A stretch of DNA of 42,241 nt, from assembly GCA_021201815.1 (NCBI GenBank), contig JAJQEC010000127.1:30456-72696 (forward strand), written 5' to 3'. Shown piece after piece: positions 1 to 42,241 of this stretch (positions within the stretch are counted from its first letter, which is position 1; every line of letters starts with the position of its first letter). This stretch comes from Candidatus Azobacteroides sp. (GTDB taxonomy: Bacteria > Bacteroidota > Bacteroidia > Bacteroidales > WRGA01). Both the position numbers and the translations under genes were made by a program. The notes beneath the pieces were generated by a model. The model was not told the DNA's origin. It saw only the letters and a list, made by a program, of their open reading frames with translations, and searched no databases.

Positions 1-519
1 TATATATAGTTTTTCTGATGTATTTTTTAAGTAATTTTTGTCTCTTGATGATAAAGATAATTAAAAGTATTCCTATAGAGAATAGAAGGATTCATTCTAC
101 TTTTTTTCTACTTTGCCCTTAAATATAAATTTATTTATATAACCTATAAACTTAATTTAGATTTGTATTTTATGAAAATATATTCTAATTTAAATAATTG
201 ATTATAAAAATTATATATTATAATGATGTATTATTGATGTATAATTTATTGTTTATGATGTGTTTTTTTGAAAGCAAAAAAAAATAATTTAGTGCCTGAA
301 TCTATATATTTGTCCTTATCATTTTGAATGGAAAGAGCGATTGAAAAACAACATATCATTTTTTAATTTAAATACCAATGAAAGACCTCTACTTTTCTTT
401 TACCCAAGTAGGCAATAGGAAACTCTCCTTATTCTATAAAGAAAACCAGATTTCTTTCTTTTATTGTACGAACGTATAAACTTCTTGTTAACATATAAAC
501 ACAATTAATATATTAATCT
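1..519. other. AT-rich regulatory region upstream of susC
   Basis: This stretch holds no convincing gene. It is very AT-rich and shows repeated TGATGTAT motifs at 16-23, 224-231 and 235-242, with a variant TGATGTGT at 256-263. A -7-like promoter element lies at 305-312. The roughly 200-base leader that would follow contains small hairpins, CTACTT/AAGTAG at 389-411 and an AAAGAAA/TTTCTTT pair further on. It is the only visible place for control of the downstream susC operon; the PUL regulator itself is not in the window. Confidence 0.6.
305..312 (+). promoter_or_regulatory. Candidate Bacteroidota -7 promoter element for susC
   Basis: The sequence TATATTTG matches the Bacteroidota -7 consensus TAnnTTTG exactly. 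No TTTG sits at the usual spacing upstream (the nearest ends at 270), so the -33 half is weak or replaced by an activator. That fits an inducible PUL promoter. Transcription from here would give a 5' leader of about 200 bases before susC. Confidence 0.35.
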
Positions 520-3500
520 ATGAGAAAAAATGTTATACTACTTTTCTTTTTATCTATGAGTTGTCTGGGCTTGTTTGCGCAAAATCAGATAACGGTTTCC
601 GGAACCGTTTTAGATAAAACTTATGGAGATGAACTGATCGGAGTTGCTGTTCAGGTAAAAGGCACGGGTAATGGTGCACTCACTGATATAAATGGTAACT
701 ACACCATCTCCTTTGCTGCTTCTTCAACTTCTACCTTAGTTTTTTCCTATGTAGGATATAAAACTAAAGAAGTCAAAGTTTCCTCATCAGGAACAGTAGA
801 CGTAGAATTAGAGCCTGATGTATTAATGATTGAAGAAGTAGTGGCTATCGGATACGGTACCATGAAAAAAAGTGACCTGACAGGTTCTGTCGGTTCAGTA
901 TCAGGTGAAAAATTAAAAGCTCTTCCGGTGTCAGGAGTAGATCAGGCATTACAGGGAAGATTAGCCGGTGTTACCGTAAATGCAAATAGCGGACAACCCG
1001 GAGCAAGAGCGAGTATTCGTATCAGAGGTATTGGGTCTGTAAATGCTGATTCCAGTCCGTTATTTGTTGTAGACGGAGTGATGGTAGATGATATTGATTT
1101 CCTTAGTCCGAATGATATTCAGTCAACAGAGGTGTTAAAAGATGCGTCTGCCACTGCGATTTATGGATCCAGAGGAGCAAATGGAGTAATTTTAGTTACC
1201 ACAAAAAAAGGTAATTTTAACAATAAGGCAAATGTCAGTTATGAAACTTATTTCGGTTGGCAGAACCGGTGGAAATCCCTGGATTTAATGAACCGTGACG
1301 AGTTTGCTTATTTCAGATCTTATATTGAAAATTATTATGTACCGGATACAGAGATAGATCCTGTTCTTCAACAATATTTTAGCACTGGAGATCATACTTA
1401 TTTTAACCAATGGCTGGAAAATACAATGATCGGAGGGCAAGTATATTTTCCTCGAGGTATGACAGCGTCAAATCCGAATGGACTGGATTATGCAAGTATT
1501 GATACTAACTGGCAGGATGAAGTGTTCAATTCCAATGCTTTTATGCAAAGTCATTATGTCGGAGTGGATGGCGGTTCGGATAAATCTACTTATGCCATAA
1601 GTGGTAATTATTTTCACCAGGACGGAACATTAATTAATTCCTGGTACAAAAGATTAACATTACGCTTAAATACTTCTCATAAAGTAAATGATTGGTTAAA
1701 GGTGGGAGAAAATCTTGCTTATTCCCGGTCTTCCAACCGCAATGCTGCAAATAATAATATAAATGCTTCGGTATTAAGTAGTGCTCTTAGTATGGCTCCA
1801 TGGGATCCTACTTATTATCCTGAAGGTTCTATTAGTTATCCAGGACGCGATATTTACTCAAATCGCTATCCAGATGGAAGAGATTTAAGTGGACAGCCAT
1901 CAGCTTCTTCGAATTTTAAGAATGTATATAATCCTTTCAGTGATTCTCATACTTCATTTCCTACTGACCAATGGGAACGTTGGGTCGGAGATATATATGC
2001 AGAAGTAACACCTGTAAAAGGATTGACTTTAAGAGGTGACGTAAGTTTGGATTTGTCAAATGGAGAAAATATGACCCGGAAGATAGCTTATATGTATTCT
2101 TCTTATGATAATAGTGAAAAGAATTTTTATTCTTCTGTTATGTCTAAATATCGTACTGTAATTTATGAAGCTACGGCAAATTATAATAATACCATTGGTA
2201 AACATAGTTTTAATGTTTTAGCTGGAACTACCAGGGAAGATTACGATGATCATACAATCAGCGGATCGGGTATTCCATTGACTAATTTATCTATTGAAGA
2301 TTGGACATTAAGTAAGCTCTATCCTTATGGGGAAGAAGAATTTGGGGTTGGTGAATCGTTTGGTAAACATAGAAGAATTTCTTTCATTGGACGTTTACAT
2401 TATTCTTTTGATAGTAAATATTTAGCAACTCTTTCTTTCAGACGGGATGGTTCTTCGAAATTTCCGAAGGAAGAATTATGGGGCAATTTCCCTTCTGTAG
2501 CATTAGCTTGGCGTATCAGCGATGAATCTTTTTATGAGCCTGTAGCTAAAATTTTCGACACAATGAAAATAAGAGCAGGCTGGGGACAGATTGGAAATGA
2601 CAAATTAGGTAATAATCAGTTTGTTAATACTATGGGCTCTTCTGCAAATGTATTTTATGGATATCCTTTTGGAATGCCTCAGCAAATGAGGACTGGAGCT
2701 ACTTTGCTTTATTATGCCTCTCCCGGTAAGTGGGAAACCTCAGAACAATGGAATGTTGGAATTGATTTCAGTACAGCTAATGGTCATTTCTATGGAAATA
2801 TAGATGCATTTATTAGAAACACAAAAGATTTATTATTGACTACACCGAATCCGGGACATGTCGGATATCGTATGCCTATTATTGCAAATGCCGGCACTAT
2901 GCGGAATGAAGGGGTTGAATTTTCATTAGAATACCGGAACAGAATAGGAGAGTTTAATTTTTCTGTTTCAGGAAATGCTACCATTCTTAAAAACAGACTT
3001 ACAAAGTTAAATGAAGGTGAAAAAATCTTTGAGGGTAATGGTTTTCAGTTAACAGATGAAGGCCTTCCGGTTAAAACTTTCTGGGGATATCAATATGAAG
3101 GAATTTTTCAGTCTGTAGAACAAATTAAAGATTATTATTCGTATATAACAGATGAGTCTGTTATGGAAGATATTCTTAAAACCTGGGGTGTTGGAAGTGC
3201 TATTTATGCGGATATTAATAAAGATGGTAAAATTGACGAAAATGATAAAGTAAATTTAGGAAATCCTTTTCCGTGGTTAACGTATGGAATTAATGCTTCA
3301 TTCGATTATAAAGGGTTTGATCTGCAATTATTTTTTCAGGGAGTTCAGGGAAATGAAATAGTAAATGCGATGAGGTTATACCGCACGGAAAATTCAGGTC
3401 TGGAATCAAATGTAAGTAGGGATATGGCTAATATGTGGACTCCGGATAATCCTAATGGAACCATCCCTAATCCATTGATTTCCCGTAATACGGATTTTTC

Positions 3501-3747
3501 AAACCGTTATGTTGAAAACGGATCTTATTTCCGGTTGAAGAATATTCAATTAGGATATACGATTCCTCAACAGGCTTTACAGAAATTACAGGTAATTCAA
3601 GGTATAAGGGTGTATGTTGCTGCGACTAACTTATTTACTCTTACAAAATATAATGGCTATGATCCGGAAGTGGGGGTTGATGGAGTAGATTATGGAAATT
3701 ACCCTCAGGCAAGAGTATTTACAATCGGAGCGAAACTGAATTTTTAA
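520..3747 (+). CDS. SusC-like TonB-dependent outer-membrane glycan importer
   Basis: This is the TonB-dependent transporter that moves oligosaccharides across the outer membrane together with its SusD partner. The 1075-residue protein has a signal peptide ending at about residue 21 (LFAQ), a carboxypeptidase-regulatory-like domain at about 24-105, a TonB-box-like segment VVAIGYG near 108, a plug domain to about 230 (including DASATAIYGSRGANG near 208-222), then the 22-strand barrel ending in an aromatic residue (KLNF). Length and order are typical of SusC. The susD gene follows after 26 bases. The surrounding GH16, GH81, GH128 and GH3 genes suggest its cargo is beta-1,3-gluco-oligosaccharide; this is inference from context. 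Confidence 0.95.
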   Translation: MRKNVILLFFLSMSCLGLFAQNQITVSGTVLDKTYGDELIGVAVQVKGTGNGALTDINGNYTISFAASSTSTLVFSYVGYKTKEVKVSSSGTVDVELEPDVLMIEEVVAIGYGTMKKSDLTGSVGSVSGEKLKALPVSGVDQALQGRLAGVTVNANSGQPGARASIRIRGIGSVNADSSPLFVVDGVMVDDIDFLSPNDIQSTEVLKDASATAIYGSRGANGVILVTTKKGNFNNKANVSYETYFGWQNRWKSLDLMNRDEFAYFRSYIENYYVPDTEIDPVLQQYFSTGDHTYFNQWLENTMIGGQVYFPRGMTASNPNGLDYASIDTNWQDEVFNSNAFMQSHYVGVDGGSDKSTYAISGNYFHQDGTLINSWYKRLTLRLNTSHKVNDWLKVGENLAYSRSSNRNAANNNINASVLSSALSMAPWDPTYYPEGSISYPGRDIYSNRYPDGRDLSGQPSASSNFKNVYNPFSDSHTSFPTDQWERWVGDIYAEVTPVKGLTLRGDVSLDLSNGENMTRKIAYMYSSYDNSEKNFYSSVMSKYRTVIYEATANYNNTIGKHSFNVLAGTTREDYDDHTISGSGIPLTNLSIEDWTLSKLYPYGEEEFGVGESFGKHRRISFIGRLHYSFDSKYLATLSFRRDGSSKFPKEELWGNFPSVALAWRISDESFYEPVAKIFDTMKIRAGWGQIGNDKLGNNQFVNTMGSSANVFYGYPFGMPQQMRTGATLLYYASPGKWETSEQWNVGIDFSTANGHFYGNIDAFIRNTKDLLLTTPNPGHVGYRMPIIANAGTMRNEGVEFSLEYRNRIGEFNFSVSGNATILKNRLTKLNEGEKIFEGNGFQLTDEGLPVKTFWGYQYEGIFQSVEQIKDYYSYITDESVMEDILKTWGVGSAIYADINKDGKIDENDKVNLGNPFPWLTYGINASFDYKGFDLQLFFQGVQGNEIVNAMRLYRTENSGLESNVSRDMANMWTPDNPNGTIPNPLISRNTDFSNRYVENGSYFRLKNIQLGYTIPQQALQKLQVIQGIRVYVAATNLFTLTKYNGYDPEVGVDGVDYGNYPQARVFTIGAKLNF

Positions 3748-3773
3748 CGCTGTTAATCATAAATAAAAATAAA

Positions 3774-5348
3774 ATGAAACAATATAAAAATATTCTCTTA
3801 TTTATTTTCACAGGGTTTCTTTTAAGCTCTTGTGATGACTTATTGGATGTACATATTCCTGGTGACGCAGATCTGGAGGGATATTTCACGGATATTACAG
3901 TTGGAGAATTAGCCGTAAATGCTGCCTATGTTCCTATGACCTGGCAATACAATCGTACTTATTATCCTGAATGGTTCATTGGTGATATAGTTTCTGATGA
4001 TGCATTAAAAGGCGGACAATCTGTTGTTACGGATATGAGAATGATATATGATATGGAAAATTTTCTTACACAAAGTGATAATGAGTATTTAAATGAATAT
4101 TACAATGCTCAGTACGAGGGAATTTTCCGTGCTAATTTTGCATTGGAACAGATTGAGGACATCCCTGTGGAAACTGACGAAGAGATGAAATTCAAAGAAA
4201 GAATATTAGGGGAAGCCTATTTCCTGAGAGCTTTTTATTATTTGCGCTTAGTTCGGGTATTTGGAGGCGTACCTAAAGTTGATGAAGTGATTAAATCTCA
4301 ATATGGATGGAGGGTACCCAGAGCAAGTGCAGAAGAAATATATGATTTTATTATTGAGGATCTGAAAACTGCTTATTCCAGAGTTCCATTGAGAAATGAA
4401 TATACCGATGAAGATTTGGGACGTGTAACCAAAGGAGCAGCAGCAGCTTTATTAATGAAAACGTATCTGAATATTCATGATTATACAAATGCAAAAGCAT
4501 GGGGAGATTCAGTAATCAATAGTAATCAGTACTCATTATGTCCGAATTATGCGGATAACTTTACCTTGGAAGGCGAAAATGGACCCGAATCTGTTTTTGA
4601 AATCCAGTATGAGGAAGATGGTACCAGTGATTATGGAGATAGTTATCTTGGAGGAAACGGATTTACCGCCGGTAATTTTACAGTTATTATGACTCGTGCC
4701 CGTCCTGGTGGATGGGGGTTTAACAGACCTACCAAGGAGTTGTATAATGAGTTTGAGGTATATGATGATATTCCGGATCCAAGAAGAGAAGTTACTATTT
4801 ATGATGCGATTGTAGAAGGAACGGATAATCCGGAAATTTTTTACTTGGGTGATACCTATCATAACCGGAAATATGCAATGATGAATGAGGATGATAGCTA
4901 TACTTGGACAGGTCATGCTACACGGGCACCTATCAATAAGAAAGAAATTCGTTATGCAGATGTATTACTGATGTATGCGGAAGCATGTTGCGAAACCGGA
5001 AACCTGGATAGGGCAAAATGGGCATTAGAAGAAGTCCGTAATAGAGCCAGAGGGGGTAATTCTTCTATTTTGCCATCTTTCCCTTACGGAAACTACAGGG
5101 ATACGAAAGATGACCTGGTAAGTGCTATCCGTCACGAAAGAAGAGTGGAATTAGCCATGGAAGGAAATCGCTGGTTTGATCTTGTGCGCTGGGGAGTGGC
5201 TGCAGAAGTAATGAATGCGTATCGGGACAATACCAGTGAAGAGGTAAGACAATACATGAGACCTTTTGAAAAAGGAAAACACGAATTATTTCCTATTCCT
5301 TTGAAAGAAATAGAAAGAAATCCGATGCCTCAAAACCCGGGGTATTGA
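3774..5348 (+). CDS. SusD-like surface glycan-binding lipoprotein (RagB/SusD family)
   Basis: This is the outer-membrane lipoprotein lid that binds glycan and caps the SusC channel. The 524-residue protein starts with a lipoprotein signal peptide with lipobox LSSC, placing the lipidated cysteine at residue 20. The N-terminal part carries the TPR-like helical SusD fold (for example the segment reading LGEAYFLRAFYYLRLVRVFG). The C-terminal part has the family-typical end with RHERRVELAMEGNRWFDLVR, then LFPIPLKEIERNPMPQNPGY. It forms a transcription unit with susC upstream. A strong hairpin follows its stop codon, so some transcripts may end or be trimmed here. Specificity for beta-1,3-glucan is inferred from the downstream enzymes. 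Confidence 0.95.
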   Translation: MKQYKNILLFIFTGFLLSSCDDLLDVHIPGDADLEGYFTDITVGELAVNAAYVPMTWQYNRTYYPEWFIGDIVSDDALKGGQSVVTDMRMIYDMENFLTQSDNEYLNEYYNAQYEGIFRANFALEQIEDIPVETDEEMKFKERILGEAYFLRAFYYLRLVRVFGGVPKVDEVIKSQYGWRVPRASAEEIYDFIIEDLKTAYSRVPLRNEYTDEDLGRVTKGAAAALLMKTYLNIHDYTNAKAWGDSVINSNQYSLCPNYADNFTLEGENGPESVFEIQYEEDGTSDYGDSYLGGNGFTAGNFTVIMTRARPGGWGFNRPTKELYNEFEVYDDIPDPRREVTIYDAIVEGTDNPEIFYLGDTYHNRKYAMMNEDDSYTWTGHATRAPINKKEIRYADVLLMYAEACCETGNLDRAKWALEEVRNRARGGNSSILPSFPYGNYRDTKDDLVSAIRHERRVELAMEGNRWFDLVRWGVAAEVMNAYRDNTSEEVRQYMRPFEKGKHELFPIPLKEIERNPMPQNPGY

Positions 5349-5357
5349 TAAAAATAT

Positions 5358-5392
5358 ATACTGATACTGATAGAATATATCAGTATCAGTAT
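5358..5392 (+). terminator. Hairpin after susD (terminator or RNA-stabilising stem)
   Basis: A perfect 15-bp inverted repeat, ATACTGATACTGATA at 5358-5372 and its complement at 5378-5392, has a 5-base loop. It lies 9 bases after the susD stop. No run of T follows, so it may act as a 3' end protector or partial terminator rather than a full intrinsic terminator. Either would raise susCD levels over the downstream genes. Confidence 0.6.
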
Positions 5393-5438
5393 TAAATACA
5401 AATAATCATTTATGTTTAATTTTTAATTAATTACAATT

Positions 5439-6357
5439 ATGAAAAAGTTTTTTACCGCAGTTAGCGTTTTTTCTCTACTTTGTAGTAGTGCAGTTTTCGC
5501 TCAGAACACAGCTGAGTTTTCGGATTATGACAGAGAGTATTATCTTTTGATGCTTAATGAAAATGTAAAGCTTGATTATCTTGATGCAAATCCTAACAAT
5601 GTGATTGTACAAGATTTAAGACCGGATGACAATGTTAAGAATTTGTGGTTATGGGATGAAACGTATGTGGCTGGTGCTGCAACAGGTGCCGATTATTATG
5701 GTGAATTTGACGGATATTTGAGTTTAAATCTTAGCGGTGTAACAAATTGGTCCGGAGGTGGATTGGCTGTATCAAAAGACTTTGATTATTATGTAGATTA
5801 TACCAAATTGACCGGAGATCATGTGCTTCATATGGCATTAAAATCCAGTTCTAACATTTCTCATTTGTTTATTCTTGGCTTAGGTGGGGAATTTGAGTGG
5901 TAAAGCCTGTGTGGGTGCCACTAGTTTTGTTGATGAAGGTGTAACTTATCAGCCGGTAAGAGATTTTGCAAAAGATAACCAATGGCACTTAGTAGAAATT
6001 CCTCTTTCTGAGTTTTCAAGTTTCAGAAGCCCGGAACCTTTTAATGATGGCAACTATTTCTCTTTCTTAAGTGGAGATAACCCTGGAGCTAATATTGCTA
6101 TGGACGCTATCTTTATTTATGGAGATGTAAATGCTAATTCTATAGGAGAAGCTGCTGCAAATAGCAGATTGGATGCAATTGTAACAAACAATGTTGTAAC
6201 TTTCGTAGGTACAAACGGTAATGCTGTTGAATTATACAATGTACAGGGAATCCTTGTAAAAACATTAGCAGAACCTATTATCGGAGTAGATGAACTGGCT
6301 TCAGGTTTGTATATTGCAAAATCCGGAAGTGCTACTGCAAAATTCGTTATTAAATAA
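5439..6357 (+). pseudogene. SusE/F-position secreted glycan-binding protein with T9SS tail, split by a +1 frameshift
   Basis: Two overlapping reading frames, 5439-5903 and about 5884-6357, together encode one protein. The first ends in an out-of-frame tail just after a GGGG run at 5886-5889. Removing one G joins GLGG to NLSGKACVGA and gives a continuous protein of about 305 residues. It has a signal peptide to about residue 21 (AVFAQ), a central beta-rich domain with many aromatic residues such as YYLLML, NLWLWDE and YYGEFDGYLSLNLSG, and a C-terminal T9SS-type sorting domain that ends in ASGLYIAKSGSATAKFVIK. I do not recognise the central domain. Its place directly after susD suggests a surface glycan-binding protein, which is inference. 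The frameshift may be a sequencing error, a population variant or real inactivation. Confidence 0.7.
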
Positions 6358-6368
6358 AATATTCTGAA

Positions 6369-6401
6369 ATAAGAGCTATTATTTTGAATAATAGCTCTTA
6401 T
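6369..6401 (+). terminator. Hairpin between the third PUL gene and the enzyme genes
   Basis: A perfect 15-bp stem has a 3-base TTG loop (core AAGAGCTATTATT at 6371-6383, complement at 6387-6399, extended by two pairs outward). It lies 11 bases after the stop codon of the frameshifted gene and 10 bases before the next gene. Only a short AT-rich stretch follows, so leaky termination or transcript processing is more likely than a full stop. Confidence 0.65.
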
Positions 6402-6411
6402 AATAATAAAA

Positions 6412-7461
6412 ATGTGTATGCGAAAAGAGTTGTATTTTTTGATTTTTTTATTAAGTGTAGGATGTTTATCCCTTCAAGCTCAGGATGAGGATTACGAGTT
6501 AGTTTGGTCAGATGAGTTTGACGGAGATGAAATAAACACGGAAAACTGGAATTTTGAAATAGGAGGCGGTGGCTGGGGAAACCGTGAACTGCAATATTAT
6601 ACGGATCGCAGAGATAATTCTTTTATAAGGGATGGAAAACTTGTGATAAAGGTTTTGCAGGAGACCTATGGGAATAATAATTATACTTCTGCGCGTTTGA
6701 CGACAAAAGGGAAGCACTTTTTTAAATACGGAAAAATCGAAGCCCTTATAAAATTACCTAAAGGAAAAGGCACCTGGCCTGCTTTCTGGATGATGCCGGA
6801 AAAAAGTGAGTATGGCACTTGGCCAAGGAGTGGGGAAGTAGATATAATGGAACATGTGGGTTCCGATCCTGGAATGATTTCTTATGCTATGCATACCCGG
6901 AATCGGAACGGATCAAGTGGTAATAACTGGCATTATCAGATATATCCGGACGTCGAAGTGGAAGGAGAGTTTCATAAATATGGGATTGAATGGCTGGAAG
7001 ATCGCTTTGTATTTTTATTTAATGATGAAAAACAAACTACCTACTGGAATGATTTAATGGGCGACTATGCCAGTTGGCCTTTTGATAAGGAATTTTTCAT
7101 TATTTTAAATGTGGCTATAGGAGGTCTTATGGGAGGTACCGTAGATAACTCCATTTTTAACTCGGATGTCGAAATGGAAGTAGATTATGTAAAAGTGTAT
7201 CAAAAAAAAGCGACAGGAATTTCCGAAACCCCTCATCAGCATATTGATGTGAAAGTAACAGATAATTCCCAGACTATTTCCATAAAAGGATTAGAAGAAA
7301 AAGCTGTTGTTGAAATATATGATTTGTTAGGAAATAAATGGGAGCAGATGATAGCAACTACTAATGAGCTAACCATAGACACTGCTTCTTTTCCTAAAGG
7401 AATGTTGATTATTAATATCGAACAACAAGGAACCAAAAAATCTTACAAGATCATTATTTAA
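6412..7461 (+). CDS. GH16 endo-beta-1,3-glucanase (laminarinase-like) with T9SS tail
   Basis: This is a secreted endo-glucanase expected to cut beta-1,3 (and mixed-linkage) glucan. The 349-residue protein has a signal peptide (cleavage near LQAQ, residue 24) and one GH16 domain at about 28-265. The active-site motif GEVDIMEHVG gives Glu142 as nucleophile, Asp144 and Glu147 as acid/base. Substrate-cleft segments WPAFWMMP and the closing VDYVKVYQK are typical of laminarinases. Residues 270-349 form a short T9SS sorting domain ending in a lysine-rich strand. A second ATG two codons in (6418) is an equally possible start. The next gene starts 14 bases after the stop, so they are cotranscribed. 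Confidence 0.93.
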   Translation: MCMRKELYFLIFLLSVGCLSLQAQDEDYELVWSDEFDGDEINTENWNFEIGGGGWGNRELQYYTDRRDNSFIRDGKLVIKVLQETYGNNNYTSARLTTKGKHFFKYGKIEALIKLPKGKGTWPAFWMMPEKSEYGTWPRSGEVDIMEHVGSDPGMISYAMHTRNRNGSSGNNWHYQIYPDVEVEGEFHKYGIEWLEDRFVFLFNDEKQTTYWNDLMGDYASWPFDKEFFIILNVAIGGLMGGTVDNSIFNSDVEMEVDYVKVYQKKATGISETPHQHIDVKVTDNSQTISIKGLEEKAVVEIYDLLGNKWEQMIATTNELTIDTASFPKGMLIINIEQQGTKKSYKIII

Positions 7462-7475
7462 GTATTTAGAAAGCT

Positions 7476-8924
7476 ATGAGAAACATATATATTGGTATTT
7501 TATTCTTTTTTATTTGTGCGACTTTCTCCGCTTTTTCTCAGAAAAAAAGTGATAAAAGAGGGATCGGTTATGGTTTTCCTACTATTGAGGATGCACAGGC
7601 GTTGGCAAAAGGCTTATCCTGGAGTTACAACTGGGCAACACTGCCGGCAGCATTTATGTCTGATATAAAAGAGGAAATGGAGTTTATTCCTATGGCCTGG
7701 AACGGTAATTTTAATCCGGAATCCATTCGGGAATGTAAAAGAAGATATCCGAATTGCCAATATATATTAGCCTTTAATGAGCCTAATCTTGATGATCAGG
7801 CAAGAATGACACCCTCGGAAGCTGCTGAAGAATGGCCCGCATTAAAGGCAGTGGCAGAAGAATTGGGGTTGAAGATTATTTCTCCGGCTATGAATTATGG
7901 CACATTAAACGGATACCATGATCCGATTAAATGGCTGGATGAATTTTTTGAACTAATCCCTTTAGATGATGTAGATGGAATTGCAGTTCATTGTTATATG
8001 GCTTCGGTGAGTAGTTTGAAAAGTTTTATAAGTTCATTCGAAAAGTATAATAAGCCTATCTGGCTTACTGAGTTCTGTTCCTGGGAAAATCATACAACTC
8101 TTTCTCAACAGATGGAGTATCTGGCAGATGCGGTGAATTATCTGGAAACAGATCCTAATATATATAAATATGCTTGGTTTACAGGCAGAAGTGGCGCTTC
8201 CGGTTCCTATCCCTATATGCAATTGTTAGGCCGCAGGGCAGGCGAATTGACAGACTTAGGAGAGATTTATGTAAATATGTCTTCTTTTGACAAGGACTTT
8301 TATTATACGACAGAAGAATATATTGAAGCAGAAAATTACATTGATGTTTCGGACGGCGTTCATTTAGAAAAAACAACAGACACTACCGGTACATTAAATT
8401 TAACGGATTTTTTGGAAACCCGTTGGACAGTATATAATATTGATATTCCGGCATCCGGAGAATATTATTTATTATCCAGGGTAGCTAATCGTTTTGATGC
8501 ACAACTTCAGTTTTCAATAGATGATCAGGTACTGGCATATCAGGATGTAGCGGTAACCGGTGGTCTGGACCAATGGGAAACACTGGCTGTTCCTGTATAT
8601 CTGGAGCAAGGCAAGCAACAACTACGGGTAGATGTTTCCAAAGGACGGGTAAATCTAAATTGGTTGAAGATTTCAAAAGAAGCTACTAGTATTCCTTCTT
8701 CTGTTATCAATTCATTCCGGATTTATCCTAATCCTACTACAGATAGAATCTTTATTGATGGCCCGGAGAGTCTTGTATACTCTTTTTCTGACCTGACCGG
8801 AAATGTGCTGAAAAAAGGAAATTCAAAAGATATTAATCTTATCCATTACCCTGCCGGGATTTATCTATTAAATGTGCAATTTCCGGATGGAACCATTAAA
8901 ACAGAGAAAGTAATTAAAAAATAA
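7476..8924 (+). CDS. GH128 beta-1,3-glucanase with C-terminal beta-sandwich and T9SS tail
   Basis: This is a secreted glycoside hydrolase of the Glyco_hydro_cc/GH128 type, a family active on beta-1,3-glucan. The 482-residue protein has a signal peptide to about residue 21 (FSQ) and a small TIM-barrel at about 25-275. The likely acid/base is Glu102 in AFNEPN, and the likely nucleophile is Glu199 in KPIWLTEFC. A CBM6-like beta-sandwich spans roughly 285-395 (EAENYIDVSDGVHLEKT and following), and a T9SS domain beginning FRIYPNPTTD spans about 408-482. The stop is 17 bases before a second GH128 gene, its close paralogue, suggesting local duplication. The family call is from motif recognition; substrate is inferred from family and neighbours. 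Confidence 0.88.
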   Translation: MRNIYIGILFFFICATFSAFSQKKSDKRGIGYGFPTIEDAQALAKGLSWSYNWATLPAAFMSDIKEEMEFIPMAWNGNFNPESIRECKRRYPNCQYILAFNEPNLDDQARMTPSEAAEEWPALKAVAEELGLKIISPAMNYGTLNGYHDPIKWLDEFFELIPLDDVDGIAVHCYMASVSSLKSFISSFEKYNKPIWLTEFCSWENHTTLSQQMEYLADAVNYLETDPNIYKYAWFTGRSGASGSYPYMQLLGRRAGELTDLGEIYVNMSSFDKDFYYTTEEYIEAENYIDVSDGVHLEKTTDTTGTLNLTDFLETRWTVYNIDIPASGEYYLLSRVANRFDAQLQFSIDDQVLAYQDVAVTGGLDQWETLAVPVYLEQGKQQLRVDVSKGRVNLNWLKISKEATSIPSSVINSFRIYPNPTTDRIFIDGPESLVYSFSDLTGNVLKKGNSKDINLIHYPAGIYLLNVQFPDGTIKTEKVIKK

Positions 8925-8941
8925 CTATATATTTTTTCACC

Positions 8942-10894
8942 ATGAGAAATACAATCACTCGGATAAGTTTTATTATTATCCTAATGGGAATGGTGTTTTC
9001 CTTACATTCCCAAACCCGCAGCCCTAAACGGGGAGTAAGTTTCAATTTTACCAATGAAGCAGATTTATCTGCACTCCAATATGGTACTTCGTGGTTTTAT
9101 AATTGGGGAACGACACCTAATAATGTTACTACTACCTATCATGACGTTTATGGCTATGAATTTTGTCCGATGATATGGGGCGGCTCATGGGATGAAAACG
9201 TGATCCGCAATTATGTCAATGCACATCCGGATTGTAAATACCTGCTTGCCTGGAATGAACCGAACTTCAGGGATCAGGCAAACCTTACCCCACGACAAGC
9301 TGCAGACCTCTGGCCCAGCGTGAAAGCACTGGCGCAGGAATTGAATCTGAAAATTATTTCACCGGCATGTAATTATAGTTCATGGACCGAATATGGTTCT
9401 CCGGATCTTTGGCTGGATGAATTTTTTAGTTATGTGGACATCAACGACGTAGATGGTATCGCTCTTCATAGTTATATGGGATGGGCTTCAGCTACTGAGT
9501 GGTACATGTCACAATATATTCAAAAGTATAACAAACCTATCTGGCTGACCGAATTCTGTGCATGGGATAATTTCTGGGAAAACGGTGGTGGAACAGCTCT
9601 GGTACAACGTCGGGAAATGATTGACCTGCTTGAATACCTGGAAACAGAACCCATGATAGCCCGGTATGCCTGGTTTATCCCCAGAAGAGATGAATTTACA
9701 ACCCCTGCTTATCCGTATATGGAATTACTGACCAATACCAATGGTACGGAACGGGGAGTTCTTACGGAGACCGGAATGGTCTGGACCTATATGTCTTCTT
9801 ATGATGATTCTTTTTACCATGATATTAATACCTGCATAGAAGCAGAACATTATATTGAAAAAAGTAACGGCATTTATATGGAACAAACCACGGATGATGC
9901 CGGAATATTGAATGTATATGATTACAATGCCGGAGGGGAACTTGTTTATAATGTAGATATTCCTTCTTCCGGAGAATACACCGTACGGTTAAGAATGTGT
10001 TCCGAAAGAGATGCTTCTTTCCGGATAATTGCCGGAAGTGCCCAAATAATTCAACCATTTTCTTCTACTTCCGGAATATGGGAAAACCGGGAAGTTCAAA
10101 TAAATCTGGAAGCCGGTAAACAAAAGGTAAAATTACAACTCGAGTCCGGAAGTGTAAAACTGAACTATTTTGTTATCACCGATAATGGAGCTTATCCGGA
10201 ACCCATGCCGAATCCGGGTACCGGTACTCCTTTACCTCCGAATCCGGAAGGGCCGGATTATGCCCTTCATAAGCCTGTGGAATCTGCATCTGCAGAAACT
10301 GATTTACAGCCGGCAGCAAATATTACGGATGGAACTAATCGTCAGAGCCGGTGGGAAAGTAGACATGGAGAAGACAATAAACAGCTGATTATTGATTTGG
10401 AAACTACTGTATATATTAGCGACATTATTATTGATTGGGAAGGGGCGTATGCTTCTGAATATCGTGTATGGGTTTCCTCCGATAAAAACAGCTGGCAGGA
10501 AGTATTTTATACCAATACAGGAGAAAGTGGAGAAAAAAGAATAGTAGTAGAAGATATTCCGGCACGGTTTATCAAAATTGATTGTATTGCCAGAGGAACC
10601 ATTTATGGATTTTCTATATACGAAGTAGAAGTGTACGGATCAATAACTGCCGGCATTTCTTCCGGAAAAGATGAAAAACGTCCTTTCTTCCTTGACGCCG
10701 GGACAGGAAACTTAATTGTCCTGACAGAAGAACTTCCGGAAAAAGTGATTCTTTCAGGTATAAACGGCAGTATCTTATATCACGGAGCTCAGGTCCGTAC
10801 CATCGATATGACACTTTTTGAAAAAGGAATATATATTTTAACCATGCAGTTCTCCAATGGAGAAACAATAGCCGGAAAAATCAGTAACAAATAG
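8942..10894 (+). CDS. GH128 beta-1,3-glucanase with CBM6-like and F5/8 discoidin domains and T9SS tail
   Basis: This is the second GH128-type glucanase, 650 residues. After a signal peptide (to about residue 23, LHSQ) the catalytic domain covers about 28-290, with Glu106 in AWNEPN and Glu204 in KPIWLTEFC as likely acid/base and nucleophile. A CBM6-like sandwich (about 300-415), a proline/glycine linker (EPMPNPGTGTPLPPNPEGP), a discoidin (F5/8 type C) domain at about 438-565 and a short T9SS-like end follow. It shares many blocks with the preceding gene (DVDGIA, KYNKPIWLTEFC) but has gained the discoidin module. Extra binding domains suggest action on insoluble or cell-wall glucan, which is inference. 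Confidence 0.88.
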   Translation: MRNTITRISFIIILMGMVFSLHSQTRSPKRGVSFNFTNEADLSALQYGTSWFYNWGTTPNNVTTTYHDVYGYEFCPMIWGGSWDENVIRNYVNAHPDCKYLLAWNEPNFRDQANLTPRQAADLWPSVKALAQELNLKIISPACNYSSWTEYGSPDLWLDEFFSYVDINDVDGIALHSYMGWASATEWYMSQYIQKYNKPIWLTEFCAWDNFWENGGGTALVQRREMIDLLEYLETEPMIARYAWFIPRRDEFTTPAYPYMELLTNTNGTERGVLTETGMVWTYMSSYDDSFYHDINTCIEAEHYIEKSNGIYMEQTTDDAGILNVYDYNAGGELVYNVDIPSSGEYTVRLRMCSERDASFRIIAGSAQIIQPFSSTSGIWENREVQINLEAGKQKVKLQLESGSVKLNYFVITDNGAYPEPMPNPGTGTPLPPNPEGPDYALHKPVESASAETDLQPAANITDGTNRQSRWESRHGEDNKQLIIDLETTVYISDIIIDWEGAYASEYRVWVSSDKNSWQEVFYTNTGESGEKRIVVEDIPARFIKIDCIARGTIYGFSIYEVEVYGSITAGISSGKDEKRPFFLDAGTGNLIVLTEELPEKVILSGINGSILYHGAQVRTIDMTLFEKGIYILTMQFSNGETIAGKISNK

Positions 10895-10934
10895 ATAGAT
10901 ACATTGTAAGTCCTGAGTTTTAAATAAGTTTAAT

Positions 10935-11717
10935 ATGAGAATAATGGGTAGAATAAGATTGCTTTTGTTTCTTTTTTCGCTGGTTGCATCTTCTTATGCG
11001 GAAAATGAATACAAATTGGTTTGGTCCGATGAATTTGATTATAATGGTAAGGTCGATCCGGAAAAATGGAGTTATGAGAAATTTCCTCCCGGAACGGTGA
11101 ACAATGAATTACAAGAATATACGGATGATTTAAGAAATGTAGAAGTAAGAAACGGGCTTCTTTATATCACAGCTTTAAAAGACGGTGAAAAGATTACTTC
11201 AGGTAGGATTGTTACAAAAGATAAAGCCTCATGGCTTTATGGAAAAATAGAAGCCCGTATTCTACTTCCCAAAGGCAGGGGCATATGGCCTGCTTTCTGG
11301 ATGATGCCGCAGGAAAGTCGTTATGGCGGATGGCCGAAGAGCGGTGAAATTGACATTTTGGAATTTGTAGGTTATCAGCCGGATACCGTACATGCTACCG
11401 TTCATACGAAAAAGTATAACCATATGATCAACACACAGAAAGGTACCTGTACGGCCTCTCCGGGTGTTTCGGATGATTTTCATGTATATACCTGCGAATG
11501 GACGCCGGATAAAATAGAGATGTATGTAGATGACAACAAATATTTTTCATTTGAAAATGATCATGCGAATGATTCCGGAAGCTGGCCTTTTAATGCGCCT
11601 TTTTATGTTATATTCAATGTCGCAGTCGGCGGAATGTGGGGAGGAGTAATGGGAGTGGATGAAAACAGTTTTCCTCAACAAATGGTCGTTGATTATGTAA
11701 GAGTATATCAAAAATAG
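10935..11717 (+). CDS. GH16 endo-beta-1,3-glucanase, single domain without T9SS tail
   Basis: This is a compact 260-residue GH16 enzyme. It has a short signal peptide (to about residue 22, SSYA) and one catalytic domain that runs to the end (VDYVRVYQK). The motif GEIDILEFVG supplies Glu138, Asp140 and Glu143. The cleft segment GRGIWPAFWMMP is conserved with its neighbours. Unlike most enzymes of this locus it ends with the catalytic domain and has no T9SS sorting domain, so it should stay in the periplasm and could trim imported oligosaccharides. That location is inferred. Gaps of 40 and 35 bases to its neighbours indicate cotranscription. Confidence 0.93.
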   Translation: MRIMGRIRLLLFLFSLVASSYAENEYKLVWSDEFDYNGKVDPEKWSYEKFPPGTVNNELQEYTDDLRNVEVRNGLLYITALKDGEKITSGRIVTKDKASWLYGKIEARILLPKGRGIWPAFWMMPQESRYGGWPKSGEIDILEFVGYQPDTVHATVHTKKYNHMINTQKGTCTASPGVSDDFHVYTCEWTPDKIEMYVDDNKYFSFENDHANDSGSWPFNAPFYVIFNVAVGGMWGGVMGVDENSFPQQMVVDYVRVYQK

Positions 11718-11752
11718 AATTAATTAATTATAAATCAATAATACCAGAGATT

Positions 11753-13306
11753 ATGAAGAAATATATATTCTTCTTTTTATTTTTTGCAGGAACATTTCTT
11801 TCTCTTTCTGCCCAGAATGAATTATGGATAGATGATTTCGAAAACGGAGATAAAGGGTGGGAAAAAGTCAATACCGGATGGGTAGACATCGAAATTGTAG
11901 ACAACCCTCAGAAGTCCGGAATAAACACCAGCAGTAAAGTAATGAAATGTGTGCGGAAAACAAATTCGGAGTTTTATGCCGGACTGATCTTAAGAGGAGA
12001 AGTATCTGCTCAGGTCGGACCCTTCCCGAATGAATACCGCTATGCACATGTAAAAGTACTCAAAGAGACAAACGGAAAAGTCGGATTCAAAATAGAAGGT
12101 GGACCTAATAACAGTACCTATGCAGCAGAAGTTCCTTATACTCCGAATGGCGAATGGCAGGAATTAGTATTTGACATAGCAGGCGGCTTAGGTACCTTCC
12201 GGGATTTTTTTATCATGGTCGATCAGGCAACAACTATCAATTCCGACATTACGGTATATATCGACGACATTGTCCTCAAAACCGACCCGAACGCAGAAGA
12301 TTTTGAAGAAGTACTGCCCGGAACCTTTGAACTGGTTTGGCAGGACGAATTTGACGGAGATAAACTGGATACCGAGAAATGGAATTATGAAACCGATGCT
12401 ACGCATGGTCATGGTGGCGGAAATCATGAATGGCAGGTATACGTACAGAGTGAAGACAACTGCTTTATCAGAGATGGTAAGTTAGTGATAAGGGTTATTC
12501 AGACAGGGACAGGAGACAGAGGATACACTTCTACCCGCATCACTACCCAGGGAAAAGGGGATTGGAAATATGGCAAAGTCGAAGCCAGCCTGAAATTGCC
12601 GGCCGGCAGAGGCACATGGCCTGCTTTCTGGATGATGCCGACATATAGCATTTATGGAGGATGGCCTTACAGTGGTGAACTTGATATTATGGAATATGTA
12701 GGCTATGATCCGGGAGTTGTCCATGGAAATGTACACCGTGCTGCCGGCTCGGGAGGAAATAGCAATGGCAATAGTATCGCAGTGAATGGGGTAGAAGATG
12801 AGTTCCATACCTATACAATCGAATGGGAACCCGGATATATCAAGTGGTATGTAGATGGAGTCCATTTTCATACCTATCAGAATTTCAAAGACAGCGGTCC
12901 GGCATGGTGGCCTTTTGATCAGGAGTTCTTTGCCATTCTCAACTTTGCAGTTGGTGGAGACTGGGGAGGTTCACGTGGGGTAGATGAAGATCCTGCTAAC
13001 TGGCCGAAAGAATATGAAATTGATTATGTCAGAGTATACCAGAAAAAAGAGGAAACTTCTATCAGTAAAGGAACAGAAGCAAAGAAACCGAATGTAGTTC
13101 AATTGCCTGGTGACCTGGTAAAAGTGGAAAATTTATTACCTGGTTCTTCTATTGAAGTATATACAACTTCCGGAACAAAACTGCTTCATATTTCTGCCAA
13201 TCAGCAACAAGAAGTAATCAGTCTTTCGACTTATCCGAAAGGAATCTATATTATCCGGGTGATAGATGCCGAAAGTTCATACTCGGAAAAAATCCTTAAA
13301 AAATAA
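11753..13306 (+). CDS. GH16 beta-1,3-glucanase with N-terminal carbohydrate-binding-like domain and T9SS tail
   Basis: This 517-residue secreted enzyme starts with a signal peptide to about residue 20 (LSAQ). An N-terminal beta-sandwich (about 22-178) follows, starting ELWIDDFENGDKGWEKV and ending DITVYIDDIVL, a pattern common in carbohydrate-binding modules. The GH16 domain covers about 192-440, with GELDIMEYVG giving Glu309, Asp311 and Glu314. Residues about 445-517 form a T9SS sorting domain ending KGIYIIRVIDAESSYSEKILKK. The catalytic domain resembles the laminarinase branch (GTWPAFWMMP, WPFDQEFFAILNFAVGG). A hairpin follows the stop, so expression of the next gene may differ. Confidence 0.92.
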   Translation: MKKYIFFFLFFAGTFLSLSAQNELWIDDFENGDKGWEKVNTGWVDIEIVDNPQKSGINTSSKVMKCVRKTNSEFYAGLILRGEVSAQVGPFPNEYRYAHVKVLKETNGKVGFKIEGGPNNSTYAAEVPYTPNGEWQELVFDIAGGLGTFRDFFIMVDQATTINSDITVYIDDIVLKTDPNAEDFEEVLPGTFELVWQDEFDGDKLDTEKWNYETDATHGHGGGNHEWQVYVQSEDNCFIRDGKLVIRVIQTGTGDRGYTSTRITTQGKGDWKYGKVEASLKLPAGRGTWPAFWMMPTYSIYGGWPYSGELDIMEYVGYDPGVVHGNVHRAAGSGGNSNGNSIAVNGVEDEFHTYTIEWEPGYIKWYVDGVHFHTYQNFKDSGPAWWPFDQEFFAILNFAVGGDWGGSRGVDEDPANWPKEYEIDYVRVYQKKEETSISKGTEAKKPNVVQLPGDLVKVENLLPGSSIEVYTTSGTKLLHISANQQQEVISLSTYPKGIYIIRVIDAESSYSEKILKK

Positions 13307-13312
13307 TGGAAC

Positions 13313-13353
13313 CCGGATATAGGATGCATTGATATTCAAGGCATCCTTTCCGG
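13313..13353 (+). terminator. Interrupted hairpin after the third GH16 gene
   Basis: A 7-bp stem, AGGATGC at 13321-13327 with GCATCCT at 13341-13347, is enclosed by a second short stem, CCGGA at 13313-13317 with TCCGG at 13349-13353. It sits just after the stop codon and before an 84-base gap. It is followed by TCCTTTAAT rather than a clean T run, so termination would be partial. Confidence 0.45.
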
Positions 13354-13390
13354 TCCTTTAATAATTAACCCTTAAAAATACCAGACTAAC

Positions 13391-14560
13391 ATGTTTTATT
13401 TAAAAAAAATCATACCCATATCATTCCTTTTTTTCCTTTCTTTCCCAGGAATGTATGCTCATAGCAATGAGGATGAATATTATTTGGTTTGGGAGGATAG
13501 CTTTGATGGTCCGGAATTAGACGAAGCCAATACCTGGACGGCAGAGATCAGTCGTAGTGGAGGAGGCAATAACGAACTGCAGTATTACATCAGAGAAAAT
13601 ATTTCTATCGGGCAGGAACCTCAAAGCGGAGAAAGCTGTTTGATTATTACTGCTAAAAAAGAAAACTACGGTTCAAAGACCTGTACTTCCGGAAGACTGA
13701 ATACCTATGGCAAAATGTCATTCAAATATGGCAAACTGGAAGCCCGGATTAAATTGCCAAAAACGGCCAATGGACTGTGGCCCGCTTTCTGGATGCTTGG
13801 AAATGATTTTCATACTATCGGATGGCCTGCCTCCGGTGAAATAGATATTCTGGAAATGGGTGCCAAAGCCGGTATTCAGGCCGGCACACAAGATCGTTTC
13901 TTTAATGGTGCATGCCATTGGGGACCTTACTGGCAGGTGAATAACCCTATTCATGATGAGCATGTCACTGCTCCTTACAGTCTTCAGGATGATTTCCATC
14001 TTTTTACTCTTATCTGGGACAAAAATGCCATGAAAATGTACCTGGATATGGATATATATCCCGATAATCCTCCCTATCTGGAATTAGCAATTGATAACGT
14101 TGATAATCTCAATTCTCCGGGACATTATTTCCACAAACCGTTTTTTGTCATATTTAATGTAGCCATTGGTGGTGATTTTGTCGGAATATGGAATATTCTG
14201 GAAATAAGTGCTCTCAACAATGCAAACAACTTCCAGGCAAATATGTATGTTGATTATGTAAGATTATACCAGAAAGGAGATGAGGAGGAAGAGTTACATA
14301 TAGCTCAACCCACAGGAATAGAATCTTCTTCCGTAGAAGAAACAATTTTCTCTTTACATCATAATCCACAAACCGGAGAATTAGCTGTCCGGGGAAATGA
14401 AATCCCGCAGCAAATAACCATTTATAATCTTATGGGACAGAAAGTCGGAGGGGCCGAAAACACGGACAAAATAAATGTGTCTTCCCTTTCACAGAATATG
14501 TACGTAGTGGAACTACAAACAAATAGTGGAAAAACAGAAGTTTATAAAGTGAAACTTTGA
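13391..14560 (+). CDS. Divergent GH16 glycoside hydrolase with insertions and T9SS tail
   Basis: This 389-residue secreted GH16 enzyme has a signal peptide to about residue 23 (MYAH). Its motif GEIDILEMG gives Glu150, Asp152 and Glu155. It differs from the other three GH16 proteins here. The residue after the catalytic motif is not the usual VG, it lacks the WMMP cleft block (WPAFWMLG instead), and it has an inserted region with FNGACHWGPYWQVNNPIHDE followed by a long loop DMDIYPDNPPYLELAIDNVD. Such loops usually change substrate preference (for example lichenan, or branched or substituted glucan), but I cannot say to what. Residues about 305-389 form a T9SS-type sorting domain. It probably belongs to the same operon as the following GH3. 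Confidence 0.9.
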   Translation: MFYLKKIIPISFLFFLSFPGMYAHSNEDEYYLVWEDSFDGPELDEANTWTAEISRSGGGNNELQYYIRENISIGQEPQSGESCLIITAKKENYGSKTCTSGRLNTYGKMSFKYGKLEARIKLPKTANGLWPAFWMLGNDFHTIGWPASGEIDILEMGAKAGIQAGTQDRFFNGACHWGPYWQVNNPIHDEHVTAPYSLQDDFHLFTLIWDKNAMKMYLDMDIYPDNPPYLELAIDNVDNLNSPGHYFHKPFFVIFNVAIGGDFVGIWNILEISALNNANNFQANMYVDYVRLYQKGDEEEELHIAQPTGIESSSVEETIFSLHHNPQTGELAVRGNEIPQQITIYNLMGQKVGGAENTDKINVSSLSQNMYVVELQTNSGKTEVYKVKL

Positions 14561-14637
14561 TAGGGTATAATAAAAGAAAGGCATGTTAGCTGAATAAAAA
14601 ATACAGGATTAATACATACAAAAATACAACTTATTAT

Positions 14638-16878
14638 ATGATATCTTTTTACAAAAAATTCATAGGTTATATATGTCTTGGATTCCTTCTGGCTTCATTT
14701 ACCAATGATGGAAATGATCCGACAGAAGCAAAGATAAACGAATTGCTTTCAAAAATGACGCTGGAAGAGAAAATCGGGCAGATGAATCAGCTTACCGGTA
14801 CCGGCTTATCCGATGATATGAAAGGATTAGTAGCTGCCGGAAAAGTCGGTTCGATTTTAAATGAATTGGATGCAAAGACAACCAATGAATTGCAGCGCAT
14901 TGCTATAGAGAATAGCCGTCTGGGCATTCCGCTTGTTTTTGCCAGGGATGTAGTCCATGGTTTTAAAACCATTTTTCCCATTCCTTTGGGGCAGGCAGCC
15001 AGCTGGAATCCACAGGTGGCCGAGAACGGAGCCAGAGTGGCAGCCATGGAAGCTTCTTCCGTAGGAATCCGTTGGACATTTGCTCCGATGATCGATGTTT
15101 CCCGGGACCCACGGTGGGGGAGAATCGCAGAGTCCTGTGGGGAGGACCCTTATCTTACTTCTGTAATGGGGGTAGCTATGATCAAAGGCTTTCAGGGTGA
15201 AGACCTGACGGATCCTTCTTCTTTGGCTGCATGTGCCAAACATTTTGCCGGATATGGAGCCAGTGAAGCAGGAAAAGATTACAATACGACCTGGATTCCT
15301 GAACCTCAATTAAGAGAAGTCTTTTTACCACCTTTCGAAGCTGCCGTAAAAGCCAATGCGGCTACTTTCATGTGTTCCTTCAATGATATTAATGGTGTTC
15401 CTTCTTCCGGAAATCCGTACCTGAATAAAACGATATTGAGGGATGAATGGAAATACGATGGAATGCTAGTAAGCGATTGGGGTTCCATTGAACAAATGAT
15501 CCCTCATGGTTTCTGTGCAGACCTGAAAGAAGCTGCGGAAAAAGCAGCCAATGCAGCAGTAGATATGGATATGATGGGTTATGCCTATATGGTTCATCTG
15601 GAAGAACTGGTAAAATCAGGGGCCGTATCCGAAAAAACAGTGGATGAAGCCGTAAAGAATATCCTGAGATTAAAATTCCGCCTGGGTTTATTTGATAATC
15701 CTTATACAGAAGAGAAAGAAATACTTCCTTTTTACACACCGGAAGCTTTACAGATGGCAAAAGAAGCAGCCATCGAGAGTACTATCTTATTAAAAAACGA
15801 TAAAAATATTCTGCCATTAAATGATAATATTAAATCAGTAGCTGTCATAGGGCCTTTGTCGGATGCGCCGGCAGACCAGATCGGAACATGGTGTTTCGAT
15901 GGGGAACCGGAACATAGTGTGACTCCATTAAACGCCATTCAGGCCGAATATGGTAATAAAATAAAAATAATTGCCGAAAAAGGCCTGGCTTATAGCCGTG
16001 ATAAAGACCAGCAGGGAATTTCAAGAGCCGTAGCAGCAGCTCAACAAGCTGATGTCATCCTGTTTTTTGCCGGAGAAGAGGCTGTATTGTCGGGAGAAGC
16101 TCGTTCCAGAGCAGATATTAGTCTGCCGGGAGCACAATCCCAGTTGCTTTCCGAGCTGAAGAAATCAGGAAAACCGGTAGTAATGGTTGTAATGGCAGGT
16201 CGTCCCTTAACCATTCAGAAAGAAACAGAAGAAGCAGATGCGGTTTTATATTCATTTCATGCAGGTACAATGGCCGGACCGGCTTTGGCGGATGTTATTT
16301 TCGGAAAAGCGGTTCCCTCAGGAAAGCTACCGGTAACAATGCCTCGTATGGTGGGGCAGGTACCTATCTATTACGCACATAAAAATACCGGTCGTCCGGC
16401 ATCTAATATTGATCTGATTGATGATATTCCGGTAGGGGCAGAACAAACTTCCATTGGTTTCACCAGTTATCACCTGGATGCAGGAGATAGTCCTTTATTT
16501 CCGTTCGGATACGGGTTATCATACACAAATTTTGAATATACGGATTTGAAATTATCTTCAAATGAAATCGATAAAAATCAGAATATTACCATTCGCTGTA
16601 CTGTGAAAAATACAGGAAATAGGGAAGCGGCAGAAGTCGTTCAGTTGTATGTCCGGAATGTAGTTGCTTCTTTAGTTCGTCCGGTAAAAGAATTAAAAGA
16701 TTTCAATAAAGTTACCTTAAAACCGGGAGAAGCAAGGGAAATATCTTTTACCCTGACTCCGGAACAACTATCCTTCTGGGATTTAAATAATAAACGGGTA
16801 CTGGAAACGGGACTTTTCCATTGTTGGATCGGTACGAACAGTGCGGAAGGCTTGCAGGGAAGTTTTACCGTGAGATAA
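14638..16878 (+). CDS. GH3 beta-glucosidase (BglX-like)
   Basis: This is a GH3 exo-beta-glucosidase expected to release glucose from beta-1,3-gluco-oligosaccharides. The 746-residue protein has an N-terminal hydrophobic signal peptide (about 1-22) without a lipobox. The TIM-barrel has KHFAGYGASEAGKDYN and the nucleophile Asp280 in LVSDWGS. The second domain has the acid/base Glu487 in VLSGEARSRA, and a fibronectin-III-like C-terminal domain runs from about 640. There is no T9SS tail, so the periplasm is the likely location, matching the last step after import by SusCD. Length and domain order are standard for BglX-type enzymes. Confidence 0.93.
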   Translation: MISFYKKFIGYICLGFLLASFTNDGNDPTEAKINELLSKMTLEEKIGQMNQLTGTGLSDDMKGLVAAGKVGSILNELDAKTTNELQRIAIENSRLGIPLVFARDVVHGFKTIFPIPLGQAASWNPQVAENGARVAAMEASSVGIRWTFAPMIDVSRDPRWGRIAESCGEDPYLTSVMGVAMIKGFQGEDLTDPSSLAACAKHFAGYGASEAGKDYNTTWIPEPQLREVFLPPFEAAVKANAATFMCSFNDINGVPSSGNPYLNKTILRDEWKYDGMLVSDWGSIEQMIPHGFCADLKEAAEKAANAAVDMDMMGYAYMVHLEELVKSGAVSEKTVDEAVKNILRLKFRLGLFDNPYTEEKEILPFYTPEALQMAKEAAIESTILLKNDKNILPLNDNIKSVAVIGPLSDAPADQIGTWCFDGEPEHSVTPLNAIQAEYGNKIKIIAEKGLAYSRDKDQQGISRAVAAAQQADVILFFAGEEAVLSGEARSRADISLPGAQSQLLSELKKSGKPVVMVVMAGRPLTIQKETEEADAVLYSFHAGTMAGPALADVIFGKAVPSGKLPVTMPRMVGQVPIYYAHKNTGRPASNIDLIDDIPVGAEQTSIGFTSYHLDAGDSPLFPFGYGLSYTNFEYTDLKLSSNEIDKNQNITIRCTVKNTGNREAAEVVQLYVRNVVASLVRPVKELKDFNKVTLKPGEAREISFTLTPEQLSFWDLNNKRVLETGLFHCWIGTNSAEGLQGSFTVR

Positions 16879-16930
16879 ATATAATTGCAAAGTTCGGTTA
16901 ATCTATTTTCTAATTTTAAATTATATAATT

Positions 16931-18685
16931 ATGAAAACAACGACACTTAAAAAATTATTTTCCGTAGTCTTTCTGTTTTGTAGTATGATGGCTGTACAGG
17001 CCGGAAATCTTATTGACAGCAGTGAAAATTTAGCGTTGGGTAAAACCGCAATTGCCGGAGCAGGACAGGGCAATAATTCTCCGGATAAGGCCATTGACGG
17101 GGATGATAATTCTTACTGGCAGGCAGATATTCTGGAAAATGAATGGTGGTATATAGATCTGGAAAAAGTATATAATCTGGCAACTATTAAGATTCGTTGG
17201 GAAAATTCGTATGGTAAGGCCTTCGAATTATATACGGCAATAGATGATCCGACTGGCAATGAGGCAGCCTGGACATTAGTCAAAACTGTTGACCGGATGC
17301 TGGACTTTAGTGGTAATAACTTTTATGAGGAAGAGTTGGTTTTTACGAAACAAGCACGGTATATACGTTATAAAACACTGGAAAGAGGATGGTCGGATTA
17401 TGCTGTAGCTATTCGGGAATTCAGAATATTTGGCGTTAGTGAATATTCTCAAGTTTCGGTTCCTGAATTTTCCGGAGTGGCGTTAGCAGGTATCGAAGAA
17501 ATAAAAGGTGGTGAGGAAGCTTCTTTAACGATAGTTCCGTTGGATCAGGAAAATAATATTTATTCGGGAAGTGTAACAACGGTTGATAATGTTACTGTAA
17601 CTCCGGATAATGGCGGATTGGTAATTGAAGAACGTGACGGGATTTATTATATGGTGGCAAGAGATATGGGAACTTATACTATAAATGCACAAGTGACAGT
17701 GGACGGTGTTACCAGAACCGGTTCAAAAACAATTACGGTTATAGAAGATCCCAGAGTAGTAGAGATAACCATTTCAAAAATTTATCCTCTGGAAGCAGCT
17801 GTTGTAGGAGGACGTGCTATAGAGCTGACCGTAACATGTAAAGACCAGTACAATAATAATATTAATCCCGAAATAACCTGGGTAACAGGAGGAAATGGAA
17901 GTGTAACTAATAATAGATATTCTCCTGATCAAAAGGGTATGGTAACATTAAAAGCAACTTCTCAGACAAAAGCAGGTTTGGTGGAAAGTAATGAGATCAT
18001 TATTAATGTGATATCTGACCATGAAAATGTTGCCCTTGATAAAACAGTAACAGCAATTGATGGTTCTACTGGTCATCAGAATGCTGTAGATGGAAAAATA
18101 GAGACAGAGTGGATAATGCCCCATGTTCCGGAAAGTAATAATATTTATGATGCATGGCTATCAATTGATTTGGAAGAAGTGCATAATATTCATTTGGTAG
18201 AAGTCTGGTGGGAAGGAGCTTGTTCTGCTGATTTTACAATCGATTTTTCTTCTACCGGTACAGATGATGCGGACTTTGTTTCCCATCATACCTTTACAGA
18301 TCAGCCCGGTATGAGTACTATCGTTCAGCAGGGGCATGGAAGTGTAATACCTGCAAGACATGTAAGAATTTATTCTACTAAGGCTGCTACTAATTATGGA
18401 GTAAAAGTAAAAGAAGTTTTTGTGTATGGAGAAACAGCTATACCTACTTCTCTTACTAATATAGCCGGAGAAGATATTGAAATCTACACCGATTTACAGG
18501 AAAAAGCAATCCGGATTTCAGAAGTTGTAAATCAGGTGAATATATATTCTGTACAAGGACAGGCTGTGTTAATGGATCAGAACACAGACCGTGTGGATAT
18601 AGCTTCATTGAACAATGGTTTTTATATTGTGAATGTAATTGATGCTAACGGCAATCAGAAAAATGTAAAAATAACTGTTCGATAA
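16931..18685 (+). CDS. Secreted non-catalytic protein with two discoidin domains, Ig-like repeats and T9SS tail
   Basis: I see no catalytic domain in this 584-residue protein. It has a signal peptide (to about residue 25, MAVQAG), a first F5/8 type C (discoidin) domain at about 30-170 (ENLALGKTAIAGAGQGNNSP, DGDDNSYWQAD, ending EFRIFGV), two bacterial Ig-like segments at about 175-360 (each with the PLDQENN or CKDQYNN style), and a second discoidin domain at about 362-505 (ENVALDKTVTAIDGSTGHQN). It ends in a T9SS sorting domain (NNGFYIVNVIDANGNQK). It is likely a surface or extracellular glucan-binding protein that helps the enzymes hold the polymer. The function is inferred from domain types and position. 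A strong hairpin follows the stop. Confidence 0.8.
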   Translation: MKTTTLKKLFSVVFLFCSMMAVQAGNLIDSSENLALGKTAIAGAGQGNNSPDKAIDGDDNSYWQADILENEWWYIDLEKVYNLATIKIRWENSYGKAFELYTAIDDPTGNEAAWTLVKTVDRMLDFSGNNFYEEELVFTKQARYIRYKTLERGWSDYAVAIREFRIFGVSEYSQVSVPEFSGVALAGIEEIKGGEEASLTIVPLDQENNIYSGSVTTVDNVTVTPDNGGLVIEERDGIYYMVARDMGTYTINAQVTVDGVTRTGSKTITVIEDPRVVEITISKIYPLEAAVVGGRAIELTVTCKDQYNNNINPEITWVTGGNGSVTNNRYSPDQKGMVTLKATSQTKAGLVESNEIIINVISDHENVALDKTVTAIDGSTGHQNAVDGKIETEWIMPHVPESNNIYDAWLSIDLEEVHNIHLVEVWWEGACSADFTIDFSSTGTDDADFVSHHTFTDQPGMSTIVQQGHGSVIPARHVRIYSTKAATNYGVKVKEVFVYGETAIPTSLTNIAGEDIEIYTDLQEKAIRISEVVNQVNIYSVQGQAVLMDQNTDRVDIASLNNGFYIVNVIDANGNQKNVKITVR

Positions 18686-18695
18686 TTTATTCTAT

Positions 18696-18727
18696 ATGGG
18701 ATGTAGCTTTTTCAGGCTACATCCCAT
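18696..18727 (+). terminator. Hairpin terminator after the discoidin protein
   Basis: A perfect 12-bp stem, ATGGGATGTAGC at 18696-18707 and GCTACATCCCAT at 18716-18727, has an 8-base loop and is followed by an AT-rich stretch. It lies 10 bases after the stop codon and before a 0.7 kb gene-poor gap, so it probably ends the first enzyme transcript. Confidence 0.7.
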
Positions 18728-19420
18728 GATTATTTCCTGTCATTGTATTCCTGAAATTATAAGAAAACACTTTTATTTATTATAAGAGAAGAGTATCCCA
18801 TGTCGTTTCGGTTTTTGTTACTTTCAAATCGGAATGCAACATTCTCAGAGGAAACCGGATTCATAAAAGAAAAATACCATGAGAAAAATTATCTTTCCTT
18901 TTTTCCTTATTTTTCTTACAAATTATCATATCGCAAAGGAGCTGATATCAGTTTCTCATGTCTATTCTTATACGCTTGTTATATGAATCAGAAAATGGAA
19001 TAATATTGCAGATACTTAAAATAGCTAGGATGGTCTCTGGCCATTTAAAGCCAATGGCTTTTCTGAAAATAAAAAATTACAAAGACGGAGGAATTAACAA
19101 AACCTCATCCGAATACTTTTTTTCGGATGCTTCTGATAGTACGCAGATACAGAAATGGAAACCATCAGGTATTTAGTTTTTATTCTGAAAAAGTTAATTT
19201 CTCATTAAGAGGTAAAAAAGTTTTTTCCATGCTCCGGAATTAGTATAAAAATAAAACCTTGTAAAATTCATCCGGATATTCAATAAAAAAATGCACATAT
19301 AAAAGATTTATACACTTGTTAAAATCCTATGTTCCGGAATGACAAGAACAGGTAAAAAGATGTTCCCTGAAAGTTCCTTGCTTATTAGTTATTGAAAAAT
19401 ATACATTAAATAAACCCATA
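18728..19420. other. Gene-poor gap before the GH81 gene, possible decayed ORF
   Basis: No convincing gene is present. An ATG at 18879 opens a 35-codon frame with a signal-peptide-like start (MRKIIFPFFLIFLT) that stops at 18986. A following frame to 19176 has no recognisable domain. Two hairpins lie inside, CATCCGAA/TTCGGATG at 19106-19129 and GCCATT/AATGGC near 19040-19058. TTCCGGAAT-like palindromes occur near 19230 and 19333. This may be a decayed secreted-protein gene or a long regulatory leader for the GH81 gene. I see no clear -7 promoter element. Confidence 0.35.
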
Positions 19421-22400
19421 ATGAAAAAATATATCTTCTTGCTTGCTGTTTTTTCCTTTTCTCTTTCTCTATTTTCTCAACAGTCCATCCCCCTGGGAAA
19501 AGGCAGTTATGCTGAGTATCCACCCGAAAGTGTCTGGGATGAAGATGGGTATTTTGCAAAAGAATACCGCTGGTTTAAAGATAACTGGCAGAATCTTTAT
19601 CTGCATGACAATGTACGCAACAGACCTCTCCCGACAAATGACTGGTGGACAAATTATGTTTTCTCCCAATACGGAGGAGAAGCGTGGGCATATCCACATG
19701 CCGTATCAGCCAACAATGAAGGAATCAATATCATGATTCCGAATGGATTTCAGGGCGGAGGAATGATCACCACGCCACTACTGAAAGTAAAAGGAACCAC
19801 TTCGCTTCAGAGCAATGAGGAATCTGTCATCTTTGCCGATTTTGAAAGCCCGGACTATCCGGAAGGTTGGACAATTGTGGGAACAGCTCCCTATCCGGGT
19901 CCCGTAACCTTGCAGGATGTCGATCAGAGCCCGGAACCGAACGGATTTACCGGAGAACGCTTTATGAATACCTATAAAGGAAATGAAGCAACCGTAACTT
20001 TTATCTCGAATAGCTTTGTCATAGAAAAAGATTATATCCGCCTGCTGGTCGGTGGTGGTGATTATATTGACGAAACGTACGTCGGACTCTTTATTGATGG
20101 GATAAGAGTATTTGCTGAAACCGGCCAGAATAGTGGTACCCTTACTTCCAGGTTATGGGATGTAACTTCGTATAAAGGCAAGACCGCTGAAATCCGGATT
20201 GTGGATAATTCAACCGGAGGCTGGGGCTTTATTATGTGTGATGAAATTATCTTTACCAATAGTACCTTTGGGGGGAGCGGGTATGCAAATGATTTTACAC
20301 CAGCTAATTCAAACGTATATGACTGGACCGATCTTGGTTTTACATTCCGGTGTGAAGACAATAACAACCGGTATATGGATGTTACATCAGTACACGGTAT
20401 TCCATATGTTTGGTTGGAATTCAAAGATATTGTACCCATTATCACTCCGGAAAAAACGGCTGCTGTATATACTGTGGCCGGGCAGTTAGTCGATGAATAT
20501 CCGGTACAGCTTTCTGTTTTTGCTATGGAATTCGGAGACCGCATCTATGGAGTTCATGTACCGGAAGGAAGCATATTGCATAAGTCAAAAGGAGAGGACT
20601 TTCAAATAGAACTACCGGCTTCTCATAAGTTTGTGGTTGTTTCGGCTTTACCCACAAAAGAGTTGCTGGGCACCTACGATCTGTATGCCAGAAACAAACC
20701 GGAAAATACCTTGTTTAATTGGGAATACCGGATAAATGAAGGAAAAGTAGCCACTTCTTTCCGCATAGAAACAAAAAATTTACAAACCGGCCAGACAGGC
20801 GGGGAAACCTTAATGAGCTTCCTGCCCCATCATTACCGGACAACAACTAAAAATTTTAATTTTATATCCGGTGCCGATTACCGGAATATCCTGGGAACCA
20901 TGCATACGGCACCCGGCAGCGAGTTTACCGTAGCGTATTTTTTCGGAGGTATGCCTCCTTATCTGCCGGAACCGTTGGACTTAACAGATATGCAGCGAAA
21001 CCGTCTCAACACGATGATAAGTAATGTTGCCAATAGTTCCGGAGGATATAATGGAAACACATATGCAAAAGGATTAGGTGAGCAGTCAAATATGATGTTG
21101 ATGGCAAAATCCATGGATAATCAGGGATTCGAAACGTTGAAGACAAATTTGAAAACGGAACTGGAAGACTGGTTTACTTTTGATGCATCCGAAGCCACAA
21201 AAAAACAATATTTCTTTGCGGAATATCCCGATTATGGTGCCATCATCGGCTTCCCTCCCGGATATGGTTCACAGGGATTCAACGACCTGCATTTTCATAA
21301 TGGCTACTTTACGATGGGAGCGGCACGATTAATGATGGTCGATAAAGAATTTAAAAGAGACTTCGCGGAAATGGCAAAGCTCGTTACCAAATCGTATGCC
21401 AACTGGAAACGCTACGAAGAAACTGGTGGAAATTATCTGCCGTTTCTCAGGACATTTGACCCGTATGTCGGACACTCATGGGCCGGAGGAACAGGAGATG
21501 GCGGCGGAAATAACCAGGAATCTACTTCCGAAGCGATTCATTCCTGGTTCGGAATTTACCTGATGGGTGTAGAATTGAATGATCCGGAAATTATCAGCCT
21601 GGGAGCAATGGGTTACTTACTGGAAACCACTGCTGCCAACGAATACTGGATGGACATGTACGAAGATAATTTTTCTCCGACGTACACAAAAGATTATGTA
21701 GGAATCCTGCGCACCAATGATCTGGCATGGGCTACTTATTTCAGCGGGGATCCCGCCTGGGTGCTGGGCATACAGGCTGTTCCATGTGACTTTTTTTACC
21801 AGTATCTGGGACAACATCCGGAAAGGACAAAGACGATCTTTGAATCTATGCTTTACGATCGTACAACCACTTATTATGATGGAAAACCTTTTGCGGAAAA
21901 TACCAATCCCTATGACAATATCCGGAATATGGGAGCGTACCTGGGAGGTTATCACCTGAATATAATGAATAATTTCGATCCTGTTCTTTCTGCACAACTG
22001 ACAGATGATTTGTATGAGCTTGGAGGAGAATGGACTACCCATATCAATATGGCAACGAATTATTATGTAAGTAATGCGACCATTACCTATGGACTGCCGG
22101 CCGAAGGCTATCATACCAGCATTGCTTCCGGAGCAGTCTATAAAAATGCGGAAGGAGAGCTGACTTATCTGCTTTATAACCCGACCAATGCAGAGGTAGA
22201 TGTAAATATATACAAAGATGGAATCCTAATTGAAACCGTACGGGTAGGAGCCGGGAAATATTATAATTCGCGGATTGTCGGAGGGCAGAAACCTAATGTA
22301 ACCATCACTACCTATCAGGATGGGAATAAAATGGCATTAAATAAAGAAGTAAAAATAAATGCAACTGCTACGGACAGGGATGGAAGCATCTTATGGGTAG

Positions 22401-23875
22401 AGTTTTACCTGGACGAAGAACTTATCGGAACTTCCTATGCAGAGCCATATCAGGTTACCCTGAAACCGGAAACAGCCGGGACAAAATTCCTGAAAGCAAT
22501 AGCAACGGATAATGACGGACTGAAAAGTGATCCTTATATGGTCGAATTAGAAGTCCTGAATATTGAACAAACCCCATTTAATGGTACTCCCTGGAATGTG
22601 CCCACAGATAAAATACGTGCAGTTGAATTTGATGAAGGGGGACCGGAAATATCCTGCCATGATAATGAAATTGAAATGCAGGGGGGAGATAATTACCGTC
22701 CGGGTACAGGTGTGGAAACAGAAGGTACGGCGAGTGGCGACGGAAATATCGGCTATACGAATACCGGGGAATGGTTCGAATATACCATGTATGTGGAAAC
22801 AACCGGTATGTATGAACTTTTTGTAAATTTATCTTCTGCCGGAGGTGGAGCGTTGCAAATAGATATAGATGGAGAAGATATGACAGGAGCAGTTCCGGTG
22901 CCTGATACCGGAGCCTGGGGGAATTATACCGATGTTTCTTTGGGAAAAATACCCTTAAAAGAGGGAAAACATATCATGCGGGTAACCGTTGCAAAAGTGG
23001 GAGCTAATCTGAGTTCCTATAAATTTACTTTCCTGCCCGGAGAAAATATGCCGCCGGAAGTAATCGTAGGAGAAACCCAAATCATTTATTCTCCTGCTAA
23101 CACAGCGAATCTGCTGGCAGAAGGAAAAGCATACGGAGATGCCACTATTACGGCATATCAGTGGGAGCAGACAGACTCAAACACCGAAGTGATAATTTCT
23201 ACACCCGATCAGGCTGCTACCCAGGTATCAGGACTGGAAAACGGAACATATCAATTTAAAGTAACGGTTACGGATACACACGGTTTGACAGGTTCGGAGC
23301 AAACCGTGGTAGTAGTGCGTCCTGCTAATTTCCCACCGGTTGCTAATCCGGGAAACAGCCGTACCGTTCCTTATTCGGAACATGTCGTGCTCGATGGTAC
23401 CCATTCTTTTGACCCGGACGGAACGATTGTGAAATACGTATGGGAGCAGGTAGATACAAATACTCCGGTTATTCTTGAACAACTGAGTGTGATAGACCCT
23501 CTTGCGACTGCATCGGGTTTTGAACCGAATAAATTATATATTTTCCGGTTGACTGTCACCGATAATGAAAATGCTTCTACGTCTGAAAATGTACGCATTT
23601 TTACGGAAATGCCTACAGGGATAGGGGAAGCGCTTACTCCGGAAATAACTATTTATCCGAATCCTTTTACAGATTATTTAATCATTGATTTAAAAGAAAG
23701 CGGAAAGGAATTTGAAAAAATTAAATTGTATTCGGTTACCGGAAACGTCGTACTGGAAGAAAACATACGAGGACGTTCTTCTTTGCAGCTAAATACATCG
23801 GAATTAAAACGCGGATATTATATTCTCGTACTCTCATCCGATCAACAGGTTATTTCCCGTAAAGTAATAAAGTAA
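19421..23875 (+). CDS. GH81 endo-beta-1,3-glucanase with Ig-like, CBM6 and PKD domains and T9SS tail
   Basis: This very large secreted enzyme (1484 residues) should hydrolyse beta-1,3-glucan internally. After a signal peptide (about 1-20, LFSQ) the GH81 catalytic region covers about 25-940 and includes an inserted beta-domain near 135-290. Conserved blocks are RPLPTNDWWTN, the acidic segment FNDLHFHNGY with Asp622, and GGGNNQESTSEAIHSWFG with Glu700 and Glu704, the usual catalytic Asp plus Glu pair of the family. An Ig-like domain (about 965-1045), a CBM6 domain (about 1067-1205), two PKD-type domains (about 1209-1390) and a T9SS domain (from ITIYPNPFTD, about 1410) follow. It is separated from the previous genes by a hairpin and 0.7 kb, so it may have its own promoter. 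Confidence 0.92.
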   Translation: MKKYIFLLAVFSFSLSLFSQQSIPLGKGSYAEYPPESVWDEDGYFAKEYRWFKDNWQNLYLHDNVRNRPLPTNDWWTNYVFSQYGGEAWAYPHAVSANNEGINIMIPNGFQGGGMITTPLLKVKGTTSLQSNEESVIFADFESPDYPEGWTIVGTAPYPGPVTLQDVDQSPEPNGFTGERFMNTYKGNEATVTFISNSFVIEKDYIRLLVGGGDYIDETYVGLFIDGIRVFAETGQNSGTLTSRLWDVTSYKGKTAEIRIVDNSTGGWGFIMCDEIIFTNSTFGGSGYANDFTPANSNVYDWTDLGFTFRCEDNNNRYMDVTSVHGIPYVWLEFKDIVPIITPEKTAAVYTVAGQLVDEYPVQLSVFAMEFGDRIYGVHVPEGSILHKSKGEDFQIELPASHKFVVVSALPTKELLGTYDLYARNKPENTLFNWEYRINEGKVATSFRIETKNLQTGQTGGETLMSFLPHHYRTTTKNFNFISGADYRNILGTMHTAPGSEFTVAYFFGGMPPYLPEPLDLTDMQRNRLNTMISNVANSSGGYNGNTYAKGLGEQSNMMLMAKSMDNQGFETLKTNLKTELEDWFTFDASEATKKQYFFAEYPDYGAIIGFPPGYGSQGFNDLHFHNGYFTMGAARLMMVDKEFKRDFAEMAKLVTKSYANWKRYEETGGNYLPFLRTFDPYVGHSWAGGTGDGGGNNQESTSEAIHSWFGIYLMGVELNDPEIISLGAMGYLLETTAANEYWMDMYEDNFSPTYTKDYVGILRTNDLAWATYFSGDPAWVLGIQAVPCDFFYQYLGQHPERTKTIFESMLYDRTTTYYDGKPFAENTNPYDNIRNMGAYLGGYHLNIMNNFDPVLSAQLTDDLYELGGEWTTHINMATNYYVSNATITYGLPAEGYHTSIASGAVYKNAEGELTYLLYNPTNAEVDVNIYKDGILIETVRVGAGKYYNSRIVGGQKPNVTITTYQDGNKMALNKEVKINATATDRDGSILWVEFYLDEELIGTSYAEPYQVTLKPETAGTKFLKAIATDNDGLKSDPYMVELEVLNIEQTPFNGTPWNVPTDKIRAVEFDEGGPEISCHDNEIEMQGGDNYRPGTGVETEGTASGDGNIGYTNTGEWFEYTMYVETTGMYELFVNLSSAGGGALQIDIDGEDMTGAVPVPDTGAWGNYTDVSLGKIPLKEGKHIMRVTVAKVGANLSSYKFTFLPGENMPPEVIVGETQIIYSPANTANLLAEGKAYGDATITAYQWEQTDSNTEVIISTPDQAATQVSGLENGTYQFKVTVTDTHGLTGSEQTVVVVRPANFPPVANPGNSRTVPYSEHVVLDGTHSFDPDGTIVKYVWEQVDTNTPVILEQLSVIDPLATASGFEPNKLYIFRLTVTDNENASTSENVRIFTEMPTGIGEALTPEITIYPNPFTDYLIIDLKESGKEFEKIKLYSVTGNVVLEENIRGRSSLQLNTSELKRGYYILVLSSDQQVISRKVIK

Positions 23876-23888
23876 ATAGAAGATAAAA

Positions 23889-23930
23889 GTTGCCTTCAGG
23901 AGAAAACTTTCGAATGAAGGCAGTCTTTTT
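23889..23930 (+). terminator. Hairpin with T run after the GH81 gene
   Basis: TGCCTTCA at 23891-23898 pairs with TGAAGGCA at 23915-23922; the sequence then reads GTC followed by five T. It lies 15 bases after the GH81 stop and fits an intrinsic terminator. It overlaps the longest possible start of the next gene, which argues for the later start at 23974. Confidence 0.6.
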
Positions 23931-23973
23931 GAATTCTTTTCAACTTTCTATTAGTGAAAATAAAATACAAGTT

Positions 23974-26900
23974 ATGCGTCAGACAACTTTAATAATAGGA
24001 CTGATTTTTACTACTTTCCAACTGGCTTTTTCCCAGATTCTTGTCAGTGAAGGAAAAGAAAGCCGGGCATCCTCCGTAGAAGCCGGCAATGGAGCTCAGT
24101 ATGGAAATGACGGGAATGAAGGAACCCGTTGGGAAAGTAACTGGGGAGCAGAGAATCCGGACCCGGATGACGAATGGTGGGCAGTGGATCTCGGAAAAGA
24201 ATACCACATTACCCGGGCTGAATTTGTATGGGAGAATGCATACGCAAAAGAATACAAAATAGAGATATCCAATGACCGGGATTTTTCTGAATATACGGAA
24301 ATCGCTTATGTGACAAATGGGGCAGGAGGAAATGAATCAGTACCCACAGACATCAATCCCAAAGGAAGATATGTCCGGTTCCAGGGAATAAAACGGGCAA
24401 CGGGATACGGTTACTCTTTTTATGAGTGCCGGTTTTACGGGCTGGAAGAGTTAACCGCTGTTCCGATTAAAATCGAAGTGCCCTATGTGCAATACCTTAA
24501 AGTAAACCTTTCTCCGGAAGACTTAAATGGAACAAATGAATTGATTATACAAAATACCAACCAGACCGTGGTCCTTATGTATAATGAAGGAAGTCCCTTA
24601 AAAATTTCGTTGCTGGACTTCCGCGGAGATTTCCACATTGATTTCTGGTCACTGGAAAAAGGTTCGGAAACGGATACGATAAAGGGAATACCCCTGAATG
24701 TAGTGGTATATGAAGATATGGTCATACATGTACATCTGACTCCTAAGATCACTTTTGGAAATCAGTCTCCTATTGCAGATGCCAGTCCGGATAAAATCAT
24801 TTATTATCCGGAAAGTAGCGTGGAACTGGACGGTTCCCGGAGTGTGGATGCGGATGGAGAAATAATCAGTTATAACTGGTCGCAGGTCAGTGGTCCTACG
24901 GAAGCTGTCTTATCTGATCCGAACAGTGCGAAAACCACGGCTTCTGAATTAACGCTGGGAGATTATAAATTCCGGTTGACTGTGGTCGATGATTCTCTGG
25001 CAGTCGGAACGGATGATATTATTATTACGGTTTCTCCTCCTGAACAAGTGGATTTTAACCTTGTCTATCCTGCGGACAAAGGGATGATAACAAATACCCG
25101 GCGACCGTCTTTTCAATGGGAAGAAGTACCCGGTGCTACTACCTATGAAGTATTTATAAATATTACCCGCGATGATTATGAGTGGTATTCTTCCGGTAAT
25201 CTGCTGGACCGGTATACAAAAGTAGGGGAAACATCTTCCAATTCTTTTACATTGACCGGTGACCTTGTAGACCGTTGGACATATAAGTGGTATGTAATTG
25301 CTTCCACTCCGAAAGGAATGAAATATTCCAACAAACAACAGTTCGGGCTATACATTCCTATTCTGGAACAAGAGCCGGATGGAATAGATATTGTGGATGG
25401 ATGCCGGGATTTGAATAAGAATGGAACCATCGAGCCGTTTGAAAACTGGCGTTTGACCCCGGAAGAACGACTGGATGACCTGATGAGCCGTCTTACCACA
25501 GAAGAAAAAATCTCCCAGCTTTTCTACGGAGGAAATGATAATCCGTTAGATGGATTTGCTTTTTCCTATGGCGTAGAAAGTGGTATGCGGGAAAGCCAGT
25601 ACAATGCCTCTAAAACGCGGATGGGAATTCCGATTGCTTTTCTGGGAGATAAAGCACATGGCTGGAAGACAATTTATCCCACACAACTTGGTTTGGCAGC
25701 GACCCGCGATATGGATCTGGTTTACCAATGTGGAAATCTGCATCGGATAGAACAAAAATCATTCGGCTTTACAGGTACACTGGCTCCTGTCGCAGAAGTA
25801 AATACAAAAGTCCTTTATCCCAGGATTCAGGAAGGATGCGGGGAAAATGCAGAAGAAGCTGCCGCGATGATCCGGGCGATTGTTTGCGGAATGCAGGGAG
25901 GACCGGAAATTAACCCTCACTCTATGATGATTACTATGAAGCACTGGCCCAGCCAGGGAGCAGGAGGGGAGAGTACCCTGCAATACGATGAGGTGACCAT
26001 AAAATACCATATGAAACCCTGGCATGCAGCCGTGGAAGCAAATGCAGCATCCGCTATGCCCGGTTATAATACATGTCCTTTCCTCGATCCCATGAACGGG
26101 GCAAACACAAGTAAAAAAGTAATTGATTACCTCCGGAATGAAATCAAATTCGATGGGTTTGTCGTTACCGACTGGTTGGCAGCCAATACCGAACAATCAA
26201 TAAAAAGTATGAATGCCGGTGTGGAAGTAATGGGAGGAGCACCTTCTTCCGAGACTGATTTCGATGAATTGCTGGAAGCCGTAGGAATAGAACGGATTGA
26301 TGAAGCCGTACGAAGAGTCCTGAATGTAAAAATCCGCATGGGGATGTTCGAGAATCCGTATGGAGACCCGGAATGTACCTGGACAAACGAAGAACATCAC
26401 GAAATAGTACTGAATGCAGCCCGAAAGTCCCTTACACTATTGAAAAATGAGAATGTCCTGCCCTTAAAACTACAGCCGGAAGATCAGCTTTTAGTAACCG
26501 GGCCTTTGGCAGACTGGGAACATCAGAATGATGATCCCAATGTAATCTGGCAATCTGTTTATTATGATAATCCACAGGCAAAGCGTTTTTTTGAAGCGAT
26601 TAAAGAACGGGCTCAACAGGGAAACATAAAAGTAGTTGCAGACAATGTGGAAAATCCGGAAACGGCAATCGTTGTCATCGGGGAAAAAGCTTATACCCAT
26701 GGCACAGAATGGGAAGACAAGAACCCGGATATTCCGGAAGAACAGTTGAGCATTCTCAGGGAACTGAAAGAAAATGGCGTAAAAGTTGTCACTGTGGTGA
26801 TAATGCCCCGTCCGTATGTATTGACACCCGTAGTTGAATTATCGGATGCCATTCTGGTGGTTTACCGGGGTGGCAATGGAATAGGCCAGGCAGTGGCAGA

Positions 26901-27684
26901 ATGTATGTTCGGCGATTTTGCCCCTTCCGGAAAATTGCCTTTCCAGTTACCACGTTCACAATCTCAAATCGGAACAGATAAGGAAACGGATCAGGTTGAG
27001 AAATGGGAACTACCTTACGATCTTGGCGCTACAGATGCCGAAAGGGCATTGATTTATAATTACATTAAAGATGATTTAACAGTACCTCCTATTTTCGGAG
27101 ATCCATTGTTTCAGTATGGATTCGGAATTCAGGGCTTTGGAATAGAAGATGATACTCCTCCGCTGGAATTTAATTTATTATCTCCTGAAAATGATGCACA
27201 ACTGGAAAAAAATACGGTTGTATTTACCTGGGAAGCAAGTGCGGACCCTGAATCTTCCATTTCCTGTTATGATATATATATCAACGATACCAAACGGGCT
27301 TCCGTTACAAATACCAGCTACAGGCTCGATCGGATAGAAGACGGAGAATATTCCTGGTATGTAGTCGCTGTGAATGGTGCCGGTTTGACACAAAAATCTC
27401 CTGTGTATACTTTAAAAGTAGGAACCCCTGTTGCATTATCTGAAAACCGGCATGGAGTTTCAATATACCCCAATCCGTTTCAGGATCATATCAATATTGA
27501 AATACGGAATGGAGAAACCATAAGCTCCCTGAAGATAGTAGATATTACCGGACGGATTATTAAAGAAACGGAAGTAGATACACCATCTATTACACTAGAT
27601 ATGTCGGACTACCAGACCGGAGTCTATTTTTTAATCCTGGCAAAAGAGAAAGAAACACAGCTAATAAAAATTATAAAGAAATAA
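23974..27684 (+). CDS. GH3 glycoside hydrolase fused to discoidin and PKD domains, with T9SS tail
   Basis: This is a secreted exo-acting GH3 enzyme with binding modules in front. I chose the start at 23974 because it opens a proper signal peptide (MRQTTLIIGLIFTTFQLAFSQ), while the frame upstream to 23890 runs through a terminator hairpin. In this 1236-residue form, a discoidin domain covers about 25-160, a PKD domain about 255-355, and a fibronectin-like domain about 360-455. The GH3 catalytic part begins near 465 (DLNKNGTIEPFENWRLTPEE), with KHWPSQGAGGES and the nucleophile Asp733 in VVTDWLAA. A fibronectin-like segment and a T9SS domain (VSIYPNPFQD) end it. The KHWP-type loop differs from BglX-like GH3s, so it may work on longer glucan ends; this is inference. 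Confidence 0.9.
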   Translation: MRQTTLIIGLIFTTFQLAFSQILVSEGKESRASSVEAGNGAQYGNDGNEGTRWESNWGAENPDPDDEWWAVDLGKEYHITRAEFVWENAYAKEYKIEISNDRDFSEYTEIAYVTNGAGGNESVPTDINPKGRYVRFQGIKRATGYGYSFYECRFYGLEELTAVPIKIEVPYVQYLKVNLSPEDLNGTNELIIQNTNQTVVLMYNEGSPLKISLLDFRGDFHIDFWSLEKGSETDTIKGIPLNVVVYEDMVIHVHLTPKITFGNQSPIADASPDKIIYYPESSVELDGSRSVDADGEIISYNWSQVSGPTEAVLSDPNSAKTTASELTLGDYKFRLTVVDDSLAVGTDDIIITVSPPEQVDFNLVYPADKGMITNTRRPSFQWEEVPGATTYEVFINITRDDYEWYSSGNLLDRYTKVGETSSNSFTLTGDLVDRWTYKWYVIASTPKGMKYSNKQQFGLYIPILEQEPDGIDIVDGCRDLNKNGTIEPFENWRLTPEERLDDLMSRLTTEEKISQLFYGGNDNPLDGFAFSYGVESGMRESQYNASKTRMGIPIAFLGDKAHGWKTIYPTQLGLAATRDMDLVYQCGNLHRIEQKSFGFTGTLAPVAEVNTKVLYPRIQEGCGENAEEAAAMIRAIVCGMQGGPEINPHSMMITMKHWPSQGAGGESTLQYDEVTIKYHMKPWHAAVEANAASAMPGYNTCPFLDPMNGANTSKKVIDYLRNEIKFDGFVVTDWLAANTEQSIKSMNAGVEVMGGAPSSETDFDELLEAVGIERIDEAVRRVLNVKIRMGMFENPYGDPECTWTNEEHHEIVLNAARKSLTLLKNENVLPLKLQPEDQLLVTGPLADWEHQNDDPNVIWQSVYYDNPQAKRFFEAIKERAQQGNIKVVADNVENPETAIVVIGEKAYTHGTEWEDKNPDIPEEQLSILRELKENGVKVVTVVIMPRPYVLTPVVELSDAILVVYRGGNGIGQAVAECMFGDFAPSGKLPFQLPRSQSQIGTDKETDQVEKWELPYDLGATDAERALIYNYIKDDLTVPPIFGDPLFQYGFGIQGFGIEDDTPPLEFNLLSPENDAQLEKNTVVFTWEASADPESSISCYDIYINDTKRASVTNTSYRLDRIEDGEYSWYVVAVNGAGLTQKSPVYTLKVGTPVALSENRHGVSIYPNPFQDHINIEIRNGETISSLKIVDITGRIIKETEVDTPSITLDMSDYQTGVYFLILAKEKETQLIKIIKK

Positions 27685-27685
27685 A

Positions 27686-27709
27686 AAGGCTATAATTTAT
27701 TATTGCCTT
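27686..27709 (+). other. Small hairpin between the GH3 fusion gene and the next gene
   Basis: AAGGC at 27686-27690 pairs with GCCTT at 27705-27709; the inner ATAAT/ATTAT also pairs, with one mismatch between. It starts two bases after the stop codon and has only a short T-rich tail further on. It may trim or attenuate the transcript. It covers the upstream end of the longest frame of the next gene. Confidence 0.35.
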
Positions 27710-27744
27710 CGTTATATCTATTTTTTAATTTAATTCATTTATTT

Positions 27745-29112
27745 ATGAAAACAAAAAACTTACTAAAGTTAAGTGCAGTCTCTTTCGGACTGCTGTTGGC
27801 AAGTGGAGTGATGGCTTTAGACCATGGGTCTATGGTAGGTGTCGGGGAACCTCTTTATCCTCTTCGGAATGGAGCTGCTCCGGGAGCTGCAGTGGAAGCA
27901 ACAATGGATTTTAAGCTGGTGACGATTGGTGAAAAAACATGGGTTTATACCAATCTGAATGGAATGGTAATTGCTGAAACCGCATGGGGCTCTCAGCTTC
28001 GTTATTGGCCCGGAGGAACAGAAAACTGGCTGTCAGGGCGTGTGAACGGAACACAGGAAACTTACGGAACGGTAGAGAACCTTCCATCAGTGCCACAAAC
28101 TATCACATTTATGCAGGAACAAGCCAATGCCTTCTTTGAAACAATGGATTATAGTTATGACAAAACAATCAAAAACAGCTTGGATCCTACGGATACGGAA
28201 AAGCCGGTACTAATAGAAGCTACAAATGTAAATTTTACAGGAGTAGCGCTGACGCTGAAATTAGCGGCTACAGATAATTCGGGTCAGTATTTTTATCATA
28301 TTATCGATGAAGAAAAAGGAATAGAAGAGATCAGCTTTTTTGATAATTTTGTAATTACTGGGCTTTTGCCTGACACAGAATATAACCTGACGGTTACGGC
28401 AATTGACTTTTCCGGAAACGAAAGCGATCCTAAAACGGTACAGTTAGGTGAAACAGAACTGGTAAGTATTACTTCCGGTATTGCAAAGGATATCTATTTT
28501 GAACTTAGCAGTACATCTAACTCTGTGACTGTTTTCTGTAAACCGGTCGCGGATGGAGCCGTCTTTTCTGATGCTTATATCAAAATCGCACACATTGAAG
28601 GAGATTTGTCAAATGGGGCAGAAATTAAGACTTTAACTAATGAGTGGGCCGGTGTTCCTTCTTATACTTATACTATTTCTAATCTGGATTTTTTTGGTGA
28701 AGGAGAAATCATACAACTGGATTTGGGTTACCTGTTTGGCCCGATTACTAACCCACCGTCAGAACAATGGGAGTGGGATGCTTTATTTGGTGCGTATGTT
28801 ATAGATAATACGTTTATTACAGAAGGTGAATTTGCCGGTTCTCCTATTTTTCATATCATGGCAGGTGATCCTACCTCTGCTCCGAAAGTGAAAGAAACTG
28901 CTTCTTCTATTGAAAAAAGAGGAGAGGAAATCATTATTTCTACTAACAATGGAGTTGCGTCAGCCGGATTATATACCTTAAACGGACTTCTGGTATCTTC
29001 TTTATCCGGTGTAAATGTAATTGGAACATCTTCTTTGAATAAAGGGATTTATATATTAAAAGTAACAGATACCGAAGGCAATCAGGACGTTTTTAAAGTA
29101 GTGATTGACTAA
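27745..29112 (+). CDS. Secreted protein of unknown function with fibronectin III and T9SS domains
   Basis: I do not recognise the N-terminal domain. The start at 27745 is chosen because it gives a clean signal peptide (MKTKNLLKLSAVSFGLLLAS, ending near MALD); the longer frame from 27703 runs through a hairpin. The 455-residue protein has an N-terminal region (about 25-140) rich in glycine and aromatic residues (TAWGSQLRYWPGGTENWLSG), a fibronectin-III-like domain (about 150-235, with PDTEYNLTVTAIDFSGNESD), a beta-rich region (about 240-375) and a C-terminal T9SS domain ending KGIYILKVTDTEGNQDVFKV. As the last gene of the PUL it is a candidate novel glucan-binding or enzyme component. That role is inferred only from position and export signal. 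Confidence 0.75.
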   Translation: MKTKNLLKLSAVSFGLLLASGVMALDHGSMVGVGEPLYPLRNGAAPGAAVEATMDFKLVTIGEKTWVYTNLNGMVIAETAWGSQLRYWPGGTENWLSGRVNGTQETYGTVENLPSVPQTITFMQEQANAFFETMDYSYDKTIKNSLDPTDTEKPVLIEATNVNFTGVALTLKLAATDNSGQYFYHIIDEEKGIEEISFFDNFVITGLLPDTEYNLTVTAIDFSGNESDPKTVQLGETELVSITSGIAKDIYFELSSTSNSVTVFCKPVADGAVFSDAYIKIAHIEGDLSNGAEIKTLTNEWAGVPSYTYTISNLDFFGEGEIIQLDLGYLFGPITNPPSEQWEWDALFGAYVIDNTFITEGEFAGSPIFHIMAGDPTSAPKVKETASSIEKRGEEIIISTNNGVASAGLYTLNGLLVSSLSGVNVIGTSSLNKGIYILKVTDTEGNQDVFKVVID

Positions 29113-29158
29113 CAAATAATATTTTTCCTTTAATTGTATTGTATTTGTAACTCTAACA

Positions 29159-29198
29159 GAAAAGAGGATAAAAACAGCATGTGTTTTGTCCTCTTTTC
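29159..29198. terminator. Bidirectional terminator between convergent genes
   Basis: A 15-bp stem with one T-G wobble (GAAAAGAGGATAAAA at 29159-29173, partner at 29184-29198) has a 10-base loop. It has A and T runs built into its arms, so it can work in both directions. It lies between the last PUL gene and the convergent nitroreductase gene and probably ends both transcripts. Confidence 0.8.
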
Positions 29199-29231
29199 AC
29201 TTATATTCCTTTTATACTCTACTAATTATTT

Positions 29232-30095
29232 TTACAGGCAAGTCAATTTTATATCTTCCTTATCTATATAGTTGATAAACTTGAAGGATGTCATGGCAAG
29301 TGCCATCCCTGCATGTACTTTCCCTTTGATTCTCAGAAGCCGGTTTAGTTCTCCTTTCTTATCTTGTTGCAGAGCAAGACAAAGAAATCCCGTATAAAAA
29401 TGTCCTATGCCTAGGCTTTCTGCCATCAGGGAGGCATTCTGATAAGCAAGATTTGTATCCTCACAGCCGAACCTGCTTTTTTCAGGGGTGTGAATAAGGA
29501 ATAACGAAGTAGCGTTTCTTAAAATAGGATCTTCTCCTTTTTTATAGCTTTCATATAAATAACCGAACCGGGATAAGGAACGGTAAATATCCGGCATCAG
29601 CATTTTCATAATGGGTTTAATAAATATATGCTGGGATTTCTTTACCATAGAATGAAAAATTTCCATGGCAATCCCGATTACCTGCTTTAATTTTTCCGGG
29701 TCCGTGACCAATGTAAATTCCACTTCCTGTTGGTTGCTTGCCGTAGGGGCCCGGTAAGCTGCTTCTATTACCTGTTCCAGCATTTCCCCGGGGATCGGCT
29801 TTTTTGAAAACGCACGGTTAGACCTTCTGGCTCTGCATAATAACAGTACCTGTTCCGGAGTCGGTAGGAGCGCCTGCTCTATCTTGTGTACCTTTTGCGG
29901 AGGAAAAGAAGAATGAATGACCGCATCGGTCGGGCATACCCCTACACAATGTCCGCAGGTAATGCAATTCTGAATATTCTGAAGTTTAACTTCTGATCCC
30001 GGACTTTCCATAAAAAAAATATGCGCCGGACATATTTTCACACATCGCCCGCATTTAATGCAGGTTGTTTTATTTATTTCTAATTGTATAGCCAT
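29232..30095 (-). CDS. Nitroreductase-family protein with N-terminal two [4Fe-4S] ferredoxin domain
   Basis: This is a predicted cytoplasmic redox enzyme of 287 residues. The N-terminal ferredoxin part has two full CxxCxxCxxxC motifs (Cys12, 15, 18, 22 and Cys44, 47, 50, 54), each expected to hold a [4Fe-4S] cluster. From about residue 85 (LCRARRSNRAFSKKPIP) a nitroreductase-like FMN-binding domain follows, with the typical EAAYRAPTASNQQ segment. The fused arrangement is common in anaerobes, where the clusters pass electrons to the flavin. The true substrate is unknown. The gene is alone on the minus strand and not obviously linked to the flanking sugar loci. Confidence 0.9.
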   Translation of the reverse strand: MAIQLEINKTTCIKCGRCVKICPAHIFFMESPGSEVKLQNIQNCITCGHCVGVCPTDAVIHSSFPPQKVHKIEQALLPTPEQVLLLCRARRSNRAFSKKPIPGEMLEQVIEAAYRAPTASNQQEVEFTLVTDPEKLKQVIGIAMEIFHSMVKKSQHIFIKPIMKMLMPDIYRSLSRFGYLYESYKKGEDPILRNATSLFLIHTPEKSRFGCEDTNLAYQNASLMAESLGIGHFYTGFLCLALQQDKKGELNRLLRIKGKVHAGMALAMTSFKFINYIDKEDIKLTCL

Positions 30096-30220
30096 ATTGC
30101 TTTTTACTTAATTAAGGTTGTAAATATAATAGTTTTTGATTGGTTTTACTACTTACATAAAATAACACATACTTTATACGAATAGTTATCGACAGAATTT
30201 TTATTATTTATTGTACAGTG

Positions 30221-30320
30221 TTAGTATACACCCAAAGATAAGCTGCCCACCACTCTCCCCTCGAAGAAGGGGAGCACCTTTTGGCGAAGCCAAAAGGGGT
30301 GGGGTTTCTTGATAACAATC
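30221..30320. repeat. REP-like hairpin element, copy 1
   Basis: This 100-bp unit begins TTAGTATACACCCAA and ends GATAACAATC. It holds two hairpins: CTCCCC/GGGGAG at 30255-30274 and CCTTTTGGC with GCCAAAAGG around a GAA loop at 30277-30297. A near-copy lies 209 bp downstream. Such GC-rich hairpin units between genes resemble REP or small non-autonomous mobile elements of Bacteroidota; function is unknown. Confidence 0.75.
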
Positions 30321-30349
30321 CGGTTTATTTTGTCAAAAAGGTATATTAA

Positions 30350-30414
30350 CCGTGGGTTAACCCTTCCCCCTTTTCGTAGAAAAGGGTACTTCCCTTCCCG
30401 GAAGGGAAGAGTTG
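30350..30414. repeat. Palindromic block between the two REP-like copies
   Basis: The block contains GGGTTAACCC, then a CCCTTTT... partner pair around a CGTAGA loop, then CTTCCCTTCC with GGAAGGGAAG around a single C. Its CCCTTCC/GGAAGGG style matches the flanking repeats, so it is probably a diverged member of the same element family. Confidence 0.5.
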
Positions 30415-30429
30415 GCTGGTATTTTATCT

Positions 30430-30530
30430 TTAGTATGCACCCAACGATAAGCAGCCCACCAACTCTCCCCTCGAAGAAGGGGAATACCTTTTGGCTTTGC
30501 CAAAAGGGGTGGGGTTTGATAATAACAATC
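30430..30530. repeat. REP-like hairpin element, copy 2
   Basis: This unit matches copy 1 over its whole length with a few changes. The hairpin CCTTTTGGC/GCCAAAAGG at 30487-30507 keeps both arms but has a TTT loop instead of GAA. The first hairpin has lost one closing pair (TCCCC/GGGGA at 30466-30483). A conserved stem with a changed loop suggests the structure matters, or that the copies spread as hairpins. Confidence 0.75.
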
Positions 30531-30687
30531 TAATTTACCTCTCCGTTAAAAAAGGAGAGTTTTGGTAATAACCCTCTATTTCATTCCTATACTTCTATCC
30601 CCTTCATAATACCCCTTTCACAATTCCCTTAATAAAAAATGTGTGTTCATCATGAACACACAATTTTTTTTCTCTTTATTCATACCC

Positions 30688-30695
30688 GATATTTG
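30688..30695 (+). promoter_or_regulatory. Candidate -7 promoter element for the HU-family gene
   Basis: GATATTTG differs from the TAnnTTTG consensus only at its first base and is followed by TAGAGATC, a typical start-site context. No good -33 TTTG is seen. Transcription would leave a leader of roughly 80 bases before the chosen start at 30781. Confidence 0.3.
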
Positions 30696-30780
30696 TAGAG
30701 ATCATTTAAATAAAAAGGCCTTTGAATTTAACCGGTCACGAGAAATAAAAATTAATTATAAACTTAAAAATGAATTTATT

Positions 30781-31206
30781 ATGGCTATACCATATAGCAT
30801 TATGAAAAGAGAGAATTTTATAAAGCCGGAAGAACCGGCCAGATTCTATGCTTGTCACCAGATAAGAAAAAGCATCAGTACTAACAAGTTTCTAGACGAT
30901 ATTGCCTGGGGAACTGCACTGACCAAGTCGGAAGTATACGGTGTGATTGTTTCTCTGGTGCGGGAATTAAAGAAGCACATGCTGGCAGGCAACTGTGTAG
31001 ATCTGGTTGATTTCGGGAAATTCAGTTATCACATCCATAGCGCCGGAGCCATCTCGGAGGAAGCTTTTACTACGGATTTTATCCGTAAAGTAAAAGTGCA
31101 TTTTGTCCCGGATGCGGAATTTGTTCCGGATGTAAAAAAAGTAGAATTTGAACGGGTTCTTCCGGTCAAAATAAAGAAGGAAATGCTACGGAGGAATAAA
31201 GAATAA
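30781..31206 (+). CDS. HU family DNA-binding protein (HU-HIG type)
   Basis: This is a predicted nucleoid-associated protein of 141 residues. The start at 30781 gives MAIPYSIMKRENF, matching the usual MAIPY start of this Bacteroidota HU-like group; the frame extends upstream to 30643, but that part looks non-coding and holds a possible promoter. The helical N-terminus (ACHQIRKSISTNKFLDDIAWGTALTKSEVYGVIVSLVRELKKHM) is followed by the DNA-binding beta-arm region VDLVDFGKFSYHIHSAGA and a basic C-terminus (KIKKEMLRRNKE). It stands alone between the hairpin repeats and a strong terminator. Such proteins are usually housekeeping or linked to mobile DNA; no specific target can be named. Confidence 0.85.
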   Translation: MAIPYSIMKRENFIKPEEPARFYACHQIRKSISTNKFLDDIAWGTALTKSEVYGVIVSLVRELKKHMLAGNCVDLVDFGKFSYHIHSAGAISEEAFTTDFIRKVKVHFVPDAEFVPDVKKVEFERVLPVKIKKEMLRRNKE

Positions 31207-31222
31207 TTTCGTTACTACACTT

Positions 31223-31261
31223 CTTCCGGAGAGCAATTCCCTTATAGAAGGGAGCCGGAAG
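31223..31261 (+). other. Nested hairpin downstream of the HU gene
   Basis: CTTCCGG at 31223-31229 pairs with CCGGAAG at 31255-31261, and an inner TCCCTT/AAGGGA pair encloses a short loop. It lies just before the terminator stem and may protect the 3' end of the transcript. Confidence 0.4.
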
Positions 31262-31269
31262 ATAATCAG

Positions 31270-31305
31270 AGCGGGTAGTGCCAGAGTCACTATCCGCTTT
31301 TATTT
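31270..31305 (+). terminator. Intrinsic terminator of the HU gene
   Basis: An 11-bp stem with one G-T wobble (AGCGGGTAGTG at 31270-31280, CACTATCCGCT at 31288-31298) has a 7-base loop and is followed by TTTATTTTGC and then a run of seven T. This is a standard Rho-independent terminator layout. Confidence 0.8.
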
Positions 31306-31354
31306 TGCTTTTTTTGCCTAAAAGACTCGGCTACCTCTTTGCAGAATTTACCTG

Positions 31355-31420
31355 AACTCTGCAAAGAAGTCAGGTGGTCTCTGCAAAGAGGTAGGGTGAA
31401 CTCTGCAAAGAGATGAGGTG
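31355..31420. repeat. 22-bp tandem repeat, three copies
   Basis: Three head-to-tail units of exactly 22 bp share the core CTCTGCAAAGA (at 31357, 31379 and 31401) and end in an AGGTG- or GGGTG-like tail. A fourth core lies inverted just upstream at 31336-31345 (TCTTTGCAGA), so the array can also fold. There is no spacer between units, so this is not a CRISPR array. Confidence 0.8.
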
Positions 31421-31651
31421 AACGTTGTATAAAAAATAATTTTTAGGAAAAAAAGGGAAAAAAGTTGTTTTTCCCTAAAAGAATCGTCGATTTTAGTGTT
31501 TCTTTACTGTCTTTTGTTAAATAAAAATTTATTTTTTTTATTTAATTTTTATTTAGCTGATAGTGTCAGAAAAAGCAAGATAAGGCCACATTTCGTCAAT
31601 AATTTTTTTATCCTGTCCTAGCTCCATCATTCCTTAGTCCATCTTTTTTCC

Positions 31652-31759
31652 ATATTCATATTTTCTGACGCAGGTTGTACAGGCAAGATTACAACGATTC
31701 GTCAGCTCCAGCATGATGGTAGACGATATGCCACCTTTGTGGATTTAATCAGCTTATAA
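31652..31759 (+). pseudogene. Possible remnant of a P-loop ATPase (AAA_28-like)
   Basis: A short frame ending at TAA 31757-31759 reads IFIFSDAGCTGKITTI and then RQLQHDGRRYATFVD. It resembles the start of small predicted ATPases with a Walker A loop, with two changes: Asp where the first Gly should be and Ile where Thr/Ser should follow the Lys. No start codon or continuing domain is present. It looks like gene debris. The resemblance is by eye and could be chance. Confidence 0.3.
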
Positions 31760-32214
31760 TAGAAGTGCGGGCCTTTGTTTTTTATATAATAGAGCAGGTA
31801 TTTATTTCCGGGAAGATAAGTTATTCTTCTTAACGCTTTTTGATTCTTGGGGTATTCATAAAATAACAATTTACACTACCACATTAGAAAGGAGAGGACT
31901 AATCAGGTAATTATGGACAAAACTTAGAGAAAATGTAAGAAAATATTCAACATGCTGATGGTGGAATGCTTTTATCTTGTTTCTATTCCTTCCTTTCCGC
32001 GGAAAGAGACGAAAAGAAATGGAGACAACCGGATCATATTTATTTTACTCTACTTATATTAAAAAGGGAAAAACTGATACATATGAAAGAAAATGATCCG
32101 GATAGGGGGCTTCAGACAATGACAAATTATCCGATGAGCTCCTCTATCAGCATCGATTCTTTTAATGGAAAAACAGAGGTGTTTAAAAATAATTCCTGCT
32201 TTTTCTTCCTTTGT

Positions 32215-33708
32215 TTATAACGTTACTCCGGTTTTGAAAATGGCAATTTCACGATAATTCTTTTTTTCATTATTCACCCATTCACCATTAGCAACTTGGA
32301 TGATATACCGAATAAAATCCTCACCCAATTCTTCCATGATTTTATGTTCAAGCAGAACACCCGCATTAAAATCAATCCATCCCGGTTTATTTTCATATAA
32401 GGGAGTATTTGTCGATATTTTCATGGTAGGAACGAAACTGCCGAAAGGAGTTCCTCTTCCGGTAGTAAATAATACCATTTGACATCCGCTGGCTCCTAAG
32501 GCGGTCGCTGCTACCAGGTCATTACCGGGAGCACTTAAAAGATTCAATCCTTTCGTTTTAATACGGTCTCCATACATTAATACATCTCTCACCAGTGACT
32601 TTCCGCATTTCTGGGTACAACCCAATGATTTTTCTTCTAAGGTAGAAATGCCTCCGGCCTTGTTGCCAGGAGAAGGGTTTTCATATACCGGCTGTTCATT
32701 CTTTATAAAGTATTCTTTAAAATCATTGATCAGATGAACGGTTTTATCAAACATTTCCTCTGATTCACATCGGTTCATCAGGATCGTTTCCGCACCGAAC
32801 ATTTCCGGAACTTCTGTCAATACCGTAGTACCACCCTGAGCAACCAGAAAATCGGAAAATACCCCTAATAAAGGATTCGCCGTAATGCCGGAGAAGCCAT
32901 CCGATCCACCACATTTTAATCCGACCTTTAATTCGGAAAGCGATACTTCTTCCCGTTGGTCTTTAGAAGCAAGCTCATACAGTTCGTGCATGATTTTTAA
33001 CCCTTCGGCATGCTCGTCTTTTACCCGTTGAGCCACTAAAAATTTAACACGGCTTTCATCATATTCTCCAAGAAATTCCCTGAAATCATCCGGTTGGTTG
33101 TTTTCACATCCGAGTCCCATAACCAGCACGCCACCGGCATTCGGATGGAGAACAATATCCCGGAGTATTTTACGGGTGGTTTCATGGTCATCTCCTAATT
33201 GGGAACATCCGTAGTTATGTTTGAAAACTTCAATCGTGTCTACTCCTTTCAGTTCTCCGGTCTGTGCCCTGAACTCCCTGATAATACTTTCGGCCGGGCC
33301 ATTTACACAGCCTACCAGTGGTACAATCCATATTTCATTCCTGATTCCCACTTCTCCGTTTTTTCTTTTATACCCCCGGAATGTGAGATTGCGGGCCGGA
33401 ATATCCAGGGTTACAGTTTCCAGTTTATACTCATAATCCAGTAAACCCTCCAGATTTGTTTTTATATTTTTCTCGTTCACCAGGGTTCCTTCAGCGATTT
33501 TATCTCTTGCATGTCCGATGGCATACCCATATTTAATTACATTTTCCTGAGAAGAGAAGTCCTGTAGAGAAAACTTATGTCCTGCAGGAATTGTTTCTTT
33601 CAACGTAATTGATTTGCCATCAATATTCACCTGTTCACCGGCGGGCAGTTCATATATGGCAACTGCCACATTATCTGCCGGATTTATTTTTATATATTTT
33701 GCAGCCAT
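32215..33708 (-). CDS. uxaA: Altronate dehydratase (UxaA)
   Basis: This cytoplasmic enzyme dehydrates D-altronate to 2-keto-3-deoxygluconate. The 497-residue protein has an N-terminal SAF-type domain (about 1-95) and the UxaA catalytic part, with the conserved blocks HNYGCSQLGDDHE (164-176), GLGCENNQ (198-205), KCGGSDGFSG (265-274) and SLGCTQKCGKS (361-371). These Cys/His/Asp-rich blocks are expected to bind the metal. It is the last gene of the minus-strand arm, 80 bases after uxaB. A short hairpin sits at the end of uxaB. Length and motifs are standard, so the assignment is secure. Confidence 0.95.
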   Translation of the reverse strand: MAAKYIKINPADNVAVAIYELPAGEQVNIDGKSITLKETIPAGHKFSLQDFSSQENVIKYGYAIGHARDKIAEGTLVNEKNIKTNLEGLLDYEYKLETVTLDIPARNLTFRGYKRKNGEVGIRNEIWIVPLVGCVNGPAESIIREFRAQTGELKGVDTIEVFKHNYGCSQLGDDHETTRKILRDIVLHPNAGGVLVMGLGCENNQPDDFREFLGEYDESRVKFLVAQRVKDEHAEGLKIMHELYELASKDQREEVSLSELKVGLKCGGSDGFSGITANPLLGVFSDFLVAQGGTTVLTEVPEMFGAETILMNRCESEEMFDKTVHLINDFKEYFIKNEQPVYENPSPGNKAGGISTLEEKSLGCTQKCGKSLVRDVLMYGDRIKTKGLNLLSAPGNDLVAATALGASGCQMVLFTTGRGTPFGSFVPTMKISTNTPLYENKPGWIDFNAGVLLEHKIMEELGEDFIRYIIQVANGEWVNNEKKNYREIAIFKTGVTL

Positions 33709-33765
33709 ATAATTAAGAGTTAAGTAGGAAAAAACTAAGGCAATAACTAAATTGTTTTATGCAGT

Positions 33766-33789
33766 GTACAGAACTCCCATAATCTGTAC
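33766..33789 (-). other. Small hairpin in the uxaB-uxaA gap
   Basis: GTACAGA at 33766-33772 pairs with TCTGTAC at 33783-33789, touching the uxaB stop codon. There is no T run, so it is more likely a transcript-processing or stability element than a terminator. Confidence 0.3.
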
Positions 33790-35240
33790 TAATTCTCCTG
33801 GTTTTTTATTATTTCTTCTGTCGTTTTCATCATTCCTTTTTCCTGGATTGATTTTATATCCTTAGCCAGTTCCTCTGTCAGGCCGGGGATTTTATTAAGG
33901 TCTTCTCCCCAGATATATTCGGAACCTAATACTCCTTGTGCTACTTTCTCCGGATCGTTTGTTTTCCACAACCTCTGGAGCAGGTCAATAATTTCTTTAT
34001 CATCATTGGGAGTAATAACTTCTTTACCCCGTTTACCTCCTTTATAATATACACAAATAGCAGCCAGTCCTAACACCAGACCAACCGGTAATTTACCCAT
34101 CCGTTCCAGGTACATCTTTAATCCGGGAAGATCTCTGGTCTTAAATTTCGGAAAAGAATTCAGCATAATGCTGGTAACAAAATGCTTTACAAAAGGATTC
34201 CGGAAACGATCCAGCACATCATCGGCAAACTGTTCCAGTTCTTCTTTTGGTAAATCCAGTGTAGGCAATAATTCTTCAAACATTACCTTTCTTACATATT
34301 GACCGACCACAGGATGTTCTACCGCTTCCCGGACCAGATCAAGGCCTGCCAGATAAGCAACCGGAGAGAGTACCGTATGAGGCCCGTTCAATAAAGTAAC
34401 CTTTCTTTCATGATAAGGCTTTTCACTAGGGACAAAAAGTACATTTAGTCCGGCTTTATCAGCAGGAAATTCTTTGGCTATACTCTCCGGAGCCTCAATC
34501 ACCCAAAGATGGAAGATTTCTCCTTTTACAACCAGTTTATCTTCTACACCGACTTTTGACAGGATTTCGTCAATATTATCCTTCGGATATCCCGGAACAA
34601 TCCGGTCCACTAATGTGCTGTATACACCGCAGGAATTTTCAAACCAGTTCTTAAATTCATCGCCCAGTTTCCAGTGTGCAATATATTGTTCGATACATTT
34701 TTTTAACTCCGTTCCGTTATGAAAGATAAGTTCACAGGGAAAAATAATAAATCCCTTTTTCTGATCTCCGTCAAATGTTTTGAAACGGTGATATAATAAT
34801 TGAGTTAATTTTCCGGGATAAGATCCGGCCGGCTTATCTTCAAACTTATCTTCTGCACGGAAAGTAATACCGGCTTCGGTAGTATTGGAAATAACAAAAC
34901 GCATATCCGGATTCTCAGCTAGTTTCATATATTCCTCAAACTGAGTATATGGATTCAGGCCACGACTGATGACATCGATCAGTTGAATGGTATCCGCTTT
35001 TTTACCTTTATCTATGCCCTGCAGGTTTAAATGATATAAACCATCCTGCTCATTTAGCATATCAACCATTCCGGATTCGATCGGTTGAACTACCACTACG
35101 CTACTGTTGAAGTTGGCTTTTTCATTCATGTTGAAAATGATCCAGTCTACAAATGCTCTTAAGAAGTTCCCTTCTCCGAATTGAATCACACGTTCCGGAT
35201 ATCTTTTTGCCTGAACGCTGTCCCTGTTTAGTTTTTCCAT
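33789..35240 (-). CDS. uxaB: Tagaturonate reductase (altronate oxidoreductase, UxaB)
   Basis: This enzyme reduces tagaturonate to altronate with NADH. The 483-residue protein belongs to the mannitol dehydrogenase family. The N-terminal nucleotide-binding motif is VIQFGEGNFLRAFVDW (about 18-33). The C-terminal domain carries the family's catalytic lysine block KVTLLNGPHTVLSPVAYLAG. It lies 87 bases after the lacI-type gene and 80 bases before uxaA, in one minus-strand operon. A reductase specific for fructuronate (UxuB) is in the same family, but the neighbouring uxaA rather than uxuA supports UxaB. Confidence 0.93.
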   Translation of the reverse strand: MEKLNRDSVQAKRYPERVIQFGEGNFLRAFVDWIIFNMNEKANFNSSVVVVQPIESGMVDMLNEQDGLYHLNLQGIDKGKKADTIQLIDVISRGLNPYTQFEEYMKLAENPDMRFVISNTTEAGITFRAEDKFEDKPAGSYPGKLTQLLYHRFKTFDGDQKKGFIIFPCELIFHNGTELKKCIEQYIAHWKLGDEFKNWFENSCGVYSTLVDRIVPGYPKDNIDEILSKVGVEDKLVVKGEIFHLWVIEAPESIAKEFPADKAGLNVLFVPSEKPYHERKVTLLNGPHTVLSPVAYLAGLDLVREAVEHPVVGQYVRKVMFEELLPTLDLPKEELEQFADDVLDRFRNPFVKHFVTSIMLNSFPKFKTRDLPGLKMYLERMGKLPVGLVLGLAAICVYYKGGKRGKEVITPNDDKEIIDLLQRLWKTNDPEKVAQGVLGSEYIWGEDLNKIPGLTEELAKDIKSIQEKGMMKTTEEIIKNQEN

Positions 35241-35327
35241 TATAAAATATAATTAAAAAGTTTGAGGTAAAAAGTAAAAGTACGAATTGAGGTCTTCTCT
35301 CTTGCTTTATACCCTTTTATTTGTTCT

Positions 35328-36401
35328 TTAGTCTAATTCCGGATTAAAGAAAAAGTCGATATTTTCTTTTGTCAGGATATCCATCGGCATGAAATTTTCT
35401 TTCTTGACCGGTTGTTTCAGTACGAAATGTTTTACCAATGCCTTTATGGCAATATATCCCTGCCTTTCCGGTCGTTGTCCGATCAGGTAATGAATAACTC
35501 CCTGTTTCAAGCAGGTTACGTTTCTATCCAGTAAGTCATATCCCACAAGAGAAATATGCCGCATATTCCGTTTCTTTATATATTCACCTATGATATACGC
35601 ACGGGAATTGAATATGACTGCTGCATTTGCTTTTGGATGTTGCCGGAAAAAATGATCCAATATTTCATCACATGCCTTTTCATCCGATGCATTTAGTTGT
35701 ACTTCATGGACAGTAAAATCAGAAGGATGGGTTTTCAGGTAAGAAAGGAAGCCTAATTCTCTCAGACTTGTCTGGTTGGAGGGACTTTGAGCTTGCCTCA
35801 TCATCCTGAATAATATTATTTCTTCTTTATTACAAATGTTTTCAGTCAATAATTTTGCTGCCAGATACCCACTTTGATAAGAATTTTGTCCTAAATAAGT
35901 AAGGGGATTCGTATCGGCAAGGGTAGAATCCAGAAAAACATAAGGAATTTCATCTTTCTCCAGGGTTCGGATAAATTTTAGTGTAATTTCTTTAAATGTC
36001 GGGACCAGAAGAACTGCATCCGGTTTTATTGCCGGAAGTTCATTAATAACATGCTGGAATGAAGTTTCCTCAAATTGGTCGAAATAATGCATCTGAATGG
36101 TGATATTCCAGTCTCCGAATTCTTCTGCTGCCTGGGCAATTCCGGTTTCTACCGATTCAAAATATTCTCCTTTTTCGTAACTGGGAAGAACACAGATAAA
36201 AGTATATGCCTTTTTAGAAGCAAGTGTACTGGCAAAAACATTGGGATGATAATCGATTTCTTTTAAAATTTCCATAATTTTTGCCCGGCTTTTTTCCGAT
36301 ACTTCTCCTCTATTATGCAAAACCCGGTCCACCGTGCCGGCTGATACGCCCGCTAGTTTTGCAATGTCTTTTATTCTGTATTTTTTAGGTAGCTCTTTCA
36401 C
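35328..36401 (-). CDS. LacI-family transcriptional regulator of the uronate cluster
   Basis: This 357-residue protein has an N-terminal LacI helix-turn-helix (about 8-65), reading IKDIAKLAGVSAGTVDRVLH, with a hinge near VFASTLASKK, followed by a periplasmic-binding-protein-like sensor domain (from about 68). It is the first gene of the minus-strand arm and divergent from uxaC, so it most likely controls both arms in response to a uronate or pathway intermediate. Two near-identical 18-bp operator-like sites lie in the shared promoter region, one in its own leader, which suggests autoregulation. The effector is inferred, not shown. Confidence 0.9.
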   Translation of the reverse strand: MKELPKKYRIKDIAKLAGVSAGTVDRVLHNRGEVSEKSRAKIMEILKEIDYHPNVFASTLASKKAYTFICVLPSYEKGEYFESVETGIAQAAEEFGDWNITIQMHYFDQFEETSFQHVINELPAIKPDAVLLVPTFKEITLKFIRTLEKDEIPYVFLDSTLADTNPLTYLGQNSYQSGYLAAKLLTENICNKEEIILFRMMRQAQSPSNQTSLRELGFLSYLKTHPSDFTVHEVQLNASDEKACDEILDHFFRQHPKANAAVIFNSRAYIIGEYIKKRNMRHISLVGYDLLDRNVTCLKQGVIHYLIGQRPERQGYIAIKALVKHFVLKQPVKKENFMPMDILTKENIDFFFNPELD

Positions 36402-36432
36402 CGTATTATTAAAAATGTGTATTAAATTATAA

Positions 36433-36450
36433 TTTGTGGTCGCACACGAA
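36433..36450. promoter_or_regulatory. LacI-type operator 1
   Basis: TTTGTGGTCGCACACGAA, read on the minus strand, matches operator 2 at about 15 of 18 positions, including an 11-base identical core TTCGTGTGCGA. It lies just inside the leader of the lacI-type gene, where binding would block its transcription. Confidence 0.65.
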
Positions 36451-36474
36451 TAATAAATCTAAATTTTTTTGCTA

Positions 36475-36482
36475 CAAATATA
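36475..36482 (-). promoter_or_regulatory. -7 promoter element for the minus-strand arm
   Basis: On the minus strand this reads TATATTTG, an exact match to TAnnTTTG. A CTTG on the same strand (36500-36503) could be the upstream half. Transcription would run toward the lacI-type gene, uxaB and uxaA, through operator 1. Confidence 0.5.
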
Positions 36483-36486
36483 GAAA

Positions 36487-36494
36487 TATTTTTG
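36487..36494 (+). promoter_or_regulatory. -7 promoter element for the uxaC arm
   Basis: TATTTTTG matches TAnnTTTG exactly, and a TTTG lies upstream at 36468-36471 (spacing 15, shorter than usual). Transcription would begin a few bases downstream and run through operator 2, leaving a leader of about 230 bases before uxaC. Confidence 0.45.
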
Positions 36495-36516
36495 TATTTC
36501 AAGAACAATTAGTATC

Positions 36517-36534
36517 TTCGTGTGCGAACACGAA
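36517..36534. promoter_or_regulatory. LacI-type operator 2
   Basis: TTCGTGTGCGAACACGAA is an almost perfect palindrome (arms TTCGTGT/ACACGAA around GCGA), with a central CG as in many LacI-family operators. It lies just downstream of the uxaC -7 element. Its centre is 84 bp from that of operator 1, close to eight helical turns. Confidence 0.7.
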
Positions 36535-36624
36535 TGGGTGTTCCGGGATGTATATATGCTGTTTAATTTATTGTAATTTAAATAATTATATTTTGTTTCC
36601 TTATTAAAAATAAATTGTAAGCAG

Positions 36625-36711
36625 ATGCATTTTTATGAAAAAATAATGTTTTTTTCCGGATATTTAAAGACAAAAACAGTCTTTTTTCCGGAATTCCGGA
36701 GGAATAAATAA
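36625..36711 (+). CDS. Possible 28-residue leader peptide upstream of uxaC
   Basis: An ATG at 36625 opens a 28-codon frame (MHFYEKIMFFSGYLKTKTVF and on) ending 20 bases before uxaC. It overlaps a small stem AAAGAC/GTCTTT (36666-36671 with 36679-36684) followed by T residues and the palindrome TCCGGAATTCCGGA (36687-36700). It could be a leader peptide tied to attenuation, but it is short and may be chance. Confidence 0.2.
   Translation: MHFYEKIMFFSGYLKTKTVFFPEFRRNK
36687..36700. promoter_or_regulatory. 14-bp perfect palindrome in the uxaC leader
   Basis: TCCGGAATTCCGGA is a perfect inverted repeat 31 bases before the uxaC start. It does not resemble the LacI-type operators nearby. It could be a second regulator's site or an RNA stem close to the ribosome-binding region. 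Confidence 0.35.
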
Positions 36712-36731
36712 TTAATTTAATATACCCTTTT

Positions 36732-38138
36732 ATGAAAAAGTTTTTGGACAAAGATTTTTTACTGGAAACAGAGACCTCTAAAAAATTGTATCATGAGCAT
36801 GCGGCAAAAATGCCTATTATTGATTATCACTGTCATTTAAATCCGGAGTTTATTGCCAAAGACCGCAAATTTGAAAATTTAGGCCAGATTTGGCTGGAGG
36901 GAGACCACTACAAATGGCGGGCCATGCGGACGAATGGTGTAGATGAGCGGTATTGTACAGGAAAGGATACTACCTGGTATGAAAAATATGAAAAATGGGC
37001 GGAAACAGTTCCTTATACCATGCGTAATCCATTATACCACTGGACTCATCTTGAATTAAAGACAGCATTTGGTGTAGAGAAAATTTTAAAACCGGAAACA
37101 GCCCGGGAGATTTATGATGAATGTACGGAAAAATTACAGACACCGGAGTTTTCAGCAAGAGGATTAATGAAAAAATATAATGTGCAGGTGGTTTGTACTA
37201 CAGATGATCCCATCGATTCTCTGGAATATCATATAGCCCTGAAAAATGAAGGTTTTGAAATTCAGGTATTGCCTACCTGGCGACCGGACAAAGCAATGGC
37301 TGTAGAAAACCCGGCTAATTTCCGTACCTATGTGGAGAAATTATCTGAGGTTTCCGGAGTTACCATCACTAAGTTTCAAGATTTGATTGAAGCGTTGCAG
37401 GTGCGGCATGATTTCTTTGCAAAAGTAGGATGCAAATTGTCTGACCATGGAATAGAAGAATTTTATGCTGAAGATTATACTCAGGCAGAAATTAATGCTA
37501 TATATAATAAGGTATATGGTGGAAATGACCTGACCAAAAAGGAAATCCTTAAATTTAAATCCGCTATGATGGTGGAATTTGCAATTATGGACCATGCAAA
37601 AGGCTGGACACAACAATTCCATTATGGCGCTATCCGTGACAATAATACCCGCTTGTTTAATCAACTGGGACCGGATACCGGATTTGACTCTATCGGTGAC
37701 TTTACGGTAGCCAAAAAGATGTCTAAATTCCTAAATCGGCTGGATACGGAAAATAAATTGGCAAAGACTATTCTATATAATCTGAATCCCCGTGATAATG
37801 ATTTAATCGCTACCATGATCGGTAATTTCCAGGATGGTTCGGTTGCCGGCAAAATGCAGTTCGGCTCCGGATGGTGGTTTCTGGATCAGAAGCCCGGGAT
37901 GGAAGCGCAAATGAATTCATTATCCGTACTTGGATTATTAAGCCGCTTTGTCGGAATGTTAACGGATTCCCGCAGTTTCTTATCTTATCCCCGTCATGAG
38001 TATTTCCGTAGAATTCTCTGTAACCTGATCGGAAAAGATGTCGAAAGCGGACAGTTGCCGGAAAGTGAAATCGGATTTTTAGGAAAAATGGTGGAAAATA
38101 TTTCTTATAATAACGCAAAGAATTTCTTTAATTTTTAA
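36732..38138 (+). CDS. uxaC: Uronate isomerase (UxaC)
   Basis: This cytoplasmic enzyme converts galacturonate to tagaturonate (and glucuronate to fructuronate). The 468-residue protein belongs to the amidohydrolase-related UxaC family: IIDYHCHLNPEFIA carries the metal-site histidines His33 and His35, VVCTTDDPIDSLEYH is the typical central block, and QFHYGAIRDNN and WWFLDQKPGME are conserved near the active site. Length is normal. It is the first gene of the plus-strand arm (kdgK, kdgA, exuT follow), with a 174-base gap to kdgK that contains possible additional -7 elements. Confidence 0.97.
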   Translation: MKKFLDKDFLLETETSKKLYHEHAAKMPIIDYHCHLNPEFIAKDRKFENLGQIWLEGDHYKWRAMRTNGVDERYCTGKDTTWYEKYEKWAETVPYTMRNPLYHWTHLELKTAFGVEKILKPETAREIYDECTEKLQTPEFSARGLMKKYNVQVVCTTDDPIDSLEYHIALKNEGFEIQVLPTWRPDKAMAVENPANFRTYVEKLSEVSGVTITKFQDLIEALQVRHDFFAKVGCKLSDHGIEEFYAEDYTQAEINAIYNKVYGGNDLTKKEILKFKSAMMVEFAIMDHAKGWTQQFHYGAIRDNNTRLFNQLGPDTGFDSIGDFTVAKKMSKFLNRLDTENKLAKTILYNLNPRDNDLIATMIGNFQDGSVAGKMQFGSGWWFLDQKPGMEAQMNSLSVLGLLSRFVGMLTDSRSFLSYPRHEYFRRILCNLIGKDVESGQLPESEIGFLGKMVENISYNNAKNFFNF

Positions 38139-38225
38139 AATCATCTTCTTTTCTATGATAAAGTAGGAGAGAAGAGATTTTTCTATAAATCCACTAAATC
38201 CGTCAATATTTGCACAATATTACCC

Positions 38226-38276
38226 TATTTTTGGAATTATTTTGTACTTTTTATTTGTAAGAACTATCTATTTTTG
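38226..38276 (+). promoter_or_regulatory. Possible internal promoter upstream of kdgK
   Basis: Two TATTTTTG elements (38226-38233 and 38269-38276) both match TAnnTTTG, in the 174-base gap between uxaC and kdgK. TTTG boxes upstream (38209-38212 and 38241-38244) have spacings of 13 and 24, neither ideal. They could give separate expression of kdgK-kdgA-exuT, which also serve other KDG-producing pathways. Confidence 0.3.
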
Positions 38277-38312
38277 AAATCTGAAAAATAATTATTTATC
38301 ACATAAGAAACA

Positions 38313-39338
38313 ATGAGTAAGAAAATTGTAACGCTGGGAGAAATTATGCTCCGTTTATCAACTCCGGGAAATACTCGGTTTGTTCAATCGGATGTTTTTG
38401 ATGTTGTATATGGAGGAGGAGAAGCAAATGTCGCGGTTAGTTGTGCCAATTATGGCCACGATGCGTATTTTGTTACAAAATTGCCTGCACATGAAATCGG
38501 TCAGTCTGCCGTTAATGCGTTGCGCAAATATGGTGTAAAAACCGATTTTATTGCCCGTGGTGGTGACAGGGTAGGAATTTATTATCTGGAAACCGGAGCT
38601 TCCATGCGCCCCAGTAAAGTAATTTATGACCGAGCCAATTCTGCCATTGCGGAAGCTGATGTGGCTGATTTTGATTTTGATGCTATTATGCAGGGTGCGG
38701 ATTGGTTTCATTGGTCCGGGATTACACCTGCTATCTCCGATAAAGCGGCAGAATTGACAAAACTGGCTTGTGAAGCTGCAAAACGCCATGGAGTTACGGT
38801 TTCTGTCGATCTTAATTTCCGTAAAAAACTTTGGACAAAAGAAAAAGCGCAATCTATTATGCGCCCTTTAATGCAATATGTTGATGTGTGTATCGGAAAT
38901 GAAGAAGATGCCGAACTTTGCCTGGGCTTTAAGCCGGATGCGGATGTAGAAGCCGGACATACCGATGCGGAAGGATACAAAGGTATTTTTATGCAAATGG
39001 CGGAAGAGTTTGATTTCAAATATGTCATTTCTACTTTGCGGGAATCGTTTTCTGCAACTCATAACGGTTGGAAAGCAATGATTTATGATGGAAAAGAATT
39101 TTACACATCAAAAAGATATGATATTAATCCGATTATAGACCGGGTAGGAGGAGGAGACTCTTTTTCCGGTGGGATTATTCATGGACTACTAACTAAACCG
39201 AATCAGGGAGAAGCCTTGGAGTTCGCAGTAGCAGCTTCGGCATTGAAACATACCATCAATGGTGATTTCAATCTGGTATCTGTGGAAGAAGTAGAAGCAC
39301 TTGCCGGTGGCGATGCCAGTGGAAGAGTGCAAAGATAA
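38313..39338 (+). CDS. kdgK: 2-keto-3-deoxygluconate kinase (KdgK, PfkB family)
   Basis: This enzyme phosphorylates KDG to KDPG with ATP. The 341-residue PfkB-family protein has the N-terminal sugar-binding motif DVVYGGGEANVAVSCANYG and the C-terminal ATP/anion-hole motif DRVGGGDSFSGG, with the catalytic base Asp282. These replace the more common DTxGAGD, a normal variant in Bacteroidota KdgK. The gene lies between uxaC and kdgA, which fixes the substrate over other PfkB sugars. Confidence 0.93.
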   Translation: MSKKIVTLGEIMLRLSTPGNTRFVQSDVFDVVYGGGEANVAVSCANYGHDAYFVTKLPAHEIGQSAVNALRKYGVKTDFIARGGDRVGIYYLETGASMRPSKVIYDRANSAIAEADVADFDFDAIMQGADWFHWSGITPAISDKAAELTKLACEAAKRHGVTVSVDLNFRKKLWTKEKAQSIMRPLMQYVDVCIGNEEDAELCLGFKPDADVEAGHTDAEGYKGIFMQMAEEFDFKYVISTLRESFSATHNGWKAMIYDGKEFYTSKRYDINPIIDRVGGGDSFSGGIIHGLLTKPNQGEALEFAVAASALKHTINGDFNLVSVEEVEALAGGDASGRVQR

Positions 39339-39383
39339 TTCTTCAATTATAATTTATCAGTTATTCATTGAACAATAAAGAAA

Positions 39384-40049
39384 ATGCGTTTTAATAAAAT
39401 ACAAGTATTGACAGCCATGGCAGAAACAGGAATGGTTCCTGTTTTTTACCATAAAGATACAGAAGTAGCGAAAAAGGTATTGAAAGCCTGTTATGAAGGA
39501 GGAGTAAGGGCATTTGAATTTACCAATCGGGGCGATTTCGCACAGGAAGTATTCGGAGAATTAGTAAAATTCGCAGCAAAAGAATGTCCGGAAATGATAA
39601 TGGGCATCGGATCTATTGTGGATCCTGCTACTGCTGCACTGTATATTCAATTAGGTGCTAATTTCGTAGTCGGTCCGTTGTTTAATCCGGAGATTGCAAA
39701 AGTCTGCAATCGTCGTTTAATTCCTTATACCCCAGGATGTGCTACTGTTTCGGAAGTCGGATTTGCTCAGGAAATGGGTTGTGACCTCATAAAGATTTTT
39801 CCGGGTGACGTAACCGGGCCTGCTTTGGTGAAAGGATTGAAAGCTCCGATGCCCTGGTCACAATTAATGGTCACAGGAGGAGTGAAGCCGGAAGAAGAAA
39901 ACCTGAAAGGCTGGTTCGGTGCCGGAGTTACGTGTGTGGGAATGGGGTCGAACTTATTTCCTGCCGATTTAATAAAATCGGAAAATTGGGGTGGTATTAC
40001 GGAATTATGCAGGAATGCCTTAGATATAATCAAAAAAATAAAAAAGTAA
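39384..40049 (+). CDS. kdgA: 2-keto-3-deoxy-6-phosphogluconate aldolase (KdgA/Eda)
   Basis: This aldolase splits KDPG into pyruvate and glyceraldehyde-3-phosphate, the last step of the pathway. The 221-residue protein is a class I aldolase. The Schiff-base lysine is Lys137 in DLIKIFPGD, the conserved catalytic Glu is Glu45 in AFEFTNRG, and the phosphate-binding end includes [11 protein letters not shown]. The same fold also includes 4-hydroxy-2-oxoglutarate aldolases, but the neighbours support KDPG. It follows kdgK by 45 bases and precedes exuT by only 3. Confidence 0.94.
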
Positions 40050-40052
40050 TGT

Positions 40053-41600
40053 ATGAGTAATCTTGGAAAAACACAATCGAAAATGACAAAGTACAGATGG
40101 GCTATCTGTAGCATGTTATTTTTCGCAACCACAATCAATTATCTCGACCGTCAGGTATTGTCCCTGACCTGGAGTGATTTTATTGCTCCCGAATTCCATT
40201 GGACCAACAATGATTATGGGACTATTACCGCTCTCTTTTCCATTTTTTATGCCCTTAGTATGCTGTTTGCCGGTCGTTTTGTTGACTGGATGGACACCAA
40301 AAAAGGTTTCCTTTGGGCAATTGGGATATGGTCTTTCGGAGCCTGTTTGCACGCATTCTGCGGAATTGCTACTTCCGGAATTACAACCGGCAACTGGTTT
40401 GTAGGCTTTGAAGGAGCAAAAGATGCAATTGCTACCGTAAGTGACATCGGATTTGTAATAAATGTAAGTGTTGCCCTATTTATTTTTGCCCGTTTTGTGT
40501 TGGCTCTTGGAGAAGCCGGTAACTTCCCGGCTGCGATAAAAGCCACTGCAGAATACTTTCCGAAAAAGGACCGCGCTTTTGCAACCAGTATTTTCAACGC
40601 CGGAGCTACTGTAGGTGCATTAGCTGCTCCCATTTCTATTCCTTTTATTGCAAAAGCATGGGGTTGGGAAATGGCCTTTATTATTATCGGAGCTCTTGGC
40701 TTCGTCTGGATGGGATTCTGGGTATTTGTATATAGTAAACCCGAAAAAAGCAAAAATGTAAATGCGGCTGAATTAGCCTATATTCAACAAGATAAAGATT
40801 CGCATGACCAGACAGAAGAAGCCGTAGAGGCAGGACAAAGAAAAAAAATATCTTTTAAGGATTGTTTTAAATATAAACAGACCTGGGCGTTTGCCATCGG
40901 AAAATTTATGACAGATGGAGTCTGGTGGTTTTTCTTATTCTGGGCACTGGCCTATCTCAAGTCCGTATATGGAATGAGTTCTACGGAGGCCGCTCTCCCG
41001 TTATTTGTTCTTTATATGATTACTTTATTATCTATCATCGGAGGATGGTTGCCTTCGTATTTTGTAGAAAAGAAAGGAATGAATCCTTATGCCGGAAGAA
41101 TGAGAGCAATGCTAATCTTTGCTTTCTTCCCTCTCTTGGCTCTTCTGGCTCAGCCTTTGGGTGGATATTCCTACTGGATTCCGGTGATTATCATCGGTAT
41201 TGCCGGAGCAGCACATCAGGCATGGTCTGCAAATATCTTTTCTACCGTCGGAGATATGTTCCCTAAATCGGCCATTGCTACGATTACGGGAATTGGCGGA
41301 ATGGCAGGAGGTGTCGGATCGTTCCTGATCAATAAAAGTTCAGGTGCATTATTTGATTATACCCACCTGCACTGGACAACCATTGACGGAGTTCCTCTGC
41401 TCGAAAAATTCCCTCAGTATATCAATGAAAGAATGCCGGAAAATTTCCTGGAAGGTTTAAGGGCTACAGGGGCGGAAGTCATTGATGGAATCAACAGTGG
41501 CTATATGATTATTTTCTCCGTGTGTGCAGTGGCTTACCTTATTGGCTGGGTAATAATGAAAACGCTGGTGCCTAAATATAAACCGATTGTGTTAGAATAA
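40053..41600 (+). CDS. exuT: Hexuronate transporter, MFS family (ExuT-like)
   Basis: This inner-membrane transporter is expected to bring galacturonate or glucuronate into the cytoplasm with protons. The 515-residue protein has the fold of the major facilitator superfamily anion:cation symporters, with the N-terminal signature TINYLDRQVLSLTW and about 12 membrane segments, for example VALFIFARFVLALGEAGNFP. A longer loop between early segments (GIATSGITTGNWFVGFEGAK) is typical of the Bacteroidota ExuT group. It starts 3 bases after kdgA, so they are cotranslated. A clear terminator follows. Confidence 0.9.
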   Translation: MSNLGKTQSKMTKYRWAICSMLFFATTINYLDRQVLSLTWSDFIAPEFHWTNNDYGTITALFSIFYALSMLFAGRFVDWMDTKKGFLWAIGIWSFGACLHAFCGIATSGITTGNWFVGFEGAKDAIATVSDIGFVINVSVALFIFARFVLALGEAGNFPAAIKATAEYFPKKDRAFATSIFNAGATVGALAAPISIPFIAKAWGWEMAFIIIGALGFVWMGFWVFVYSKPEKSKNVNAAELAYIQQDKDSHDQTEEAVEAGQRKKISFKDCFKYKQTWAFAIGKFMTDGVWWFFLFWALAYLKSVYGMSSTEAALPLFVLYMITLLSIIGGWLPSYFVEKKGMNPYAGRMRAMLIFAFFPLLALLAQPLGGYSYWIPVIIIGIAGAAHQAWSANIFSTVGDMFPKSAIATITGIGGMAGGVGSFLINKSSGALFDYTHLHWTTIDGVPLLEKFPQYINERMPENFLEGLRATGAEVIDGINSGYMIIFSVCAVAYLIGWVIMKTLVPKYKPIVLE

Positions 41601-41618
41601 AATTATGTTAGATAGTAT

Positions 41619-41652
41619 AAAAAAGAGATTGTGTAGAAACAATCTCTTTTTT
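41619..41652 (+). terminator. Intrinsic terminator after exuT
   Basis: A 14-bp stem, AAAAAAGAGATTGT at 41619-41632 with its complement at 41639-41652, has a GTAGAA loop. Its right arm ends in a run of T that continues to TATATAG. It ends the uronate operon. Confidence 0.85.
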
Positions 41653-41900
41653 TATATAGAATAAGTTTACTTTTTATGAATGTTGAGTAACGTTTCTTTA
41701 TAAAAGTAGATATTCAGTGTGTTTGTTGTGTGAATGTAAAAATAGATTAAGCATATTTGTTTTATTATTAAGCTTTTATTGCTTTCTGTTATGCAATCGT
41801 TTGCACAGAAAATCCATGCCTTTTCTTTCCACCTCCTTTTATTAATAAAATATTCTTCCCACCTTTGATATTTATATTAACCAAATTAAGTTTTAAGGAC
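41653..41900. other. AT-rich leader before the alpha-amylase gene
   Basis: No gene is seen. CATATTTG at 41752-41759 is one base away from the -7 consensus but has no well-spaced -33 element. A possible alternative is CACCTTTG near 41860. The promoter of the amylase gene must lie in this stretch or upstream of the exuT terminator. Confidence 0.3.
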
Positions 41901-42241
41901 ATGAAGGATTTTTACTTAAAGATAAAATCGTTTTTTTTATCTTTTGTTTTTATTTTATCCGCTACGAATCTCTTTTCTCAGGTTCCGTTGAACAGTACGG
42001 ATGTAATGCTACAAGGTTTTTACTGGAATTCTTTCTCAGAAACAAGATGGAATCAGCTTACTCAGCAGGCCGAGGAACTTTCCTCCTATTTTGATATGCT
42101 TTGGTTGCCTCCTTCCGCAGCAGCAGAGGGCGGGAATTATAATAATATGGGTTATCATCCTCTGCAATGGTCTAACCAGAATAGCACATGGGGAACGGAA
42201 GAAGAACTTAAAACCCTTATCAATTCGTTAAAAGCAGGCGG
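41901..42241 (+). CDS. GH13 alpha-amylase, N-terminal part only (cut by window edge)
   Basis: The visible 113 residues begin with a signal peptide (MKDFYLKIKSFFLSFVFILS, ending near LFSQ). The start of a GH13 barrel follows: DVMLQGFYWNSF, then SYFDMLWLPPSAAAEG and NMGYHPLQW, the usual first strands and loop of secreted alpha-amylases. The catalytic Asp/Glu residues lie beyond the window end. It would attack starch-like alpha-glucans and is a separate unit from the uronate operon because of the terminator before it. Confidence 0.9.
   Translation, partial: MKDFYLKIKSFFLSFVFILSATNLFSQVPLNSTDVMLQGFYWNSFSETRWNQLTQQAEELSSYFDMLWLPPSAAAEGGNYNNMGYHPLQWSNQNSTWGTEEELKTLINSLKAG

Follow-up and report, generated by a model that had tools for sequence, protein, structure and literature searches.

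The closest described counterpart of the protein analyzed here is BtSGBP-B of B. thetaiotaomicron, which according to the excerpted text of its report (mBio 2020, PMC7157763) bound yeast beta-glucan as well as laminarins in affinity gels and in ITC. The same excerpt describes the SGBPs of such loci as having particularly low sequence similarity, and SGBP-Bs are characterized as multi-domain proteins in the excerpted text of PMC12016534. A further likeness is offered by a cellulose-binding Bacteroidota protein of an atypical PUL, which belongs to a family unrecognized by sequence and was found via its predicted fold and an assay. It differs from the present protein in its two CBM-like domains and in a cluster that has no SusD-like partner.

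The present protein, here called the target, is encoded in a window of 42,241 nucleotides (the whole stretch of DNA that was analyzed) from contig JAJQEC010000127.1 of Candidatus Azobacteroides sp. With BtSGBP-B it shares a SusC/SusD beta-1,3-glucan locus, a multi-domain build and, by prediction, a non-catalytic nature. BtSGBP-B is a lipoprotein, whereas the target has a T9SS tail and two orphan domains, termed N and M. The target gene is the last of its PUL, whereas the gene of BtSGBP-B follows SusD. Among the features of an SGBP-B, location in a SusC/SusD glycan locus was found for the target and also for its ortholog, while neither a gene position directly after SusD nor a known binding module was found for the target. 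A module homologous to both BtSGBP-B modules is present in the ortholog, not in the target. As both the module and the position of an SGBP-B are absent, the target is said here to work like an SGBP-B, not to be one. That it is a T9SS-exported, non-catalytic, SGBP-B-like accessory protein, whose lineage-specific beta domains hold beta-1,3-glucan, is the preferred reading and is regarded as an even call. The features of the gene and its surroundings are the following:

520..27684, + strand: rest of the PUL, from Pfam.
27745..29112, + strand: target gene, an ORF with ATG start, 455 aa.
27745..27816, + strand: signal-peptide-like N-terminus, residues 1-24, judged by eye from the translation, with no lipobox cysteine.
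27817..28188, + strand: N domain, residues 25-148, an orphan with no Pfam match at E<=10 when searched alone.
28189..28446, + strand: FN3-like domain, residues 149-234, from a sub-cut-off PF00041 match.
28447..28863, + strand: M domain, residues 235-373, the second orphan domain.
28864..28929, + strand: linker, residues 374-395, from the alignment with the ortholog; site of the ortholog's 174-aa module.
28930..29106, + strand: T9SS type A sorting domain, residues 396-454, from TIGR04183.
29154..29203, + strand: terminator-like hairpin, an inverted repeat with 20-nt arms that are 85% complementary.

The PUL comprises SusC, SusD, a split pair of small ORFs, four GH16, two Glyco_hydro_cc (which we take to be the Pfam family of GH128), a GH3, a protein with two F5/8C domains, GH81 and a second GH3. 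The target terminates the co-directional run that starts with SusC and is separated from the preceding GH3 gene by 60 bases. Given a 735-base gap upstream of GH81, the run may comprise more than one transcript. Downstream of the target lies a nitroreductase gene on the opposite strand, and beyond it tagaturonate reductase, glucuronate isomerase and KDPG aldolase, all over their cut-offs, form a hexuronate cluster. The region of the hairpin (29110-29215) reached an RNA fold z-score of -4.0; the hairpin itself was absent from the list of a simple terminator scan. Based on the hairpin, the opposite-strand nitroreductase and the hexuronate cluster, the PUL most likely ends with the target gene, so that its designation as the last PUL gene in an earlier sequence-only reading holds for the window. 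Rfam over 26000-32300 returned nothing useful, and a promoter scan gave six sites against 5.9 expected, which is no signal.

Several other genes of the locus were also characterized. The slot after SusD is filled by two overlapping ORFs on the + strand (5439-5903 and 5884-6357), which, taken as a pair, match a single 334-aa protein encoded after SusD in the PUL of the ortholog, with 30.8 and 36.6% identity to the halves, respectively. The gene at 5439-6357 is therefore interrupted in the window, either through a mutation or through an error of the assembly. A related domain follows SusD in G097 (L085:13201-14181, E 1.2e-16), another is present in G197 (L057, E 2.1e-5), and Pfam gave only a sub-cut-off Por_Secre_tail for the two ORFs and their counterpart in the ortholog's locus. 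The GH81 of the window (19421-23875) is divergent, as the C-terminal Pfam model, 349 positions long, matches over 103-278 only and its N-terminal counterpart scores under cut-off. Comparably short GH81 matches were seen in its relative in G001, the genome of the ortholog, and in one protein of G097. Elsewhere in the window genome (G000), the GH81 frame at G000:C56:30645-35170 (L055:8646-13171) is broken by one TAG and adjoins a 423-aa protein with a GGMSVTK-type module (E 6.7e-18); this region is probably a second beta-1,3-glucan locus of the window genome.

The program-made ORF of the target opens upstream at TTG 27703. ATG 27745 was taken as the start because the alignment with the same-genus ortholog begins there, and the 50% identity of the N domain to that ortholog identifies the target as a real coding gene. 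Its description as an exported T9SS protein was borne out: TIGR04183 scored 25.9 bits against a cut-off of 23 on the tail, which comes together with the signal-peptide-like start seen by eye, and both the signal peptide and the surface location are predicted. PF18962 (Por_Secre_tail) scored 16.4 bits, under its cut-off of 27. On the whole target, Pfam returned sub-cut-off fn3 and Por_Secre_tail together with two weaker models in the FN3 range. Enzyme families over cut-off were found in neither Pfam nor NCBIfam, and the target is predicted to lack catalysis.

In the center of the protein, PF00041 scored 17.1 bits, below its cut-off of 25. The label “FN3-like” is considered fair for residues 149-234 since a relative, L011, reaches 33.2 with the same model. 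Related FN3 domains occur in further Bacteroidales proteins: the FN3 range of the target matched G012, G023, G007, G004 and G043 as well as contig C115 of its own genome, and GH81 was found in frames of equal length to the FN3-match frames in G012 (1594 aa) and G004 (1584 aa). NCBIfam MXAN_2561 matched in the FN3 range at E 0.0012 in the whole-protein search, and the phage tail protein of PDB 9d93 matched residues 198-238 at E 6.9e-5. PHROG 382 (residues 194-239, E 2.2e-4) was the sole PHROGs match below 0.001, and three weak PHROGs matches fell outside the FN3 range at E 0.16-0.32.

The sequence-only reading had also claimed an unrecognized N-terminal domain. No believable Pfam or PDB match was found for it, and the claim has to be extended, as there are two such domains, N and M. 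The M region (residues 235-382) searched alone in Pfam gave SprB at E 0.27 and nothing else. PDB profile searches gave a pyridoxamine phosphate oxidase at E 0.11 as the best match for N and no match for M. Residues 25-142 of the N domain are 50% identical between target and ortholog, with conserved motifs including KTWxxTNL and SQLRYW and several invariant aromatic residues, and the M domain is 35% identical; invariant acidic residues are present in both. With two known members only, this conservation tells little about binding sites.

The N domain is probably beta-rich. Structure prediction and fold search, which had been proposed as a check, yielded no fold: AF2 models from two input sequences were poor, with a mean pLDDT of 43.4 for the core and 41.8 for the N domain, and indicate little more than “mostly beta”. 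Foldseek with the core model gave no match at E<=0.001, and the 50 listed of its 1477 matches were mostly of Ig/FN3 type with TM-scores of at most 0.32. Because of the poor models and these low TM-scores, no fold is claimed for the target. Profiles were further compared with hhalign, calibrated on reversed and shuffled controls, which reached 2.8%; in the positive case, two sets judged by eye to be of the same (GGMSVTK) module type reached 59.5%. Probabilities against candidate modules were 0.1-1.2% for N and 0.1-1.7% for M. As these lie at control level, N or M as a divergent GGMSVTK, L011, P0002, C56 or BtSGBP-B module was rejected.

Within the own genome, 22 matches to the target were found at E<=10, namely the target itself, one match in the FN3 range and T9SS tails. 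When the whole target was searched against this genome and 59 relatives, eight of the 60 genomes matched at E<=0.001, and besides the window genome only G001 held an ortholog; in the remaining genomes, the matches were confined to the FN3 region or the tail. G002, which is 65% complete and the third genome of the genus, contained neither the target gene nor a GH81 match. In the order, the N-domain profile matched 3 of 393 genomes at E<=0.01, and the believable ones were G000 and G001; the match in G225 was dismissed, as it spans 35 columns and the protein around it appears, by eye, to be Rhs-like. The same two genomes were the believable ones among the 6 of 393 matched by the M-domain profile at E<=0.05, the other four matches being partial and set in proteins that, by eye, are of a different kind. 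In the phylum, 14 of 395 genomes matched the N-domain profile at E<=0.05, with G000 as the believable one. The 13 others were set aside because they cover part of the profile (29-87 columns) and mostly fall in other kinds of protein or in frames with stops; the hardest to dismiss was L037 with 29 columns in a 95-aa frame. The core profile found G000 only among 109 class genomes at E<=1e-5. The order, phylum and class sets are samples of the genomes, and within the samples searched, the N and M domains were found in one other genome only.

Two back-translated patterns from the core alignment were run over a species-genome collection (84,980 species by its own description), where such scans detect close relatives only; they returned 35 stretches with one relative, WRGA01000112.1. 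A single-protein scan of genome contigs led nowhere, and the viral contigs and plasmids searched gave no useful match; a comparison of the neighbor gene at 16931-18682 with phages was likewise of small value. GH81 was found in 18 of the 393 order genomes, two of which have the N domain, and GH81 loci thus do not generally come with this domain. In G097, a 50-kb region that carries two GH81 and is masked in places had no match at E<=1 among its frames of at least 100 aa. A clear homologue among housekeeping surface proteins outside PULs would have spoken against the sequence-only reading. All non-ortholog matches in the own genome and its relatives were in the FN3 or tail range, with no housekeeping surface protein among them, and the genomes sampled held no believable homologue of N or M outside PULs.

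The sole ortholog found (L009:1498-3354 in G001, same genus) is 43% identical over target residues 8-373 and comes from WRGA01000112.1 of the MAG “Candidatus Azobacteroides sp. isolate Mp193P4bin6” (L009, L025). The excerpted text of PMC7024585 uses Mp193 as the code for its sample from Microcerotermes parvus, a wood-feeding termite, and by kinship the window genome would likewise come from a termite gut. Target and ortholog have the same domain order (N, FN3-like, M, T9SS) and both lie in a beta-1,3-glucan PUL. The ortholog's PUL contains SusC/SusD, two GH128, GH16, GH2, GH3 and GH81 in a gene order that is rearranged relative to the window. Presence in other GH81/GH128 PULs, which had been suggested as a check, was thus seen in this one further PUL, within the genus only. 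The ortholog differs in being internal to its PUL, whereas the target is last, and in an extra 174-aa module between M and the T9SS tail.

This module, for which Pfam was empty at E<=10, matched both tandem modules of BtSGBP-B (PDB 7kwb, a chain equated with the published BtSGBP-B by name; residues 142-286 and 304-454) at E=5.5e-23. No copy was found in the window genome at E<=1, and one match in G002 at E 0.34 is at chance level. By homology, of the two members of the target family, one carries a glucan-binding module of a published type and the other does not. Between the two loci, the target is 40.8% identical, similar to SusC (44.0%), SusD (45.5%) and one GH128 (40.2%), while the other GH128 (61.3%), GH81 (56.4%) and a GH16 (46.4%) are better conserved. 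In G001, a GH3 C-terminal fragment follows GH81 (L021:7697-8605), with 54.7% identity to the end of the window's second GH3; this GH3 gene is thus either truncated in G001 or was broken by the assembly.

In the proposed role, the target would be exported by the Sec system, cross the outer membrane through the type IX secretion system and stay attached to the cell surface. There, its chain of beta domains (the orphans N and M, with the FN3-like domain as a spacer between them) would capture or present beta-1,3-glucan, which would be handed to the GH16, GH81 and GH128 enzymes and the SusC/SusD importer. The protein would thus work like an SGBP-B, with T9SS export and lineage-specific domains as the differences. 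Glucan binding by N and/or M is suggested by the beta-1,3-glucan PUL in both species and the BtSGBP-B-type module of the ortholog, while the absence of that module from the target and the lack of profile similarity of N and M to it point against a binding role.

The absence of the module also feeds the strongest competing explanation, a rather unlikely one in our estimate, in which the target is a structural or adhesive surface protein with N, FN3 and M as spacers. Glucan binding of the ortholog would then come from its extra module only, which the target lost or never had. FN3 domains are common spacers, and among the modules, only the one absent from the target has a relative whose ligand is known. 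However, N is better conserved than M (50 vs 35%) and retains several invariant aromatics, unlike a free spacer, and the gene was kept within the PUL in both species.

An improbable alternative sees in N or M a small domain of a new type, with catalytic or lytic action on beta-1,3-glucan. Both contain invariant acidic residues, their neighbor genes mostly encode enzymes, and NCBIfam exoglucan_CbhB touches residues 137-257 at E 4.6e-4, but this match reaches 18.3 bits where the cut-off is 1950, and it lies in the FN3 range. At about 120-140 residues each, N and M are small, as glycoside hydrolases are usually larger than this. An LPMO needs a histidine at the mature N-terminus, which the ortholog lacks at its likely cleavage site (by eye), and no enzyme family was over cut-off. 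Where the sequence-only reading had proposed a carbohydrate-binding or lytic component, the lytic part has no evidence of its own. The binding part is plausible and partly supported, indirectly, by the ortholog in a GH81/GH128 PUL and its BtSGBP-B-type module.

Least probable of the readings is that N is a divergent copy of the GGMSVTK module, an un-named module of about 97 aa in Bacteroidales beta-1,3-glucanases, in part beside FN3: N sits at the same place with respect to the FN3 domain as this module and, by eye, loosely resembles it in pattern, and the module lies in frames of the length of the GH81 match in three of the 7 out of 247 order genomes in which it occurred at E<=0.001, but the profile comparison gave 0.9% over 25 non-collinear columns, below the best controls and far from the two GGMSVTK sets. 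The module itself had no believable Pfam match in the two copies scanned. Copies were found in L010, L017, L055, L057 and L058, and it recurs in GH81-containing frames and in one GH16-looking protein (by eye), in some proteins beside the same FN3 subtype as in the target. It may deserve a family of its own.

Returning to the binding role, the target is probably a lineage-specific sugar-capturing surface protein, as judged from the BtSGBP-B-type module of its relative. A bolder and more tentative possibility is that N and M are the first members of two families of carbohydrate-binding modules restricted to the Azobacteroides lineage of Bacteroidales, where they would have evolved for holding beta-1,3-glucan on a surface protein displayed by the T9SS. 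The glucan might, for instance, stem from fungal cell walls in the gut of termites, and the SGBP-B-type module would be exchangeable, with one species having it and the other not. Accessory glycan-binding proteins of PULs are difficult to recognize from their sequence, and they contribute to the choice of glucans that a species can use. This case offers two domains without named relatives and a pair of species that differ by one known type of glucan-binding module. With a full beta-1,3-glucan enzyme set beside the target, a single round of binding assays could found new families of binding modules.

Follow-up and report, generated by a model that had tools for sequence, protein, structure and literature searches.

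A divergent uronate locus and its regulator

The window, by which we mean the whole 42,241-nucleotide stretch of DNA that was analysed, lies on contig 99 of a genome of 4.22 Mb in 151 contigs. It contains two gene sets transcribed away from each other (Table 1). A LacI-family regulator, uxaB and a uxaA-like gene are read leftward from the minus strand, and uxaC, a kdgK-like gene, kdgA and an MFS transporter rightward from the plus strand; combined, the two sets constitute the galacturonate-to-KDPG route. The locus is a conserved Bacteroidales divergon (uxaC and following genes facing a LacI-family regulator and uxaB), an ordinary kind of bacterial switch, and the named relatives of the regulator are nearly all from Bacteroidales (Parabacteroides, Bacteroides, Massilibacteroides).

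Table 1. Genes, predicted operators and promoter elements of the locus (window coordinates)
Feature	Position	Strand	Details
uxaA-like altronate dehydratase	32215..33708	-	GD_AH domains; named from context
uxaB, tagaturonate reductase	33789..35240	-	NF002969, 655 bits (cut-off 359)
LacI-family regulator (UxaR-like)	35328..36401	-	GTG start; 357 aa; N-terminal HTH and periplasmic-binding-protein core
Left operator (predicted), TTTGTGGTCGCACACGAA	36433..36450	+	24.1 bits; 6/9 palindromic pairs; centre 36441.5
-7 of the regulator-uxaB-uxaA promoter, TATATTTG	36475..36482	-	exact; conserved
-33 of the uxaC promoter, TTTG	36491..36494	+	18 bp from the -7; contained in TATTTTTG
Possible partial -33 of the minus promoter, TTG	36500..36502	-	17 bp from the minus -7; read from sequence, inferred
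-7 of the uxaC promoter, TATCTTCG	36513..36520	+	joined to the right operator in a register shared by 21 loci
Right operator (predicted), plus strand TTCGTGTGCGAACACGAA, minus strand TTCGTGTTCGCACACGAA	36517..36534	-	29.4 bits; 8/9 palindromic pairs; centre 36525.5
uxaC, glucuronate/galacturonate isomerase	36732..38138	+	NF002794, 666 bits
kdgK-like PfkB sugar kinase (KDG-kinase-like)	38313..39338	+	profile matches
kdgA, KDPG/KHG aldolase	39384..40049	+	NF005499
MFS transporter, hexuronate-transporter-like	40053..41600	+	profile matches

The LacI-family gene that the first-pass annotation had placed beside the operators is indeed there, its product scoring above cut-off for the LacI helix-turn-helix domain (PF00356, 63.4 bits) and for PF13407 (126.8 bits). 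The AlphaFold2 model of the protein (pLDDT 85.8) matches structure 3gbv best (Z 36.0, rmsd 2.0, 287 residues). Of its 357 residues, the core fold takes in those up to 352 and leaves five at the C-terminus, the last three of which (355-357) are modelled with low confidence; in the 45 regulator homologues, a PIDI..EN motif is likewise followed shortly by the C-terminus. We looked for a C-terminal tetramerisation helix of LacI type after the regulator core and found none. Because the chain ends just past the core fold, the regulator appears to be without such a helix, an absence read from the chain end, with LacI itself not among the 50 structure matches listed.

In a tree of the 45 regulators, the window's protein falls into a well-supported clade of five (95/86) that includes those of the Bacteroides-type loci L019, L025 and L100, all of which sit in the same layout of uxaC opposite regulator and uxaB. 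Since it groups with Bacteroides regulators of identical uxaC/uxaB layout, we call it UxaR-like, a provisional name given by clade and gene layout. UxaR (BT0824) and KdgR (BT0487) of B. thetaiotaomicron are LacI-family proteins predicted to regulate glucuronate and galacturonate use (PMC3878776), and Bacteroides UxaR, UxuR and KdgR form one branch (PMC4052901). The window resembles the predicted BT0824 regulon in regulator family and in glucuronate/galacturonate use (PMC3878776); unlike the window with its two sites, however, L019, L025 and L100 show one recognisable site each. The window's genome also encodes a paralogous regulator (L041, contig 34; 40% identical) with an upstream palindrome of its own, AGTGTGCACGCACACATT, distinct from the window motif.

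Two operator-like sites and interleaved promoters

The intergenic region carries twin 18-bp sites whose centres are exactly 84 bp apart and which have in common, in inverted orientation, the 11-mer TCGCACACGAA (36440-36450 and 36517-36527), as the first-pass annotation had described. The left site matches the right one at 16 of 18 positions and is the weaker of the two (Table 1; the PWM maximum is 30.4 bits). Both have the form expected of LacI-family operators, which are mostly even palindromes with a central CG (PMC4052901). The match is not due to chance. Of 2,000 dinucleotide shuffles of the intergenic sequence, one contained an 11-bp inverted repeat as GC-rich as that of the window, and 405 contained one of any composition; elsewhere in the 4.22-Mb genome no match has fewer than three mismatches; and relatives carry sites of this form at the equivalent promoter position. 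The genome search, which had been proposed together with the sites, was done by pattern matching only; as to further regulon members, it returned nothing beyond three-mismatch background, and with a shorter pattern the one-mismatch matches stayed at about the level of a reversed control.

Bacteroides promoters carry TAnnTTTG at -7 and TTTG near -33 (PMC7366714). As one would expect in Bacteroidota, scanning for sigma-70 promoters gave nothing above chance level, whereas elements of the Bacteroides (sigma-ABfr) type are present on both strands: the minus -7 is exact, and the plus -7, TATCTTCG, departs from the consensus at one position of the TTTG and has a TTTG 18 bp upstream. The assignment of the latter comes from an alignment, by core, of the right sites of 28 twin- and single-site loci. 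TAnnTT(T/C)G begins exactly four bases ahead of the 18-bp operator in 21 of these, and 19 of the 21 also have a TTTG at a distance of 18-21 bp upstream from the -7. The fused loci comprise 14 of the 15 uxaC neighbours, three kdgK loci and four others; the lone exception among the uxaC neighbours, L089, is a long branch, and the seven twin loci outside the pattern belong to other paralogue groups. Given this 21-locus register, we take the uxaC promoter of the window to consist of the TTTG listed in Table 1, the 18-bp spacer and TATCTTCG.

The final four bases of the uxaC -7 are the initial four of the right operator, so that the operator covers the uxaC promoter and predicted start. With start sites placed by the -7 consensus near 36524 for uxaC and near 36471 for the regulator, it extends from about -7 to +11 relative to uxaC, which is the classic blocking position, whereas the left operator would occupy about +22 to +39 of the regulator transcript, centred at about +30. 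In the uxaC divergons the four bases shared by operator and -7 (TTCG or TTTG) entail a trade-off, as they encode both promoter strength and repression.

According to the first-pass annotation, two exact -7 elements on opposite strands lie between the sites. Both TAnnTTTG strings exist, and chance is an unlikely explanation, since shuffling the 67 bp brings the two together in only 0.8% of cases. Their roles differ, however. The minus string TATATTTG (36482-36475) is conserved as a -7, with CAAATATA-type strings found across loci at 40.5-55.5 bp from the right operator centre, but the plus string TATTTTTG (36487-36494) is not, and belongs to the -33 region; the actual plus -7, TATCTTCG, overlaps the right operator and so lies outside the interval. 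The two promoters would overlap, because the possible minus -33 interleaves with the plus -33.

Some further features of these regions were recorded. The inferred uxaC 5' leader (36524-36731, plus strand) is about 200 nt long, contains one TCCGGAATTCCGG palindrome and two copies of TTTTTTCCGGA (at 36650 and 36682), and forms a more stable predicted fold than its shuffles (z -3.0), with no Rfam match; that of the nearest relative is only about 45 nt long. An Rfam scan of 36300-36850 gave nothing above gathering score, and a miRNA-family match at 36432-36535 was rejected (28.5 bits, gathering score 139.7), probably reflecting the AT-rich inverted repeat. In three loci of one family (L046, L047 and L053), a related and probably KdgR-like regulator is divergent from kdgK-kdgA instead of uxaC; these loci show the same fusion of operator and -7 as the window, and two of them carry twin sites 82 bp apart.

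Probable repression of both arms by one local regulator

The sites, their conservation and the gene content support what the first-pass annotation had proposed in outline, a local LacI-family repressor acting through two predicted operators on back-to-back promoters that serve both galacturonate arms. We consider it very probable, judging from the sequence, that a single UxaR-type repressor uses the two sites such that each blocks its own promoter. In the absence of inducer, the right operator would be occupied by a repressor dimer that covers the uxaC -7 and start site and keeps RNA polymerase off the promoter of uxaC, kdgK, kdgA and the transporter. A second dimer would occupy the weaker left operator, some 30 bp inside the regulator-uxaB-uxaA transcript, where it would hinder or road-block polymerase and thereby reduce expression of these genes, including the regulator's own synthesis. 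A sugar acid of the pathway, as the presumed inducer, would release both dimers. For simple steric blocking, the left site is a long way downstream, and it may not act unaided; the leftward promoter may in addition be impeded by the right-site dimer, and the polymerases probably compete, because the promoters are back to back with interleaved -33 regions. If the dimers joined in a loop as well, this would reinforce the repression as an optional extra.

About 20% of LacI-family-regulated operons carry more than one site (PMC4052901). A parallel to the proposed division of labour is E. coli lac O3-O1, where LacI likewise has one operator at the promoter and another downstream of the regulator's own promoter, the downstream operator giving LacI autorepression by road-block (PMC3711431). 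Unlike at lac, the promoters of the window are back to back, and whereas LacI tetramerises via its C-terminal helix, the window regulator ends with the core fold. The locus provides a concrete pair of predicted operators, open to experimental test, for uronate use in one Bacteroidales lineage.

Conservation and spacing of the second operator

From the 84-bp spacing the first-pass annotation had predicted a repression loop that would shut both arms of the pathway. In such a loop, dimers at both sites would join across 84 bp, enclose both promoters and shut them together, as GalR does at gal. The geometry fits, since 84 bp are 8.0 turns at 10.5 bp per turn, and LacI has been observed to loop 95 bp (PMC3877293). 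A precedent is the E. coli gal OE-OI repressosome, where two operators also flank two promoters at a whole-turn spacing; GalR tetramerises via its core, without a tail, and loops 113 bp with HU (PMC4693257). A GalR-type contact through the core might also be made by the window regulator, which has no LacI-type tetramer tail. At gal, however, phasing and loop are experimentally demonstrated, whereas in the window's relatives neither the second site nor the spacing is conserved, and each operator is placed to repress its own promoter without a loop. We therefore regard the loop as unlikely.

As to the second site, the left operator scores at or near background in ten loci that retain the right one, among them the nearest relative, L039, with a regulator 63% identical to that of the window and the same gene layout. 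A degenerate left site, sought in these ten single-site loci, reached best scores of -9.2 to 3.5 bits, compared with about 13-30 bits for the sites of twin loci; the least clear cases are L055 (3.5 bits, equalled in 4 of 200 shuffles), L103 (10 of 200) and L052 (11 of 200). On the 45-regulator tree the twin/single state changes about ten times, and at least nine of these changes are forced by well-supported branches. Because it is absent from the nearest relative and nine other loci, the left operator appears to be dispensable.

As to spacing, twin sites are 84, 83, 83, 87, 84 and 77 bp apart in uxaC-type loci, 82, 82, 79, 76, 76, 76, 75, 72, 69, 67, 65 and 43 bp in relatives, and 42 to 82 bp in an unbiased scan of 393 genomes, giving an overall range of 42-87 bp. 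Family searches made to enlarge this sample added only one candidate uxaC-type locus (L108, spacing 83), because the families are small. Close relatives can differ by 4 bp (L060 with 76 and L080 with 72; L043 with 83 and L044 with 87). About three in ten of all spacings fall within 1 bp of a whole turn, and a Rayleigh test at 10.5 bp gave no significant phasing for the uxaC loci (p 0.32) or for one locus per family (p 0.72); a second one-per-family set gave p 0.09 with the short spacings included and p 0.80 for spacings above 60 bp only. Larger, non-independent sets gave p 0.08-0.12, and none of the periods tried gave a value below p 0.04, reached at 11.0 bp in the 393-genome scan. In the near clade, a change in one of the two offsets around the minus -7 is not balanced by the other (r = 0.58, n = 6), although the correlation over all 15 loci (r -0.46) weakens this point. 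With neither second operator nor helical phase conserved, comparison with relatives does not support a looping control region. That the second operator has repeatedly been lost or has drifted is also a warning not to infer a DNA loop from one whole-turn spacing. For LacI-family twin sites in general, spacing peaks are at 13, 22 and 32 bp (PMC4052901), unlike the 84 bp of the window.

In favour of a loop, the near clade keeps its spacing at 82, 82, 83, 83, 84, 84 and 87 bp, but common descent or promoter geometry would give a narrow range likewise. A loop confined to this clade, in which a tail-less LacI-family repressor closes 84 bp over interlocked divergent promoters while sister lineages dropped the second operator, seems to us very unlikely; if true, a loop would have been repeatedly gained and lost within one regulator family.

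It is also quite improbable that the right operator works alone, hindering both interleaved promoters, with the left site no more than a remnant, decaying or accidental: the left site is weaker and often lost, and the right operator is close upstream of the leftward promoter, but the left site keeps 16 of the 18 right-site positions without a rival in the genome, and left sites recur in several lineages.

Twin sites GTGTNCGNRCAC were found in other LacI-type loci of several families (L084, L086, L087 and L088, and at a second place in the L087 genome). Their spacing is a tight 42-44 bp, close to four turns, and these loci are a better place than the 84-bp pair to look for cooperative binding.
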